From Flavobacteriales bacterium (lineage in GTDB: Bacteria; Bacteroidota; Bacteroidia; Flavobacteriales_F; PHOS-HE28): a stretch of DNA of 53,029 nucleotides. Under the pieces are notes generated by a model. The model was not told the DNA's origin. It did no database searches and saw nothing but the letters and a program-made list of their open reading frames with translations. A program made the translations under genes and the position numbers. The DNA is taken from contig JAEUSV010000115.1 of assembly GCA_016788485.1 (NCBI GenBank), positions 1 to 53,029 of the forward strand. The letters run 5' to 3'. This document shows positions 1 to 53,029 of the stretch, in pieces. Each line of letters opens with the position of its first letter. Position 1 is the first letter of the stretch.

Positions 1-1
1 C

Positions 2-1168
2 ATGAACGACCGCGCGCTGCGCGACATCACCATCGGCCTGGGCGGCACCGGCAACGGCGTGCCCCGGCAGGACGGCTTCAACATCACCCCCGCCAGCGAG
101 GTGATGGCCATCCTCTGCCTCGCCACCAGCTTCGAGGACCTGAAGAAGCGCCTCGGCGACATCTACGTGGGCCAGCGCTGGGACCGCTCGCCCGTGTATG
201 CCCGCGACCTGAAGGCCGAGGCCGCCATGGCTATCCTGCTGAAGGACGCCATCAAGCCGAACCTGGTGCAGACCCTCGAGGGCAACCCCGCGATCCTGCA
301 CGGCGGTCCCTTCGCCAACATCGCACAGGGCGTGAACAGCGTGCTCGCCACCAAGATGGGCCTGAGCCTCGGTGACTACGTGGTGACGGAGGCCGGCTTC
401 GGCGCGGACCTCGGCGCGGAGAAGTTCTTCGACATCAAGTGCCGCGCAGCGGGCCTCAAGCCCAGCGCTGCGGTGATCGTGGCCACGGTGCGCGCGCTGC
501 GTTACCACGGCGGCGTGGACGTGAAGGAGGTGAACACCGCCGCGCCCGAGAAGCTCAAGGCCGGCCTTGCCAACCTGGGCCGCCACATCGAGAACGTGGC
601 CAAGTTCGGCGTGAAGGCCGTGGTGGCCATCAACCACTTCCCCACGGACACGCCCGAGGAGATCGACATGATCAAGGCCTATTGCAAGGAGCGCGGTGCC
701 GAAGCGGTGCTCGCGCAGGGCTTCGCGAAGGGTGGTGATGGCATGACTGACCTCGCCAGCGCCGTGCTGCGCGTGATCGAGGAGGGGAAGAGCGCGTTCA
801 AACCGCTCTACGACCTGAACCTTTCCATCAAGCAGAAGATCGAGACCATCGCCCGCGAGATCTACCGCGCCGACGGCGTGGACTACAGCGGCGATGCCGA
901 GACCGCCCTGCGACGCATCGACAAGCTGGGCCTCAACAACGTGCCCATCTGCATGGCCAAGACGCAGTACAGCTTCAGCGACAACAAGGAGCTGCGCGCA
1001 GCTCCCACCGGCTTCCGCATCACCGTACGTGACATCGAGATCAGCGCCGGCGCCGGCTTCGTGGTGCCCATCTGCGGCGAGATCATGCGCATGCCGGGGC
1101 TGCCTGAAGTGCCTGCGGCCGAGCATATGGACATCGATGCCAACGGCGTGATCAGTGGGTTGAGCTAG
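2..1168 (+). CDS. fhs: Formate--tetrahydrofolate ligase, C-terminal part (5' end outside window)
   Basis: Cytosolic one-carbon enzyme that joins formate to tetrahydrofolate using ATP, giving 10-formyl-THF. The visible 388 residues begin MNDRALRDITIGLGG and run through NGVPRQDGFNITPASEVMAI, a very conserved stretch of this family. They end normally at TAG. The family is about 555 residues, so roughly 165 N-terminal residues, including the P-loop, lie upstream of the window. The ATG at position 2 is almost certainly an internal Met rather than the start. It is followed by a hairpin-rich intergenic region. Identification is confident from family resemblance; activity cannot be judged without the N-terminus. 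Confidence 0.93.
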   Translation: MNDRALRDITIGLGGTGNGVPRQDGFNITPASEVMAILCLATSFEDLKKRLGDIYVGQRWDRSPVYARDLKAEAAMAILLKDAIKPNLVQTLEGNPAILHGGPFANIAQGVNSVLATKMGLSLGDYVVTEAGFGADLGAEKFFDIKCRAAGLKPSAAVIVATVRALRYHGGVDVKEVNTAAPEKLKAGLANLGRHIENVAKFGVKAVVAINHFPTDTPEEIDMIKAYCKERGAEAVLAQGFAKGGDGMTDLASAVLRVIEEGKSAFKPLYDLNLSIKQKIETIAREIYRADGVDYSGDAETALRRIDKLGLNNVPICMAKTQYSFSDNKELRAAPTGFRITVRDIEISAGAGFVVPICGEIMRMPGLPEVPAAEHMDIDANGVISGLS

Positions 1169-1177
1169 CGCGTCATG

Positions 1178-1300
1178 GGCATCCTGCCGGTGGTTGCGGG
1201 GTGAACAGGCTGGGGACCGGTTCCACCGTGAGCGCTCTGTCCCAAAGGGCCACCGGCATCCTGCCGGTGGTTGCTGCGTGAACAGGCTTGAAGCCTGTTC
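1178..1300. repeat. Tandem degenerate hairpin repeat between fhs and the next gene
   Basis: Two copies of a roughly 50-bp unit share GGCATCCTGCCGGTGGTTGC followed by GTGAACAGGCT. They start near 1178 and 1255. The second copy folds into two perfect or near-perfect hairpins: CCACCGGCA/TGCCGGTGG with loop TCC (1250-1270) and GAACAGGCT/AGCCTGTTC (1280-1300). No T-tract follows, so this looks like a REP-type intergenic repeat, possibly also acting in 3'-end formation. A pair with the same architecture occurs at 42798-42851. Confidence 0.6.
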
Positions 1301-1361
1301 GACCTTGCGCGTTACGCCCAGGGCCGGGTCGCATTGCATGGGTACATCAACACCCATCACC

Positions 1362-1748
1362 ATGCATCGCATCCTCTTCCTCACCGCGCTGACCCTTGGC
1401 ACGCTGCTCCTGTTCATCGCTGCTGCCCCTGAGCCCGGAGGCGCGCCCTACATCACCATCGCTGGCAAGGCATCCGGCAGCTTCACTCGCGCGGAATGGT
1501 CCGCCGTTTCCGCCGTGGAGCTCAAGGGCTGTGTGGCCAAGCCTGTCATTGCGAAGTGCACGGTGCACTTCACCGATGCGAAGGGCAAGCCCGTCACCGC
1601 CACGGCCGAGGGCGCCAAGCTCACCACCGAACAGCGCGGCCTGGTGTCCAAGCTCCACAACGGCGGGCGCTTCACCGTGCGCGTGGAGGCCTACGAAGGC
1701 AAGATGAAGCTCGACGTGCGCGAGGCGGTGTACACGCTGGTGGAGTGA
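1362..1748 (+). CDS. Small exported protein of unknown function
   Basis: 128 residues from ATG 1362, chosen because it starts a clear signal peptide (MHRILFLTALTLGTLLLFIAAA). The mature part is about 100 residues, soluble-looking and probably beta-rich, with two Cys (KGCVAK and AKCTVHF). The phrase CTVHFTDAKGKPVTATAEGAKL followed by a basic beta segment loosely recalls the C-terminal domain of gliding/T9SS protein GldM. That resemblance is weak and no function is assigned. It lies 84 bp before the sulfatase start on the same strand. Confidence 0.65.
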   Translation: MHRILFLTALTLGTLLLFIAAAPEPGGAPYITIAGKASGSFTRAEWSAVSAVELKGCVAKPVIAKCTVHFTDAKGKPVTATAEGAKLTTEQRGLVSKLHNGGRFTVRVEAYEGKMKLDVREAVYTLVE

Positions 1749-3281
1749 TGCCGGTTCCGGAACGGCGATCCGGTGCGCATGAACCAGCGTATGGCCTGCG
1801 CTGTTATCCTTGGACGACCAAAGCCGATCCCCATGCGCATTCCTCTCCTTGCCGTGATGCTGGCACTCTCCTTGGCTTCGTTCGCGCAACGCGCGGCGAA
1901 GGCAGGCGACCGCCCGAACATCCTCTTCATCACCACGGACGATGTGGGCATCTGGAACGTGGGGGCATACAGCCACGGCATGATGGCGCCCACGCCGAAC
2001 ATCGACCGCATCGCGAAGGAGGGCATGCTCTTCACCGACCACTACTCGGCGCCGAGCTGCACGCCCGGCCGCGCCATGATGATCACCGGGCAGCTGCCCA
2101 TCCGCACCGGGCTCACCACCGTGGGCATGGCGGGCTCGCCCATCGGCCTGGACCAGCGCGACCCCACCCTCGCCGAGGTGCTGAAGCCCCTGGGCTACCG
2201 CACCGGTCAGTTCGGCAAGAACCACCTGGGCGACCGCAATGAGCACCTGCCCACGGTGCACGGCTTCGATGAGTTCTACGGCAACCTCTACCACCTCAAC
2301 ACCGAGGAGGAGCCCTTCCTGAAGAGCTGGCCCAAGGACAGCGCGTTCGATGCCGCCTTCCGCCCCCGCGGTGTGCTCGACTGCAAGGCCACCACGGTGG
2401 ATGATGCCACCGTGGACGGTCGTTTCGGCCGCGTGGGCAAGCAGACCATCAAGGACACCGGCCCCCTCGACCCCAAGCGCATGGAAACGGTGGACGATGA
2501 GTTCGAGGCGCGCGCCGTTGACTTCATGCGCCGTTCGAAGAAGGCGGGCGACCCCTTCTTCGTGTGGTTCAACCCCTCACGCATGCACATCTACACGCAC
2601 CTGCGCGAGGAGCACCGCTACCTGGCCGCACCCTACACCAGCGAGTTCGACATCTACGGTAGCGGCATGATGGAGCTTGACATGATGGTGGGGCGGCTGC
2701 TGAAGGAGCTGGAGGCGCTGGGCGTGGCGGAGAACACCATCGTGCTCTTCACCTCGGACAATGGTCCCATGGTGCAGTGGTATCCTGATGCGGGCACCAC
2801 GCCCTTCCGCGGCGAGAAGGCCACCACCTGGGAGGGCGGCACGCGTGTGCCCATGCTCATCCGCTGGCCGGCGAAGATCAAGGCCGGCAAGGTGAGCAAC
2901 GACATCCAGGACCAGACCGACCTGTTCACCACGCTGGCCGCCGCTGCCGGTGAGCCCAACGTGGTGGAGAAGCTGCGCGCCTCGCACAACGTGTACATCG
3001 ACGGGGTGAACAACCTGGCCCACTGGACCGGCGAGGCGCCCAGCGCGCGTGACTTCGAGATCTACTACAACGAGCAGGAGCTCACCGCCGTGCGCATCGG
3101 GCCGTGGAAGAGCCACATGAAGACGCGCGAGGGCTTCTTCGACCCGTTGGTCGAGAGCGCCCTGCTGTTCAACCTGAAGGCCGACCCCTTCGAGCGGCAT
3201 CCCGGTTGGAAGAGCCAGGAGGTGGCCATGCGCCTGGGTGTGGCCTGGGGCGGGCAGGTGCAACGCCTGCTCACTGAGCAC

Positions 3282-3285
3282 TATA
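3282..3285. repeat. Left copy of the putative 4-bp target-site duplication (TATA)
   Basis: TATA at 3282-3285 within the sulfatase gene matches TATA at 40489-40492. Joining 3285 to 40493 restores the sulfatase frame. One more base leftwards (C versus A) already differs, so a 5-bp Mu-like duplication would need one mismatch. Confidence 0.6.
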
Positions 3286-3297
3286 GGGGAGTCAGAA

Positions 3298-3312
3298 CGA
3301 AACGTACAAAGT
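3298..3312 (+). repeat. Left-end transposase-site-like motif L1
   Basis: CGAAACGTACAAAGT, 12 bp inside the left boundary. Exact copies occur at 3392 and 3590, and the inverted core occurs at the right end. Number and position match the L1-L3 transposase-binding sites of Mu-type elements. The role as a binding site is inferred. Confidence 0.7.
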
Positions 3313-3391
3313 AGCCCAGCCCCCCAAAAACCCCGGAAACCCGCAACGGTAGCGGGATAGAGCCAGTTCCAAGGGTACACCACGCGCAGAA

Positions 3392-3406
3392 CGAAACGTA
3401 CAAAGT
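3392..3406 (+). repeat. Left-end transposase-site-like motif L2
   Basis: Second exact copy of CGAAACGTACAAAGT, 94 bp from L1. It lies in non-coding DNA between the left boundary and the repressor gene. Confidence 0.7.
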
Positions 3407-3589
3407 GCGCCACATGGGCGCCACCGCACCGCTGATCCCTTAAAAGGTCTGCGCCAGCATACCGCCGGTACCGCCAGCCCGCCCGTTAGAATGCCTGGAA
3501 ACCGCCATTAACGGGCGTTACAAAGGGGTTGGACAATGCACTGAACACACCCCGGACGCGGCCAGGCCGGAACGGGCAGGTGTGAAAAA

Positions 3590-3604
3590 CGAAACGTACA
3601 AAGT
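3590..3604 (+). repeat. Left-end transposase-site-like motif L3
   Basis: Third exact copy of CGAAACGTACAAAGT, 198 bp from L2 and 81 bp from the repressor stop codon. All three left copies have the same orientation. Confidence 0.7.
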
Positions 3605-3684
3605 AGCTTCAAAAGCCCCTTCTGGGCATACCTCTGGGCATACCTCACAAGTGTTGAGTTGGACGGCGCTCTATTGGAATCCTG

Positions 3685-4533
3685 TCAGCTACCCTTGGAC
3701 TTCGTCTGGAGCCTCATCACCGCCTTCTCAAGCGACACCAAGCGGTCGAACAGGCCGTCGCGCCGGTGGCTGAGGTTCTCGCTGAACAGGGCGAGGGCTT
3801 TGTACACCTGGTCGCCTGGGCCGATGGCCTGCTCGTAGGGCGGGTAGTCCTCGTTGTCGCTCTTGCAGAGGAACGCATCGGTTACGGTGCGGTACAGCCG
3901 CTTGGCCACGCACCCATCCCTGGTGACCAGGACGTACAAGTAGCCCTCCCGGAGCTCCTGCACCGGATCGGTGAGGAGCTTGGCGATGATCCAGTCGTCG
4001 TGACGAACGGTCGGGTCCATGCTGTCCCCCTCCACCTGCAGGGCAATGAGCCCGGCACCCCGGTACTTGTGGCCCGGAAGACTCAACCTGGGCTGGTCGC
4101 GCAGATACTCAGCGTTACCGTAGTTGGCTGGTAGCCCAGCCGCTGCCTTACTATCCAGCATGATGATGTTGCCTACATCCGCGCCGACTTCGAAGCCCTC
4201 CATCATCGCTTCAATGGCAGCGATGCCTCGCTCCCTCTTCTGTTGAAGAACGGCCGCCTGGCTTTCTGAGGCCGGAGCTGGTGGCGCACTGTCCACCCTG
4301 AGTGGCGAACCCTCGCCGGTTAACAGCCATCGAGGGTTCAGGTCTGCAAATTTTCGTGCAATGTCTTCCAGCATTGAGTAGCTCGGCAGGTTCTCGCCGA
4401 TCATGACCTTCCTGATTCGCTCGGACCGCTCGTATCCCAGCTCCCTAGCGAGGGCGCTGACATTGGCGATGCCATAGACGCGCATCAGTTCAGCAAGTCG
4501 CTGTGGAAAACTATTCTGCACGGTTTCTTGCAT
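3685..4533 (-). CDS. Phage repressor, HTH plus S24/LexA-like autoprotease
   Basis: Expected to bind operators between itself and the divergent early genes and maintain lysogeny, with self-cleavage on DNA damage. The 282-residue frame from ATG 4533 has an N-terminal XRE-type helix-turn-helix (about residues 10-65, VSALARELGYERSERIRKVM). A Pro/Ala-rich hinge (80-95) follows, then an S24 peptidase domain. The catalytic pair is Ser171 (VEGDSMDP) and Lys211 (GCVAKRLY). Ala132-Gly133 (KAAAGLP) is a plausible cleavage site. An upstream in-frame ATG exists at 4683, but that extension would run through the divergent Ner-like gene, so the shorter start is preferred. Confidence 0.9.
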   Translation of the reverse strand: MQETVQNSFPQRLAELMRVYGIANVSALARELGYERSERIRKVMIGENLPSYSMLEDIARKFADLNPRWLLTGEGSPLRVDSAPPAPASESQAAVLQQKRERGIAAIEAMMEGFEVGADVGNIIMLDSKAAAGLPANYGNAEYLRDQPRLSLPGHKYRGAGLIALQVEGDSMDPTVRHDDWIIAKLLTDPVQELREGYLYVLVTRDGCVAKRLYRTVTDAFLCKSDNEDYPPYEQAIGPGDQVYKALALFSENLSHRRDGLFDRLVSLEKAVMRLQTKSKGS

Positions 4534-4559
4534 CTGATGCGCCCATGATTGTAGGTTTG
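4528..4559 (+). promoter_or_regulatory. Early promoter with Bacteroidota-type -33 and -7 boxes
   Basis: TTG at 4528-4530 and TAGGTTTG at 4552-4559 are separated by 21 bp and match the TTG / TAnnTTTG promoter pattern known from Flavobacterium and Bacteroides. The -7 box ends 8 bp before the Ner-like ATG. It would drive the ner-transposase-ATPase operon. The -33 box abuts the repressor start codon, so repressor and early promoter probably interact here. Confidence 0.6.
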
Positions 4560-4567
4560 TCCCCGCA

Positions 4568-4819
4568 ATGAGGGCCAAGCTACAAACAAAGGTGCATGAG
4601 CTGACTCCGGTCGCCAAGGCACGCATCCTCCGAGAGCTTAGGAAGGGAGACCAGTCGAGGGTGGCAGAGGTGCTCGGCACCACCCCGGACTACGTGAAAA
4701 AGGTGCTCCGCTACCGCACTACCGCCAAGAGCGCCCTAGCTACCCGCATTTGGCACGCAGCCGACCGCATCCTACAGGAGCGTGCCCGGCTGCAACAAGA
4801 GCTGCGCGAAGCATGCTGA
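4568..4819 (+). CDS. Small HTH protein, Ner/Cro-like
   Basis: 83 residues, basic, with a likely helix-turn-helix around residues 22-48 (AKARILRELRKGDQSRVAEVLGTT is split between two helices before PDYVKKVL). It is the first gene of the rightward early operon and divergent from the repressor, the position held by ner in Mu. It probably down-regulates early or repressor transcription. Its TGA (4817-4819) overlaps the transposase ATG in ATGCTGA, suggesting translational coupling. The Ner assignment rests mainly on size, HTH look and position. Confidence 0.7.
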   Translation: MRAKLQTKVHELTPVAKARILRELRKGDQSRVAEVLGTTPDYVKKVLRYRTTAKSALATRIWHAADRILQERARLQQELREAC

Positions 4820-6897
4820 TCCGCGACGGCATCGTCCTGTTGGAGTTCACCGAACTGGTGAATTCAGAGTGCCTATCCAAGCCGGCCTACGACAAGGCTG
4901 TGCGAGAAGGGCGCATCGCCGTCATCCAGAAAGGCGGCGGGAACCACCCGGCCCTCATCGACTGGGCCAGTCTGCCCGAGCGGTACAAGGAGATGGTACG
5001 CGCCCGCATGGGTGGCGACCCCGCCGAGCTGGTGAAGGTGAAGACCATCGACCGCTTCCTGAAGCTGCGCCCCGAGGACGAGCGCTACCTGGACGGGTTC
5101 AGGGCTTCCAACGGGCTGATGCTGACGCCTGAGAAGCGCTCCAGCCTGAAGAAGAGCGCCAGGGTGATGGCCATGATGGCCACCCTGGACGAGGTGTACA
5201 GGACCGGCGGCAGGGAGTCCGTGCTGAAGACCTACGGCATGCACGTGATGGAGCTGAAGCAGGCCATCCTGCAGTACATCAAGCTGGAGGGGTTGGACCT
5301 GCCCACGAGCTTCCCCCGGCTGGAGGCCCGCAAGCGGGCCTACCTGAAGGCCCGCGCCGATGGGCACCCCGGCGCCAAGGGTCTGGTGCATGGCGGGCAC
5401 GGCAACGCCAACTCGTGCAAGCTGGACAGCGAGGTGCAGCAGGCCGTGCTGCGCCGCATCGCCAGCAGCCATCAGAACTACGGCCCAACCCTGGTGGCCC
5501 GCATGTACAACCAGGTGGCCACCCTTTCCGAAACCCAGTGGCCCACGATCACGGCCAGCACCGTGCGCAACTTCAAGAAGAAGGGCAGCAACGGCCGCAC
5601 CATCACCCTGTACGCCAGGGGCAAGGCCGCCTACAACAGCAAGTACAACATCGTGGTGCACCGTGGCCGGCCGAGCCAGCCCACCTACATGTGGGTGACG
5701 GACGGTAACGTGTACGAGCTGTACTACCAGACCGAGGGCGCCAACCAGAAGGGGCACCGCAAGGTGTTCTACCACAACCGGAAGGTGGTGGTGGTGGTGC
5801 TCGATGCCCACAGCTGGTACCCGGTGGGCTACGCCATCGGCGACAAGGACACCGTGGAGCTGAGCCAGCAGGCGGTGCGCAACGCGGTGACGCACATGCG
5901 CGAGCTCACGGGCGACTACATGCTGCCCGACCAGGTGCAGAGCGACAACCTCGGCTGGTCCGCCATGGGTGCCTGGTACGGCACCATGGACGTGGCCTTC
6001 ACGCCCACGGAGGCGGGTAACGCCAGGGCCAAGGTCATCGAGCCCTACTTCCGGCACCACCACGCCAAGTACGTGCAGCCCCACTTCGACAACTGGAGCG
6101 GGCACAACGTGGACGCCCGCAAGGAGAACCAGCCCAACCCCGATGCGCTGGACCGCATCAAGAAGGACTTCCCCGACGAGGCAGGGGTCATCGCGCAGAT
6201 CCACCAGGCCTTTGCCATGGAGCGGGCCGAGAAGGTGGAGGCCTACCTGAAGGCGCTTCAGGAAATGCCTGAAGAGCACCGCCGCATCATCCCCCGCGAA
6301 CGGTACCTGGAGCTCTTCGGCACACGCCACGAGCTGCGCAACGGGCAACAGGGCAACACGCTCACCAACAGCGGCCTGTGCCCCACGCTGCTGGGCCAGG
6401 AGCGCATCTACAACCTGCTCACCCGCGAGTTCCAGGACTTCATCGGCTACTCCTTCCAGGTGGTGTACGACCCGGCCGACCTGAGCAACGTGCTGGCCTT
6501 GCTGCCCGATGGGAAGACGCGCTTCCTGGTGCCGCAGACCAAGCTGGTGCCCATGGCCCGACTGGACCACACCGATGGCAGCAAGGCCCTGCTGGGCCAC
6601 GTGCAGGGCTTCAAGAAGGAGCTCTCCCAGGAGGCCATCGACCGGCCCGTGGGCGACAGAGCTCTCCTGGACCAGCTAGCCGTGCAGCTGCTGAGCAAGG
6701 CGGCGCACCTGGTGAAGCCGGCCAAGCAGCCACGGGAGCGTATCGCCCGTGTGGGCGCCAACGAGGAGGCCACCGTGAAGGCCTACGCACAGGCCAATGG
6801 CAGCCACAAGGCCGCGCTGGAAGAGGCCCGCGAACGGGACTACTACCTGAACATGACGCCCGAGGAGATCGAGCGCCGTGCCATCGACCAACTCTGA
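4813..6897 (+). CDS. Mu-type DDE transposase (integrase-fold)
   Basis: Catalyses integration and replicative transposition of the prophage. ATG 4813 gives 694 residues, similar to MuA. An N-terminal DNA-binding region (about 1-75) and a helical site-recognition region precede an rve/RNase-H core. The catalytic triad is probably Asp297 (VTDGN), Asp378 (QSDN) and Glu410 (KVIEPYF); the 31-residue gap before Glu is close to the usual D-35-E spacing. A Mu-type C-terminal beta-barrel segment (about 540-600) and a basic C-terminus follow. It sits directly upstream of the MuB-like ATPase. Predicted binding sites are the CGAAACGTACAA motifs at both element ends. Confidence 0.94.
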   Translation: MLIRDGIVLLEFTELVNSECLSKPAYDKAVREGRIAVIQKGGGNHPALIDWASLPERYKEMVRARMGGDPAELVKVKTIDRFLKLRPEDERYLDGFRASNGLMLTPEKRSSLKKSARVMAMMATLDEVYRTGGRESVLKTYGMHVMELKQAILQYIKLEGLDLPTSFPRLEARKRAYLKARADGHPGAKGLVHGGHGNANSCKLDSEVQQAVLRRIASSHQNYGPTLVARMYNQVATLSETQWPTITASTVRNFKKKGSNGRTITLYARGKAAYNSKYNIVVHRGRPSQPTYMWVTDGNVYELYYQTEGANQKGHRKVFYHNRKVVVVVLDAHSWYPVGYAIGDKDTVELSQQAVRNAVTHMRELTGDYMLPDQVQSDNLGWSAMGAWYGTMDVAFTPTEAGNARAKVIEPYFRHHHAKYVQPHFDNWSGHNVDARKENQPNPDALDRIKKDFPDEAGVIAQIHQAFAMERAEKVEAYLKALQEMPEEHRRIIPRERYLELFGTRHELRNGQQGNTLTNSGLCPTLLGQERIYNLLTREFQDFIGYSFQVVYDPADLSNVLALLPDGKTRFLVPQTKLVPMARLDHTDGSKALLGHVQGFKKELSQEAIDRPVGDRALLDQLAVQLLSKAAHLVKPAKQPRERIARVGANEEATVKAYAQANGSHKAALEEARERDYYLNMTPEEIERRAIDQL

Positions 6898-6917
6898 CCT
6901 GACATCCCCCCACCACC

Positions 6918-7835
6918 ATGACCAAGCCCCAATTGACGAGCGAGACCAAAGAGGCCATCGGAAAGGCCCTGATGGCGGCTTACAAGGCCAGCGGCTTCGA
7001 GAGCCGGGCCAAGTACGCACGGTCGGTAGACCTCAGCAGCAGCGACTTCAGCAACATCGAGCACGAGAAGTGGAAGCAGAACGACCGCCTGCTGAGCGTG
7101 CAGAAGTGGTTGCGCCTGGCCCGCACCATCGGCTTCCACTTCGGCGAGGAGGAGCAGTGGGTGACGGCGCGGACGGCCACCTACATCACCATCTCCAAGC
7201 AGCTGGAGGCCTGCCAGAAGAAGAGCATGGCGTCCATCTTCTGCGACATGGCCGGCCTGGGCAAGAGCCACGTGTGCAAGGAGTACGCGGCCACGCACCG
7301 CAACGCCTTCTACGTCAACGGCGGCAACTACCCCAACCGCTGGCGCTTCGTGCGGGCATTGGCACAGGCCATCGGCCTGGATGCGAAGGGCACCGCCGAG
7401 GATGTGCTGCAGGACGTGGTCTTCTACCTGAAGAGCCTGCAGAACCCCCTGTTGATCATCGACGAGGCCGGCGACATGGACAACAGCACCTACCGGCTGC
7501 TCAAGCGCATGTACAACGAGCTGGAGTTCCACTGCGGCTTCTACATGGTGGGCGCCCCCGACCTGCGCAAGCGCATCGACAGCAGCATCCGCCTGCGCCG
7601 GAACAGCTTCGAGGAGGTCTACAGCCGGTTCGGCGGCCGCTACCTGGACATCGTGCCGGCCGACCCGATCAAGCAGCGGGCCTTCCTGGAGTCGGAGATC
7701 ATCCAGGTGTGCACTGCCAACGGTGTGCAGGACCCCGAGACGCTGAACCGCGTGGTGTCCAGCGCCCTCGAGGGCAAGAGCCGGGGCTTGCGCTACGCCC
7801 GCATCCAGATCATGAAACAACGCCTTGCAGCATGA
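6918..7835 (+). CDS. MuB-like AAA+ ATPase (target selection)
   Basis: DNA-dependent ATPase that binds target DNA and activates the transposase. The 305 residues include an N-terminal HTH-like region (about 10-75), Walker A GLGKS with Lys116, Walker B LLIIDEAGD with Asp182, and a C-terminal helical tail. Length and position match MuB (312 residues). It starts 20 bp after the transposase stop, and its own stop overlaps the next gene in ATGA, showing a tight operon. Confidence 0.92.
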   Translation: MTKPQLTSETKEAIGKALMAAYKASGFESRAKYARSVDLSSSDFSNIEHEKWKQNDRLLSVQKWLRLARTIGFHFGEEEQWVTARTATYITISKQLEACQKKSMASIFCDMAGLGKSHVCKEYAATHRNAFYVNGGNYPNRWRFVRALAQAIGLDAKGTAEDVLQDVVFYLKSLQNPLLIIDEAGDMDNSTYRLLKRMYNELEFHCGFYMVGAPDLRKRIDSSIRLRRNSFEEVYSRFGGRYLDIVPADPIKQRAFLESEIIQVCTANGVQDPETLNRVVSSALEGKSRGLRYARIQIMKQRLAA

Positions 7836-8275
7836 GGACCAACGCCTTCATCCAACAGGCCACGGAAGCCCGCGCCTACCTGATGCGCGAGACCGGCCTT
7901 GACGAGCTGGACTACCAGCTGCTCATCCTGGAGAGCGGGTGCCAGTTCCTGGAGCACGCCGTGACCACGACGAAGCCCAAGTATGAGGCGCTGGCCGTGA
8001 AGCAGCGGCGCCAGTTGATGGACCTGGGCTTCTTCAACTTCTGGCAGCACCAGGTGATGGCCCACGAGATCGCCACCAGGTCGCGCTGGGAGAACTCCGA
8101 CCTGTGGGTCTACCAGCCCATGGAGGACAAGCGCCGGGACTTCGTGCAACGCGCCCTCACCATGTACGCCCTGGACAAGACGTGGGCCGCGTTCGACCGC
8201 TGGCTCAAGCAGCTCGAGCGCCGCAAGGTCCGCATCGCCATCCCCGAGATCCCCCCCAGCGAGCTCTTCTCCTGA
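7832..8275 (+). CDS. Unknown phage early protein
   Basis: 147 residues from ATG 7832, which overlaps the MuB-like stop codon (ATGA). It is mostly helical and soluble in appearance, rich in Trp and Gln, with no signal peptide or membrane segment. No family is recognised. Its position right after the MuB-like gene suggests a role in transposition or early regulation, but that is only context. Confidence 0.75.
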   Translation: MRTNAFIQQATEARAYLMRETGLDELDYQLLILESGCQFLEHAVTTTKPKYEALAVKQRRQLMDLGFFNFWQHQVMAHEIATRSRWENSDLWVYQPMEDKRRDFVQRALTMYALDKTWAAFDRWLKQLERRKVRIAIPEIPPSELFS

Positions 8276-8296
8276 TCACCCATTCCCCAACAGACG

Positions 8297-8908
8297 ATGT
8301 ACACCTCGAAAGACAAGACCTGGAAGGACGCCAAGGGCGTCGAAGTACCCTACACCCGCACCGATGCGCTGGAGCGCCTGCGCGAGAAGAACGCGGCCAT
8401 CCTGCACCGCGAGGCCCTGGACCTGGAGAAGCGGATCGCCGCCTTCAAACTGCGGACCCTTGAGCTGCACCGCGAAGTGGTGGAGGCCAACGCGAAGAAG
8501 CACAACGTGGACCTGAGCAAGACCAAGGGCAACCACACCTGGTTTGACTTCGCCCGCACCGTGCGTGTGGAGGCGGACATGCAGGAGAAGGTGCAGCTGG
8601 ACGACATCAAGGTCTCCGCCGCGCACGAAAAGCTCATGGCCCTGCTCAAGGACACGGTGAAGAGCGAGGTGGAGTTCCTGCCCGAGCTCATCAACAGCGC
8701 CTTCGAGAATACCAAGGGTCAGCTGGACACGCGCAAGGTGCTCAGCCTGCTGGGCTACCGCCGCAAGGTGAAGCACACCCTGTTCCAGGAGGCCATGGAC
8801 CTGATCGAGGGCAGCATCAACGTGGCTGGCACCAAGCAGTACTTCCGGATCAGCGAGCTGATGCCCGACGGCAGCTACCGCAACATCAACCTCAACTTCT
8901 CGAAGTAG
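8297..8908 (+). CDS. DUF3164-like phage protein
   Basis: 203 residues. The opening (TWKDAKGVEVPYTRTDALERLREK) and the long amphipathic helices that follow resemble DUF3164, a family carried in the early region of many Mu-like phages with no established function. The C-terminal third contains QYFRISELMPDGSYRNINLNFSK, which may form a beta hairpin. It is 21 bp after the previous gene and is the last gene before the structured non-coding block at 8909-9055. Confidence 0.8.
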   Translation: MYTSKDKTWKDAKGVEVPYTRTDALERLREKNAAILHREALDLEKRIAAFKLRTLELHREVVEANAKKHNVDLSKTKGNHTWFDFARTVRVEADMQEKVQLDDIKVSAAHEKLMALLKDTVKSEVEFLPELINSAFENTKGQLDTRKVLSLLGYRRKVKHTLFQEAMDLIEGSINVAGTKQYFRISELMPDGSYRNINLNFSK

Positions 8909-8949
8909 AGCAACGGCCGCGCGGCGTGCGAGATACATGCACGCGGCCA

Positions 8950-8977
8950 GGCCCGGAGGTCGGGACACCTCCGGGCC
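8950..8977 (+). ncRNA. Strong hairpin upstream of the tRNA-like fold
   Basis: Perfect 11-bp stem GGCCCGGAGGT / ACCTCCGGGCC with a 6-nt loop. It has no following T-tract, so it is not a typical terminator. A smaller hairpin (GCGTGC / GCACGC, 8924-8944) precedes it and the tRNA-like fold follows 4 nt later. Together they make a structured, apparently non-coding RNA segment in the early transcript. Confidence 0.6.
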
Positions 8978-8981
8978 ACAT

Positions 8982-9051
8982 GGTCGGAAGAGAAAGGCTC
9001 ACGGTGGAGGTGGAGGCCCTCCCCGCTCCGGTTCGATCCCGGGTCCGATCA
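8982..9051 (+). ncRNA. tRNA-like structure (possible degenerate tRNA)
   Basis: A 7-bp acceptor stem GGTCGGA / TCCGATC (8982-8988 with 9044-9050, one G-T pair) is followed by A9051. A good T-arm has stem TCCGG/CCGGG and loop TTCGATC (9027-9043). An anticodon-like arm has a perfect 5-bp stem GGAGG/CCTCC and 7-nt loop TGGAGGC (9006-9022). Defects: no U8, no U33, no recognisable D-stem, CCG instead of CCA after the discriminator, only 70 nt. The loop would place GAG at the anticodon. It is a tRNA mimic, a decayed tRNA or a processing element; a functional decoding tRNA seems unlikely. Confidence 0.5.
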
Positions 9052-9071
9052 CCGAACCAACACGATAGGCG

Positions 9072-9269
9072 ATGGCAGCGCTGGGTGTATTCGACAGGGT
9101 CCGCGTGGAAGCGGACATCCAACAGACCGAGGAGATGATCGCTCGGCTCACCGTGTTCCGCGACATGGAACGCGACCCTGTACGCCAGCAGGCGCTCGCC
9201 GATGACATCGACCAGCACACGCAGCGGCTGGCCACCCTCAAGTTCTACCTCAGCCACAGCCACCAATGA
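9072..9269 (+). CDS. Unknown small early protein, coiled-coil-like
   Basis: 65 residues, largely helical (VRVEADIQQTEEMIARLTVF), highly charged, no membrane segment. It is the first gene after the structured RNA block. Its stop overlaps the next ATG in ATGA. No family is recognised. Confidence 0.65.
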   Translation: MAALGVFDRVRVEADIQQTEEMIARLTVFRDMERDPVRQQALADDIDQHTQRLATLKFYLSHSHQ

Positions 9270-9454
9270 GCGCCGCTGTTGACCTGTTCACCCCTGAGCC
9301 CGAGCTGGACCGCATCCACGCCATCATGGGCTTTGTGCGCCTGTTCAAGGAGCAGTTGAAGAGCGCTTCGACGCAGCAGGAACGCCGTGAGCTGGAGCTG
9401 GCGATCAAGAGCTATGAGGCCGCCGCCCAGCCTGAAACCACCGCCACACGATGA
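9266..9454 (+). CDS. Unknown small early protein
   Basis: 62 residues, acidic N-terminus then amphipathic helices (RHAIMGF-like region to LELAIKSYEAA). It overlaps both neighbours by 4 bp (ATGA at each junction), which argues that it is a real translated gene. No family is recognised. Confidence 0.62.
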   Translation: MSAAVDLFTPEPELDRIHAIMGFVRLFKEQLKSASTQQERRELELAIKSYEAAAQPETTATR

Positions 9455-9870
9455 GCCGCTACAGCCGCTTCTTCAGCCTGTACCACCAGGCCGCCAAGAC
9501 CGAGCACTGGCCCTATGATGGTCATGGTGACCTGGTCGCCGACCACACCCACGGCCGCACCCACAGCCTGCGCGACCTGAGCACCGAGGAGCTCATGGCC
9601 ATCGAGCGCCGCATCCAGGAGCTGCTGGACCCCAACGGCGACCCGGCCAACCGCATGCGCCGCAAGGTGATCGGCATCCTGGCCGAGCGTGGCGCCCGCC
9701 TGCCGAACGGCAAGGCCGACATGGCGCACGTGCATGCGTGGGTGGCCAAGTACGGCTACCTGCACAAGCACCTCAACGCCTACACCGTGGCCGAGCTGCC
9801 CAAGCTGGTCACCCAGGCTGAGGCCATCACCTCCTCCGACATCATCGCTATCCGCAAGCACCATGGCTGA
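9451..9870 (+). CDS. GemA/gp16-like phage regulatory protein
   Basis: 139 residues. Segments follow the GemA (DUF1018) plan: an N-terminal helix with a short basic stretch (RFFSLYHQAAK), LSTEELMAIERRIQELLD, then NRMRRKVIGILAERG, and a C-terminal HAWVAKYGYL ... YTVAELPKLVTQAEAI. In Mu, GemA modulates host gene expression and DNA gyrase activity early in infection. The assignment rests on motif order and location in the early operon and is moderate. It overlaps the gene before it by 4 bp and the gene after it by 8 bp. Confidence 0.65.
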   Translation: MSRYSRFFSLYHQAAKTEHWPYDGHGDLVADHTHGRTHSLRDLSTEELMAIERRIQELLDPNGDPANRMRRKVIGILAERGARLPNGKADMAHVHAWVAKYGYLHKHLNAYTVAELPKLVTQAEAITSSDIIAIRKHHG

Positions 9871-10189
9871 CGTACGCTTCCGCATCGACCACCACCACCT
9901 CGGCATCGCCATCAAGGTGATCGACCTCTTCCTGGACGACCAGCCCAGCGGCGAGATGCTCAACATGATGCACAGCATCCTGCAGGTGCTCGTGGTGCGG
10001 CTCAAGCGCCGCCACGCCGAGCGCCGGCTGGAGTACCCCTTGATCCTGCCCGTCTACCAGGCCCTGGCCATGCGCCGGGTGCTGATGGCCGGCATCGACT
10101 TAATCCAGGAAGAGCAGGTGCGCCTGCAGCTGCGCCTCATTCTGGCGGTGATGGACCCCAAGATGACGCCCTACACCGTCGCCCACTGA
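9863..10189 (+). CDS. Unknown phage early protein
   Basis: 108 residues from ATG 9863, which overlaps the previous stop in ATGGCTGA. It is mostly alpha-helical (LGIAIKVIDLFLDD, MLNMMHSILQVLVVRLKRRHAERR) with no signal peptide. In Mu-like phages, small helical proteins follow gp16, but no specific family is recognised here. Confidence 0.68.
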   Translation: MADVRFRIDHHHLGIAIKVIDLFLDDQPSGEMLNMMHSILQVLVVRLKRRHAERRLEYPLILPVYQALAMRRVLMAGIDLIQEEQVRLQLRLILAVMDPKMTPYTVAH

Positions 10190-10211
10190 CAACCCCCAAA
10201 CCCCCATACCG

Positions 10212-10418
10212 ATGCACCATTACCTGAGCACCCCGGACTGGCTCGAAGAGCTGAAGGAAGACCTCGTGAAGCGCGGATGTACTGCGCTCGTCACTGAGCG
10301 CATCACCATGGAGCACGTCAAAGAGGACTGGCTCCGTGGCCGCGAGACGGAGGATGTGGCCGACGACATCGTCGCCGGAAAGCACCCCCGCTTCCAACTG
10401 GACCAACAGCCCGCCTGA
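10212..10418 (+). CDS. Unknown small early protein, paralogue of the next gene
   Basis: 68 residues. The segment VKEDWLRGRETEDVADDIVAG matches VKEDYDAGTEPKEVATAILEG in the following gene, and both begin with a His-rich start and an early Trp. This suggests a tandem duplication followed by divergence. No function is recognised. Confidence 0.6.
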   Translation: MHHYLSTPDWLEELKEDLVKRGCTALVTERITMEHVKEDWLRGRETEDVADDIVAGKHPRFQLDQQPA

Positions 10419-10420
10419 CC

Positions 10421-10651
10421 ATGCGCCACCACCTGCCATACCACCAGTGGTTCCGCGACGTGGCCGATGCCTACGAGCGCGGCCTGGAGGACTACAAGCG
10501 CCAGGGCAAGAGCCCGGCGCCCATCACCGGTGTCAGCGTGTTCACGGGCGTGAAGGAGGACTACGATGCCGGCACCGAGCCCAAGGAGGTGGCCACCGCC
10601 ATCCTGGAAGGCCGCCACGCCACCATCAGCAACCCCCGCATCGCATGCTGA
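10421..10651 (+). CDS. Unknown small early protein, paralogue of the previous gene
   Basis: 76 residues, starting 2 bp after the previous stop. It shares the VKED...EV/AT..I..G segment with its neighbour. Its stop overlaps the ATG of the next frame in ATGCTGA, the same junction used between the Ner-like and transposase genes. No family is recognised. Confidence 0.6.
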   Translation: MRHHLPYHQWFRDVADAYERGLEDYKRQGKSPAPITGVSVFTGVKEDYDAGTEPKEVATAILEGRHATISNPRIAC

Positions 10652-10863
10652 GCATCCATTGCATGAACAGGGAGCACACTGTGCTGCTGCTGGTGGACCA
10701 CGAGGGCCGCGTCGTACAGAGCGATCCCGAGGACAACTACACCGGCTGCTGGGTGCCGGAAGCCAATGAGCTCAAGAGCGGCGCCTTGCTGACCTACCAG
10801 ACACCAGACCGCAAGCGCTCGGTGCTCCTGCAGATCCCCATCTACTCCATCAAGACCGTCTGA
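10645..10863 (+). CDS. Unknown small early protein
   Basis: 72 residues from ATG 10645; an alternative ATG at 10663 would give 66. The first is preferred because of the coupled ATGCTGA junction. Predicted mostly beta: HTVLLLVDHEGRVVQSD and RSVLLQIPIYSIKTV. No family is recognised. Confidence 0.55.
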   Translation: MLSIHCMNREHTVLLLVDHEGRVVQSDPEDNYTGCWVPEANELKSGALLTYQTPDRKRSVLLQIPIYSIKTV

Positions 10864-10865
10864 AC

Positions 10866-11339
10866 ATGGACACCCAACTGAAACAGGCCGTCGATACCGT
10901 CATGGACAGCTTCGATGACGCTGTGATCGCATTGCCAGGCGTCACCAAGCAGGATCGCGTGGTGGCTCTCGCACGTGAGCTGCAGGCTCGCATCACCGCC
11001 CGGCTCCATGAGGTGCTCGGGAATGCCCGCCCGTTGGACGAGGTCGAGCATCGCATCAACAAGTTCAACCACGGGCTCATGGAGGAGGACCCCACCATCG
11101 TGGCCGTAGTGAACATGCGCGTGCACAGCCACGGCTACGTGGTGCCCGCTGTAACCACGAAGGGCCTTTCGCATCGGCACGGCGCGCAGTACCAGATGGC
11201 CTGCACCGAAGCCGTGTGCATGGTGAGCACGGCCTTGCTGGATCTGGGCAAGCCGTTCCGTTGCGGCTGCAAGACCTGCCGCGACCGAGAGGTGGCAGCT
11301 GTGCAGCTGCCCTACACCGGACCCAAAGCCGAAGCGTGA
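10866..11339 (+). CDS. Unknown phage early protein with a Cys cluster
   Basis: 157 residues. Helical N-terminal half, then a segment with C-G-C-x-x-C (FRCGCKTCRDRE) near the C-terminus that could bind metal. Conserved-looking His residues lie in RVHSHGYVV and LSHRHGAQYQ. It shares an A with the next start (TGATG). No family is recognised. Confidence 0.65.
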   Translation: MDTQLKQAVDTVMDSFDDAVIALPGVTKQDRVVALARELQARITARLHEVLGNARPLDEVEHRINKFNHGLMEEDPTIVAVVNMRVHSHGYVVPAVTTKGLSHRHGAQYQMACTEAVCMVSTALLDLGKPFRCGCKTCRDREVAAVQLPYTGPKAEA

Positions 11340-11656
11340 TGGCCACCATGACCGAACAACTGATGCTGGAGGCCGCCTCGCGGATCATCCAATTCTCCTA
11401 TGAGGACCACATTTATGAAGCGCGGGCAATCGAGCCATACATCCTGGGCGATGCTGTGGCCGTTGACGTGTGGAGCCTGCCTGCAGGAGTCGGTCTGCGC
11501 TTCATGGTGGCCTGCTCTGCTGAGCGCCTTACCCCATCTTTAGAGGGCCAAGGTGCAGCCTACCACCGCATCCTGCTGCGCCCGCACACCAAGTCCGCCA
11601 ACCCCATCCTCGACCTCATGAACGAGTACGAGGTGTGGAAATCCCAGCAGCGCTGA
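11339..11656 (+). CDS. Unknown phage early protein
   Basis: 105 residues from ATG 11339, overlapping the previous TGA by one base. The mixed alpha/beta sequence lacks signal or membrane segments. A second ATG at 11348 is possible. It lies in the run of tightly packed early genes. No family is recognised. Confidence 0.62.
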   Translation: MATMTEQLMLEAASRIIQFSYEDHIYEARAIEPYILGDAVAVDVWSLPAGVGLRFMVACSAERLTPSLEGQGAAYHRILLRPHTKSANPILDLMNEYEVWKSQQR

Positions 11657-11659
11657 TCC

Positions 11660-11896
11660 ATGGCCATCCCCGAACAACTCAAGGCCCAGTGGCAGACGGT
11701 ATGCGCCGGCTACAAGGGCCAGCGTATCCGGCTTGTCGGTGACCACTTCTGGGCGGGCCGGACCGGCACGCATACCGGCAATGCCAAGTTCACCCAGGAC
11801 GAAATGGGCCAGGCGATCATCCTGGATGCCGTTGGTGACCTGGCAGAAAGCAGCATCGTGGTGTGGCATTCGTGGCACATCGAACACCTGAGCTGA
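11660..11896 (+). CDS. Unknown small early protein
   Basis: 78 residues, beginning 3 bp after the previous stop. Predicted compact alpha/beta with many Trp and His near the C-terminus (VVWHSWHIEHL). No family is recognised. Confidence 0.6.
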   Translation: MAIPEQLKAQWQTVCAGYKGQRIRLVGDHFWAGRTGTHTGNAKFTQDEMGQAIILDAVGDLAESSIVVWHSWHIEHLS

Positions 11897-11899
11897 CCA

Positions 11900-12310
11900 A
11901 TGGCCCGCTACCTCATCACCTCCACCCGGTCCGAAGCGCAGATCACCCTGGGCTACGACCAGAACGGGCTGCTCTGCGAGGTCAGCATCACCGGCTTCGA
12001 CGTGCCCGAGCACCGGCTGTGGCCATTCCGCCACGCGCCCCTGCAGGAGAGCGAGCTCAAGGCCGTGTTCAAGGCCGACTACCTGCGGTGGACCGTCCTC
12101 AAGGTCACGTTCGAGGAGTTCTGGAAGCGCTACGCCTACAAGGAGGGCAAGAAGGACGCGCAGCGCGCCTGGGACCGCATGACCGAGCAGCAGCGCCAGC
12201 TCGCCTACGACCACATCGAGCGCTACCGCTCCGCCTGCCACCGCGACCGCAAGCACCTCATGTACCCCGCCACCTACCTCCGGGCCGAACGCTGGCTCGA
12301 TCACACCTGA
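11900..12310 (+). CDS. Protein with phage replication-organiser-type C-terminal segment
   Basis: 136 residues. The N-terminal 65 residues look like a beta domain. Residues about 70-133 read FEEFWKRYAYKEGKKDAQRAWDRM ... YPATYLRAERWLD. This FWxxY-KxxKxxAxxAWxxL ... PAxxLxxxRW pattern is the segment commonly found at the C-terminus of phage replisome-organiser/DnaT-like proteins. The usual N-terminal winged helix is missing, so it may be a protein-protein interaction module attached to another domain. Function in replication is an inference. Confidence 0.6.
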   Translation: MARYLITSTRSEAQITLGYDQNGLLCEVSITGFDVPEHRLWPFRHAPLQESELKAVFKADYLRWTVLKVTFEEFWKRYAYKEGKKDAQRAWDRMTEQQRQLAYDHIERYRSACHRDRKHLMYPATYLRAERWLDHT

Positions 12311-12316
12311 ACCGCC

Positions 12317-13087
12317 ATGCAACGCAAGCTCTACACCATCACCGTCGGCGGTGAGCACCGGGAAATGCTCGCCAACTCGTACAGCCAGGTCATCGCCTGG
12401 GCGGAGCAGAACCTGGAGGCCATCAACAGTGGCCACCCGCTCACCATCACCATCAACAGCAACGTGATCGACCTGCTGGATGCCCCGCAGAAAGCCCCTC
12501 TGCCGAATCCGAAGGGACCCGCACAGGCAACACCCCCCCCCGCAGCTCCGAAGGCGCCCATGGCGAAGAAAGCGGCCACGGTGAAGCAGGCGCCGGGGCA
12601 GGTGCCCGAGGGCATGGTGCTTCTGAGCACCCTGGCCTCGGAGTATGGCTGCAGCACGGTCAACATTCGGCAGATGCTCCGCAGGAGGGGCGTGGGTTGG
12701 GAGCGCCTGGCCGGCGTGCACGGCAACCCAGGGGCGGTGGACATGGAGGCGGCAAGGCAGGCCCTGGACGCTCCGCGATCCAAAGGCGGACGACCCAAGG
12801 CCGAGAAGCGCGACCCGCGCTCGGGCTCACCCAAGCCGAGCAAGGCCGAGCTGCGCAAGCTGGAGCAGGTTGCCGACAAGGCCAAGCCCGCTGCAGTGTC
12901 CGCATCCTCTGGTCCGCGCATGGTCTTCGAGGACAAGGTGGCCAAGCAGCTCGGCATGACGGTGGACCAGGTGCGCGAAGTGAAGCGCGATGGCAAGGTC
13001 GGCGGCGGCAACGGCTGGGTGAACATGGACGAACTGGAGGCCTACATGGCCAGCCCCGAGTATCAACCCCCTTTCACCGCTAACTGA
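12317..13087 (+). CDS. Putative DNA-binding early protein with two HTH-like modules
   Basis: 256 residues. N-terminal about 60 residues form a compact alpha/beta unit, followed by a Pro/Ala/Lys-rich linker (55-95). A first HTH-like module (LLSTLASEYGCSTVNIRQMLRRRG, split here across helices) follows. After a basic Pro-rich linker comes a second module (VAKQLGMTVDQVREVKRDGKV ... GWVNMDELEAYM), which looks like an MerR/excisionase-type winged helix. It probably binds DNA and may regulate the middle region. No specific family is recognised. Confidence 0.6.
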   Translation: MQRKLYTITVGGEHREMLANSYSQVIAWAEQNLEAINSGHPLTITINSNVIDLLDAPQKAPLPNPKGPAQATPPPAAPKAPMAKKAATVKQAPGQVPEGMVLLSTLASEYGCSTVNIRQMLRRRGVGWERLAGVHGNPGAVDMEAARQALDAPRSKGGRPKAEKRDPRSGSPKPSKAELRKLEQVADKAKPAAVSASSGPRMVFEDKVAKQLGMTVDQVREVKRDGKVGGGNGWVNMDELEAYMASPEYQPPFTAN

Positions 13088-13090
13088 GCA

Positions 13091-13300
13091 ATGGTACACC
13101 GCATCACCATCGAGTACGGCATCGATTTCGGCCGGCGCTCCGGCGAATGGGAGCGGCTCATGCGCACCTACGTCGAAGCCGATGTGAACCGGCTCGCGCC
13201 GTGCCTCGAAGTGGCCATCGCCGATGCCGAGGAGCGCTACGGTTGCAGCAGCGACGAGGCCAAGTTCCTGCGCGACCTCAAGGAAGGACTGCTGAAGTAA
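13091..13300 (+). CDS. Unknown small early protein
   Basis: 69 residues, acidic helical protein (MRTYVEADVNRLAPCLEVAIADAEERY). It starts 3 bp after the previous stop and ends 6 bp before the next gene. No family is recognised. Confidence 0.58.
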   Translation: MVHRITIEYGIDFGRRSGEWERLMRTYVEADVNRLAPCLEVAIADAEERYGCSSDEAKFLRDLKEGLLK

Positions 13301-13306
13301 CCCACC

Positions 13307-13756
13307 ATGGCCACCGCCCTCTACCTCTGCCCGTGCTGCAACAAGCTGGTGCCGGCCACCCACTTCCGCCGCGCACCCTGGACCGAGCAGGACCTGAGCG
13401 AGCTGCTCACGCACCCGCGACTGCTGAAGGTCATCGAGGCCAAGGTGCGTGAGCTTGTGGATGCGGCTGCAGTTGAGAAGGCGAGGGAGCTGGTGCATGA
13501 AGCGGTGACGGAGAAGCACGCATCGTTCATGCGGCAGGTGAGGCAGGCCAAGCATGACCTACGGGTAGTGCCACCAGGGTACATCACCTACGAGGATGCC
13601 TCCGAGCGCTACAAGGACCGTGGCATCACATACCAGAACATCCGGTCGCTCGTGTATCAGAGGAGGGTGATCGGTGGCCAGGGCCTGGTGCATGAAGCAA
13701 GCCTTCAGGGCTTGCTGCTGACCTACAAGCCGAGAGCAAGAGCCAGGAGGGCTTGA
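13307..13756 (+). CDS. Zinc-ribbon-like protein with coiled coil, last early gene
   Basis: 149 residues. It opens with CPCCNK (residues 8-11 carry the two Cys pairs' first half), a half zinc-knuckle. A long helical segment (40-90) follows, then a C-terminal HTH-like part (YITYEDASERYKDRGITYQNIRSLVYQRRV) that resembles a helix-turn-helix with a basic tail. It is followed by a strong hairpin at 13774-13803 that probably ends the early transcript. DNA binding is an inference. Confidence 0.6.
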   Translation: MATALYLCPCCNKLVPATHFRRAPWTEQDLSELLTHPRLLKVIEAKVRELVDAAAVEKARELVHEAVTEKHASFMRQVRQAKHDLRVVPPGYITYEDASERYKDRGITYQNIRSLVYQRRVIGGQGLVHEASLQGLLLTYKPRARARRA

Positions 13757-13773
13757 AGTGCCACCCGAACGCC

Positions 13774-13803
13774 ACGAAGGCCCCGCAACTGCGGGGCCTT
13801 CGT
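13774..13803 (+). terminator. Hairpin ending the early operon
   Basis: Perfect 13-bp stem ACGAAGGCCCCGC / GCGGGGCCTTCGT with loop AACT, 18 bp after the last early stop codon. The downstream tract (GCTTCCTGTATCTTC) is pyrimidine-rich but lacks a true T-run, so termination efficiency is uncertain. It separates the early gene run from the middle region. Confidence 0.7.
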
Positions 13804-13825
13804 GCTTCCTGTATCTTCGCATCGC

Positions 13826-13939
13826 ATGAACAGCAGCACCAACACGCCCATGGGCCGCGTCAAGGCACGCCTGGTCGTCGGGGTGATCGCCATCGTGGCG
13901 ATGTTGGTGATCAGGTGGGTGGCCAGCCTCCTGGGTTGA
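13826..13939 (+). CDS. Small single-pass membrane peptide
   Basis: 37 residues: a short polar N-terminus with Arg and Lys, then one hydrophobic helix (ARLVVGVIAIVAMLVIRWVA, overlapping a basic start). It lies just after the terminator-like hairpin. The size and topology fit a phage membrane peptide, but no homologue is recognised. Being so short, it could be spurious. Confidence 0.45.
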   Translation: MNSSTNTPMGRVKARLVVGVIAIVAMLVIRWVASLLG

Positions 13940-13988
13940 CCTTCTGAAACCCGCGCCGGACGGCCTGTCATTTTTGGCGCGGTCGCAG

Positions 13989-14006
13989 CTTGCCTGTTTT
14001 GGGCGC
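13989..14006 (+). promoter_or_regulatory. Promoter-like element, copy 1
   Basis: CTTGCCTGTTTTGGGCGC, ending 20 bp before the ATG at 14026. Similar elements lie at 17025 and 24083. Here it is preceded by TTTGGCGCGG at 13973-13982, which recurs exactly at 24063-24072. It probably drives the middle operon (small peptides, Dam, sigma-like factor). Inference from repetition and position only. Confidence 0.45.
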
Positions 14007-14025
14007 ACTTCAACCCGTGCCCACC

Positions 14026-14100
14026 ATGAAGCAGTTCATTCGCGTCGTTGTTCTTGCATTGTACATCCACTACCGCGTGTGGCGCACCCGGCTCAAGTGA
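14026..14100 (+). CDS. Very short putative membrane peptide
   Basis: 24 residues (MKQFIRVVVLALYIHYRVWR...) with a hydrophobic centre and a basic C-terminus. It is the first ATG after the promoter-like element at 13989-14006. It may be a translated leader or membrane peptide. Support is limited to position and composition. Confidence 0.35.
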   Translation: MKQFIRVVVLALYIHYRVWRTRLK

Positions 14101-14156
14101 GCTGCGCCCGATTACCTTATCCGCGCCCGGTTTGACGTGAACACCGGCAGCGAGCG

Positions 14157-14408
14157 ATGGAGCGGAAGAGCGCAGTGGTCGTCCGGTGGAAGAAGACCGG
14201 CCTGTTGGAATGCTACAGCAGCCTGGCCGCGTTCTGTGCCCGTCACCCTTACTACCCGCGCCATCTCATCTATCGACGTCGCGTGGGTGACACCTACGCA
14301 GACCATGTGCTGGAACTGCGACGTGTCAAGTGGGTGCCGCATCCCCTGAAGACCAGGCGTGGCATGCTTCCCAGGGTGAAGCCCGGTCCCCGCCGGCGGC
14401 GCCCATGA
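14157..14408 (+). CDS. Unknown small basic protein
   Basis: 83 residues, strongly basic with an Arg/Pro-rich C-terminus (RVKPGPRRRRP), suggesting nucleic-acid binding. It lies between the middle promoter-like element and the Dam-type methylase, 48 bp before the methylase start. No family is recognised. Confidence 0.5.
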   Translation: MERKSAVVVRWKKTGLLECYSSLAAFCARHPYYPRHLIYRRRVGDTYADHVLELRRVKWVPHPLKTRRGMLPRVKPGPRRRRP

Positions 14409-14456
14409 TGCCAGGCTGATCGCGCACATGGTGCGCCACGTGGGCTGCTTCGCGCC

Positions 14457-15206
14457 ATGGTCCTATACCGCATGGGCAACAAGCAGCGCATCGTCCACCG
14501 CATCCTGCCCTTCATTCCTCCGCATCAGCTCTGGATCGAACCGTTTTTCGGGACCGGGGCAATGCTGTGGGCCAAGCCACGCACGCGCTCCATCGTGAAT
14601 GACAGGGACAGTGAGGTATTCAATTTGTTCTGCGTGATCCAGGACCAGGAGCACGAGCTGCAGGATGCCTGGTGCGCGATGCCCATCCACGAGGACCTCT
14701 GGAAGCACTGGCGCCGGCATTGTCCGACCGACCCGGTGCAACGGGCGGTGCGCTTCCTCTTCCAGAGCAACTTCTCGTTCCTGGGCAAGGGTGGCACCCT
14801 GGTGTGGAACAGGAAGAACGCCAAGCGCCTGCTGCAGGACCGCATCAAGCAGACGCGCGAGCTGCTCTACGACGTGGAGTTCATGAACGTGGACTTCAGG
14901 TGCATGCTCGGGCGCATCCCGCTGTCCAAGGGTGATCGGCGCGGAGCTTTAATCTACTGCGACCCGCCCTATCTCGATACGGCTAACAACTACGGGATGG
15001 CCAGCGCGTGGAACGAGGGCGACACGCGCGACCTGTTGGCCATGCTCGCATCCAGCGGCATGCGATTCGCCATGTCCGAGTTCGACCACCCCACGGTCCT
15101 GAAGCTGGCCAAGGAGCATGGCCTGCAGGTGGTCACCATCGGCGACCGGCACAACCTGCGCAACCGGCGCACGGAGATCCTGGTGTGCGGAGGCTTTACG
15201 GCCTGA
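14457..15206 (+). CDS. Dam-type DNA adenine N6-methyltransferase (D12 class)
   Basis: Transfers a methyl group from S-adenosylmethionine to adenine in DNA. The 249 residues contain the class-alpha order: the SAM-binding motif IEPFFGTGAMLW near residue 26 preceded by GNK, NDRDSEVFNLF, a target-recognition region, then the catalytic IYCDPPYLD with Asp169-Pro-Pro-Tyr172. The C-terminus is complete. In a Mu-like phage it could protect DNA from restriction or tune promoters, as Mu's Mom and host Dam do. Target sequence is unknown. It lies in the middle operon ahead of the sigma-like factor. Confidence 0.9.
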   Translation: MVLYRMGNKQRIVHRILPFIPPHQLWIEPFFGTGAMLWAKPRTRSIVNDRDSEVFNLFCVIQDQEHELQDAWCAMPIHEDLWKHWRRHCPTDPVQRAVRFLFQSNFSFLGKGGTLVWNRKNAKRLLQDRIKQTRELLYDVEFMNVDFRCMLGRIPLSKGDRRGALIYCDPPYLDTANNYGMASAWNEGDTRDLLAMLASSGMRFAMSEFDHPTVLKLAKEHGLQVVTIGDRHNLRNRRTEILVCGGFTA

Positions 15207-15282
15207 TAACAACACCACTTCGATAGCGTTTCAGCGCGGCTTGTCACGAGCGCAGGTGATCGATCGGACCTTCGTTGGCGAC

Positions 15283-15804
15283 ATGAGCGCCACCACCCAC
15301 TTGCACAGCGATGCGGAGGTGGTGGCGTTCCTGAAACGCTACCAGCGGGCCATCCGATACGGCATCAGGCTGGCAGGAACCCCCGATCAAGAACGCGACG
15401 ATGTATACCAGGAGGTGTGCCTGCACCTGCTGGAGACCTTCCGTCGCCGGCAGGCAGCGCTGGAGCACAACCTCACCTTCGCCGTCACTGTAGGCCGCCA
15501 GCGCGCCATCAGCTGGGCCCGCGCACATCGTCGTCACTGGCACGGGTCTGCCATCCCCGAGCTGGCCGCCGATGCTGCGGACCCACTGGAGCGTCTGGTG
15601 CGCCTGCAGGGCCACGAGCGCCTGCGGGCTTGCGTGGAGCTGCTGCCCATCCTTCAGCGGGAAGTGCTCAGGCGCGTGCTCAGCGGCCGACCGCAGGCCT
15701 GCATCGCCTTCGACCTCAACCTGACGCTCGCGGGTGTCCGCACCCTGGCCCAGCGTGGTCGCGCCGGCCTTCGGCGCATGCTCATCAACCCCCTTTACCA
15801 CTGA
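15283..15804 (+). CDS. Phage-encoded RNA polymerase sigma-70-like factor
   Basis: 173 residues from ATG 15283. A region-2-like helical part spans about residues 12-90: FLKRYQRAIRYGIR, DDVYQEVCLHLLETF, then AVTVGRQRAISWARAHRRH. A region-4-like HTH follows at about 110-165: LPILQREVLRRVLSGRPQ, IAFDLNLTLAGVRTLAQRG. Length and arrangement are those of ECF-type sigma factors, although region 2 is divergent. It sits between early and late genes, the place where Mu encodes its activators Mor and C. It is therefore a candidate late-transcription switch. Its stop overlaps the next ATG (TGATG). Confidence 0.75.
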   Translation: MSATTHLHSDAEVVAFLKRYQRAIRYGIRLAGTPDQERDDVYQEVCLHLLETFRRRQAALEHNLTFAVTVGRQRAISWARAHRRHWHGSAIPELAADAADPLERLVRLQGHERLRACVELLPILQREVLRRVLSGRPQACIAFDLNLTLAGVRTLAQRGRAGLRRMLINPLYH

Positions 15805-16403
15805 TGGACTACGGTGCTCGCCGCGCTCGAGGCTTCTTCGCCCTCAGCGGCCTGGGCTACTTCGCCTGGAGCCGCAACCCGCTCACATTGCTCATGGTGC
15901 ATTTCGCCATCCTGGCCACGCCAGCTGCGCTGGTGCTGTGGGGTGTGGGCACTAGTGCCGTGTGGGTGGTGGCGCCCCTGGCGGTGCTCGCCATGGCCAT
16001 TGGGTACTGGGTGGGCATGGCCTGGCACCGCAAGCGGCTGGTCACCCGGTGGAACGCCCAGCTCAAGGGCGACATCATGCACAAGTACTTCGGCTGGAAC
16101 GAGGTGCGGTGGCCGGCGCAGGCCCTAGCCGGCTATAAGGCCGCCGCGCAGATCACCACGCGGTACGCATGGCTCTACAGCAGCTCGGCGCTCGGGCTTG
16201 TCAAGGGTCCGAACATCATCCGCATGCAGTGGTCCAATGCCGCCGGCGATACGGTGTGCCTCATGCTTGGCGAGACCATCGAGTGGTGGGTCGCCTACGG
16301 TGACACCGAGCATGAGGCCATCCCCGACGAGTCCGGCTCATGGGACATCGAGTTCGACCCCCCGCGTCCCCTGGAAGAGGCGCTTAAGCTGGTATCGCCA
16401 TGA
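15804..16403 (+). CDS. Unknown membrane protein
   Basis: 199 residues. Two hydrophobic segments (about 29-48 and 51-71) form a hairpin, with an Arg-rich N-terminus and a cytoplasmic-looking C-terminal domain of about 120 residues containing several Trp (WNEVRW, IEWWVAYG). The C-terminus is acidic. No family is recognised. It overlaps the sigma-like gene by one base and the next gene by 4 bp. Confidence 0.68.
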   Translation: MDYGARRARGFFALSGLGYFAWSRNPLTLLMVHFAILATPAALVLWGVGTSAVWVVAPLAVLAMAIGYWVGMAWHRKRLVTRWNAQLKGDIMHKYFGWNEVRWPAQALAGYKAAAQITTRYAWLYSSSALGLVKGPNIIRMQWSNAAGDTVCLMLGETIEWWVAYGDTEHEAIPDESGSWDIEFDPPRPLEEALKLVSP

Positions 16404-16819
16404 CCATCGAGTACACCTACAGCCTGGCCATTCTGTTCGCGCTGATCACCGCCGGCGTGGATGCGCTGCTCGTGCTGCTCCATCAGCCCATCCGGCACAG
16501 CTCCCGCGTGGGGCTCCGTGCCGGCATCGCCCTGGGTTACCTCATGTGGCTGGCAATGCTTGCCGGCCAGCTGCAGTGGCTGCACCTCGTGAACGTGGTT
16601 GGTGGCAGTGCTGTGGCATCGGCCGCCTTCCGCGGCTGGATGAACCTTCTGCGCGAGAAACCGCTGGCGTACATCAGCACGAGCAACGCCACCGACAGGT
16701 GGTGGATGCGCCGCGCTCGCACGCTCGGCCTGGCCGACGAGAAGGGAGGCCACCTGGCGTACCTGGTCGAATACAGCGTGGCGCTCCTGTGCGCCCTGGT
16801 CGCTTCACACCTGCAATGA
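16400..16819 (+). CDS. Unknown multi-pass membrane protein
   Basis: 139 residues with three to four hydrophobic segments (about 7-27, 42-62, 63-77 and 119-138). It overlaps the preceding membrane protein by 4 bp, and the two may act together. A holin role is possible by topology, but the lysis cassette elsewhere (26419-27765) already has a holin-like N-terminus. Confidence 0.62.
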   Translation: MTIEYTYSLAILFALITAGVDALLVLLHQPIRHSSRVGLRAGIALGYLMWLAMLAGQLQWLHLVNVVGGSAVASAAFRGWMNLLREKPLAYISTSNATDRWWMRRARTLGLADEKGGHLAYLVEYSVALLCALVASHLQ

Positions 16820-16829
16820 ACCCATACCG

Positions 16830-17015
16830 ATGGCACGGAACAGCGCACTCATCAGCAAACGCAACCACGCGATCCGCAGCAAGTACGAGAGCCTGCGGGC
16901 CAAGCGCGTGAAGGGCCGCAAGGTCTACACCGCCGAGTACGTCATCCAGATGCTGAGCGATGAGTTCTTCATCGCCACATCCACCGTCGAGGACATCGTC
17001 TACCGGTCGCGATAG
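16830..17015 (+). CDS. Small basic HTH-like protein
   Basis: 61 residues, Lys/Arg-rich. The second half (YTAEYVIQMLSDEFFIATSTVEDIVYRS, seen as helix-turn-helix) resembles the recognition part of small phage regulators. It is the last gene of the middle operon, 10 bp before the next promoter-like element. DNA binding is inferred. Confidence 0.55.
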   Translation: MARNSALISKRNHAIRSKYESLRAKRVKGRKVYTAEYVIQMLSDEFFIATSTVEDIVYRSR

Positions 17016-17024
17016 GTTTGCAGA

Positions 17025-17041
17025 CTTGCACTTTTCGGGGG
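17025..17041 (+). promoter_or_regulatory. Promoter-like element, copy 2
   Basis: CTTGCACTTTTCGGGGG, followed 19 bp later by the ATG at 17060. It resembles the elements at 13989 and 24083 (shared CTTG-N3/4-TTTT-S-GG). TAGCTTGG at 17048-17055 could be a weak -7 box. Role inferred. Confidence 0.35.
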
Positions 17042-17059
17042 ATCGAATAGCTTGGAGGC

Positions 17060-17224
17060 ATGTCCGACAAGAAGCCGTCCCCTCCGCCGAAGCCTGCACC
17101 GAAGCCGCAACCGCCGCCTCCGGCACGACCATCACCTAGGCCGAACGTCCCCCTGCGGAGGGGTGACGAGGAGGGGCAGGCTAATGGTGGGGACAGGCCG
17201 GCACGACCGCCCCAAAGGAAGTGA
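17060..17224 (+). CDS. Proline-rich small protein
   Basis: 54 residues, about one third Pro and strongly basic (SPPPKPAPKPQPPPPARPSP). A GGAGG sequence lies 4 bp before the ATG, unusual here because most genes lack a Shine-Dalgarno sequence. Its 3' end overlaps the convergent membrane-protein gene by 44 bp. No family is recognised. Confidence 0.45.
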   Translation: MSDKKPSPPPKPAPKPQPPPPARPSPRPNVPLRRGDEEGQANGGDRPARPPQRK

Positions 17225-17681
17225 GGTTGAACACCAGCAGGAGCACCATGCCCACCAACATGGCCAACGTCGAAGCCAGGTTGAATCGGCGGGTCCATAT
17301 ACCAGCCAGGTGAGCGGCCGTGTCGTGGTCCTTCTGCTCCTGGGCCTCCTTGTCGTTCAGGCAAGCACCACCGAGGCGCTTGTGCTCGAACTGTGCCCAG
17401 CAGGCCTCGTGCTTGTTGGTGTAGTATCCGGCCCACTGGCTGGCGAAGTTCAACAGGGTGGCCAGCACGAAGCAGACCCCTCCCCATTCCAGCGTTGAAG
17501 GATTGAGCGCGATGCGCTGTTGCAGCATGAACTTCAGCGTCTCGAACACGATGTAGATGCCGGCGCCGGAGATGCTGATCACCAGCAGGTCGATGCGCTG
17601 GATGGCATAGAACTCGCGGGCCTTGGCATCGGCCAAGTGCATTTTGATCCGCTCCAGCTTGCCGGTGTCCTTGTCGCTCAT
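17181..17681 (-). CDS. Unknown membrane protein at the end of the packaging cassette
   Basis: 166 residues with three hydrophobic segments (about 30-50, 66-85 and 133-153). An N-terminal soluble helix comes first and a charged loop between the second and third segments (HEACWAQFEHKRL). It is the last gene of the minus-strand late operon, 14 bp after the tail-terminator-like gene. It could be a superinfection-exclusion or lysis accessory protein, but nothing identifies it. Confidence 0.65.
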   Translation of the reverse strand: MSDKDTGKLERIKMHLADAKAREFYAIQRIDLLVISISGAGIYIVFETLKFMLQQRIALNPSTLEWGGVCFVLATLLNFASQWAGYYTNKHEACWAQFEHKRLGGACLNDKEAQEQKDHDTAAHLAGIWTRRFNLASTLAMLVGMVLLLVFNLTSFGAVVPACPHH

Positions 17682-17695
17682 GTCCTAAAGGTCGG

Positions 17696-18265
17696 CTACG
17701 GAGCTGGAATTCGGAACAACGGCTGCGGGTCCGGTGCCGGCGCGGCCGCAGGCGGGGTCTGAGGCAGCTCCAGGGGCGGAGCATCCTCCTCCTGGTAGGT
17801 GGCCGTGGCCCCATAGTCGAGCATCACCGTTCGGTAGACCTGGTCGTACATCTGCACGTAGGCCTGGGTGTCCACGCGGCTGAGGGCCACACGGCTCATG
17901 GGGCCGAAGTGAGTGCCCTTGGCACCGTGCAGCGCGGCATGCAGCTGGCGCATCAGGCCGATGAAGGCGAGGGCGGCGGCCTGGTTGCCGCTGCCCTTGT
18001 GGGTGTCGCTGAGCGTCTCCCGGTAGAGCTTGACACCCACGTCCATGGTGATCAACTGCCGCCCTTCGGCCAGGTCCTCGATGCTCAGCGCGTTGAAGTC
18101 CAGGAACACCGCCGGCGCCGGGAAGGGGAGCCAGTTCCCGTCCTCGTCCACGGCCTGGTCCTGCCCCCAGTACAGGTCCACGTGCTTGATGGTCGGCACC
18201 TTGGTGGTGATCAGCGTGGCGATCTCCTGGTACGCCAGGCCCCAGTCCTGCAGGTCGTTGTTCAT
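17696..18265 (-). CDS. Putative tail terminator / neck protein
   Basis: 189 residues. A helical N-terminus (LAYQEIATLITTKVPTIKHVDLY) is followed by PAVFLDF, a strand-rich centre (QLITMDVGVKLYRET) and DTQAYVQMYDQVYRTVMLDYG. A Pro/Ala-rich tail ends it. The fold outline and its position next to the gpG-like gene match tail-terminator or Mu gp37-like proteins, but sequence recognition is weak. Confidence 0.5.
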   Translation of the reverse strand: MNNDLQDWGLAYQEIATLITTKVPTIKHVDLYWGQDQAVDEDGNWLPFPAPAVFLDFNALSIEDLAEGRQLITMDVGVKLYRETLSDTHKGSGNQAAALAFIGLMRQLHAALHGAKGTHFGPMSRVALSRVDTQAYVQMYDQVYRTVMLDYGATATYQEEDAPPLELPQTPPAAAPAPDPQPLFRIPAP

Positions 18266-18283
18266 GGCTTTAACAGGTGTTCA

Positions 18284-18826
18284 TCACCGGGTGTTCATCA
18301 CCTTGCCGATCTCGGTGAGGATGGTCTTGCGGAAGAGGATATTGAGGTCACGGCTCTGACCCATGAACTGGCGGCGCCGTAGGTGCAGGTTCATCCTGCG
18401 CTGGTGCCGGCCAACGGTTGCCTCCTTGCGCATCACGCGGCCGCGCCTGGTGCGCACCGGGCCGCCCCTGCGCGTGTGAGCCCTGATGGTGACCTGCCGG
18501 CGGAGCGTGATGCCTTCGTTGTGCGCCTGGGCATACGGCACTCCAGGCCCACCGGCTAGCACTTGTATGCCGTTCCAGCTGGCCCTACCAGCCCGGATGC
18601 TGTTCATCAGTGCCCCGGTCCGCTTGAGGACGCTGCCCTTGCGCAGCTTCTTGTTCTTGACCGGCGCCCACTTGCGCACCCCGCCATCCTGCCATCCCTG
18701 CGCCTTGAAGTTGCTGCGGAAGAATCGGATGGCGTCGGCCTGTACAAGTTTGGGTATGCGCTGGTCCAGCGCCTTCCTCAGGCGATCCACCTTGCGCTGC
18801 ACGTTGTCGAGTCCCCGGATAGGCAT
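18284..18826 (-). CDS. gpG-like virion morphogenesis protein
   Basis: 180 residues, very basic. It follows the phage virion-morphogenesis pattern: N-terminal helix, FFRSNFKAQGW, then R-K-W-x-P, a central LKRTGALMNSIRAG, PYAQAHNEG and a basic C-terminus. In Mu, gene G lies after F and works in head or tail completion. ATG 18826 is used; the frame extends further upstream only through a shadow of the portal gene. It follows the portal-head fusion gene by 62 bp. Confidence 0.8.
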   Translation of the reverse strand: MPIRGLDNVQRKVDRLRKALDQRIPKLVQADAIRFFRSNFKAQGWQDGGVRKWAPVKNKKLRKGSVLKRTGALMNSIRAGRASWNGIQVLAGGPGVPYAQAHNEGITLRRQVTIRAHTRRGGPVRTRRGRVMRKEATVGRHQRRMNLHLRRRQFMGQSRDLNILFRKTILTEIGKVMNTR

Positions 18827-18888
18827 TACCTTTGAAGTCGTTGATGCCCGTTGGCGTGTATGGTTCCGGCTCCTTTGGAGTTGCACCC

Positions 18889-21519
18889 TTAAGCGCTGCC
18901 GGGCATCTTCTTTACCAGCATGCCTGAGCGGATGCTGGTCTCGTCCGTCATCTCGTACCAGCCGGTCACCCTCATGGTCGGTACTCCGCCCTTGGGGGCT
19001 TTGGAGATGGAGGCCCTCACCACCATTGGCTTGTCCTGGTAGAACCGGATGAACGACAGCTCCGTGTTGTCGCCTCCTCGGCCCGTCATCCACACCTCGT
19101 CAGGCGCCTGTAGCACGTCCGGTATCAGGTTCGCCGTCGCGAAGCGCCTCTTTCCCTCGTACTTCGGCGTGGAGTGCTCTTCGATGGTGCGCTCTTCCAT
19201 CACCCAGGGCCGGCCCTTGTGGTCGTTGAACACGGCAACCCCGTCAGTATTGCGGACCGCTTCGAACCAGCGACGCATGCCCTCGTTGTCCTGGATGGTC
19301 TCGGGCGCCACAGGGAGGCCGCCACGCTTGTTGATGTCGGGCCAGTTCATGTCGCCCCGGTCGTAGCTGTCCTTCACCCCGAACTTCAGGTCGCGGCCAA
19401 GGACATCGCGGAACGAGCTATTGAGCCGGAACACCTCTCCGCTCACGGCGCGGTTCCCGTCGAAGCCCTGCTTCTTCATGCGGGCCAGTTCGCCTTTCAT
19501 CTTCTGCTTCACCCCATCCCATTGCTTGTTGGCCTCGTCCCCGGTAGGCCCTTCCTGCGTGGGGAGTACGGTGCACCTGCAGCGCCAGCCGTTGGGTGGC
19601 CAGATGGTTCGCCAGGCCGGATGGTTGAGCGGCCACATCTTGCCGTGCAGGTCGGCGTGAGCCTTCCGCACGGCGCTGTCCTCCATGGTGATGTATTCGC
19701 CGTTGGGCAGCACGTCGGCGCTCTGCTGCATATCGAACCAGCGCCCGGCTTGAATGCCAGTTAGTGTGACGTTGATGTACTCGGTGCGCAGCTGGGCCTC
19801 GTTGTAGTCCTTCAGCACCTGGCTCTGCTGCACACGGGCCTTGAACCGGCTGAAGCTCTCGCCCTCCTTCGCCATCGCGTTGATGTCCTGCGTGGCGGAC
19901 AAGGTCTTCAAGCCCGCGAAGCGGAACAGGTTGGCCTCCATCATGGCCCGCACCACATGGTCAGGAGCGTCGTACTGCAGGTTGCCGATGGCCGGCTTCC
20001 AAGCCTGGTCCAATGCCCGCATGTAGATGTCGGCCACTGCCTCGCTGTAGGCCTGGCTCCATGCCTTGCCGTCGTAGCCGGCACGGATCAGGGCATCAAG
20101 GGCTTCCTGATCCAGGTTCGGCGTTTCTTCGGCCGTGATGTCCTGGCTTCCGCCGCACACGCCGCACATCGGCACCTGTTTGCGTGGCCAGCTCGCGTTC
20201 ACACCATCGCCGTCCTCGTCCTCGGGATCCTCTTCGTTGGTGCCGGCGCCCTCGCCCTTCTTCTTACCGCTCTGCTTGCCGGTGCCGGCGACTTCGCCAG
20301 GCATACGCCGCGCACCCAGGATGCGGATGCCCGTGCGCTCGGCCACGAACTCCGGGTCGATGTCATAGACCGTGCCCAGCTTGGTCACGGCGTCAACCAG
20401 TTCGGTGCTGCTCATGTCACGGAACTCGTCCCAAGAGAAACGGACGCCGGCCAGCGGGTAGCCCAGCTTCACCAGACGGGGGAAGAGCTCGTTGTTGATC
20501 ACGTAGCCCACGCTGGCCTTGTCCGCCTGGTGACGGTCCTCGGCCACGCCCTGCAGCACCTTCAGCGAGCCGTAAGTGCCGCTGGCGTCCTTGTTGTCAC
20601 TGGTCCCATCCTGCCCAAGGACGCGCTTGCTCATCTCGCTGTTCATCCGCACGATGAGCTCGTCGAACACCTTGTGCGCGTCGGTGCCTGGGGTGGGCAT
20701 GATGTTGATCTCCTCGTCGCCCTGGATCACGGCGTAGGAACTGCTGATCATGCCCTGCATCACCGCTTCCAGTTGCTTCACCCGGTGCTTGTCCGTGGTG
20801 TTGGTCTTCACCCACCGGCCAGGGATGCCGAACTTCTCGGTGAAGTCGCTCCAAGAGCCGGACGCGTACTTCTTGATGATGGCCATGGGCGCCACCTGGC
20901 TCAGTATACCCAGCTCGTCCGGCCGGCCCACCTCCACCAGGTAGTCCACCAGGGGTGCCTCGCGGTAGGGATAACCCTTGTCCTCGCCCTGGCGCTTCAC
21001 CACATGGCCGGTCCAGGGCAGCACGTTGCGTGGGTCGATACGGTTCACCTGGCGCAGCTCTCCGGGCTTGGCAAGCTCGCCCAGCTCGATCAGGGTATGT
21101 CCCCGGAAAGTGGCCTCGGCCACGTACCGCAGGAAGTCCTCGAACCAACGGTGCTCCAACAGGGGCATCAGCTCGGGCTGGGCCTTGCCGCCCTTAGTGA
21201 GCTTGAACTTGCTACGAACCACCCGCAGCACCCGGCTCTCCATCACACTGGCCAGGTGGCTGTCGACCAGGATGCTGTCATAAAGGTCCAGCAGGCGGCT
21301 ACGGTCGGGCCGCAGCGGGTTCTGGGCCATGTTCAGAGCCATGATCCAGTCCTGCATGTCCACGCTCCGGTGAGGCATCTTCCAGGCCTCCAGGTCGGGC
21401 ATTCGGAAGCTGGGGGCTACCGGGGCGGAAGTGGCCTTGGCGAAAATCGCCGCTCTAATGCGTTGAAATAACCTCGGACGGGGTGCGGTGCCGGTCGGGA
21501 TCATATCGTTCAAGTTCAA
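18889..21519 (-). CDS. Portal protein / F-like head protein / PBECR nuclease domain fusion
   Basis: 876 residues. Residues 1-420 look like the Mu gp29 portal family (DUF935): LDLYDSILVDSHLASVMESRVLRV, FTEKFGIPGRW, then SWDEFRDMSSTELVDAV. An acidic linker (421-440) and CGVCGG (452-457) follow. Residues 480-655 match the Mu F-like minor head domain, ending in the typical NGWRCRC. Residues about 725-876 resemble the phage barnase-EndoU-ColicinE5/D-RelE (PBECR) nuclease fold (FNDHKGRPWVMEERTIEEHS, YEGKRRFATANLIPDVLQAPDEVW; GRGG). Mu encodes portal and F separately. The fusion gives one polypeptide for the dodecameric portal and the injected or internal head protein. Confidence 0.87.
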   Translation of the reverse strand: MNLNDMIPTGTAPRPRLFQRIRAAIFAKATSAPVAPSFRMPDLEAWKMPHRSVDMQDWIMALNMAQNPLRPDRSRLLDLYDSILVDSHLASVMESRVLRVVRSKFKLTKGGKAQPELMPLLEHRWFEDFLRYVAEATFRGHTLIELGELAKPGELRQVNRIDPRNVLPWTGHVVKRQGEDKGYPYREAPLVDYLVEVGRPDELGILSQVAPMAIIKKYASGSWSDFTEKFGIPGRWVKTNTTDKHRVKQLEAVMQGMISSSYAVIQGDEEINIMPTPGTDAHKVFDELIVRMNSEMSKRVLGQDGTSDNKDASGTYGSLKVLQGVAEDRHQADKASVGYVINNELFPRLVKLGYPLAGVRFSWDEFRDMSSTELVDAVTKLGTVYDIDPEFVAERTGIRILGARRMPGEVAGTGKQSGKKKGEGAGTNEEDPEDEDGDGVNASWPRKQVPMCGVCGGSQDITAEETPNLDQEALDALIRAGYDGKAWSQAYSEAVADIYMRALDQAWKPAIGNLQYDAPDHVVRAMMEANLFRFAGLKTLSATQDINAMAKEGESFSRFKARVQQSQVLKDYNEAQLRTEYINVTLTGIQAGRWFDMQQSADVLPNGEYITMEDSAVRKAHADLHGKMWPLNHPAWRTIWPPNGWRCRCTVLPTQEGPTGDEANKQWDGVKQKMKGELARMKKQGFDGNRAVSGEVFRLNSSFRDVLGRDLKFGVKDSYDRGDMNWPDINKRGGLPVAPETIQDNEGMRRWFEAVRNTDGVAVFNDHKGRPWVMEERTIEEHSTPKYEGKRRFATANLIPDVLQAPDEVWMTGRGGDNTELSFIRFYQDKPMVVRASISKAPKGGVPTMRVTGWYEMTDETSIRSGMLVKKMPGSA

Positions 21520-21551
21520 AGGAGTTAAACGGGGTCTAGGGGGTACTCCGG

Positions 21552-21983
21552 TCAGAAGTAGTGTCCGCCCATTGCCTTGCCACCGCCCACCCGGGGTACC
21601 ATGGCGCTTACCTCCGGGTCTGGGACTGCTGGTAAGTCCGGACTCTCCTTGCCCTCTGCCACCTTGTCCAGCCAGGCCAGGCTCTCGTCGTGGTCTTCCT
21701 TCACGGTCATGGGGATCTTCCGGGGATTGATCCGCCGGTACATCAGGTACACGAACACGTTCAGGGTGTGCAGCACCACAAGGGGGTTGCGGCTACCGGG
21801 GTCTGGCGTGGCAGGGAAGATGGCCGCCACGTCGTAACGGCCGCCCAGGGCGCTCTTCACCTTGGCGATGGCCATGCTCTCGCAGCTGAGCTCCACGGCC
21901 TCCACGTTGTCGGTGATGGCCGTCCGGTGCTCGTTACGGATACGGCTGTTGACGTCTTCGGCGGTGAGGAATGCGTAGGCCAT
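21552..21983 (-). CDS. Mu gp36-like head-tail connector (DUF1320-like)
   Basis: 143 residues. The opening MAYAFLTAEDVNSRI, AKVKSALGGRYDVAAIF and the later YLMYRRINPRKIP with a helical remainder match the DUF1320/gp36 pattern of Mu-like phages. These act as adaptor proteins below the portal. It is located between large terminase (3 bp) and the portal fusion (32 bp). Confidence 0.78.
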   Translation of the reverse strand: MAYAFLTAEDVNSRIRNEHRTAITDNVEAVELSCESMAIAKVKSALGGRYDVAAIFPATPDPGSRNPLVVLHTLNVFVYLMYRRINPRKIPMTVKEDHDESLAWLDKVAEGKESPDLPAVPDPEVSAMVPRVGGGKAMGGHYF

Positions 21984-21986
21984 GGG

Positions 21987-23519
21987 TTACCAGCTGCGTT
22001 TGGGGGCTTGGCGTTGACCGAACACGGGGGCGGCGAACTGTGAGGCGCGGACCTCCCGGCTCAACAGGGAGATGGCCCGTTCATCGGCGTCAGGGGCATC
22101 ATCGTGACCGCTGTAGCCTGGCTCGATGCCCTTGAGCTGGGCCAGCCCCACTTCGTGGTCGGCCTGTCCCGTGAGCTTGTCGCTGAACCATATGCGGCCA
22201 TTCTGGTAGAACGGGTGCAGGCTCAGGATGCGGTCGTACTTGTTGGCCTTGGACAGCTCAGCCTGGCTGATGCGCAGCTCGTGCCCTTCGGCGGTACACA
22301 CCTCCTGGATGGTCCGCTCGAGCTCGGCATTCCAGAACTGCGACTCGTACTGCCAGTGCACCACCACGGTCTCGGGCAGGTGCCGGTCGTAGTCCACCAT
22401 CCAACGCACGGCATCGGCCATCTTGCTCTGCTTGCAGTAGGTGGCCAGCAGCCAGAAGCGGCGCTCCTTGTCCACGCCCCACACCCGAACGGCGTTGTAG
22501 TCGGCGCTGCTCGTTCCTGCGTAGGCCACATCCCAATGCGCGATGATGCGCACCAGGTGGTTCATGGCCGGAGGTCGGCCAACGTTGAACAGGTCGTCGG
22601 TGAAGATGGTGCCCTCCACGTGGGGCTCGTGGAGGTACTCGGCGTGGACGGCGAGCTTGCCGTTCTCGCTCTCCAGCTCACGCCAGTAGTCGGCGGTGTA
22701 CTTCTGCGGCCACACCGGCTCATAGGTGACCTTGTCGTACGCCTTCACTTCATCCAGGTGCCACTTCGGGTGCTTCTTGAGGAGCTTGCGCTGGATCATC
22801 TCCGGTGCGAAGCCGTTGTTGGCGATCAGCAGCCGGCGGAAGGGGCCGTCCATGGTGCCCAGCAGGTCCTGTTCGACCCAGCGCACCATCTCCCATTGCC
22901 GCTTCTCGTTCTTCACCAGCTCCTTCGTCTCACAGTCGTCCACCACGACCAGCGTGGGGCGCTGGGAGCGGTGGCGGAGGCCGCGTACGCTCTGGCCAAT
23001 GCCCAGGCCCTGGCCGATGAATCCCCCCTTGGTGATGAAACGCCCGTCCTCCCAACTGCCCTGCATCTTCTGGTCGCCGAAGTCGTGCAGGAGCCTTGGA
23101 TTCGCTTCGAACTCGGCTTGCGCATCGCTGAGCAGCACCTTGGCCTTATCGAAGCTGGCGCCCACGATCACCAGGTACATGGGTTCCCCCCGTGCCCACA
23201 GCCACAGCGGCAGGATCACGTTGCACCACACGCTCTTGGCATGGCCTCGTGGCCATCGCGCCACGGTCTTGATCACCTGGTCGCGCGAGACCCGCTTGGC
23301 GAAGCGCACCTGGAACTCGGCGCTCGGGCTGCTGCAGTAGTGCGAGAGGTAGGTCTCGGCGAAGACCCTCGGGTCCGCCTTGGCCTGGTCGATGCGGGCC
23401 TGTTGCTCAGCCTTGCTCTCGCGGGGGTTGAACGTGCCGCTCTGGCGCACCACCTCCAGTCGGCGCTTGTACTGCTCGATCAGGCGCTGGGCCCACTTGC
23501 TGTCCTTGCGCTTGCTCAT
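21987..23519 (-). CDS. Terminase large subunit
   Basis: DNA-packaging ATPase and nuclease acting at the portal. 510 residues. Walker A is RWPRGHAKS (88-96), Walker B is TLVVVDDCE with Asp194-Asp195, and the coupling segment is ANNGF (about 233-237). The RNase-H-like nuclease carries Asp330 (AHWDVAYAG) and a later acidic DDAPDADE near residue 480. The start overlaps the small-subunit stop by 4 bp. This is the Mu gp28-like type by context. Confidence 0.93.
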   Translation of the reverse strand: MSKRKDSKWAQRLIEQYKRRLEVVRQSGTFNPRESKAEQQARIDQAKADPRVFAETYLSHYCSSPSAEFQVRFAKRVSRDQVIKTVARWPRGHAKSVWCNVILPLWLWARGEPMYLVIVGASFDKAKVLLSDAQAEFEANPRLLHDFGDQKMQGSWEDGRFITKGGFIGQGLGIGQSVRGLRHRSQRPTLVVVDDCETKELVKNEKRQWEMVRWVEQDLLGTMDGPFRRLLIANNGFAPEMIQRKLLKKHPKWHLDEVKAYDKVTYEPVWPQKYTADYWRELESENGKLAVHAEYLHEPHVEGTIFTDDLFNVGRPPAMNHLVRIIAHWDVAYAGTSSADYNAVRVWGVDKERRFWLLATYCKQSKMADAVRWMVDYDRHLPETVVVHWQYESQFWNAELERTIQEVCTAEGHELRISQAELSKANKYDRILSLHPFYQNGRIWFSDKLTGQADHEVGLAQLKGIEPGYSGHDDAPDADERAISLLSREVRASQFAAPVFGQRQAPKRSW

Positions 23520-23977
23520 GCGTAGAGCCTGGCGGCCTTCTCAAGTAGGCTTTCCTGGAAGTCCAGCAGCTGGCGGTAGATGTCAGGGTGGGCGCCCTGG
23601 AGCTCCTCGAAGACCCATTCCATCGTGCGCACGCGCACACTGAGCGTGATGTCGTTCTCCCCGCGTGCCACATCGAGCGCCTTGGTCGCCTTGCTGAGCG
23701 CATCGTACGCCTTGGCCTTCACGCCGGGGTCGGCCTTGGGGTCGTTGTCCAAGTCAAGGCACTCCTGGGCCTTGCGCTGAACCAGTTCCTTGAGCGTTCG
23801 CACCACGTTCTCCTGCCGACCGATGTGTTCGGCACGCAGCTCCTCCCAGTTGCCATCGCTGGCCCAGTCGCCGACGGTCTTCTCGCGTACGCCTACGAGC
23901 GCAGCGATGTCGCGTCGGCTCTTGCCGTGCTCCACGAACATCACGCGGGCCGCCTTCTTCTGCTCTGTCTTGGCCAT
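23516..23977 (-). CDS. Terminase small subunit
   Basis: 153 residues from ATG 23977. An N-terminal HTH of the kind seen in Mu gp27/DUF1804-like small terminases is clear: HGKSRRDIAALVGVREKTVGDW, then ASDGNWEELRA. The rest is helical and probably oligomerises. It is the first gene of the minus-strand late operon and divergent from the head-protease gene, with 125 bp between starts. It binds phage DNA at pac according to family knowledge. Confidence 0.8.
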   Translation of the reverse strand: MAKTEQKKAARVMFVEHGKSRRDIAALVGVREKTVGDWASDGNWEELRAEHIGRQENVVRTLKELVQRKAQECLDLDNDPKADPGVKAKAYDALSKATKALDVARGENDITLSVRVRTMEWVFEELQGAHPDIYRQLLDFQESLLEKAARLYA

Positions 23978-24022
23978 GAGACAAAAGTGGCCGGGCAGGG
24001 GGTCGCGCGCGCGCAATTTCCT

Positions 24023-24031
24023 GTATCATAC
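24023..24031. promoter_or_regulatory. Palindromic operator-like site, copy 1
   Basis: GTATCATAC is a perfect palindrome apart from its central base. An identical copy lies at 24046, 23 bp away. Both are in the region between divergent late operons. Likely binding site for an activator or repressor controlling both directions; the protein is unknown. Confidence 0.45.
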
Positions 24032-24045
24032 GGCAGGCCCTTCCG

Positions 24046-24054
24046 GTATCATAC
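24046..24054. promoter_or_regulatory. Palindromic operator-like site, copy 2
   Basis: Second exact GTATCATAC, about two helical turns from copy 1 and 49 bp before the protease ATG. The pair sits upstream of the promoter-like element at 24083. Confidence 0.45.
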
Positions 24055-24082
24055 CAACGTTATTTGGCGCGGCTTTCCGGCG

Positions 24083-24099
24083 CTTGGACTTTTGGCGCC
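24083..24099 (+). promoter_or_regulatory. Promoter-like element, copy 3
   Basis: CTTGGACTTTTGGCGCC, 3 bp before the protease ATG, with TTTGGCGCGG at 24063-24072 exactly as in the 13.97-kb copy. If this is the -7 region, the late head transcript would be leaderless or nearly so. Role inferred. Confidence 0.4.
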
Positions 24100-24102
24100 G
24101 CA

Positions 24103-25233
24103 ATGCCACGGAAGCGCTTCCTCAACATCGTTGCAACGGCCTCGAACGGCCGTGCCGAGGTCCGTATCGAGGGCGACATCGCTGGCTGGAAGGACAGCGC
24201 CGCCACCTTCCGGGCGCAGATGCAGGCCCTGGTCGCCGAGGGCGTGCGCGATGCGCACGTGTACCTCAACACGCGGGGCGGCAGCGTCTTCGAGGCCAAC
24301 GACATCGTCAACGAGATCAAGCGTTTTCCCGGTCGCGTGACCGGTGAGGGCGGGGCCTTGGTCGCCAGCGCAGGCACCAACATCATGCTTCACCTGCAGG
24401 ACTTCGCCATGCCGTCCAACGGCATGCTGATGATCCACAAGGGCATGGGCATGGTGGAGGGCAATGAGGACCAGATGGCCAGCTACCTGGACCTGCTCAA
24501 GAAGCTGACCCAGCAGTACCGTGAGGCCTACGCCAAGAAGATGGGCATCACCGAGGCCCAGGTGGAGGAGATGTGGGGCAAGAGCGACAAGTGGTTCACG
24601 GCGCAGGAGGCACTGGATGCCAAGCTGATCAGCCGCATCACCGACGCCACGGACATCAGCGAAGAGGAGGTGCAGGACATCGCCGCCTGCGGCGCTCCAA
24701 TGGACAAGCTACCCAAAGCGGCCCCAGCCGCACCAACAACGACCACCATGAAGATCGAAGAACTGCGTGCCGCTTTGGGCATGCCGGAGACCGCCACCGA
24801 ACAGGAGGTGCTTGCCAAGGCCAAGGAACTCCGCATGGCGAACGAGGCCAGCGCCAAGGCCGCTGCCGATGCGCGGAAGAACGAGGTGAAGTCGCTGATC
24901 GATGCGGCCGTGAAGGAGCGCAAGATCACCGAGGAGCACCGCTCGAGCTTCGAGGCCAAGTTCTCCGCCGACTTCGAAGCCACCAAGCGTGAGCTCGAAG
25001 GCCTGAAGGCGGTGCCGCAGATGGCCGCCGTGTTGGACGCCGGCAAAGCGGCCGGTGCGGCTGCCACGGTCATCGCCGGCCGCGATGCTTGGACCTACGA
25101 TGAGTGGGCCACCAAGGACGAGAAGGGTCTGCTGGCCATGGCCAACGGCAATGCCGAGGCCCAAGCCCGGTTCCAGGCCCTGTACGAGGCCAAGTACGGA
25201 CGCAAGGCGGAGCTGCCCGCCCCCAAGGCCTAA
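24103..25233 (+). CDS. ClpP-like prohead protease with C-terminal scaffold domain
   Basis: 376 residues from ATG 24103. The N-terminal 200 residues have a ClpP/S14 fold: NTRGGSVFEANDI, Ser89 in LVASAGTNI and His112 in LMIHKG; an Asp near 174 (EALDAKL) may complete the triad. The remainder (about 215-376) is Ala/Lys/Glu-rich and helical, typical of capsid scaffolds. In Mu, protease I carries the nested scaffold Z; here an in-frame ATG at 24748 (MKIEELRAALG) could start the scaffold alone. The gene leads the rightward head operon. Confidence 0.87.
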   Translation: MPRKRFLNIVATASNGRAEVRIEGDIAGWKDSAATFRAQMQALVAEGVRDAHVYLNTRGGSVFEANDIVNEIKRFPGRVTGEGGALVASAGTNIMLHLQDFAMPSNGMLMIHKGMGMVEGNEDQMASYLDLLKKLTQQYREAYAKKMGITEAQVEEMWGKSDKWFTAQEALDAKLISRITDATDISEEEVQDIAACGAPMDKLPKAAPAAPTTTTMKIEELRAALGMPETATEQEVLAKAKELRMANEASAKAAADARKNEVKSLIDAAVKERKITEEHRSSFEAKFSADFEATKRELEGLKAVPQMAAVLDAGKAAGAAATVIAGRDAWTYDEWATKDEKGLLAMANGNAEAQARFQALYEAKYGRKAELPAPKA

Positions 25234-25295
25234 GCGTCTGCAGCATCCACGAGCAACACGAGCACAAACCCGAGAGATCGACACCCGATAGAGCC

Positions 25296-26357
25296 ATGAA
25301 GCACATCCTCTACATCCTCACCAGCCTGGTCTTCGCCCTCATCGCTGGCGCCACCTTCGGCATGACCACCGGCGCGGACGTCCACACCAGTATGGCCGGG
25401 GCCGTTGGCCTCTCCATGGGCCTGAGCGTGGCCGCCAGCTTCGCGCCCGCCAGCACCTTCAACGGCTTGGGTGCCGTGATGCTCAAGCAGATGTGGGAGA
25501 CCGAGATGCTCAACGCGTTCCGAAGCTCGGGCAACTGGATGCAGGCCATTCCGCGCAAGGACCAGTACGTGGGCAACAACGTGATCAACCTCACGGAGAT
25601 CGGTGCTGACCCCACGCTGCTGATCAACAACACCTCGTACCCCATCGCAACGGCCGCCCGCGTGGATGACAACGTGGCGCTCGCGCTGAACAAGTACGAC
25701 ACCACCAACACCAAGGTGACGCGCGACGAGATGCAGGCGCTGCCCTACGACAAGGTGGACAGCGTGATCCGCCAACACAAGGACGTGATCCTGGAGGGCA
25801 CGCGCAAGCACGGGCTGTGGAACCTGGCCATCGCTGGCGACAGCGCCACCACCCCGCTGGTGGAGACCACGGGCGCCGACAACGGGTCCAGCCGCAAGGC
25901 CATCCGTACGGCGGACATCCTGAAGCTCAAGCTCCGCTTGGACAACCTCTTCGCCCCCGAGGAGGGCCGCAGCCTGGTGATGTGCTCCGCACACATCAAT
26001 GAGCTCCTCCTGGAGGACCAGAGTTTCAACCTGCGGTACCAGAACCACACCGAGGGCAAGATGATCACCCGCTACCACGGGTTCGACATCTACGAGGATA
26101 AGTACAACCCGGTGTACACGGCCGCCAACGCGAAGAAGGCCTTCGGGGCCGCCGCCGCCGGCACGGACCGCAACGCCTCGGTGTGCTTCATCGCCGGTCG
26201 CTCCTTCCAGGCCACCGGCACCCTGGAGATGTTCTACCGGGACAAGGCGAACGACCCGGAGAACCGCGAGACCGTGGTGGGCTTCCAGCTCTACCACATC
26301 ATCGCCCCGAAGAAGACCACCGCCTTCGGCGTGATCGTGAGCGACGACCTGGCCTAA
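25296..26357 (+). CDS. Major capsid protein
   Basis: 353 residues, HK97-like in plan. The core reads LKQMWETEMLNAFRSSGNWM, DQYVGNNVINL, GADPTLLINNTSYPI and LALNKYDTTNTKVTRDE, a pattern of Bacteroidota phage capsids. Unusually, the first 55 residues are strongly hydrophobic (MKHILYILTSLVFALIAGATFG and a second segment at about 33-50), looking like two membrane helices. This leader is probably removed by the preceding protease or directs prohead assembly to the membrane. It follows the protease-scaffold gene by 62 bp. Confidence 0.85.
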   Translation: MKHILYILTSLVFALIAGATFGMTTGADVHTSMAGAVGLSMGLSVAASFAPASTFNGLGAVMLKQMWETEMLNAFRSSGNWMQAIPRKDQYVGNNVINLTEIGADPTLLINNTSYPIATAARVDDNVALALNKYDTTNTKVTRDEMQALPYDKVDSVIRQHKDVILEGTRKHGLWNLAIAGDSATTPLVETTGADNGSSRKAIRTADILKLKLRLDNLFAPEEGRSLVMCSAHINELLLEDQSFNLRYQNHTEGKMITRYHGFDIYEDKYNPVYTAANAKKAFGAAAAGTDRNASVCFIAGRSFQATGTLEMFYRDKANDPENRETVVGFQLYHIIAPKKTTAFGVIVSDDLA

Positions 26358-26418
26358 GCCTGGTCGCCACACCCCTGATCTGACACACTGGTTCACGTAA
26401 GGACAACCACACGAAACG

Positions 26419-27765
26419 ATGCGCGAGCTGAAGCGATACAAGGAGGAAGCAGTGGTGCTGCTGCTCGGTACCCTTCTGTTCCTGGCCGTCCGCTGGCTGT
26501 CCATCCACTACTGGAGCACCCCGGACATCGCCGGAGATGCCCCGAACCAGTACGACATGCGCAGTGAGACCGAGACGATCCTCTGGACCATCCTGCGGAT
26601 GTTCGTCTACACGCTCGCCAGCTGGATCGGTCTGCGCATCATCATGCCGGCCGGCTACAAGTGGCTCCGCCATGACGTCGTGGACAACCTGGGCGCCCTG
26701 AGCCCGGAACAGCGCACCAACCTCACCACGCGCATGTGGGCCATCCTCTTCTTCGGCCTGGTGCTGCTGGCCATGAGCGGCTGCGCCCCGGCACACGGGG
26801 CCACCACGCGGCAGTGCGTGGTGGCCAGCGCCACCGCTGACGTGGGGGTGCGCGAGGCGACGGGCCGCAACGACGGCCCGGCCGTTGAGCGTTACCTCGC
26901 CCACGTGGGCCATAAGGCCGGTGCCAGCTGGTGCGCCGCCTTCGTCTGCTACCACCTCTCCCAGTGCGGCGTGGCGAACCCGCGCAGCGCCTGGAGTCCG
27001 GCACTCGCTTCGGTTGGGGACAGGGTGTGGACGGCTCGCAAGGCCGTTCGCGCCCCCCAACCGGGGGATGTCTTCACCCTCTACTACCCGCAGCTGGGCC
27101 GGGTCGGCCATGCTGGCATCGTCACCGGCACGGACGGCCGGTACCTCTTGACCGTGGAGGGCAACACGAGCGGTCCAGGGAGCCGCGAAGGCGATGGCGT
27201 CTACGCCCGCCGGCGCGAGCTGCGCAAGGTCTATGCTGTCACCAACTACATCGCCGATGCGAACCCTGCTACCGCTGCTGCTCCTGGTCGTACTACCGGC
27301 GTGCAAGCAACTGCGCACCACCACCGATACGCACACCACCGAGCGCACCGAGCGCAGCTCAACGGTGGTGCCACGAGATACTTTGTTGCAGGTCCCCGGC
27401 GGCCAGGCGCACCTGTCGGTGCCGCTGCCGCCGCCGGGGCAGGACCTGTCCCCGCGAACGGAGCGCAACGGTCGGGCCTGGGTGAGCGTGAGCTCACAGG
27501 CTGGCCGGCTGGTGGCTACCGGTGGCTGCGACACCACGGCCATAGCGGCCCGGCTATGGGACCGGTTCACCAGGGAGCACCAGGTGAAGGAAGTGGAGCG
27601 CACGGTACAGCAGACCGTCGAGCGCAAGGTGGTGCCGTGGTATGCGTGGGTCAGTATCGGCGTCAGCGCCACGATGCTGGCGGCCGTGCTGATCGGCATC
27701 CTCGCCCTCGTGGTGCGCAAGCGCTGGACCCTTTCCTGGTAACCCCCAACCCCTGCCTTCAATGA
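26419..27765 (+). CDS. Holin-like plus CHAP endolysin fusion (3' part overlaps the spanin gene)
   Basis: 448-codon open frame. Residues 1-105 have two membrane helices (about 11-27, 54-76) and look holin-like. M106 starts a third helix ending in a lipobox (LLAMSGC121). A CHAP/NlpC-type peptidase follows at about 135-280 with Cys172 (ASWCAAFV) and His231 (RVGHAGIV). The lysin domain ends near residue 280 (TNYIADAN). The last 165 codons are low-complexity and entirely overlap a spanin gene in the +1 frame, so they may be a shadow or a lost stop. ATG 26734 (M106) could make a separate lipoprotein-like or SAR-type lysin. Confidence 0.8.
   Translation: MRELKRYKEEAVVLLLGTLLFLAVRWLSIHYWSTPDIAGDAPNQYDMRSETETILWTILRMFVYTLASWIGLRIIMPAGYKWLRHDVVDNLGALSPEQRTNLTTRMWAILFFGLVLLAMSGCAPAHGATTRQCVVASATADVGVREATGRNDGPAVERYLAHVGHKAGASWCAAFVCYHLSQCGVANPRSAWSPALASVGDRVWTARKAVRAPQPGDVFTLYYPQLGRVGHAGIVTGTDGRYLLTVEGNTSGPGSREGDGVYARRRELRKVYAVTNYIADANPATAAAPGRTTGVQATAHHHRYAHHRAHRAQLNGGATRYFVAGPRRPGAPVGAAAAAGAGPVPANGAQRSGLGERELTGWPAGGYRWLRHHGHSGPAMGPVHQGAPGEGSGAHGTADRRAQGGAVVCVGQYRRQRHDAGGRADRHPRPRGAQALDPFLVTPNPCLQ
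27257..27742 (+). CDS. Unimolecular spanin-like lysis protein
   Basis: 161 residues from ATG 27257. A signal peptide with lipobox (VVLPAC, Cys16) targets the N-terminus to the outer membrane. A Pro-rich periplasmic stretch follows, then a helical segment (about 95-125). A C-terminal membrane helix (about 129-153) ends in RKRW. A lipoprotein N-terminus with a C-terminal inner-membrane anchor is the layout of u-spanins such as T1 gp11, which fuse the two membranes in lysis. It is fully nested in another frame of the lysin open frame. Confidence 0.77.
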   Translation: MRTLLPLLLLVVLPACKQLRTTTDTHTTERTERSSTVVPRDTLLQVPGGQAHLSVPLPPPGQDLSPRTERNGRAWVSVSSQAGRLVATGGCDTTAIAARLWDRFTREHQVKEVERTVQQTVERKVVPWYAWVSIGVSATMLAAVLIGILALVVRKRWTLSW

Positions 27766-28274
27766 GCAGCATCCCCAAGAAACTCCTCGCTGCGGCCGAG
27801 GATGCACTGACGCGGTATCCCAACGCGCCCTTCGTGACGGTGACCGAGGATGGCAACGCCTGGCTTCCCGGCAATGCCAGCCTGGCCGAGCACCATGCCC
27901 GCCAGGAGCGCCTCCCGAAACCGGTGACCGTGACCCGCGCCGATGTCGGCCTGGAGCCCGTGGTGATCGGTGCCGAGCCCGTGACCACCCCCGCGAAGGG
28001 CAGCGATGAAGAGCCCCCCGTGAACGAGGCTGAAGGGTCTGAAGCAGCCACCAGCGCTGAAGAGGCCACCGTCGAACACGGCACGCCACGTGGCGCTGAC
28101 CTCCTGGGTGACGTGGTGTCCCTGGGCAAGAAGAAGGAGGTCGAGAGCACCGTCGTGGTGCAGCGCTCTTTCGTGGACAGCGGGCTGACCATGCAGGAAT
28201 GGAACAGCCTGGATGACGACGCCATCCTGGAGCACCTCTTCGAGACCATCGAAGCCCTGAAGAAGGAGGCCTGA
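27762..28274 (+). CDS. Unknown virion-region protein
   Basis: 170 residues. An N-terminal folded part (PNAPFVTVTEDGNAWLPGNASL) is followed by an acidic, Ala/Glu-rich disordered stretch and a helical C-terminus (DDDAILEHLFETIEALKKEA). It sits between the lysis genes and the sheath, where Mu has the small gp35-gp38 genes. No family recognised. Its start overlaps the end of the lysin open frame in ATGA. Confidence 0.65.
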   Translation: MSSIPKKLLAAAEDALTRYPNAPFVTVTEDGNAWLPGNASLAEHHARQERLPKPVTVTRADVGLEPVVIGAEPVTTPAKGSDEEPPVNEAEGSEAATSAEEATVEHGTPRGADLLGDVVSLGKKKEVESTVVVQRSFVDSGLTMQEWNSLDDDAILEHLFETIEALKKEA

Positions 28275-28326
28275 TCGCCCCCAAGACCCAGTTCAACAGC
28301 CCTTCAACCCCCGTTAGACACGCACC

Positions 28327-29592
28327 ATGAGCTTCCGTGGACCCAGCATCCTCAAAGTGAACGGCGGCCTCGGCCAGCAGGCGCCGAGCGACCGCAATGT
28401 CGCAGGGTTGATCATCGCCTCCGGTTACGAGGCCGGCGACTTCACCTTCGGGGTCCACACCTTCAACAGCCTGGAGGAGGCAGAGGAGCTGGGGCTCAGC
28501 GCCAGCACGGACGCCAATGCCACTGTGGGGGCGTTGACCTGGTATCACATCAGCGAGTTCTTCCGGTTGAACCCCGACGGTAAGCTGTACGTGTTCAACG
28601 GCGACGGCCTGGACATGTACGCTGCCTTCGACCCGGCAAGCGCCGCAGACCAGCTGATGACGGCCAGCTCCAACAACATCCGCTTCATCGGCCTGGTGGC
28701 CGGCTTCCCGCTGACGGGTACGCTCGCGCTCGCCAACGGCTACTTCGATGGGGTGAAGCCTGCCGCCGATGCCGCCCAGGCTTGGGTGGATGACCGCCGT
28801 GCGAACGACGTCTACATCGACGTGGTGGTGCTCGAAGGTGTGCAGTGCCAGACCGCCACGGTCGAGGACCTGAAGACCTGGGAGCTTCCCCAGGTGGCCG
28901 TGGTGGCCATGTGCGACCAGGGCTACCTCAACGGTTACGCGGCCAACTTCCGCAAGAGCGCCGCTGTGGGCACCGCCCTTGGCAGCATCGGTGTGCGCAT
29001 GCTGAGCGAGAGCATCGGCAGCGTGGACATCGCCACCAAGCCGGGTGACCGGCGCGGTGAGCAGAACTACTCCCTCACCAGTACGCGGCAGAACCGCTGG
29101 GTGAGCGGGTTGTCCATCAGCAGCAACGTCCTCTTCGATGCACTGACACAGGCGAAGAAGACCGAGCTGACCAACAAGGGTGTCATCTACGCCGGAGCCT
29201 ACGCGGGCTACGAGGGCGTGTACCTGAACGGTGACCCCACCGCCGCCCTGGTGACCGATGACTTCAACAGCATCAACGCCAACCGGGTGTGGAACGAGTG
29301 CGCCCGTCGCATCCGCCGCGCCCTGATCCCGCGTATGAACAGCCGCGTGCTGATCGACCCGGCAACGGGCCGCATCAAGGCCAGCACCATCGCCGAATGG
29401 GATGCCGCTGCCAAGCGCGAGCTGGAGGCCCTGCTCGGCGAGGGCGAGATCGCTGACTTCCGCTTCACCATGGATCCCAACCAGGACGTGGTGGCTCAGG
29501 GCAAGGTGATCACCCGCCTGCGCATCGTGAAGCAAGGCATCGCCAAAGCCATCGAGGCCGAGATCGGCTTCACCAACCCCGCCCAAGCCTAA
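28327..29592 (+). CDS. Contractile tail sheath protein (DUF2586-like)
   Basis: 421 residues. The start GPSILKVNGGLG, a long alpha/beta centre and the C-terminal segment (RRIRRALIPRMNSRVLIDPATGRI ... ITRLRIVKQGIAKAIEAEIGF) match the sheath plan, in which a C-terminal domain with a final strand interlocks neighbours. It is followed directly by the tube protein, the standard order. Sheath contraction drives the tube through the cell envelope. Confidence 0.87.
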   Translation: MSFRGPSILKVNGGLGQQAPSDRNVAGLIIASGYEAGDFTFGVHTFNSLEEAEELGLSASTDANATVGALTWYHISEFFRLNPDGKLYVFNGDGLDMYAAFDPASAADQLMTASSNNIRFIGLVAGFPLTGTLALANGYFDGVKPAADAAQAWVDDRRANDVYIDVVVLEGVQCQTATVEDLKTWELPQVAVVAMCDQGYLNGYAANFRKSAAVGTALGSIGVRMLSESIGSVDIATKPGDRRGEQNYSLTSTRQNRWVSGLSISSNVLFDALTQAKKTELTNKGVIYAGAYAGYEGVYLNGDPTAALVTDDFNSINANRVWNECARRIRRALIPRMNSRVLIDPATGRIKASTIAEWDAAAKRELEALLGEGEIADFRFTMDPNQDVVAQGKVITRLRIVKQGIAKAIEAEIGFTNPAQA

Positions 29593-29595
29593 GCC

Positions 29596-30030
29596 ATGGC
29601 ACAGACCAACCTCATCAACAAGTTCGGCCGCGTCAGCGGGTGGAACGATGTTCAGCTCGTTCTCTTCGGCCGTACCGTCGAAGGCATCCAGGAGTTCTCC
29701 TACGACGACAACCAGGAGAAGGAGGCCATCAAGGGCCAAGGCGGCATGCCCATTGGCATGGGGCGCGGCAACTACGAGGCCAAGTGCAGCATCACGATCC
29801 TCATGGAGGAGTTCCATGGCCTGCTGAAGAGCCTGCCCGCTGGCAAGCGTCTCCAAGAGGTCCTGCCGACCGACGTCCCTGTTCTGTACATGCAGGGCGA
29901 GGAGGTAGTGAAGGACGTGATCCGCGGCTTCGAGTTCACCGGTGCCACCAAGGAGCTCAAGCAGGGCGACAAGGCCGTCTGGGTGAAGCTCGGCGTGGTC
30001 TGCACCCACATCGACTGGTTGGTGCAGTAG
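29596..30030 (+). CDS. Tail tube protein
   Basis: 144 residues, 3 bp after the sheath stop. Strand-rich with FSYDDNQEKEAIKGQGGMPIGMGRG, a loop typical of tube proteins, and a C-terminal beta segment (AVWVKLGVVCTHIDWL). Hexamers stack inside the sheath. Size and location agree with Mu gpM-like tubes. Confidence 0.85.
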   Translation: MAQTNLINKFGRVSGWNDVQLVLFGRTVEGIQEFSYDDNQEKEAIKGQGGMPIGMGRGNYEAKCSITILMEEFHGLLKSLPAGKRLQEVLPTDVPVLYMQGEEVVKDVIRGFEFTGATKELKQGDKAVWVKLGVVCTHIDWLVQ

Positions 30031-30064
30031 GCACCGCTCTTCCCAAGATCCACACCCCCGACCG

Positions 30065-30415
30065 ATGAACGACCGCAAACTGCCGAAAGGCACCACCGAT
30101 GAGCAGCTCAAGGCGCTCATCGCCAAGCATGTGACGGTGCACCCCATCACCGTGACCAAGGATGGGCAGTCCTACACCGCGCTGCTCAAGAAGCCGACCA
30201 TCGCCGTGATGGCCGCAGCGACCGTGGCCTCTCAGGCCACCCCTGGGGCCATCGACGTGTACAAGATGGGCCAGGTCATCTACCGCAGCTGCATGCTGGT
30301 CGCCGACCCGGAGATCGACCTGGACGAGGAGCTGCTCGCCGGCGCCATGCTGAAGGCCAGCCAACTCTTCAAAGCAGCCCAGGCCGAGCTGGGGGAACCG
30401 TACGTCGCCGGGTAA
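30065..30415 (+). CDS. Tail assembly chaperone, upstream frame
   Basis: 116 residues. Helical protein (TTDEQLKALIAKHVTVHPI, ELLAGAMLKASQLFKAAQAEL) between tube and tape measure, the invariant place of the G/GT-type chaperone pair. Near its end, GGGGGAA (30391-30397) would allow a -1 shift into an open frame that continues to 30603. A short product and a longer fusion are both expected. Confidence 0.78.
   Translation: MNDRKLPKGTTDEQLKALIAKHVTVHPITVTKDGQSYTALLKKPTIAVMAAATVASQATPGAIDVYKMGQVIYRSCMLVADPEIDLDEELLAGAMLKASQLFKAAQAELGEPYVAG
30391..30397 (+). promoter_or_regulatory. Putative -1 ribosomal frameshift site
   Basis: G-GGG-GAA, read as GGG-GAA in the zero frame and GGG-GGA after slipping. 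It lies 16 bp before the zero-frame stop codon. It resembles the lambda G/GT site (G-GGA-AAG) in location, not in exact sequence. Confidence 0.55.
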
Positions 30416-30603
30416 TCGATCCCGACCCGGAGGCGGACCAGCTGCGCAAGGGCGCGGCCATGATCAGAAGCGAGTTCGGGATCGAACCCTTTGAGCTGTC
30501 GAACGAGCAGTTCGCCGAGCTCTGGACCGAAGCCGCGTGGCTGGACCAGCACCGCACCTTGATGCTGGCGAGGGCGCTCGGCTTCAATGCTGAGATGAGC
30601 TGA
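30391..30603 (+). CDS. Tail assembly chaperone, -1 frame extension
   Basis: From the slippery G-GGG-GAA the -1 frame reads about 70 codons without stop (TVRRRVIDPDPEADQLRKG ... IRSEFGIEPFELSNEQFAELW ... LARALGFNAEMS). An in-frame ATG at 30460 also exists and could start a separate 47-residue protein. The sequence looks like the short T-domain of frameshifted chaperones. The TGA at 30601-30603 overlaps the tape-measure ATG. Confidence 0.68.
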   Translation, partial: GGTVRRRVIDPDPEADQLRKGAAMIRSEFGIEPFELSNEQFAELWTEAAWLDQHRTLMLARALGFNAEMS

Positions 30604-32711
30604 TGAGCGAGCGCATTTCCATCGACATCGAGCTGCTGAAGACCATCTTCAGCGACCTCAACGCGCTCAAGGGCCAGTTCATTGGCATTGAACAGGCTGT
30701 GCGGTCGGTAGAGAAGACCGTCGGCAGTGGCTTCAGCGAGGTCAGTGAGACCATCAACCAGGTCAACGGGAACCTGGGCACCACCAACGAGGCGCTTGGG
30801 CGCATGCGTGCCATCGACATCAGCGCGATCGCGGGCAGCTTCGAAGCCATTGGGAACAGGTTGAACGAGGCCGTCGAGCCTGGCATCCAGTTCCAGTCGG
30901 CCATGGCCGACCTCAGCGCCATCACCGGCCTTACCGGTGAGGCGCTGGATGTCGTTGGGCAGAACGCCCGCGACCTCACCAAGGAGCTGGGGGGTGAGGC
31001 GGCCGGTACCGTGGAAGCGTACAAGCTGATGCTCAGCCAGCTGAACCCTGAGCTGGCCAAGAGCCCTCGGCTGCTGAACGAGATGGCCCGCAACGCCATC
31101 CTTCTGGGCAAGACCATGAAGGGCGACACCGCTGGCGCCGCCGAGGTATTGACCACGGTGATGAACCAGTTCGCCATCGATACCGCGAACCCGTACACTG
31201 CCGCTGCGGAGATGTCACGCATCATGAACGTGATGGCGGCCGCAGCGAAGGAGGGAAGCGCTGAGCTGCCTGCATTGAAGGAGGCGATGATGTCCGCCGG
31301 CAGCGTGGCCCGCGTATCCGGTGTGAGCATCGAGGAGACCGCCGCCGCCATCGAGGTGCTGGACAAGGCCGGCCTGAAGGCCAGCGAGGGCGGCGTTGCC
31401 CTGCGCAACGTGCTGGCCACGATGAATGAGGGGCGCTTCATGGATGACAAGTCACGCGATGCGCTGAAGCAGGCCGGCGTGGATGTGGTGGCCTTGGGCG
31501 ACAAGACCAAGACGCTGAAGGAGCGCATGGAGCTCATCAAGCCCATCCTCAACGACAGTGCCCTCATGACCAAGGTCTTCGGTCGGGAGAACATCGTGGG
31601 TGCCACAGCCCTGGCCAGCATGACGGACCTGCTTGGCGAGTACACCACCAAGGTCACGGGCACCAGGACCGCGAACGAGCAGGCGGCCACCATCATGGAC
31701 ACCTTCGCTGAGCGCCTCAGCCGGACCAAAGCCTGGTTCAGCGACCTCGGCATCAGCATCTTCGGCGCCACCGAGCAGATGATCCCGTTCATGAACACCG
31801 GCTTCAGCGCGGTGAGCATGCTGGCGGACCTGAAGAACGCACAGGCGGGCCTGGCGATGATCATGAATACCAAGCTCGTGTCCGGGCTTACCGCTGCGTT
31901 CACCGCGATGCGCACGATGAGCGTGGCGCAGATGCTGCAGGCGACCACCACGGGCATCGTGACCGGAGCCACCGCAGCCTTCAACGCCGTGCTCGCGGTG
32001 AACCCCATCGTATGGGTGGTCGCTGCCCTTGCGGCCTTGGTGGCCGCCTTGGTATACTGCTGGGAGAACTTCGAGGGCTTCCGGGCTTTCCTGTACGGAA
32101 TGTGGGAAAGCGTGAAGAGCGTGTTCGGCTCCATCAAGGACTACGTGATGGGCGTGTTCAAGGGTCTCGGTGATGTGGTGGGCGGTTTCGTGCAGGCTGT
32201 GAAGAGCGCCCTCGATGGTGACTGGAGCCAGGCGTATGCTGGCGTGAGGCGCATGGGTGAGGGACTGGCCAGCGTCGTGCCCGACCCCTTGGACTTCGCA
32301 AAAGCTGCTGGTGAAGCAGCCGATGCCTACAACAAGGGCGCCGCCGAAGGCATCTACGACTTCCGCATGCAGAAGTCGAACGAGGCCATCCAGGCGAATT
32401 TGCAATCGCGCCTGGAAGCCATCAAGATGCCCGGCGGCATTGATGCGTTCTCCGCCACTCCTGGAGGCGGCCTCGGCGCATCCGGCCTGCTGGGCGGTAA
32501 AGGCGCCCCGAACGCAGCAGGGGCCAGCGCAGGCGGCAAGGGCGTGACGGTGGGCGATGGTCAGGGTGGGGATCGCAACATCAGCATGAACGTGACCATG
32601 AACGTCACGTTCCCTGTGGGCCGCGATGCCGGTGACCCGGCATCGGTGGCCGACAAGGTGGTTCAGATGATCACCCAGAAGTTGAACGACGCACAACTGG
32701 CACTGGGATGA
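30603..32711 (+). CDS. Tail tape measure protein
   Basis: 702 residues. N-terminal helical/coiled region, then the TP901-type core (TGLTGEALDVVGQNARDL ... AAEVLTTVMNQFAIDTANPYTAAAEMSRI ... VLDKAGLKASEGGVALRNVLA). A hydrophobic stretch sits at about 460-490 (AVNPIVWVVAALAALVAALVY) and a Gly-rich C-terminus follows. The tape measure sets tail length; 702 residues at the usual 0.15 nm each would predict a tail near 100 nm. It occupies the standard place after the chaperones. Confidence 0.92.
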   Translation: MSERISIDIELLKTIFSDLNALKGQFIGIEQAVRSVEKTVGSGFSEVSETINQVNGNLGTTNEALGRMRAIDISAIAGSFEAIGNRLNEAVEPGIQFQSAMADLSAITGLTGEALDVVGQNARDLTKELGGEAAGTVEAYKLMLSQLNPELAKSPRLLNEMARNAILLGKTMKGDTAGAAEVLTTVMNQFAIDTANPYTAAAEMSRIMNVMAAAAKEGSAELPALKEAMMSAGSVARVSGVSIEETAAAIEVLDKAGLKASEGGVALRNVLATMNEGRFMDDKSRDALKQAGVDVVALGDKTKTLKERMELIKPILNDSALMTKVFGRENIVGATALASMTDLLGEYTTKVTGTRTANEQAATIMDTFAERLSRTKAWFSDLGISIFGATEQMIPFMNTGFSAVSMLADLKNAQAGLAMIMNTKLVSGLTAAFTAMRTMSVAQMLQATTTGIVTGATAAFNAVLAVNPIVWVVAALAALVAALVYCWENFEGFRAFLYGMWESVKSVFGSIKDYVMGVFKGLGDVVGGFVQAVKSALDGDWSQAYAGVRRMGEGLASVVPDPLDFAKAAGEAADAYNKGAAEGIYDFRMQKSNEAIQANLQSRLEAIKMPGGIDAFSATPGGGLGASGLLGGKGAPNAAGASAGGKGVTVGDGQGGDRNISMNVTMNVTFPVGRDAGDPASVADKVVQMITQKLNDAQLALG

Positions 32712-33394
32712 GCCAATTCCAGCCCACAGCTTCCGACCAAGGGACGCCGGTGAACACCGCGCCACGTTTCAACGTTCCATCGGCGCTCGCGCTGCTCTAT
32801 GGTGTGGTGAACCCCGTGAGCTACCCTGGGGTGGTCGCCGAAGCCCAGGCGCGGAACCCGGAGGTGAGCTACATGGGCATCACCTTGGTGGAGGACGACG
32901 AGCAGCGGCCCTTGAGCCCCATCGGTACGCCGGTGTTCTACCCCGTCACGCTGAAGGGGGGCGAGTACAAGCGACACGACCGCCAGGGCAAGGTGGAGAC
33001 CGTACGGATGCCGGAGCTGCGCCTGCCGATCACCACGGTGGTGGAGATGAGCTGCAGCAAGACCATCACCAAGACACCGGTGGTGGCCGCTGCGGCCAGC
33101 GTGAAGGAGGTGTACGCCATCGACGACTGGAGCATCACGATCAGCGGCATCCTTTGGGACGAGGCGAACCAGCCCCAGGGCGCCACAACGCTCGAGGCGA
33201 TGCAGGAGCGCATCATGGACTGGTTCCGGCTGGCCGACAGCATCGAGGTGGACGGCGAGCTCTTCCACCAGCGCGGCATCTTCCGCATCGTGCTCAAGGA
33301 CATCTCCTTCAACCAGATGCCCGGCAAGCGTCGGCTTCATGGATTTCAGATGAGCGCGGAGAGCGATGACCCACTTGAGTTGATCCTTCAATGA
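32708..33394 (+). CDS. DUF6046-like tail/baseplate protein
   Basis: 228 residues, overlapping the tape-measure stop by 4 bp. Motifs such as ELRLPITTVVEMSCSKTITKTPV, YAIDDWSITISGILWDE and ALF-like DGELFHQRGIFRIVLKDI resemble a family found after the tape measure in Bacteroidota phages. It probably bridges the tape measure and the hub (role of Mu gp43). The exact family name is from memory and moderate. Confidence 0.6.
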   Translation: MSQFQPTASDQGTPVNTAPRFNVPSALALLYGVVNPVSYPGVVAEAQARNPEVSYMGITLVEDDEQRPLSPIGTPVFYPVTLKGGEYKRHDRQGKVETVRMPELRLPITTVVEMSCSKTITKTPVVAAAASVKEVYAIDDWSITISGILWDEANQPQGATTLEAMQERIMDWFRLADSIEVDGELFHQRGIFRIVLKDISFNQMPGKRRLHGFQMSAESDDPLELILQ

Positions 33395-33621
33395 CCGAGC
33401 ATACCGATATCACTTACAAGGCAGGCGTGGCCCTGGTCACCGGTGCAGCCAGCGTGATCAGCTTCCTCTTCACCGGAGACGTGCTGCAGGCCGTGCTCGT
33501 AGGTGCCGTTGGCGGCCTGGTCGCGGGCTTCACGCGCGGCCTCGGACAGCACGCCTGGCGCAAGCTGGCCAAGCGGCTGAAGCTCGAACACCATCACGAC
33601 GAAGACCCCAAGAAGCAGTGA
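33391..33621 (+). CDS. Small membrane protein
   Basis: 76 residues with two hydrophobic segments (about 11-28 and 33-49) and a basic, His-rich C-terminus (KLEHHHDEDPKKQ). Overlaps both neighbours (ATGA upstream; its TGA overlaps a GTG start downstream). The function is unknown. A holin-like or assembly role is possible. Confidence 0.6.
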   Translation: MTEHTDITYKAGVALVTGAASVISFLFTGDVLQAVLVGAVGGLVAGFTRGLGQHAWRKLAKRLKLEHHHDEDPKKQ

Positions 33622-34589
33622 GCACGCTGGCCATGAACGCCCGTATCGTGTTCCCAGCCCGTGATGGCCGAGGGCAGGTCGAGCTGCGCAAGGTCAGCGC
33701 GGTGGAGGTGAAGACCAGTGTGCACGACGTGTGCCAGCGGGCCACGGTCACGCTGCCACGGAATGTGAGCGCTCTGCAACAGGACCAGCTCAAGAGTTTC
33801 ATCAAGCGAGGAGACCGGGTACAGGTGTACCTCGGATACGACGGCGACCTTCAGCTGGAGTTCGACGGATACGTGGAGCGGGTGGCGCAGGATGTGCCCG
33901 TCGTGCTGGAGCTGCGCGATCGCCTTTGGAAGCTGCTTCAACAGCCTTGCAACAAGGCTTACCGCGATGCCTACCTGCCCACCCTGGTCAGTGACCTGGT
34001 CGGCGATGCCTTCACGGTGGACGCCATGGAGGCGAACATCGGTCCGGTGCGCTTCGAGCAGGCCACCAAGGCACAAGCGTTCAAGGCGCTGAAGGACGAG
34101 TTCGGCCTGGTGACCTACCTGCGTGCGGGAACGGTCTACTGCGGCAAGCTCTTCGCGGCCGACGCCCCCGAGGTGGCCTACGACGTGGAGCGCAACGTGG
34201 TCAGCACCGACCTGAGCTACAAGGTGGCCGACGACGTGAAGGTGAAGGTGACGGCCAAGAGCATCCAGCGCAACGGCGGTGAGCCGATCACCGTGGAGGT
34301 GGGCGACCCCGAAGGTGAGGCCCGGACACAGACCTACTACGGTATCACCTCCAAGGCTGAGCTGAAGAAGCTGGCCGAGGCCGACCTGGAGAAGTATCGA
34401 TATGACGGCTACGAGGGCGGCTTCAAGGCGTTCGGAGTGCCCGTGTGCCACTTCGGGTACAAGGTGGCGCTCTCCAGCACCCTGTACCCGGAGCGCGACG
34501 GCCACTACCTGGCAGAAGGCGTTGAGGTGTCGTTCGGCACCGGGGGATTCCGGCGGAACATCAAACTGGCGCAGGCATGGACGCGGTAG
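33618..34589 (+). CDS. Baseplate hub protein (gpD / gp27-like)
   Basis: 323 residues from GTG 33618 (ATG 33633 is the alternative). Beta-rich opening, FIKRGDRVQVYLGYDGDLQLEFDGYVERV, LKDEFGLVTYLRAGTVYCG and the C-terminal TSKAELKKLAEADLEKYRYDGYEGGF. That repeat-and-barrel plan is typical of hub proteins that sit under the tube. It precedes the spike and wedge genes, as in P2 and Mu. Overlaps the next gene by 13 bp. Confidence 0.82.
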   Translation: MSTLAMNARIVFPARDGRGQVELRKVSAVEVKTSVHDVCQRATVTLPRNVSALQQDQLKSFIKRGDRVQVYLGYDGDLQLEFDGYVERVAQDVPVVLELRDRLWKLLQQPCNKAYRDAYLPTLVSDLVGDAFTVDAMEANIGPVRFEQATKAQAFKALKDEFGLVTYLRAGTVYCGKLFAADAPEVAYDVERNVVSTDLSYKVADDVKVKVTAKSIQRNGGEPITVEVGDPEGEARTQTYYGITSKAELKKLAEADLEKYRYDGYEGGFKAFGVPVCHFGYKVALSSTLYPERDGHYLAEGVEVSFGTGGFRRNIKLAQAWTR

Positions 34590-35077
34590 AGAAGCTGAGG
34601 GAGGTGCTGATGAGCCAGATCCGGGCGCACGTACCGGTGCAGACCGTGTACGCTACGGTGCAGGAGGTGCAGGTGGAAGCCGGCACGTGCACCTGTGTGC
34701 GGCAAGGCGTTGAGTACTTCGACGTGCTGCTGGGTCTGGGGCAGGACCTGGTGGTGCCGGCGGTCGGTAGCAAGGTGCTCCTTGGCCTGGTTGAGAACAA
34801 GCGACCGGCCACCTTCCTGATCATGGCCGAGGCCATTGAGGAGCTGCGCCTGAACGGAAACGCGTACGGCGGCCTGGTGATGGTGCAGGGCCTGCAGCAG
34901 AAGCTCAACATCCTGGAGCAGCAGTTCAACCAGTTGAAGCAGCTGGTGGGGAGCTGGGTGCCGGTGCCCAACGACGGCGGCGCCTCGCTCAAGGTGCAGC
35001 TGGCCACCTGGAGCGGCCAGCAACTGACCCCGACCAGCCAGGTGGACCTGGCCAACCCCCGTGTCACCCATGGCTGA
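34577..35077 (+). CDS. Baseplate spike/assembly protein V-like
   Basis: 166 residues. An N-terminal helix is followed by an OB-fold-like stretch (QTVYATVQEVQVEAGTCTCVRQGVEYFDVLL and VPAVGSKVLLGLVENKRPATFLI). A C-terminal helical tail (VQGLQQKLNILEQQFNQLKQLVGSW) follows. The arrangement is that of gpV/gp45-like spike adaptors that plug the hub. No HxH metal tip is seen, so the tip may be another protein. Confidence 0.65.
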   Translation: MDAVEKLREVLMSQIRAHVPVQTVYATVQEVQVEAGTCTCVRQGVEYFDVLLGLGQDLVVPAVGSKVLLGLVENKRPATFLIMAEAIEELRLNGNAYGGLVMVQGLQQKLNILEQQFNQLKQLVGSWVPVPNDGGASLKVQLATWSGQQLTPTSQVDLANPRVTHG

Positions 35078-35360
35078 GCGGCAACGACGCGACCTTATGC
35101 TCGGCGACGACGGTGACCTGGTGATCCGTAACGGCGACTTCGCGGTGGCCGACGCCACCACGGACGACGTGGCACTGCTGCTGCTGACCAGCAAGGGCGA
35201 GCACATGCTGGACGCCTTCGTCGGCTGCGACATGCCGCGCCGGATGAATGGCGTGATCAGCCGTAGCCAGCTGCAGCGTATCGTACGCCTGCAGGCTGAG
35301 CGTGACGGCATCAACTGGGACGCCGTCCGCGACGGCATCAACATCATAGGCCGTGGCTAA
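35070..35360 (+). CDS. Baseplate wedge protein W/gp25-like
   Basis: 96 residues from ATG 35070 (a GTG lies 9 bp earlier). The pattern DLMLGDDGDLVIRNGDFAVADATTDDVALLLLTSKGE followed by R-M-N-G and a helical end matches gp25/gpW-like or Mu gp46-like wedge proteins. They form the contractile-baseplate trifurcation unit. It overlaps the spike gene by 8 bp. Confidence 0.68.
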   Translation: MAERQRRDLMLGDDGDLVIRNGDFAVADATTDDVALLLLTSKGEHMLDAFVGCDMPRRMNGVISRSQLQRIVRLQAERDGINWDAVRDGINIIGRG

Positions 35361-35661
35361 GCTGATCACCGTCCAACCAGGCCAGACGTTGGAGAACGTC
35401 GCGCTGCAGCACTACGGCAGCGTGGATGCCGTGGTGGACCTCGTGTGGGACAACCGAGCATTGCTCACGGACGGGTTCAGCAGCGACCTGGAAGGTGGCA
35501 TGAAGCTGTCCATTCGCGAGGTCCCCTACGATCCAGCTGTGGTATCCGGGGTGGCGCTGGCGCAGGTCGTGCCCACCAGCGGCACCGTGATCCTGCCGGT
35601 GCCCATGCCCAACGGAGGCGACTACAACGCCGATTACAACCCTGACCACCTCACGGACTGA
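35353..35661 (+). CDS. LysM-like tail protein (gpX-like)
   Basis: 102 residues from GTG 35353. The first half is LysM-type: ITVQPGQTLENVALQHYGS, then VDLVWDNRALL and GMKLSI. LysM modules bind glycan; in P2-like phages gpX is a small baseplate LysM protein. The remaining Pro/Asn-rich tail is flexible. Overlaps the previous gene by 8 bp and the next by 1. Confidence 0.72.
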   Translation: MAKLITVQPGQTLENVALQHYGSVDAVVDLVWDNRALLTDGFSSDLEGGMKLSIREVPYDPAVVSGVALAQVVPTSGTVILPVPMPNGGDYNADYNPDHLTD

Positions 35662-38117
35662 TGCCACAGGCCTATCCCAACCCCAACGACCTCATCGCGG
35701 ACATCATCGACCGCATCAAGGCCAACGGTGCCGAGGAGATCACCGGGCCCATCCACCAGGACGTGCTCCTGAACATGGTGCTGAGCTTCCTATACTACCT
35801 CAACGCCATTCCGTTGAGCGTGGTGAACACCTACCCGGCATGGGACAACGCCGAGACCTACCCCGGTGGCGTGGAGACCGTTGTTCGGCACAACGACAAG
35901 CTCTGGGTGTTCGTGAGCACCACGGACGACCTCGGTACGGAGCCTGGAACCAACGCCGCAGTGTGGGTGGAGGTAAGTGCCCTGCAGCTCGCGCACTGGC
36001 AGAACAAGGACCAGTACCTGGACCTTGGCGGCCCGTACCAGGTGAGCGCGCAGGAGATCCGTGAGCACATCGACAACCTGCTCATCCATTCAGGGGCTTC
36101 GAGCCAGACCAACCGGCTCTGGTTGTTCCGCACGGTGGTGAGCGCACCTCCATCCAGCCCGAATGAAGGGGACACCTATGGGGTGGCCAGCGGTGCCATC
36201 GGAGCCTGGAGCGGGCAGGGTGGCAAGGTGGCGAAGTGGGTGAGCGGGGCATGGACCTTTGAGAATGCCACCAATGGCGACTTCGGCATCCTGCTCGACC
36301 TGAGCGCCTTGGTGACCATCCGCCAATCCAACTCCTGGATCGTTTACGACCTGAACCGGGTGCCATCGCTCTATGAGGTGCTCAATGCGAGCGCCAACAG
36401 CACCGGGCCGACCTTCCTGCAGCTCGAGCGGCCTCTGCGGTACTCGCGGTACTCGATGTATCACGGCAGCCCCGGTTCTGTAACGCTGCCCACTGCGACC
36501 TATCCGCGCATCAGCATGGGGCTGAGCGCAGACATTGAGCTCGGGCACGATGGCGTCGATTTCGACTGCGAGATCACGCTCTACAACGACGGAGCGAGCG
36601 ACCAGGCCATCACCTATGCCGTGGGCTTCTGGGAGGCTGGGAACGGCCTGCCCCAGGTGATCGCACCAGGAGAGGTGATCGTGCTGCAGGTGCGCGGCAT
36701 TCCGGGCGGCCTGGCCACGGTCATCAGCAACAGCCAAACGCAGCGGAATGCCATGCTGGCCGTGCTCGACGACGACTCCACGGCTGCGGCTGACAGCGCT
36801 TCGCGGGTGATGACCCAGCGAGCCACCAAGGCGCACGTGCAGGCTGCCATTGATGCCATTCTGAACGGTGCGGGTTCGGCCCTTGATACGCTGTTGGAGC
36901 TGGGTAACGCTCTGGGTAACGACCCGAACTTCGCCGCGAGCATGACGGCGGCTCTGGCCGGCAAGCAGCCGCTCAACTCCGTCCTCACCACCCTGACCGG
37001 TACGAGCACGGATGCGCAGGAGATGTTGACGGCGGCCAACTACGCCGCAATGCGTGCGCTGCTCGGATTGGTGCCCGGCGTGAACGTGCAACCGTACAGC
37101 GCAACACTGGCGGTACTGAACGGTGCCTCGCTCGATGGTCTGAACCTGGTCGCGGCCGCCAATTTCGGGGTCATGCGCACCCTGCTGGGCCTGGTGATCG
37201 GCACCAACGTGCAGGCCCAGAACGCGAACCTGCAGAACGTGGCCAACAATGCCACTGGGGCTGGTCTGGCCTGGATGGCCCTTGCCAACGCGGCCGCCAT
37301 GCGGTCCTACCTCAGCCTCACCGTGGGCACGGACGTCCAGGCCCAGAATGCCAACCTGCAGAACGTGGCCAACAATGCCACGGCGGCTGGTCTGGCCTGG
37401 ATGGCACTGGCCAACGCTCAGGCAATGCGTGCCTACTTGGGCGCTATTTACCAGGCCGTGAGTTCGAAGAGCGCCAACTTCACCGTGGCCGCCTCGGAGA
37501 GGGGTGTGCTCTTCCAGGTCACCACGGCGGGCAGTACGATCACGGCCACTCTTCCAGACGCGGCCACCGCCGGCAACGGCTTCCCTGTGATCATCCGGAA
37601 GGTGGACACCGGGAGCGGTTCTGTCGTGACCAGCCCGGCTACGAGGGCGCTGCTGCACGAGGGCGACTACATGGAACTGGTCAGCGATGGCACCACATGG
37701 ACAATTACGAAGGAGCCTAGTGCTACGATTGTCATTCCCCTCATCAGTCAGGCGCAAGGCACTGCCTGGACCAGCATGCCTGCCGCATTGAACTTCTACG
37801 CTACATTGAGCGGAGCGATGCGCATTGACCTCTCCGGACGAAGACTGGTGCGCCTAAGTGGCATAGTGGCAACGGCTGGTTCGACCGGGGCGAAGTACAT
37901 TCTGAGGTACCGGTCGACCTATAGCGCAACGGCCTCGGACTACTCCGACTTTACAGTGGAGGTCAGCTTTACCATTGACGTCACAGGGGCAAGAAGTAGT
38001 CCATGGGTGGCGATTCCTGTCGCTGCACAAGGAGATGTGTACGTAGCGCTGTTCGGGTCAGGAGGTAATGGAAGTGCAAGCCCGCTACTTCGCTCTGTGG
38101 TAGTCGAATTACATTGA
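35661..38117 (+). CDS. Large tail fibre / receptor-binding-type protein
   Basis: 818 residues. Residues about 1-150 form a phage-anchoring head. Residues about 165-215 (APPSSPNEGDTYGVASGAIGAW split over strands, to DFGILLD) resemble a DUF2793-type module. The centre contains imperfect repeats of about 42 residues (AxxNxxAMRxxLGLxxGTxVQxxNAxL), of which two are nearly identical at DNA level (37201 and 37327). The C-terminus is a beta-rich, probably trimerising or sugar-binding domain. It lies unusually between the baseplate LysM protein and the J-like protein. Confidence 0.75.
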   Translation: MPQAYPNPNDLIADIIDRIKANGAEEITGPIHQDVLLNMVLSFLYYLNAIPLSVVNTYPAWDNAETYPGGVETVVRHNDKLWVFVSTTDDLGTEPGTNAAVWVEVSALQLAHWQNKDQYLDLGGPYQVSAQEIREHIDNLLIHSGASSQTNRLWLFRTVVSAPPSSPNEGDTYGVASGAIGAWSGQGGKVAKWVSGAWTFENATNGDFGILLDLSALVTIRQSNSWIVYDLNRVPSLYEVLNASANSTGPTFLQLERPLRYSRYSMYHGSPGSVTLPTATYPRISMGLSADIELGHDGVDFDCEITLYNDGASDQAITYAVGFWEAGNGLPQVIAPGEVIVLQVRGIPGGLATVISNSQTQRNAMLAVLDDDSTAAADSASRVMTQRATKAHVQAAIDAILNGAGSALDTLLELGNALGNDPNFAASMTAALAGKQPLNSVLTTLTGTSTDAQEMLTAANYAAMRALLGLVPGVNVQPYSATLAVLNGASLDGLNLVAAANFGVMRTLLGLVIGTNVQAQNANLQNVANNATGAGLAWMALANAAAMRSYLSLTVGTDVQAQNANLQNVANNATAAGLAWMALANAQAMRAYLGAIYQAVSSKSANFTVAASERGVLFQVTTAGSTITATLPDAATAGNGFPVIIRKVDTGSGSVVTSPATRALLHEGDYMELVSDGTTWTITKEPSATIVIPLISQAQGTAWTSMPAALNFYATLSGAMRIDLSGRRLVRLSGIVATAGSTGAKYILRYRSTYSATASDYSDFTVEVSFTIDVTGARSSPWVAIPVAAQGDVYVALFGSGGNGSASPLLRSVVVELH
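37201..37446 (+). repeat. Tandem 126-bp repeat inside the fibre gene
   Basis: Units start at 37201 and 37327 (period 126 bp, 42 codons) and are nearly identical across CAGGCCCAGAA...CTGCAGAACGTGGCCAACAA and following. More diverged units precede them (from about 37024). Such repeats allow fibre length change by recombination. Confidence 0.75.
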
Positions 38118-38119
38118 TC

Positions 38120-38962
38120 ATGGCGAACAGCACTGCATCCATCTACAACCAGATCACCACAGCGGTCACCAATGAGCCTGGTCTTGCGGGTCTCACACCG
38201 CAACCGGACTCGTACCTGCAGCTGCAGAGCGACCTGTCCACCACGAGCAAGGTGAGCCGCTGGCGCTGGATCGCGCTATCTGTGGCCTACGTGATCAAGC
38301 TGCTTCGTGACCAGTTCGACCTGCACGAGCGCACGGTCAAAGAGCTTGCTCTGGAGGGCCACTTCGGCACCAGGCGCTGGTTTGCGGCCAAGGCCCGCGC
38401 CTGGCAGTATGGCCACGTCCTCCAGTTCAGCAGCCTTGATGCGTACTACCTGGTTGACGACCCGTCTGCCCGTATCGTAGCCCAGGTGGCTGTGGTCGAG
38501 GTCGGCAACAGGGTCTTCGTCAAGGCTGCCAAGGCCGCCGGTACGGGCCTGGCCAAGTTGGACCCACCCGAACGCCAGGCGCTGGACGACTACTTCCAGG
38601 AGCTGAGACCGCCTGTCTATGTTACCGTCATCAGCGCGGACGCTGACAAGCTGAGGCTTAGCGGAACGGTCGTGTATGACGCTCAGGCCATCCTGCTCGG
38701 CGTTCAAGCAGGCGTGGATGCCGCCGTGAGGACGTACCTCCAGACCCTGGAGTTCGGAGGTGTACTGCGCCTGACGGACCTGAAGGCCGCTATGCTGGCC
38801 GTTACCGGCGTGGTGGATGTGCAGTTCAGCCTCGTCGAGGCCAGGTCCACGGGAGCCTGGGCAACGATCAGCCGCATCTACCACAGCTACGCGGGCCACA
38901 TGGCCATCGACGCCGCGTCCCCCATCACCACCTCAATGGCCTGGCAGGCCGGCAACGTCTGA
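38120..38962 (+). CDS. Baseplate J-like protein
   Basis: 280 residues from ATG 38120 (a TTG 6 bp earlier is possible). After a helical N-terminus (LLRDQFDLHERTVKELALEG), it has VYVTVISADADKLRLSGTVVYD and a C-terminal segment of the J type: VDAAVRTYLQTLEFGGVLRLTDLKAAMLAV-TGVVDV. Baseplate J forms the wedge rim in contractile tails. It is shorter than Mu gp47, so it may represent only the core. It precedes the gpI-like gene. Confidence 0.62.
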   Translation: MANSTASIYNQITTAVTNEPGLAGLTPQPDSYLQLQSDLSTTSKVSRWRWIALSVAYVIKLLRDQFDLHERTVKELALEGHFGTRRWFAAKARAWQYGHVLQFSSLDAYYLVDDPSARIVAQVAVVEVGNRVFVKAAKAAGTGLAKLDPPERQALDDYFQELRPPVYVTVISADADKLRLSGTVVYDAQAILLGVQAGVDAAVRTYLQTLEFGGVLRLTDLKAAMLAVTGVVDVQFSLVEARSTGAWATISRIYHSYAGHMAIDAASPITTSMAWQAGNV

Positions 38963-39495
38963 TGCTGTTCGACCTCGACATCCCCAAGATCATCGAGCGT
39001 TCGCTGCTGGTCCACCTGCGGAAGAGCAGGGTCATGGCATTCACGCGGGCTCTGTGCGCTCCAGTGAAGACCGTGCATGACGAGATGATGGTGCTCCGGG
39101 CAGATACCATTGCCCAGTACCAGTACAACGGCCTCAAGCATAGCCTTGAAGCCCTGTTGAACGACCATTATGACCCGGTGGACCGGCGCATCTACATCAC
39201 GGTCCCTGGTAGGTACGAGCAGCTCTGGTACCAGGAGGACGGTGAGCAGCCTTTGGCCTATTACGAGGAGGATGATGCCGTGTCCGGGTTCATTTGGATG
39301 TCCGAGACCGAGATCATCTCGGCCCAGTGGTACGCCTACGAGTTCATGATCAACGTGCCATCGCTCATCTCCTTCCTGCCAGAGGCCATGTTCGACCTCG
39401 TGGACATCTACCGCTACGCAGGTAAGCGCCCTGCCATCAGAACGTTCGACGGCCTCAACTTCACCATCGACATCTATCTCTACCCCAATGGATAA
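38962..39495 (+). CDS. Baseplate-distal tail protein (gpI-like by position)
   Basis: 177 residues, abutting the J-like gene and overlapping the collar fibre by 8 bp. The mixed alpha/beta sequence is rich in aromatic residues (YQYNGL, LWYQEDGEQPLAYYEED). No family is firmly recognised. Position between J and the fibre suggests a gpI/gp48-like adaptor. Confidence 0.5.
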   Translation: MLFDLDIPKIIERSLLVHLRKSRVMAFTRALCAPVKTVHDEMMVLRADTIAQYQYNGLKHSLEALLNDHYDPVDRRIYITVPGRYEQLWYQEDGEQPLAYYEEDDAVSGFIWMSETEIISAQWYAYEFMINVPSLISFLPEAMFDLVDIYRYAGKRPAIRTFDGLNFTIDIYLYPNG

Positions 39496-40396
39496 TCTCT
39501 TGATTCAGCCCGGAGTCCGTGCCTTGGCCTGGAGGCACTGGCGGTGGATGCAGGACGCTCCGCGCAAGGCGATCCAGGGCCTCATAAGCGACAAGACCTC
39601 GCTTGCCTCGTCCTTCTACATCTCCGGGTGTCAGGTCACGACCACGCCTGTTGGTACAAGCACGCAGTACAACATCGCGGACGGCTGGGTGTGCTTCGAG
39701 GGTGAAGTGATGCCCGTGGTGGCCCACAGCATCCTGAAGGGCGTGCTTCAACAGGTCTACCTGGTCGTCGAGGACATCGGGGTGGACCTTGTGCCTATGC
39801 CTGACTTGAATGGGACCACCTTTGAGGTAATGCGGCACCGGAGGGCCAAGCTGCAGGTCAGCAATGGGCTGCCGAGCGTCTACATGGCCATCGATGCGCC
39901 GACTATCACCATGCTCACCCAGCAGCAGCTGGCTGGCCGGTTGGTGCCGGCAGGGAGCATCATGCCGTACTATGGTGATATGGTCAACTTCAACACCAGC
40001 GGACTGGGTACAGGACCCATGACCGGTTGGGCCGTCTGCAACGGGCAGAACGGAACGCCTGACATGCGCGGCATGGTGCCTGTCGGCGCAACCAACGTGC
40101 CTGACGCTGGTGCAGGTGCATTGTACGCAGGGGTGGCCAACTTGACCAATCCAGGCGACAAGGGAGGTGCTGACCAGGTCGTACTGGATGAGGACCAGCT
40201 GCCAGCTCACACACATGAGCTGGCCATGCCCTCAGCGAGCTACTTGGGTGCCAGTGGCGGCGGAATTGGCACGGCTGGTGGCACAGGTAACTCGACCGAG
40301 ACCTTCCCTGCGGATACGGGTTCGACCGGAGCGGGGAATCCAGTGGATGTGCGCCAACCGAGCTTCGCGTTGGTGTACATCATGTCCTTGGCATAG
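39488..40396 (+). CDS. Tail-collar domain fibre
   Basis: 302 residues. The C-terminal half is a phage tail collar domain: GWAVCNGQNGTPDMRGMVPVGA (within its loop), LPAHTHE and the final VDVRQPSFALVYIMSL. The N-terminal half (FEGEVMPVVAHSILKG and on) anchors it to the baseplate. It is expected to be a short fibre or receptor-binding tip. It is the last gene before the right end, with 92 bp to the boundary. No invertible segment or recombinase was found near it. Confidence 0.85.
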   Translation: MDNLLIQPGVRALAWRHWRWMQDAPRKAIQGLISDKTSLASSFYISGCQVTTTPVGTSTQYNIADGWVCFEGEVMPVVAHSILKGVLQQVYLVVEDIGVDLVPMPDLNGTTFEVMRHRRAKLQVSNGLPSVYMAIDAPTITMLTQQQLAGRLVPAGSIMPYYGDMVNFNTSGLGTGPMTGWAVCNGQNGTPDMRGMVPVGATNVPDAGAGALYAGVANLTNPGDKGGADQVVLDEDQLPAHTHELAMPSASYLGASGGGIGTAGGTGNSTETFPADTGSTGAGNPVDVRQPSFALVYIMSLA

Positions 40397-40443
40397 GACG
40401 GTCAGAGCTTGGGATCCTAAGACGCGCTGAGCGGCTCTGGGAG

Positions 40444-40455
40444 TTGTACGTTTCG
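40444..40455 (-). repeat. Right-end transposase-site-like motif R2
   Basis: TTGTACGTTTCG, the exact inverse complement of the 12-bp core of L1-L3. Followed by TTTCG. Orientation opposite to the left copies, as expected for the two ends of a Mu-type element. Confidence 0.7.
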
Positions 40456-40464
40456 TTTCGCACG

Positions 40465-40480
40465 ATCTGTACGATTTGTT
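40465..40480 (-). repeat. Right-end transposase-site-like motif R1, degenerate
   Basis: ATCTGTACGATTTGTT keeps the TGTACG core but differs in the flanks from R2. It lies 8 bp inside the boundary, the position of R1 in Mu-type ends. Confidence 0.5.
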
Positions 40481-40488
40481 TGGCCGGA

Positions 40489-40492
40489 TATA
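40489..40492. repeat. Right copy of the putative target-site duplication (TATA)
   Basis: TATA directly precedes the sulfatase 3' remnant and matches 3282-3285. Confidence 0.6.
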
Positions 40493-40554
40493 ACTACACC
40501 AGCCTGCAGCAGTTCCCCCCTCGCCAGAAGGGCGGCACATTGAAGCCGCGCTAG
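40493..40554 (+). pseudogene. Sulfatase 3' remnant beyond the prophage
   Basis: Read in phase after host base 3285, this gives N-Y-T-S-L then QQFPPRQKGG, TLKPR and TAG. PPRQK is the characteristic C-terminal motif of bacterial sulfatases of this type. It has no start of its own and is the separated end of the gene at 1833-3285. Confidence 0.88.
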
Positions 40555-40727
40555 TGCGTTGGTATCCGGTCGTTGGACCGATGTCCATGGTTCGCGGGTC
40601 CTTCGACGCGTGCCACGTGCGCGTTGGTCCTTGACCTTGCCGCCATCGTGCTCCACGCACGATCGGCGCGTGGTGAAGATGGGTCAGGTGCATTGACCCA
40701 CCTGCGTGTCGCACTGCCGATCGCCGC

Positions 40728-42014
40728 TCAGCGTACCACCGAGATCGTGATCAGCACGGTATCGGCCGGTAGCCGGTGCTTCAACCAGTTGGCGTAGGAG
40801 CGAACGCGCTCCTGGGGCAAGCTGCGTGGCACGATCAGGTCCAGCTGGTAACGTCCTGCGCTGTCGGTGGAAAGGAGCACGCGCCGGGCCGTGGGTTCGA
40901 GCAGCTGCAGCTCTGCAGTGGCCTGCTTGGCAGGATCGGGCTGCGCAACGGGCTCGTAAGCGACCTCGGACCGCAGCGAATCCAGCTGGCGTGCGAGCAA
41001 TGCACTGCGCTCGGTAAGGCGTTGCACCTGCAGGTCCAGCGGATTGGGGCCGGCGGGCACGCGGTCCTGGTTGAAGCGGAGCTGGTAGCCCGCGGGGCCC
41101 GTGCGCGCGAACAGGTCCTGCAGGCTGTCCTGCACAGGGGCCGGAAGGGGATCGCCGATCAGGTACACTTCCACCCGCCGCGCTCCCGGCCGCACGTCGC
41201 TGCGCAGCACATAGGTGCCTTCGAACTGCAGGTGGCTGGTGATGAAGATCTCGGCCTGTTCGCGTGTGCGGAGGTCGCGTACGAAACCGAAGGCGAGGTA
41301 CACACTGGGCACGGAGGCGGCCAGGAGCACCACCGTGATCCACTGGCGCCAGCGATGGTCCACCCGGCGGCCCGTCACCTCCGCGGCGGAGAGGCCCAGC
41401 ACGTTGGCCACCAGGAAGCTGGCCCAGGCGATGAACACCGTGTTGATGAGGAAGAGGTAGGCCGCCCCGAGGAAGATCTTCGGTTGCCAGGTGGCCAGCC
41501 CGAAGCCCACGGTGCACAGCGGGGGCATGAGCGCCGTGGCGATGGCCACGCCCGGCAGCACCACATAGTTGCGCTCGCTGCGCGTTACCGCCACCATGCC
41601 GGCCACACCCCCTGCCAGCGCGATCACCACATCCCAAATGGTCGGCGAGGTGCGTGCGAGGATCTCCGCGTTGGCCACCTTCACCGGTGTGATCGCGAAA
41701 TAGGCCGTGGCCACCGACAGGCTGATCGCCACCATGACGAGGAATGCGCGCGCCGCACGCCGCAGGAGGTCGGGGTCCTTCATGGTGAGCGCCAGTCCCA
41801 TGCCCTGGATCGGACCCATGAGGGGTGAGATGAGCATGGCCCCGATGATGACCGCGGTGGAGGCCATGTTGAGGCCCACGCACGCCACGAAGATGGCAGC
41901 GGCCAACAGCCAGGCATTGCTGCCGTGCACCACCAGCCCCTCGCGCACCGCGCGCAGGATCACCCCATCGGCCGCGCGGCCGGCCTGCAGGTCGAAGAGC
42001 GCTCGCTTTTCCAT
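40728..42014 (-). CDS. DUF389 family multi-pass membrane protein
   Basis: 428 residues from ATG 42014; an in-frame ATG at 42065 would add 17. About six to seven membrane helices: LLAAAIFVACVGLNMASTAVIIGAMLISPLMGPIQGMGLAL is split over the first pair and is the typical DUF389 core. Others are at DVVIALAGGVAGMVAV, VLPGVAIATALMPPLCTVGFGLA, FLINTVFIAWASFLVANVLGL and ITVVLLAASVPSVYLAFG. A periplasmic or cytoplasmic C-terminal domain of about 200 residues follows. Function of the family is not established. It is convergent with the interrupted sulfatase. Confidence 0.85.
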   Translation of the reverse strand: MEKRALFDLQAGRAADGVILRAVREGLVVHGSNAWLLAAAIFVACVGLNMASTAVIIGAMLISPLMGPIQGMGLALTMKDPDLLRRAARAFLVMVAISLSVATAYFAITPVKVANAEILARTSPTIWDVVIALAGGVAGMVAVTRSERNYVVLPGVAIATALMPPLCTVGFGLATWQPKIFLGAAYLFLINTVFIAWASFLVANVLGLSAAEVTGRRVDHRWRQWITVVLLAASVPSVYLAFGFVRDLRTREQAEIFITSHLQFEGTYVLRSDVRPGARRVEVYLIGDPLPAPVQDSLQDLFARTGPAGYQLRFNQDRVPAGPNPLDLQVQRLTERSALLARQLDSLRSEVAYEPVAQPDPAKQATAELQLLEPTARRVLLSTDSAGRYQLDLIVPRSLPQERVRSYANWLKHRLPADTVLITISVVR

Positions 42015-42136
42015 GTGCCGAAGTTGCCATTTCCTCCCGATCGCAGCAGCTGTGAACGCCGCCACGCGAACCTGAAGCGCGCGGACAGTTCGGCCGATCA
42101 GGCACTTCGGTACCTTGCCCGTCCAAGCACCTTGCG

Positions 42137-42796
42137 ATGGCCCTCTCCACCAGCCGCAGGACCTATGCCAGGGGACTCGCCACCCGTGAGGAGATCCTGG
42201 AAGGCGCCCTGCCCGTGTTCAACCAGCATGGCGACCACACCACCCTGGAGCTGCTGGCGCGCGAGCTGGAGCTGAGCAAGGGCCGCATCACGCACCACTT
42301 CCCCACCAAGGACCTGCTGCTCGAGGGGCTGTTGGAGCGGTATGAGCAGGCGCTGAACGAAGCGGGCCGCCTGCCCGATGGCCCCTGGCACCTGGCCGAT
42401 GTGGCCGCCAGTTTCGGCCGGTCGCTGGATGTGATCGTGGCCTACCAGTACATCGCCGTGGCCCACTCCACGGCCATCACCCTCGGCAGCCGCATCCACG
42501 AGCGCGTGAAGGAGTCGTTCGCCCGCCGGCTGCAGAGCATGCGGCCCTTTGCGGAATACCTGGTGCACCTGGGCCTGCTGAAGGAGGAGGTGCTGGGCCA
42601 GCGCCATTTCGACACCTGGAGCACGGCGCTTGTGATGTGCTTCGTGGCCTGGCCCATCCACCACCAGAACGTGGCCGCCCACCTGGCCCGCTCCTTGTCC
42701 CGCTCCATCGCCCTCCGCGCCTGCATGAACACGATGGCGCCCTACCTGACGGCCAAGGGCAGGCTCCAGTACCAGGAGGTCTTCGACGCCCTGTGA
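42137..42796 (+). CDS. TetR/AcrR family transcriptional regulator
   Basis: 219 residues. The N-terminal HTH (about 10-58) reads TREEILEGALPVFNQHGDHT, LELLARELELSKGRITHHFPTKDLLLEGLL, the standard TetR arrangement. The helical C-terminal ligand-binding domain is unremarkable. It is divergent from the DUF389 gene by 122 bp and followed by the outer-membrane-like gene, either of which it may regulate. Ligand unknown. Confidence 0.88.
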   Translation: MALSTSRRTYARGLATREEILEGALPVFNQHGDHTTLELLARELELSKGRITHHFPTKDLLLEGLLERYEQALNEAGRLPDGPWHLADVAASFGRSLDVIVAYQYIAVAHSTAITLGSRIHERVKESFARRLQSMRPFAEYLVHLGLLKEEVLGQRHFDTWSTALVMCFVAWPIHHQNVAAHLARSLSRSIALRACMNTMAPYLTAKGRLQYQEVFDAL

Positions 42797-42797
42797 T

Positions 42798-42851
42798 CCC
42801 GGATCGGCGATCCGGGTCCGGGGGGAACAGAACGTCCTGCTGGGCTGTTCC
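42798..42851. repeat. Paired hairpins after the regulator gene
   Basis: First hairpin: CCCGGATC / GATCCGGG with loop GGC (42798-42816). Second: GGAACAG / CTGTTCC (42824-42851). The pair has the same layout as the fhs-downstream pair (GC-rich hairpin followed by GAACAG...CTGTTC), so this is probably a dispersed intergenic repeat or terminator-type element. Confidence 0.5.
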
Positions 42852-42867
42852 TTCATGTCCACCCTGC

Positions 42868-43638
42868 ATGCGCTACGCGATCACCTTCCTTCTGGTGCTG
42901 GTCACCCTGTTGGCCCGTGCCCAGTCCGATACCACCGGGCAGGCCGCGAAGCTGGAGGAGCAGCGTGCGCAGTCCGGCGTCGACCCCACGCGCGTGATGA
43001 GCCGCGTGAGCTACAGCCCCTATGTGCTCGACCCCTCGGGCGATGCCGTCAGCTTCAACAACCGCTTCCGCTATGTGCTGGGGCTGGGCAGCTGGAGCAT
43101 GGGCCTTCGCCAGGAGTTCAGCTCAGTGCACAGCGGCGAGCCCGGCACCGGCTTCACCACCGGCCGTGGCGACCTGCGCCTCAGCGTGCTCAACGCGTTC
43201 CATGTGAAGGGCCGCACCGCCTTCGCCGCCAGTGCCGACCTGGACATGCCCACCGGCAGTGCGGGATTCACCACCAATGCGGCCGTGCTCACGCTCGGGC
43301 TCACGTACAGCTACACCATCAAGCCCACGCTCATCTTCGCCTGCCAGCCGCAATACACCTTCGCCCCGGTGAAGGATGCCGCCGTGCCGGACATCAGCAC
43401 GGTCACCCTCCGCTCGTTCCTCGCGCACTTCCGCACCAGTGGCTGGTTCTATGTGTTCGAGCCGCGTCCCGTTTTCGACCTGGCCAACGACAACTTCGAC
43501 CTGGTGCTCTCACCCATCGCGGGGAAGAACCTCGCCAAGGGCTTCAGCGTGGTGGCCCTGGCCGAGTTCCATATCGATGCGGACGTGCGCGCATCCCGTG
43601 GCGACCAGTACCAGCTGGGGATCTCCAAGAACTTCTAG
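42868..43638 (+). CDS. Exported beta-barrel-like outer-membrane protein
   Basis: 256 residues from ATG 42868 with signal peptide MRYAITFLLVLVTLLARAQ. The rest alternates hydrophobic and polar residues in about ten strands (RFRYVLGLGSWSMGLRQEF, LSVLNAFHVKGRTAFAASADLDM, VVALAEFHIDADVRAS, YQLGISKNF). It ends with a terminal Phe, as outer-membrane barrels do. Family not recognised; adjacent to a second barrel-type gene. Possibly a small transporter or porin. Confidence 0.7.
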   Translation: MRYAITFLLVLVTLLARAQSDTTGQAAKLEEQRAQSGVDPTRVMSRVSYSPYVLDPSGDAVSFNNRFRYVLGLGSWSMGLRQEFSSVHSGEPGTGFTTGRGDLRLSVLNAFHVKGRTAFAASADLDMPTGSAGFTTNAAVLTLGLTYSYTIKPTLIFACQPQYTFAPVKDAAVPDISTVTLRSFLAHFRTSGWFYVFEPRPVFDLANDNFDLVLSPIAGKNLAKGFSVVALAEFHIDADVRASRGDQYQLGISKNF

Positions 43639-43752
43639 GCCATGCAAGGACCTTTTGGACAGGGAGCGTTGGGTGCTGGCGGCCAGGCTGCCTGGGCGGT
43701 CCCATTGCAGCAGACCTCCCACCGTACCCATCGATCCCTCAAGCCCCGCAAC

Positions 43753-44718
43753 ATGCACATGCGCACCCTTGCCGCGTCACTTTTCATCGCCTGCGGGCTG
43801 AACGCCAGCTCACAGGGCCACTACCAGGGAAGCTCCTTCAACCCGAACGACCATTTCGCGCCACCGCCGGGCCTCATCGTACCGCTGTACTACAGCTATG
43901 CGAACATGGATTTCCACAACGCACAGGGGCAGCGCTCCGATGTGCTAATCGATCCCGTTCCGGGGTCGCCCACCACGCTGAGCATCGAGCAGAACGTCCG
44001 CACCAACGCCTTCATCGCCATGGTGCTCTACGGCGGCAAGGGCAAGGTGCTCGGTGCCGACTGGGGTGTGCTGGTGCTGCCCACGGTGAACAACCCCACG
44101 GCCAACATCGCGCTGGATTACTACAGCACCAGCACGGGTTCCGGCAGGGCCGCCATCAGCAGCAGCAGCTGGGGCCTCGGTGATCCCTACGTGCAGCCGT
44201 TGTGGTTGAGCTGGGTGAAGGCGAAATGGACCTACGGGGCCTCGTACGGCGTGTGGCTCCCCTTTGGAAAGTACAGCCCGGGCAGTGCGGAGAACGTGGG
44301 CCTGGGCTATGCCTCGCACAACCTGCGTGTGGCCGCCAAGCGGAAGCTCAGTGCCGCCTGGAGCGTATCGGCCGCGAACACGCTGGAGCTGAACGGCAGG
44401 CAGGAGGGGGTGGACTTCCAGGAGGCGCCCCACAACACCCTTGATGTCGGTGGATACCACACCCTCGCGAAAGGCCACGAGGTGGGCCTATTCGCGCACT
44501 GGACCACCCAGCTCGGCGATGACCAGGGCACGCAGGGCAGCTTCGCCACCGACCGCATGTTCGGCGTCGGGGCCTACGGCAGCTATTGGATCAAGCCCGC
44601 AAAGTTCGGCGTGCTGGCGCGCGTGGTGCAGAACCTGGGCATCACCGACCGTTTCGGTGGCACCACGGCCAGCATCGGCGTCAACCTGTTGTTCCTGGAC
44701 CTGCCGAAGGGGCAATGA
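43753..44718 (+). CDS. Outer-membrane transporter, phenol MetA/SphA-like family
   Basis: 321 residues from ATG 43753 (ATG 43759 also possible) with a signal peptide (MRTLAASLFIACGLNASSQG). The mature protein is strand-rich and includes the family features PPPGLIVPLYYSYANMDF, GLGDPYVQPLWLSW, ASYGVWLPFGKYSPGSAENVGLGY. MetA-pathway-like transporters import hydrophobic compounds; the substrate here is unknown. It begins 114 bp after the previous barrel gene. Confidence 0.75.
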   Translation: MHMRTLAASLFIACGLNASSQGHYQGSSFNPNDHFAPPPGLIVPLYYSYANMDFHNAQGQRSDVLIDPVPGSPTTLSIEQNVRTNAFIAMVLYGGKGKVLGADWGVLVLPTVNNPTANIALDYYSTSTGSGRAAISSSSWGLGDPYVQPLWLSWVKAKWTYGASYGVWLPFGKYSPGSAENVGLGYASHNLRVAAKRKLSAAWSVSAANTLELNGRQEGVDFQEAPHNTLDVGGYHTLAKGHEVGLFAHWTTQLGDDQGTQGSFATDRMFGVGAYGSYWIKPAKFGVLARVVQNLGITDRFGGTTASIGVNLLFLDLPKGQ

Positions 44719-44765
44719 GCTGCGGGGCACTTGCTCCTTCGCACCGTTCACGCCACCTTCGTTCC

Positions 44766-45326
44766 ATGCCACGGTCCTTCGTTCGCCATCGCCTCGCAGC
44801 CTGCCTGCTGTGGATGGTGTTGTGGGCTCCACCGGCGCGCGCCTGGGTGTACCCCGAGCATCGACGGATCCTGCTGCGCGCCATCGAGCAGCTCGGTGCC
44901 GCCGACCGGGCCTTGCTGGACAGCCTGTGGGCCGCAGCGCGCAGCGGGTACCCGGAGCGCTTCACCCTGGCGGTGATCGAACCCGGGCAGGGGCGGCACC
45001 CTGTGGCATTGGATTATGCCGCATGGGCGGGGCTGGCCGGCGACCACAGCTGCAGCCCGCAGGCCATGCTGCACAGCATCCTCCACGAGCCGTGGGTGCT
45101 GAAGGTCGCCGATGTCACCGCCCGCCTGAAGGCCGACCTGCGGAAGGCGCGGCGACCCGATCAAACGAACAACGCCATCCGCGACAGCGACATCCGGCTG
45201 CAACGCGCCGATCCGGCCTACGCCACGCGCGCCGGGGCCAACAACGTGCACTTCCTGCTCGCCCGCACCGGTGGTCGGTTCAAAGCACCGCCAACGAACG
45301 CACCACCTGCTCGCCGTTCTCGTTGA
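44766..45326 (+). CDS. Exported protein, probably 3'-truncated
   Basis: 186 residues from ATG 44766, signal peptide ending near PPARA. The mature part (WVYPEHRRILLRAIEQL, DYAAWAGLAGDHSCSPQ, NNVHFLLAR) resembles the start of a larger exported protein family of Bacteroidota with His/Asp-rich, phospholipase- or nuclease-like motifs. The last 16 residues are read from the antisense of the next gene. The coding region therefore seems cut at about 45280, overlapping the convergent T9SS gene by 47 bp. No function is assigned. Confidence 0.6.
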   Translation: MPRSFVRHRLAACLLWMVLWAPPARAWVYPEHRRILLRAIEQLGAADRALLDSLWAAARSGYPERFTLAVIEPGQGRHPVALDYAAWAGLAGDHSCSPQAMLHSILHEPWVLKVADVTARLKADLRKARRPDQTNNAIRDSDIRLQRADPAYATRAGANNVHFLLARTGGRFKAPPTNAPPARRSR

Positions 45327-46761
45327 CGACCTGAAGGGAGTATGCCCCGGCCGCAAGACCGGTCAACTCCAATTCGGCCCGCTCGCCCGCCACGCGCTGC
45401 TCCAGCACTGTGCGCCCATCGAGGGCCACGATGCGCACGCGTTGCATACGTGAATTGCTGGTGAGGGTGATGCGGTCGTGCGCGGGGTTCGGGAACACCT
45501 GCATACGCACCTCTGCGCGTAGCGGTGTCTGCTCGTTCACCTTCACGGGAGCGCATAGCGGCGAGATCACAGGTATGTAGGGTATCGGTGTCGCGTTCAC
45601 GGGAGCGGGAAGCAGCGTGGGTGTCGTGGTGGTGATGGGGAACGGGTTGGGTATGGACGAAAGCGTGGGCAGTGTGCCCGGCACCACGGTCACCGGCGCC
45701 AGGCAGCCGCCCACGTTGCCATCGGCACCCATGTGCGTGGCCACGCGCGCCCCGGTAAAGAGGTCGCCGTCGGTGGCGCCCCAGGCCAGGCCGTTCGCGG
45801 CCGTACCGTAGGCGATGCCGGGCCACAGCGGCGTAAGCGGGGCTTCGAAGGCGGCCGCGTTGGCCAGCTGCGCATCGCACGTGTACAAGTGCAGGCGGCC
45901 CTGCAGATCGCCGTTCACCACCATGCTGCCCGTGGCCATAGGGGCAATGGCCATGTTCTCTTGCGCCGTGCTGTCCAGCCCGGTGAAGAGCACCGCATCG
46001 AGCACGTTACCCAGCAGGTTCAGATGTGCCACGCCGGGTAGCGCAACGCCTGGTGATGGCACGTAACGGATGGCTGCGACCAAGCGGGTTCCGTCCCAAT
46101 AGGCGGCACCCACGTCCAGGCCGCCCGCGGTGGGTTGCAGGTAGCTCTCCCATGCCACCTGGCCGCCGGTGGTGAGCAGGAAGTGGAGGGGGCCATTGAA
46201 GGCATGGAGGCCATCGCCGGAGACCCAAGTGGCATGCATGGCGAAGCCCAGCCCGGTGAACTCATGTGTCCATTGCTCGGCATCGGCCGCGTTGAAGTAG
46301 GCGATGCGGTGCGCGTTGTCGCCGTTGTATAGCACGAAGTAGTGGCCGTTGTCGGCGTTCACCACCTGTGCGCGGCGAAGGGCCCAGGTGCTGTCCTGCG
46401 CATAGCGTATACCACCGAGGAACTGGCCGGAGCCCGAGAGCCGCACGATGGCCGGGAAGGCCGCGATGCTGCCGTTCGGGTCATCGAGGTAGGTCACGGC
46501 CACCAGGTCGCCGTTGGGTTGCTCGGCCACGGCCGCGAAGGTGCCAAGCGCCGGAAGGGCCGCGCCCCACACGGTGGCGCCCATGTTGTCCACGCGCAAC
46601 AGGTGCGAGCTCAGCGCACTGTGCAGCAGCACATCGCCGTTCGCCAGTGGCAGCGCGGCCGGCCCGGCGCCGTGCGCGTTGGGCAGACTGATGCTCCAGG
46701 GTTGCGCATGCAGAATCGTGGCGAAGAGCAGCATGGCCAGGGTGAGCGTAACGCGGGCCAT
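45280..46761 (-). CDS. T9SS-secreted cargo protein
   Basis: 493 residues from ATG 46761, with signal peptide MARVTLTLAMLLFATILHAQ; an in-frame ATG at 46791 overlaps the preceding stop codon (ATGA). The centre looks like a beta-propeller or repeat-beta domain. The last 75 residues are a type A T9SS sorting domain (VFPNPAHDRITL ... VALDGRTVLEQRVAG ... GAYSLQVVNENGEQVVRSLAV). Cargo crosses the outer membrane through SprA and is attached or released. It follows a second T9SS cargo gene on the same strand. Its 3' end carries the 128-bp repeat shared with that neighbour. Confidence 0.85.
   Translation of the reverse strand: MARVTLTLAMLLFATILHAQPWSISLPNAHGAGPAALPLANGDVLLHSALSSHLLRVDNMGATVWGAALPALGTFAAVAEQPNGDLVAVTYLDDPNGSIAAFPAIVRLSGSGQFLGGIRYAQDSTWALRRAQVVNADNGHYFVLYNGDNAHRIAYFNAADAEQWTHEFTGLGFAMHATWVSGDGLHAFNGPLHFLLTTGGQVAWESYLQPTAGGLDVGAAYWDGTRLVAAIRYVPSPGVALPGVAHLNLLGNVLDAVLFTGLDSTAQENMAIAPMATGSMVVNGDLQGRLHLYTCDAQLANAAAFEAPLTPLWPGIAYGTAANGLAWGATDGDLFTGARVATHMGADGNVGGCLAPVTVVPGTLPTLSSIPNPFPITTTTPTLLPAPVNATPIPYIPVISPLCAPVKVNEQTPLRAEVRMQVFPNPAHDRITLTSNSRMQRVRIVALDGRTVLEQRVAGERAELELTGLAAGAYSLQVVNENGEQVVRSLAVL
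45376..45503 (-). repeat. 128-bp perfect repeat, copy 1
   Basis: Identical to 46884-47011, base for base. It encodes most of the T9SS sorting domain of the gene at 45280-46761. Identity at DNA level, including third positions, points to recent gene conversion or tandem duplication. Confidence 0.93.
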
Positions 46762-46787
46762 GGCGGACGGGTTGGGGAGCGACACGT

Positions 46788-48971
46788 TCATTGCACAGCG
46801 ATGCGGTGCGGGATAGCCGTGCCGTCGGTGAAGGTTAACAGAAGGAGGTAGGGCCCCCGGGCCAAGCCGCCCACGTCCAGCATGGCCCGCTCGCCCGCCA
46901 CGCGCTGCTCCAGCACTGTGCGCCCATCGAGGGCCACGATGCGCACGCGTTGCATACGTGAATTGCTGGTGAGGGTGATGCGGTCGTGCGCGGGGTTCGG
47001 GAACACCTGCAGTTGGCCCGTGGCAGCGTCGAAAGGCACCGCGGTGCTCACGCTGGCCACCAATTCGCTGGTGTTGGTGCGGATCGGCGCGTTGAAGTCG
47101 AAGAAGATGTCGGCCGCGTTGCGCAACGTGGTGCCCACAGCCAGCGGCTGCGCAGGGCGTATGCGGAAGCCCACGGCACCGTGGCTCAGCGGCTCGTTCA
47201 CGTTGCTGTCGGGAAGCAGGATGTCCGCGAAGCGCCACTCCACCACACGGCCGGGCTTGAAGCTGACGGTGAAGGGATGGCTCGCGGCGCCCTGCTCATA
47301 GGTGGCCATGTCCAGTTCCGCGGCGAGCGTGTCGGTGATCACCACGGTGAAGGCCGTGTCCGTGCCGGTGTTCTGGAAGCGGATCACGTAGTCGATCCAC
47401 TCATCCTGCGCGAGCACGTAGTCCGTAGCGCTCTGGCGCGTGCTGGTGAAGGCGGTCTTGTCGTTGGGGTCGTAGCTGCCGGTGATGGTGCGCGTGGCGG
47501 TGAACGTGTTGTTGGTGGTGTTGGCCTCTGCGCCGCCATTGACCACGGTGAGCACCACGTTCACCGGTTGGCCGAGCGGCGCTGATGTGCTCACGGTGGT
47601 GTTGATCTGAATGCTCGCACCGGCGAAGGCCGCCAGCGCGGGCAGGTTCCAGGTGATGATGTTGCCGCTGGTGCTGGTGGGGGCGGGCACGGCGTTGAGG
47701 TAGCTGAGCGAAGGGTCGAGCACGGCCGTTAGCGTGTGGGGATCGCTCGGCGCGCTGCCGAGGTTCTGCACCTGCGCCCATACCGTATGCGCGAAGCCCG
47801 GGCGCGCGGCGTTGTTCACAGCGGTCACGGCAAGGTCCAGGGGGCTGCTGCTGCCGGCACCGATCGTGAGCGCGGTGACGTTGCCGCTCACGTTGAAGGG
47901 GATGGGCTGCACTTGCGGGCAGGTGGGCACCACCGTGGGGTCGAGCACCGTGAGGGTGTAGGCGCCATCGGCCAGGCCGCCCGCATAGCTGCCATCGGCG
48001 TTGGTGATCACCAGCTGCGCGCCAGGGTCCACCTGCAGCGTGCGGTAGGGAATGCCCGGTTCGCCGGCATCGACCACGCAATCCACATCGCTGTCGAGGA
48101 ACAGGGTGCCGGCCACGCTGCCGCAGCCGGGGCCCACGGCGGGCATGGTGAAGGTGAACGTGCTGGCGCAGGCGGAGGCGTCGTAGAGGCAGTAGACCGT
48201 GTAGCTGCCCGCTCCGAGCCCGGTGAGGGTATGTGTGTTCAGGCCTGTGGTGGTGGTGAGCACCACGTTGCCGAACGCATCCACTACTTCCAGGTCAGCC
48301 GGCCAAGGTCCGGACTGCACCAGGTCCACGCTGCCATCGCTGTTGCCACAGGTGGCGGGCACCACTTGATCCACCGACCAATGGGTGTTGGAGGTGACCA
48401 CCGGCGGGCTGAAGCTCACACTGCTACCGCTGCAGCCGAACTGGTCGCTCACGGTGTAACTGTAGATCTGACCTGCACAGAACCCGTAGTACACCGGGTC
48501 GCCCAACGGGGTATCGCCCAGGTAGGTGATCGTGGGGTCGCTCCATCCGAAGGCATATGGTGGGGTTCCCGGGAACATGGCGGCGGGCATGGCCATGGCC
48601 CCGTTGCAACCGCCATCGCAGGGAACCCCGTAGCCGGTGGCGGCATGTGCGCCCGCATAGGTGCCATCGCCGACGAAGCCGATGCTCGGGTCGTTCGGCA
48701 CCACCGCGGTGAAGGTCTGCTGCGTGCCCAGGTCGTCGGTCACCGTGAGGTCGTAGCTGCCATCGGCCAGTCCCGCGATGGACGGCGTGCCCTGGCCGGC
48801 TGCCGGTGCTGGTGACCAGAGGTAGCTGTAGGGCGGTGTGCCCCCCGATACGAAGGCGTCCACCGTGCCGTTCATCGCGGAGCAGTTCTCCGCCGTGATG
48901 GTGAAGCTGCAGTTGAGCTGTGCCAGGCCCGTGAGCGGGGCCAGGATAAGCAAGGCGAGCAATGAGCGCAT
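46788..48971 (-). CDS. T9SS-secreted protein with SprB-like repeat and YDPNDK-type domain
   Basis: 727 residues. Signal peptide MRSLLALLILAPLTGLAQ (start ATG 48971). Residues about 20-110 are a SprB-type repeat (GTVDAFVSGGTPPYSYLWSP, IAGLADGSYDLTVTDDLG). More strand-rich domains follow, then DUF11-like (LAVTAVNNAARPGFAHTVWAQVQNLGSAP) and the conserved SYDPNDKTAF ... DYVIRFQNTGTDTAF. A type A T9SS sorting domain ends it. It resembles adhesin-like surface proteins. The 128-bp repeat lies in the sorting domain. Confidence 0.88.
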   Translation of the reverse strand: MRSLLALLILAPLTGLAQLNCSFTITAENCSAMNGTVDAFVSGGTPPYSYLWSPAPAAGQGTPSIAGLADGSYDLTVTDDLGTQQTFTAVVPNDPSIGFVGDGTYAGAHAATGYGVPCDGGCNGAMAMPAAMFPGTPPYAFGWSDPTITYLGDTPLGDPVYYGFCAGQIYSYTVSDQFGCSGSSVSFSPPVVTSNTHWSVDQVVPATCGNSDGSVDLVQSGPWPADLEVVDAFGNVVLTTTTGLNTHTLTGLGAGSYTVYCLYDASACASTFTFTMPAVGPGCGSVAGTLFLDSDVDCVVDAGEPGIPYRTLQVDPGAQLVITNADGSYAGGLADGAYTLTVLDPTVVPTCPQVQPIPFNVSGNVTALTIGAGSSSPLDLAVTAVNNAARPGFAHTVWAQVQNLGSAPSDPHTLTAVLDPSLSYLNAVPAPTSTSGNIITWNLPALAAFAGASIQINTTVSTSAPLGQPVNVVLTVVNGGAEANTTNNTFTATRTITGSYDPNDKTAFTSTRQSATDYVLAQDEWIDYVIRFQNTGTDTAFTVVITDTLAAELDMATYEQGAASHPFTVSFKPGRVVEWRFADILLPDSNVNEPLSHGAVGFRIRPAQPLAVGTTLRNAADIFFDFNAPIRTNTSELVASVSTAVPFDAATGQLQVFPNPAHDRITLTSNSRMQRVRIVALDGRTVLEQRVAGERAMLDVGGLARGPYLLLLTFTDGTAIPHRIAVQ
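46884..47011 (-). repeat. 128-bp perfect repeat, copy 2
   Basis: Second copy, in the sorting domain of the larger T9SS gene. Outside the repeat the two genes differ. Confidence 0.93.
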
Positions 48972-49172
48972 GGGCAGGTGTGTTCAGGTGGTAAGACGGC
49001 CGGGTCTGTTCCGGGTTGTGGCCGTGAGGTGAACGTACAGAAGAAAGTTGGACGCCCAGCGCGATCGTGCACCAAGCTGAGGATCGTCAGGGTGCAGGTG
49101 TTCCGTGGCTCGTAGACTTCGGTGTCTGTAGGAAGTGGACCAGGCGGATGAGCGGGTGACCGACCATCGGCC

Positions 49173-49685
49173 ATGAACCTCGAATCCATGCGACCCTTGT
49201 TCCGGAAAGTGCTGCTCGTGCTGCTGGGCCTGTTGCTCCTGGCCCAGTTCATCCAACCCGACCGTGCCGTGCCCGCGATCGATCCCGCGCGCGACATGCT
49301 CAGCGTGACCAACGCGCCGCCCGACATCCGGCAGCTGGTGGTGGGCACATGCTACGACTGCCACAGCTACGCCACCGAGTACCCGTGGTATGCATACGTG
49401 GCACCCATGAGCTTCATCGTCCAGGACCACATCAACGAGGGGCGTGAGCACCTCAACTTCAGCCTGTGGGACACGTATGCGGGAAGCGAGGAGGCCGGTG
49501 AGGCGGGAGAGGAGCTTCAGGAGGGTGAGATGCCGCCGGGCTACTACCGCCTCATGCACGGGCACGCGCGACTGACCGATACCGACAAGCAGAAGCTGGT
49601 GACGTGGTTCAACGCCAACCTCGGCGGGGAAGGCGGTGGTGCTGGGGGCAATGGCACCGAGGGCGAGGAAGAGGAGGCTGACTGA
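49173..49685 (+). CDS. Exported haem-binding (c-type) protein
   Basis: 170 residues with an N-terminal membrane anchor or signal (VLLVLLGLLLLAQFI) and a single haem c motif C-Y-D-C-H in VGTCYDCHSYATEYPWYAYVAP. The C-terminus is Gly/Glu-rich. The haem-binding-domain family includes small proteins of this length next to cytochrome c peroxidases, as here, where the peroxidase gene follows by 28 bp. Likely electron transfer in the periplasm. Confidence 0.82.
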   Translation: MNLESMRPLFRKVLLVLLGLLLLAQFIQPDRAVPAIDPARDMLSVTNAPPDIRQLVVGTCYDCHSYATEYPWYAYVAPMSFIVQDHINEGREHLNFSLWDTYAGSEEAGEAGEELQEGEMPPGYYRLMHGHARLTDTDKQKLVTWFNANLGGEGGGAGGNGTEGEEEEAD

Positions 49686-49713
49686 TGGTCCCACGGATCG
49701 ATCCAAATACCTT

Positions 49714-50814
49714 ATGCAGATGGACATGCATCGATCGAACATGATCCCGGTGGCGGCCTTTGCGGTCGCACTGGTCCTGGTTTTCGGACAATGCGGGGAT
49801 GGTGGCAGGGCCCCTGATCAGGCCACCACGCCCATGCTCACGGCCGAGCAGCTCAAGGCCGTCAACGACCTGCGGGAGCGCGCGCTGGCCCTGTTCGCGC
49901 CACTGCCCGACAAGGTGGAACATGCCGCCGGGGCCGATGGTCCGCAGAAGGTGGCGCTGGGGCGGAAGCTGTTCATGGACCCACGCCTCAGTCTCGATAG
50001 CAGCATCAGTTGCAACTCGTGCCACCGGCTCGACCTCGGCGGTGCCGACACGGAGCCCACCTCCACGGGGGTGAATGGCCAGAAGGGAGGACGCAATTCG
50101 CCCACGGTGTACAATGCGGCGCTGCACAACATGCAGTTCTGGGATGGCCGCGCGGCCGATGTGGAGCAGCAGGCCGGCATGCCGGTGCTCAATCCCGTGG
50201 AGATGGCCATTCCCGATGAGCGGTTCCTGGTGGACCGCCTGAAAGGCACCGCGGAGTACCCCGCCCTGTTCCAAGCGGCCTATCCGGGCGAAGCCGAGCC
50301 CCTCACCTATGCCAACATCCGCGAGGCCATCGGTGCTTTTGAGCGCACCCTGGTCACGCCTTCACGCTTCGATGCGTTCCTGAACGGCGACAACACCGCG
50401 CTGGACAGCACCGAGATGGCGGGCCTGGGACTTTTCATGGACGTGGGCTGTGCCACGTGCCACAACGGTGCCGCGGTCGGCGGCGCGAGCCTGCAGAAGT
50501 TCGGCGTGCACAAGGACTACCGCACCCTCACCGGCAGCCCGGCCGGCGATGTGGGACGTGCGCAGGTCACCGGTGACAGTGCCGACCGCGACGTGTTCAA
50601 GGTGCCGGGCCTGCGCAACATCACCGAAACGGCGCCCTACTTCCACGATGGCCGGGTGGCCGAACTGGACAAGGCCATCCGTGTGATGGCGGAGGCGCAG
50701 TTGGGCAAGGCGCTCACGGACACGGAGGTGGAGGCGCTGCGCGGTTTCCTCGAACTGCTCACCGGTGAACGGCCGGCCTTCGTGGCGGCGGACAGCGCAG
50801 TGGTGTCGCACTGA
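49714..50814 (+). CDS. Di-haem cytochrome c peroxidase / MauG-like
   Basis: 366 residues from ATG 49714, with other possible ATGs at 49720, 49726 and 49741. A lipoprotein-type signal ([10 protein letters not shown]) precedes the mature part. Two c-type haem sites are clear: SCNSCH ([16 protein letters not shown]) and CATCH ([14 protein letters not shown]). The segments [51 protein letters not shown] and the C-terminal [11 protein letters not shown] match bacterial di-haem peroxidases, which reduce H2O2 in the periplasm. Partnered with the haem protein before it. Confidence 0.92.
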
Positions 50815-51000
50815 TGACCACGGTGCGTTCGCCGGTCCGTGTCCGCGGCGAATGACCGCTGTGCAGCAACGGTGATCGTCCTGACGTCCCCGTTCGCATG
50901 AAGCCTGCAGGGCGCAAGCCTGCGGCATGTCGGTCTTCACCGGCGTGCGAAGGACACCAGCGGCTCGGGGGCCTGCTTCACCTGCAGGAACAAGCCATGA

Positions 51001-53029
51001 TCAACCTGCTGCGATCAAGCCCTTGCGCAGGTCCAGCAACGCCTGGTTCGGCAGCCGTCCCTGTTCATCGGCGCTGTACTGCGGCTTCAGGCGCAGCGCG
51101 AAGTACATCTGCCATTCGCCCTTGCCCTTCACCTTGATCGGGCCGCGTGGCTGCACCTCGATCAGGTCCATCACCTGGGCGTAGAGCGGACCACTGATGT
51201 TCACCATGCCCGCCTCGCCGTTACTCTCCATGCGGCTCGCCAGGTTCACGGTGTCGCCCCAGATGTCGTAGGCGAACTTGCGCGTGCCCACCACGCCGGC
51301 CACGAGCGGGCCGCTGTGCAGGCCGATGCGGATGGGCCACTCCTGCAGGCCCTTCGCCCGGCGTTCGGCGTTGCTGCGCTCCACGGCGTCGATCATGCCG
51401 AAGGCCATGAGCACCGCGTCGAGCGCGTGGGCCCGGTTGGGCTGGGGCAGCCCGGCCGCGCACATGTACGCATCGCCGATGGTCTTGATCTTCTCCAGGC
51501 CGTGCGCATCGCACAGCGCGTCGAACAGGCCGAAGTAGTGGTGCAGCTCGCTCACGAGCGTGTCGCTGTCCATGCGGCTGCTGAAGGTGGTGAAGCCCTT
51601 GAAGTCGCTGAACAGCACGGTGCAGTGCTCGAAGCGGTGCGCGGCGGCGCGGCCGTTCTCCTTCAGCTCCTCGGCCACCTCCTCGGGCAGGATGTTCAGC
51701 AGCAGCTCCTCGCTGCGATGCTTCTCCTCGGCCAGCTCCTGCGTGCGCTCGGTGACCATGCGCTCCAGGCGTTCGCTCTCGCGGCGCAGGCGGCGCGTGC
51801 GCAGCTGCACGTAGCCCCAGAAGCCGAGAAGTACGGTGAGCGCGCTGCCGATCAGGAAGGGCCAGGTGCGGTAGATGGGCGGCTTGATGGTGAAGCGGAA
51901 CTCGGTGGCCTGCTGGTTCCAGATGCCGCTGGCATTGCGCGCGATCACCCGGAACACGTAGTCGCCGGGCGCCAGGTTGCTGTAGGTGATGCGCTCCGTG
52001 GAGGTGATGGGCGACATCTCGGGGTCGTGCCCTTCGAGCATGAACTGGTACCGCACCTTCTCGGGGTAGGCGAGGCTGATGCCGACGAAGTTGAAGGTCA
52101 GGTGGTTCTGGTCGTGCGGCAGCACCAGGCCGGTGGGTAGCCCGGTGAGGCTGTCGAGGCCCATGCTCCAGGCGCTCCAGTCCACGTTCTGGTAGAAGAG
52201 CTGGATGCCGGTGATGCGCGTGATGGGCTCGTTCTCGTCGCGCTCGGTGCGCGAGGGGTCGATGCGCGTGGCGCCGCGCACCGTGCCGAACCACAACGCG
52301 CTGTCCATGTCCAGGTAGCACGCGTTGCGGAAGGTCTCGATGCCGATGAGCCCTTCGTCGCGGCCGTAGTGGTCCACGTCGAGCAGCTCCTCCTGCATGG
52401 GGTCGAACTCCAGGCGGTCCACGCCCTGCCGCGTGCCGATCCACACGTTCTGGTAGGCATCGAGCAGCACCTGTTCCACGTAGGGCGAGCTCAGCTTGTC
52501 GGCGGTGCTGTAGCCCTTGAAGGTGTTCCCTTGGAGCTTGATGAGGCCGTTGCCGTGCGTGCCGATCCACAGGATGCCGAGGGCATCGCGGGCCATGGAG
52601 GTGATGGGCATGCGGGGCACGGTGGTCACCGGTGCCAGGTCCCACGGGATCCTGCGCGTGTCGATCACGAACAGGCCGCTGTCGCTGCCCACCCACACAC
52701 TGTCGCCGGCCGGCACGATGCTGTGCACGCTGATGGAGCGGCCCACGGCCAGGCCCTTGTGGTCGCCGGGGTCGCAGGCCACGCCGCGCTCGCCGCCCAC
52801 CCAGAAACGCCCTTCGTCGTCGCCGACGATGGTGTTCACGCGCCCTTCGATCAGCGGCGCGATGTGCTCGAAGCGCTTGTTGCGCCAGAGGAAGAGCCCG
52901 CTGTGCTCGGTGCCCACCACCAGTTCGCCGGTGGGGGCGATGAAGAGCGTGCGCACGAAGGGGTCGCTGAGGCCTTCGGTGGCGCCCAGGGTGCGCAGCA
53001 CGAGCCCGTCGAAGCGGGCCACGCCGCCG
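51001..53029 (-). CDS. Propeller-sensor class III adenylate cyclase (5' end outside window)
   Basis: Minus-strand frame open to the window edge, at least 676 residues; the first GTG in the frame (53022) is unlikely to be the true start. The N-terminal part carries two-component-regulator propeller repeats (LWIGTHGNGLIKLQG, VWIGTRQGVDRL). A Y_Y_Y-type domain follows (HLTFNFVGISLAYPEKVRYQF), then one membrane helix (about GSALTVLLGFWGYVQL) and a coiled coil. The C-terminus is a class III cyclase with metal Asp in LFSDFKGF and GDAYM. Substrate-defining Lys (EKIKTIGD) and Asp (YDIWGDTVN) favour ATP. Arg/Asn in NLASRM complete the site. Confidence 0.9.
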   Translation of the reverse strand, partial: GGVARFDGLVLRTLGATEGLSDPFVRTLFIAPTGELVVGTEHSGLFLWRNKRFEHIAPLIEGRVNTIVGDDEGRFWVGGERGVACDPGDHKGLAVGRSISVHSIVPAGDSVWVGSDSGLFVIDTRRIPWDLAPVTTVPRMPITSMARDALGILWIGTHGNGLIKLQGNTFKGYSTADKLSSPYVEQVLLDAYQNVWIGTRQGVDRLEFDPMQEELLDVDHYGRDEGLIGIETFRNACYLDMDSALWFGTVRGATRIDPSRTERDENEPITRITGIQLFYQNVDWSAWSMGLDSLTGLPTGLVLPHDQNHLTFNFVGISLAYPEKVRYQFMLEGHDPEMSPITSTERITYSNLAPGDYVFRVIARNASGIWNQQATEFRFTIKPPIYRTWPFLIGSALTVLLGFWGYVQLRTRRLRRESERLERMVTERTQELAEEKHRSEELLLNILPEEVAEELKENGRAAAHRFEHCTVLFSDFKGFTTFSSRMDSDTLVSELHHYFGLFDALCDAHGLEKIKTIGDAYMCAAGLPQPNRAHALDAVLMAFGMIDAVERSNAERRAKGLQEWPIRIGLHSGPLVAGVVGTRKFAYDIWGDTVNLASRMESNGEAGMVNISGPLYAQVMDLIEVQPRGPIKVKGKGEWQMYFALRLKPQYSADEQGRLPNQALLDLRKGLIAAG

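Follow-up and report, generated by a model that had tools for sequence, protein, structure and literature searches.

The portal-MuF-PBECR2 chain and its prophage

The window, i.e., the whole stretch of DNA analysed here (53,029 nucleotides of contig JAEUSV010000115.1), comes from a Flavobacteriales bacterium assembly of 3.58 Mb in 168 contigs (GCA_016788485.1). On its minus strand, positions 18889-21519 form a single uninterrupted frame of 876 codons with no internal stop, which encodes an 876-amino-acid chain comprising a Mu-type portal domain, a linker, a MuF minor-head domain and a PBECR2 nuclease-like domain, in that order. The start of the chain is uncertain: reading in frame from the preceding stop, the first possible start codon is the TTG at 21519, with an ATG five codons on.

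All three Pfam domains exceed the curated cut-offs. The portal domain (residues 77-398; 20326-21291, minus strand) covers the whole Portal_Mu profile (PF06074; 1-336 of 336, E 1.8e-63) and was located at the same place in genome G000; a profile built from 31 fused proteins matches the solved portal proteins 9khx and 8rka. The MuF domain (residues 551-651; 19567-19869, minus strand) matches Phage_Mu_F (PF04233; E 1.2e-13, 52.2 bits versus a cut-off of 29.6) and TIGR01641, the SPP1 gp7 domain, which is the sole NCBIfam match of the chain (46.3 bits versus 39.65). The PBECR2 domain (residues 757-876; 18892-19251, minus strand) was delimited with Pfam (PF18810 at residues 757-840; E 9e-9, 36.0 bits versus 27.1) and the structure model described below. 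By profile, the chain belongs to the Mu-type portals, the MuF/SPP1 gp7 minor head proteins and the PBECR clade. Furthermore, residues 49-676 are covered by a single PHROG family of unknown function (35074), and so chains comprising both portal and MuF domains exist in known phages.

In the AlphaFold2 model of the full-length chain (31 fused relatives), residues 402-460 (20140-20316, minus strand) have pLDDT values below 50 and lie between well-modelled portal and MuF domains, as expected of a disordered linker; with a pTM of 0.49, this model does not give the placement of the domains relative to each other. The linker harbours the acidic stretch EEDPEDEDGDG (residues 429-439; 20203-20235, minus strand). 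Hence, the preliminary description of this DNA, made without database searches, was right in proposing that a portal, a minor head protein and a PBECR-type domain are joined in one 876-residue chain, and that the portal-F junction passes through an acidic linker.

The fused gene sits in a Mu-like prophage of a Flavobacteriales-type host, in which profile searches identified, in order, a Mu-type transposase (4750-6897, plus strand; phrog_310, E 1.2e-36), an AAA protein, a DUF3164 protein and a minus-strand head block. This block consists of a DUF1804-type small terminase subunit (23516-24016; E 1.8e-8), the large terminase subunit (21987-23519; phrog_38, E 1.2e-58), a gp36-like head-tail adaptor (21552-21983; Phage_Mu_Gp36, E 5.9e-8), the fused chain, a gpG-like neck or tail completion protein (18284-18826, with an ATG at 18826; phrog_26, E 9.9e-14 on 18284-18838) and a phrog_6911 protein. 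The location of the fused gene between the gp36 adaptor and gpG, within the terminase block, is in line with a head-protein role. The plus-strand part encodes a Clp-type prohead protease, whose gene is separate from that of the fused chain (24064-25233; CLP_protease, E 6.7e-16), the major head protein, the sheath, the tape measure and the fibre proteins. The terminase-portal block (17696-24016, minus strand) thus runs opposite to the capsid and tail genes (24064-40396, plus strand), and both this orientation and the order of the block are common to Porphyromonas, Winogradskyella and Bacteroides phages and, for the first part of the block, to Flavobacterium fF4.

The minus-strand block ends with an ORF of 166 amino acids (17181-17681), which shows hydrophobic stretches by eye and for which searches of Pfam, PHROGs and PADLOC returned nothing. 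A D12-class adenine methyltransferase is also encoded inside the prophage (14457-15206, plus strand; Pfam E 1.6e-15). PADLOC returned no match to known defence systems for four proteins of the head block, and we dropped the idea of a link to such a system.

The fusion recurs in Bacteroidota and alternates with the two-gene form

The preliminary description had contrasted the fused chain with the separate portal and F genes of Mu and most of its relatives. Separate genes do occur in Mu (NC_000929), where the portal gp29 and its MuF partner gp30 are two chains from neighbouring genes (gp29 ends at 16092 and gp30 begins at 16073), as well as in fF4, Peternella and Bacteroides phages, which would be the reason to suspect that an assembly or frameshift error had joined two genes in the window. 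We regard such an error as practically excluded, the same fusion being shared by five genomes of the same genus, by isolates and by phage records from Porphyromonas. Among the 44 same-genus genomes other than the window's own, five (G004, G007, G037, G042 and G044) encode the complete three-domain chain as a single frame, and G041 has the portal and MuF in one frame with a different C-terminus. The matches in G016 are weak and fragmentary, lie in two short ORFs of 75 and 331 amino acids and may represent a decayed copy, and neither a fused chain nor pieces of it were found in the remaining 37.

Two scans with conserved portal patterns returned 134 loci (80 viral, the best 80 of the 233 loci of the first scan, and 54 genomic), a sampling from which the viral and genomic frequencies are not unbiased, and in which L104-L107 and L116 are the same genomes as G042, G044, G004, G007 and G041. 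The portal, MuF and PBECR domains are held in one frame in 38 of these loci, and 11 others are fused with no PBECR match; the portal and MuF lie in separate frames in 78 (one of them with PBECR), and seven are partial. A viral scan with the single pattern P0001 confirmed nothing. The set comprises isolate genomes as well as phage records, and the full fusion occurs in the named isolates Phocaeicola massiliensis, Prevotella falsenii and Alkaliflexus imshenetskii, whereas all Pseudomonadota loci in the two scans keep the two-gene form. The fusion is thus common in the Bacteroidota relatives, not exceptional as had been thought.

On a maximum-likelihood tree of the 87 portal domains left after partial portals were dropped (43 fused, 44 separate), 10 changes are required to explain the fused state (bootstrap range 9-10; mean of about 29 after shuffling), at least eight of which are forced by well-supported branches; the tree does not give the direction of these changes (fusion or fission), it contains long branches that join each other (L091 and L099), and a sequencing error may underlie some of the split rows. 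The chain of the window falls in a clade of eight fused sequences with full support, beside a clade that is mostly split (10 of 11). From this alternation, the tethered and free forms of MuF look interchangeable.

C-terminal domains differ between chains and are probably swapped

Comparisons of same-genus chains revealed a mosaic. L015 and L017 are 90% identical in the portal and 44% in MuF. L017 and L018 share 90% of the portal and 87% of MuF, and their identity falls to 55% in the spacer and 29% in PBECR2. L015 and L016 are more similar in MuF (82%) than in the portal (74%). These identities point to exchange of modules at the linker and ahead of the effector domain; fast divergence of the C-terminus is a less probable alternative.

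In the relatives, the slot after MuF is occupied by Gln_amidase, CdiA_C, LPD3 or zincin-like stretches, or by nothing recognised. The Gln_amidase (glutamine-deamidase) C-terminus was observed in Bacteroides BKO1-TP4. In L019:5523-8318 (minus strand; G041, the same as L116), the portal and MuF are followed by an HExxH (zincin-like) motif and a weak LPD1 match, below cut-off, in place of PBECR2. Seven other fused portal-MuF chains (L122, L123, L129, L062, L096, L097 and L085) have 146-286 residues after MuF with no confident Pfam match, the weak ones being LPD3, below cut-off, in L123 and CdiA_C (E 0.053) in L122 only. It is possible that these seven C-termini are new effector domains.

We also considered that a free MuF-PBECR protein could be made from an internal start, and rejected it by eye: among the six same-genus chains, L015 has a leucine for the methionine of RRMPGE at the linker edge, and the alignment of the six showed no further shared methionine ahead of the MuF core.

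The PBECR2 domain of the window appears to have lost a conserved residue

PBECR domains are predicted RNases in the accessible text of Iyer et al. 2017 (PMC5512222). We aligned 38 distinct PBECR2 domains (35 from fused chains, three separate), after removal of exact duplicates and of domains cut by locus ends. The predicted catalytic histidine is present in the window (His782; 19174-19176, minus strand) and in 30 of the 38 domains, the window included; in four further relatives it is shifted by one position, as judged by eye from the alignment rows. The PDEVW and R..G.L motifs are also kept in the window. At the C-terminal strand position preceding W/F, a threonine occurs in 26 domains and a serine in 11, and the window alone has a glycine (Gly853; 18961-18963, minus strand), directly preceded by Thr852. 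As the conserved Ser/Thr is replaced, the PBECR2 domain of the window is predicted to be weak or dead, the alternative being a sequencing error at the Gly853 codon, while those of most relatives look catalytically competent. The active nuclease put forward in the preliminary description is thereby weakened for this copy only. As a separate observation, the PBECR2 domain of L018:6774-9647 (minus strand; G007) has a lysine for the conserved histidine, and its nearest relative L017 (90% identical portal) keeps both His and Ser.

We then looked at the fold. The C-terminal 222 residues (655-876), modelled alone, gave a mean pLDDT of 84.0, with helices at 776-804, four long strands at 808-856 and a short strand at 867-870. 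Against the PDB, Foldseek found nothing at E 0.001 or better for this model, the best rows being ketosteroid isomerases with TM scores of about 0.2. Re-alignment of the Foldseek candidates ranked a toxin-antitoxin chain from Salmonella highest (Z 5.7), ahead of two chains of CDI toxins (Z 4.3) and an archaeal RelE (Z 3.9), all in a range (3.9-5.7) that the tool calls uninformative and that may reflect only a common arrangement. Against BFVD, two rows reached E 0.001 or better, 'PolyVal ADP-ribosyltransferase' and 'Minor capsid protein', with low TM scores over the query (0.39 and 0.33, respectively). The C-terminal sequence profile gave a single, meaningless match (E 0.91) among solved structures. 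Together, the fold evidence for a nuclease-like C-terminus is consistent but thin. The earlier notion of a nuclease-like fold is supported by PBECR2 and the re-aligned toxins, though that of an extra domain is not: Mu gp30 itself matches MuF_C weakly (E 3.6e-4; 21.0 bits, the cut-off being 27.6), and hence such a C-terminal domain is no addition to MuF proteins.

Fused PBECR2 genes are rarely followed by an immunity-sized ORF

In 37 distinct fused PBECR2 loci, among them that of the window, the PBECR2 gene is followed on its own strand by a gpG homologue, which is no more than 300 nt away in 35 of them, these gaps running to the first profile-aligned residue rather than the start codon (the long gaps are 2121 in L072 and 885 in L114). 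A same-strand ORF of 50-150 amino acids precedes gpG in only five of the 37 loci, and none occurs between the PBECR2 gene and gpG in the other 32, the window among them. According to the accessible text of Jamet et al. 2017 (PMC5576092), a small ORF follows 89.4% of the MuF toxin genes (n = 191) and 25.5% of the short ones (n = 952). Since a small ORF rarely follows them, the fused PBECR2 genes resemble in this respect the non-toxin MuF genes, and the absence of an immunity ORF argues against an antibacterial toxin that has to be neutralised in the producer. Of the features of MuF polymorphic toxins, the window has a MuF domain followed by a C-terminal domain in a temperate phage and lacks the downstream immunity ORF; an active toxin of this type with an adjoining immunity gene is thus unsupported.

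Comparison with known systems

The portal-MuF-PBECR architecture is already known in print, being among the simplest PBECR arrangements presented by Iyer et al. 2017 (PMC5512222, accessible text), and a reading of it as a novel arrangement is therefore unsupported. Their fusions have the same three domains, and the copy of the window differs from them in lacking the conserved Ser/Thr. The Porphyromonas gingivalis phages, such as BK068094, similarly encode one chain (853 amino acids, annotated 'portal') comprising Portal_Mu, Phage_Mu_F and PBECR2, which is 29% identical to that of the window and keeps the conserved threonine. The modest additions made here, which we did not find in the accessible text of Iyer et al., are the recurrent fusion/fission, the intragenic swapping of modules, the absence of immunity ORFs and the lone Gly853. 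Our literature search, from which subscription papers were mostly absent, returned no paper in which the cleavage of a portal-MuF-PBECR chain, or the number of its copies, had been measured.

The MuF toxins (PMC5576092) and Bxa of Bacteroides stercoris (PMC11699363) are described, in the sections available, as likewise combining MuF with a variable C-terminal effector in a prophage packaging module; in contrast to them, the MuF of the window forms one chain with the portal, and its gene lacks a downstream immunity ORF. In Microbacterium phages of the clusters EA3, EA5, EA8 and EB, the portal and MuF also occur in one gene, but these phages are siphoviruses of Actinobacteria, and the accessible text makes no mention of PBECR for their fusions (PMC7302621). 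In SPP1, similarly to Mu, the portal gp6 and its MuF partner gp7 are separate chains from neighbouring genes (PMC6316719). From the available text of the same source, gp7 binds the portal, thereby reaches the procapsid interior in few copies and aids infection, and virions lacking it are only about 25% infectious; one to two copies are given in that of PMC5576092.

Proposed role of the chain

From the above, we propose, with rather more confidence than doubt, that the chain is a virion head protein of the Mu-like prophage, in which MuF and PBECR2 are tethered to the portal and the catalysis of PBECR2 is probably lost or weak. The N-terminal part would form the portal ring, and MuF, a separate portal-binding protein in other phages, would be held to it by the flexible acidic linker, so that the fusion would do covalently what the binding of gp7 does in SPP1. 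Such tethering would put PBECR2 at the portal vertex, probably on the interior of the head, with one copy per portal subunit if no cleavage removes it. The domain of the relatives is most probably, as our best guess after Iyer et al., an RNase of early infection, which would be carried into the newly infected cell, or become exposed to it, and cut host or defence RNA; delivery together with the DNA, as suggested in the preliminary description, agrees with published thinking on MuF proteins. In the window, where catalysis is probably lost or weak, the domain may serve in RNA or DNA binding or have a structural role, as has been suggested for Mu gp30, whose C-terminal domain is an inactive PBECR domain in the available text of Iyer et al. 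(PMC5512222). Against this proposal stand the number of SPP1 gp7 copies, one to two, which a 12-copy fusion would not match, the thin fold evidence for a nuclease, and the neighbouring Thr852, which might replace the missing residue in catalysis.

The closest contender, which we consider somewhat improbable, is a purely structural or assembly protein, whose C-terminus would aid head assembly, DNA packaging or a pilot function as a relic of nuclease ancestry. The missing catalytic Ser/Thr of the window, the missing histidine of G007, the degenerate version in Mu gp30 and the lack of an immunity gene are all compatible with it; yet most relatives keep both His and Ser/Thr, which a relic would not need, and the C-terminus evolves more quickly than the portal and, unlike it, is exchanged between chains, a behaviour typical of effectors. 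A further reading, which we find unlikely, is that PBECR2 is an active RNase in the phage of the window too, injected with the DNA as an early-infection effector with Thr852 as the substitute. It draws on His782, on the PDEVW and R..G.L motifs and on the four relatives with a histidine one column over, in that small register shifts may be tolerated, so that Thr852 might stand in for the missing residue. Adjacent residues of a strand normally face opposite sides, and for this reason Thr852 would need a bulge; moreover, the Ser/Thr is kept in 37 of the 38 domains. Still harder to sustain, and in our opinion quite improbable, is a MuF polymorphic toxin directed against competing bacteria, with its immunity protein encoded elsewhere. 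MuF is indeed combined with swappable C-termini in the relatives (CdiA_C, Gln_amidase, zincin-like), and Bxa and Apk2 are MuF-linked toxins that can be antibacterial, but the 32 loci with no immunity-sized ORF, the window among them, and the loss of the conserved Ser/Thr in the window speak against it.

Extending the proposed head-protein role to the relatives, we tentatively suggest, as a possibility that we hold to be less probable than that role itself, that the portal repeatedly captured MuF in Bacteroidota Mu-like phages as a fixed dock, with a swappable C-terminal effector domain on every portal subunit, the linker and the MuF-effector spacer being the points of exchange; in the window, the RNase would be dead and reused, for instance in RNA binding or in filling the portal crown. 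The fusion bears on whether MuF-linked effectors are carried in the virion, and in how many copies: it would cap the copy number of the effector at that of the portal ring, and an effector on the portal chain should be visible by cryo-EM with imposed symmetry, making its location and processing directly testable, with the natural pairs of fused and split chains, and of domains with and without the Ser/Thr, as controls.

Follow-up and report, generated by a model that had tools for sequence, protein, structure and literature searches.

A putative unimolecular spanin gene nested within a stop-free endolysin frame of Mu-like Bacteroidota phages

A gene for a putative unimolecular spanin (u-spanin) is nested in the open frame of an endolysin in a Mu-like prophage, and the endolysin frame is probably kept open across the nested gene by selection, with a long disordered tail as its likely product. 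The window, that is, the whole 53,029-nucleotide stretch analysed here, was recognized as a Mu-like prophage by profile matches to a Mu portal, a Mu F-like protein, a DUF2586 sheath, an AAA/MuB-like protein and integrase-core genes. A single 876-aa frame on the minus strand (18892-21519) covers the Mu portal, the Mu F-like head protein and a PBECR2 nuclease-like domain, and the prophage also contains a gene for a D12-class adenine DNA methyltransferase (14457-15206). On the plus strand, a single frame of 448 codons (26419-27765), identified as an endolysin from its domain matches and relatives, occupies the space between the major head protein gene, which ends at 26357, and a gene at 27762-28274 with a weak match to phrog_13934. 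The TGA stop of the lysin sits within the ATGA (27762-27765) at which this next gene starts, 20 nt past the stop of the nested gene. The initial annotation had placed a spanin frame of 161 residues with a lipobox cysteine at position 16 at 27257-27742, completely inside the lysin open frame and in its +1 frame. Both the coordinates and the translation of this frame were reproduced exactly, and reading the two frames side by side confirmed the complete nesting.

The endolysin frame combines an N-terminal membrane domain, a peptidase domain and the extension that overlaps the spanin gene. Three predicted membrane helices (residues 2-32, 47-75, and 96-120; 26422-26778), seen in the AlphaFold2 model, form a holin-like part that is fused to the lysin and is common to the 16 aligned lysins of Bacteroidota phages; no separate holin gene lies between the head gene and the lysin in the window. 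The CHAP/C51 peptidase domain follows at residues 133-277 (26815-27249), with matches to PF05257 (E = 5.7e-8; 33.6 bits against a curated cut-off of 26) and to the endolysin family phrog_9589 (E = 9.5e-15). The CHAP catalytic residues Cys172 and His231 are invariant in the 16 aligned sequences. AlphaFold2 folds residues 1-280, and the remainder of the C-terminal extension (residues 280-448; 27256-27765) is predicted to be disordered, with residues 285-448 at a pLDDT of about 30. What had been described as low complexity beyond residue 280 turns out to be a GC-rich gene read in the wrong frame, and it is predicted to be disordered. When the extensions were inspected for independent starts of their own in the lysin frame, none proved to be conserved.

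The nested gene encodes a lipoprotein with the layout of a u-spanin, as the initial annotation had proposed. Its translation starts MRTLLPLLLLVVLPAC and ends in a hydrophobic helix followed by RKRWTLSW. The lipobox VLPAC leads to Cys16 (codon at 27302-27304), and corresponding lipoboxes (ALGAC, AMGAC, LVSGC) are found in every homologue, with the cysteine invariant in the 12 aligned spanins; the lipobox is recognised from sequence only, and the Pro at -2 in the window is atypical. In the structure model, a C-terminal membrane helix spans residues 128-160 (27638-27736), and this region is hydrophobic in all aligned homologues. Four strands are predicted at residues 50-91, where the block reaches a pLDDT of up to about 90 in a model whose overall pTM is 0.35. 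Together with the position in the lysis cassette, the lipobox, the predicted four-stranded periplasmic part and the C-terminal helix suggest that the lipoprotein acts as a spanin. Fold searches with the protein returned no match at E <= 0.001, and profile and fold searches found no sequence or fold match to any characterised u-spanin. Relatives were likewise absent from tblastn searches of public phages and from a pattern scan of IMG/VR, probably because these proteins evolve too fast for direct search, so homologues were collected through the lysin. About 90% of the aligned spanins share a periplasmic cysteine at about residue 90 (alignment column C91; near 27527 in the window). The true start may be the ATG at 27233, eight codons upstream of 27257 and within lysin Tyr/His-Ala codons, since seven of the eight closest loci, counting the window, have an ATG in the corresponding position (the exception is L038). 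This start would add the segment 27233-27256 and give a protein of 169 aa.

Because the third codon position of the spanin is the first position of the lysin frame, a lysin-frame stop requires a codon ending in T before a codon starting with AA, AG, or GA. The spanin stretch of the window is 68% GC and has few codons ending in T, and 62% of synonymous-codon shuffles of the spanin gene leave the lysin frame open (P = 0.62). The window by itself therefore proves nothing, as chance in GC-rich DNA could suffice. We compared it with ten further loci that have the nested layout and spanin genes of 0.34-0.66 GC, most of the compared loci being metagenome-assembled genomes (MAGs) or viral contigs. These comprise six loci with lysins of the same genus (57-72% identity), the IMG/VR contig L204, and the distant low-GC loci L207 (identical to L041), L133, and L206 (36-38%). 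The initial annotation had suggested looking among relatives for a lysin stop before 27257, which would reduce the arrangement to plain adjacency. Such a stop is absent from all ten nested homologues and was seen only in distant lysins and in L039, which has no adjacent nested spanin. Genome G436 also carries, on a second contig, a further, diverged nested cassette, L038/L102, whose lysin core is 91% identical to that of L033.

All 11 nested loci have a lysin frame that runs open through about 144-169 codons overlapping the spanin gene: L133 and L206 for 144-145 codons, and the window and the other eight, L207 among them, for the full length of that gene. By shuffling, about 39 stops would be expected in the lysin frame across the full spanin genes of the 11 loci, and none was observed in the lysin-open part. 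The seven stops that do occur (three in L133, four in L206) all fall within the last ~30 spanin codons, at or past the lysin stop. The probability of an open frame by synonymous shuffling is 2.5e-4 for L207, 5e-5 for L133, and below 5e-5 for L206 (none in 20,000 shuffles). Pooled over the nested loci, T is found at 0 of 339 stop-creating sites, before an AA, AG, or GA codon, versus 208 of 1379 sites elsewhere; P values pooled in this way overstate the case because the loci share ancestry. Identity among the spanins of these loci nevertheless amounts to only 14-63% where they align, and their four-fold sites approach saturation. Both frames are thus free of stops beyond chance in the nested loci, and the layout is conserved, with stops purged from the lysin frame, at 34% to 68% GC.

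The absence of stops is the sole constraint seen on the lysin-frame extension. Four-fold degenerate sites of the spanin are mostly replacement sites for the lysin frame, and in close pairs they are at least as variable as those of the lysin core, with 0.51 versus 0.35 differing between L035 and L036 and 0.52 versus 0.28 between L033 and L038. The net charge and hydropathy of the extension have the values dictated by the spanin codons, as judged against shuffles, and extensions from distant loci share about as much identity as shuffled ones do. None of these three comparisons detected amino-acid constraint on the extension in the nested loci. A conserved or consistently basic tail was also considered and rejected, as the net charge varies from 0 to +17 among loci, the same as in shuffles. 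A long disordered tail of free sequence fits the purging of stops, the unconstrained residues and the predicted disorder.

The idea that we favoured at first was that the lysin extension arises by chance, as an out-of-frame reading that the biased third positions of GC-rich DNA leave open, and that the lysin proper is in effect adjacent to the spanin gene. The ease with which shuffles of the window stay open agrees with this idea, as does the finding that about 7% of 160-codon windows in the other phage genes of the compared genomes are open in the lysin-type frame. There is also mild codon-pair avoidance, with ratios of observed to expected stops in the same alternative frame of 0.62-0.90 in other genes of high-GC hosts and phages. 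However, the low-GC homologues overturned it. The other genes of the three low-GC loci show no avoidance (ratios of 1.07, 0.93, and 1.04), so that genome-wide codon-pair avoidance is too weak to be the cause, and the longest open run in any of these genes is 36 codons in L206, 76 in L133, and 78 in the third locus. L206 and L133, at 34-45% GC, are nevertheless among the 11 of 11 loci with an open lysin frame, and in both of them stops return directly once the lysin has ended. The remaining alternative frame of the spanin genes contains about as many stops as expected. We consider a chance origin of the open frame very improbable.

The main alternative is that selection acts on the passage of ribosomes rather than on the tail, if translation of the lysin has to run through the spanin gene, ends at the start of the next gene and aids re-initiation there (ATGA/TGATG coupling). 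The unconstrained amino acids of the tail would be expected under such coupling, and in the window as well as in all seven closest loci no more than about 5 nt separate the lysin stop from the next ATG. Against this, the lysins of L133 and L206 stop ~90 nt ahead of the next gene and yet show the strongest stop avoidance; here it is the spanin end, not the lysin end, that lies at or near the start of the next gene, and in L207 the lysin stop falls within the next gene. Coupling is therefore not the reason in L133 and L206, where the frame is open for 144-145 codons although the lysin ends early, which rules it out as the general reason, and we regard it as an unlikely explanation of the open frame. 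Programmed frameshifting that joins the two frames into a lysin-spanin fusion would make use of their +1 offset and overlap of about 150 codons, but the signal of the lipoprotein must be at a free N terminus and its gene has a start of its own, and a shift into the spanin frame would leave no need for the lysin frame to remain open beyond it. No shift site was noticed in a non-systematic inspection, and we give frameshifting the least credence of all. A different doubt concerns the lipoprotein, which might be another envelope lipoprotein carried in the cassette. It has no match to a characterised u-spanin, and its conserved periplasmic cysteine is absent from all 58 u-spanins in a published survey (PMC6139136), although lacking one describes those proteins and is not part of what defines a u-spanin. 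This identity is nonetheless improbable for a protein with a lipobox, a C-terminal membrane helix, a predicted beta-rich middle, and a place directly after the lysin in about 60 loci.

The nesting is unusual, as the initial annotation had judged. An automatic filter over 212 distinct loci with related lysins retained 60 in which a u-spanin-like gene neighbours the lysin gene, although it overlooked some loci known to be nested, L133 for one. The overlap is all-or-nothing, with at least 84% of the spanin gene overlapped in seven of the 60 loci, at most 8% in the other 53, and none between. These 53 are plainly adjacent, and nesting was found only in the phage group of the window. Two high-GC loci, L094 and L088, have lysin frames that run 117 and 109 codons beyond the CHAP domain.

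In L128-L130, L132, and L205 the lysin has the same three helices at its N terminus and the same CHAP domain, but its stop follows that domain, and there is neither an extension nor a nested spanin. Since such unextended lysins exist and adjacent u-spanin-like genes are common, both parts are probably older than the nesting and the extension is probably derived. On the lysin tree the nested state requires two changes, which could be two origins or a single origin followed by loss in L039. L039 lies inside the nested clade and shares the three helices and CHAP domain, but has a short lysin followed by other genes.

Spanins have been classified as embedded, overlapped, separated, and unimolecular (Kongari et al. 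2018, PMC6139136), and a 2025 survey reported that Bacteroidetes phages exclusively use unimolecular spanins (PMC12596118). The lipoprotein of the window resembles T1 gp11 and other u-spanins (PMC6139136) in being a single protein with an outer-membrane lipoprotein signal, a C-terminal membrane helix and a possible beta-rich periplasmic part, encoded last in the lysis cassette. It differs from them in sharing no detectable sequence family, in its conserved periplasmic cysteine, and in being nested in a lysin. In lambda Rz/Rz1, too, a lysis gene harbours a lipoprotein gene in its +1 frame, but the enclosing frame there is the inner-membrane spanin, whereas in the window an endolysin frame encloses the gene for an entire putative u-spanin. 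The layout is accordingly not of the embedded (Rz/Rz1) type, as the enclosing frame carries a CHAP domain and not an i-spanin. In the plain cassettes of Bacteroidota phages (for example, L043, L045, L050, L129, and L209) a CHAP lysin is likewise followed by a u-spanin-like lipoprotein; however, these lysins stop soon after the CHAP domain, without a long extension, and overlap 0-8% of the spanin gene. A literature search, limited and covering few subscription journals, found no published u-spanin nested in an endolysin frame.

The preferred reading, in which a nested u-spanin lies in a lysin frame held open by selection, would begin with the loss of the original stop behind the CHAP domain of an endolysin, the +1 frame of which holds a u-spanin gene. 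Ribosomes starting at 26419 would make three membrane helices, a CHAP domain located in the periplasm, and a disordered tail of 145-170 residues, and internal starts at 27233 or 27257 would give the lipoprotein. As a lipoprotein whose C-terminal helix sits in the inner membrane, the spanin would bridge the inner and outer membranes and disrupt the outer one at lysis, after the wall has been cut. If so, the long lysin would be made, and the length or disorder of its tail would be the property under selection. There is an even chance, in our estimation, that selection keeps the lysin frame open, with its residues free, because a sequence-free disordered tail of ~145-170 residues is needed for lysis or its timing. 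On this same evenly balanced reading, the architecture would add a whole u-spanin inside a lysin frame to the embedded, overlapped, separated, and free-standing unimolecular arrangements.

Spanins are a prime example of overlapping genes in phages. In the known cases of nesting, one spanin half lies within the other; here a whole putative outer-membrane disruptor lies within an endolysin frame. A second frame that is apparently constrained only to stay free of stops is unusual and offers measurable evidence for a tail that is expressed but free in sequence. Gene callers are likely to miss one of the two genes in phages with this layout. In a group of Mu-like Bacteroidota viruses a single piece of DNA seems to carry the code for two proteins, and the nested spanin with its one-sided selection may represent a new variant of spanin gene architecture.
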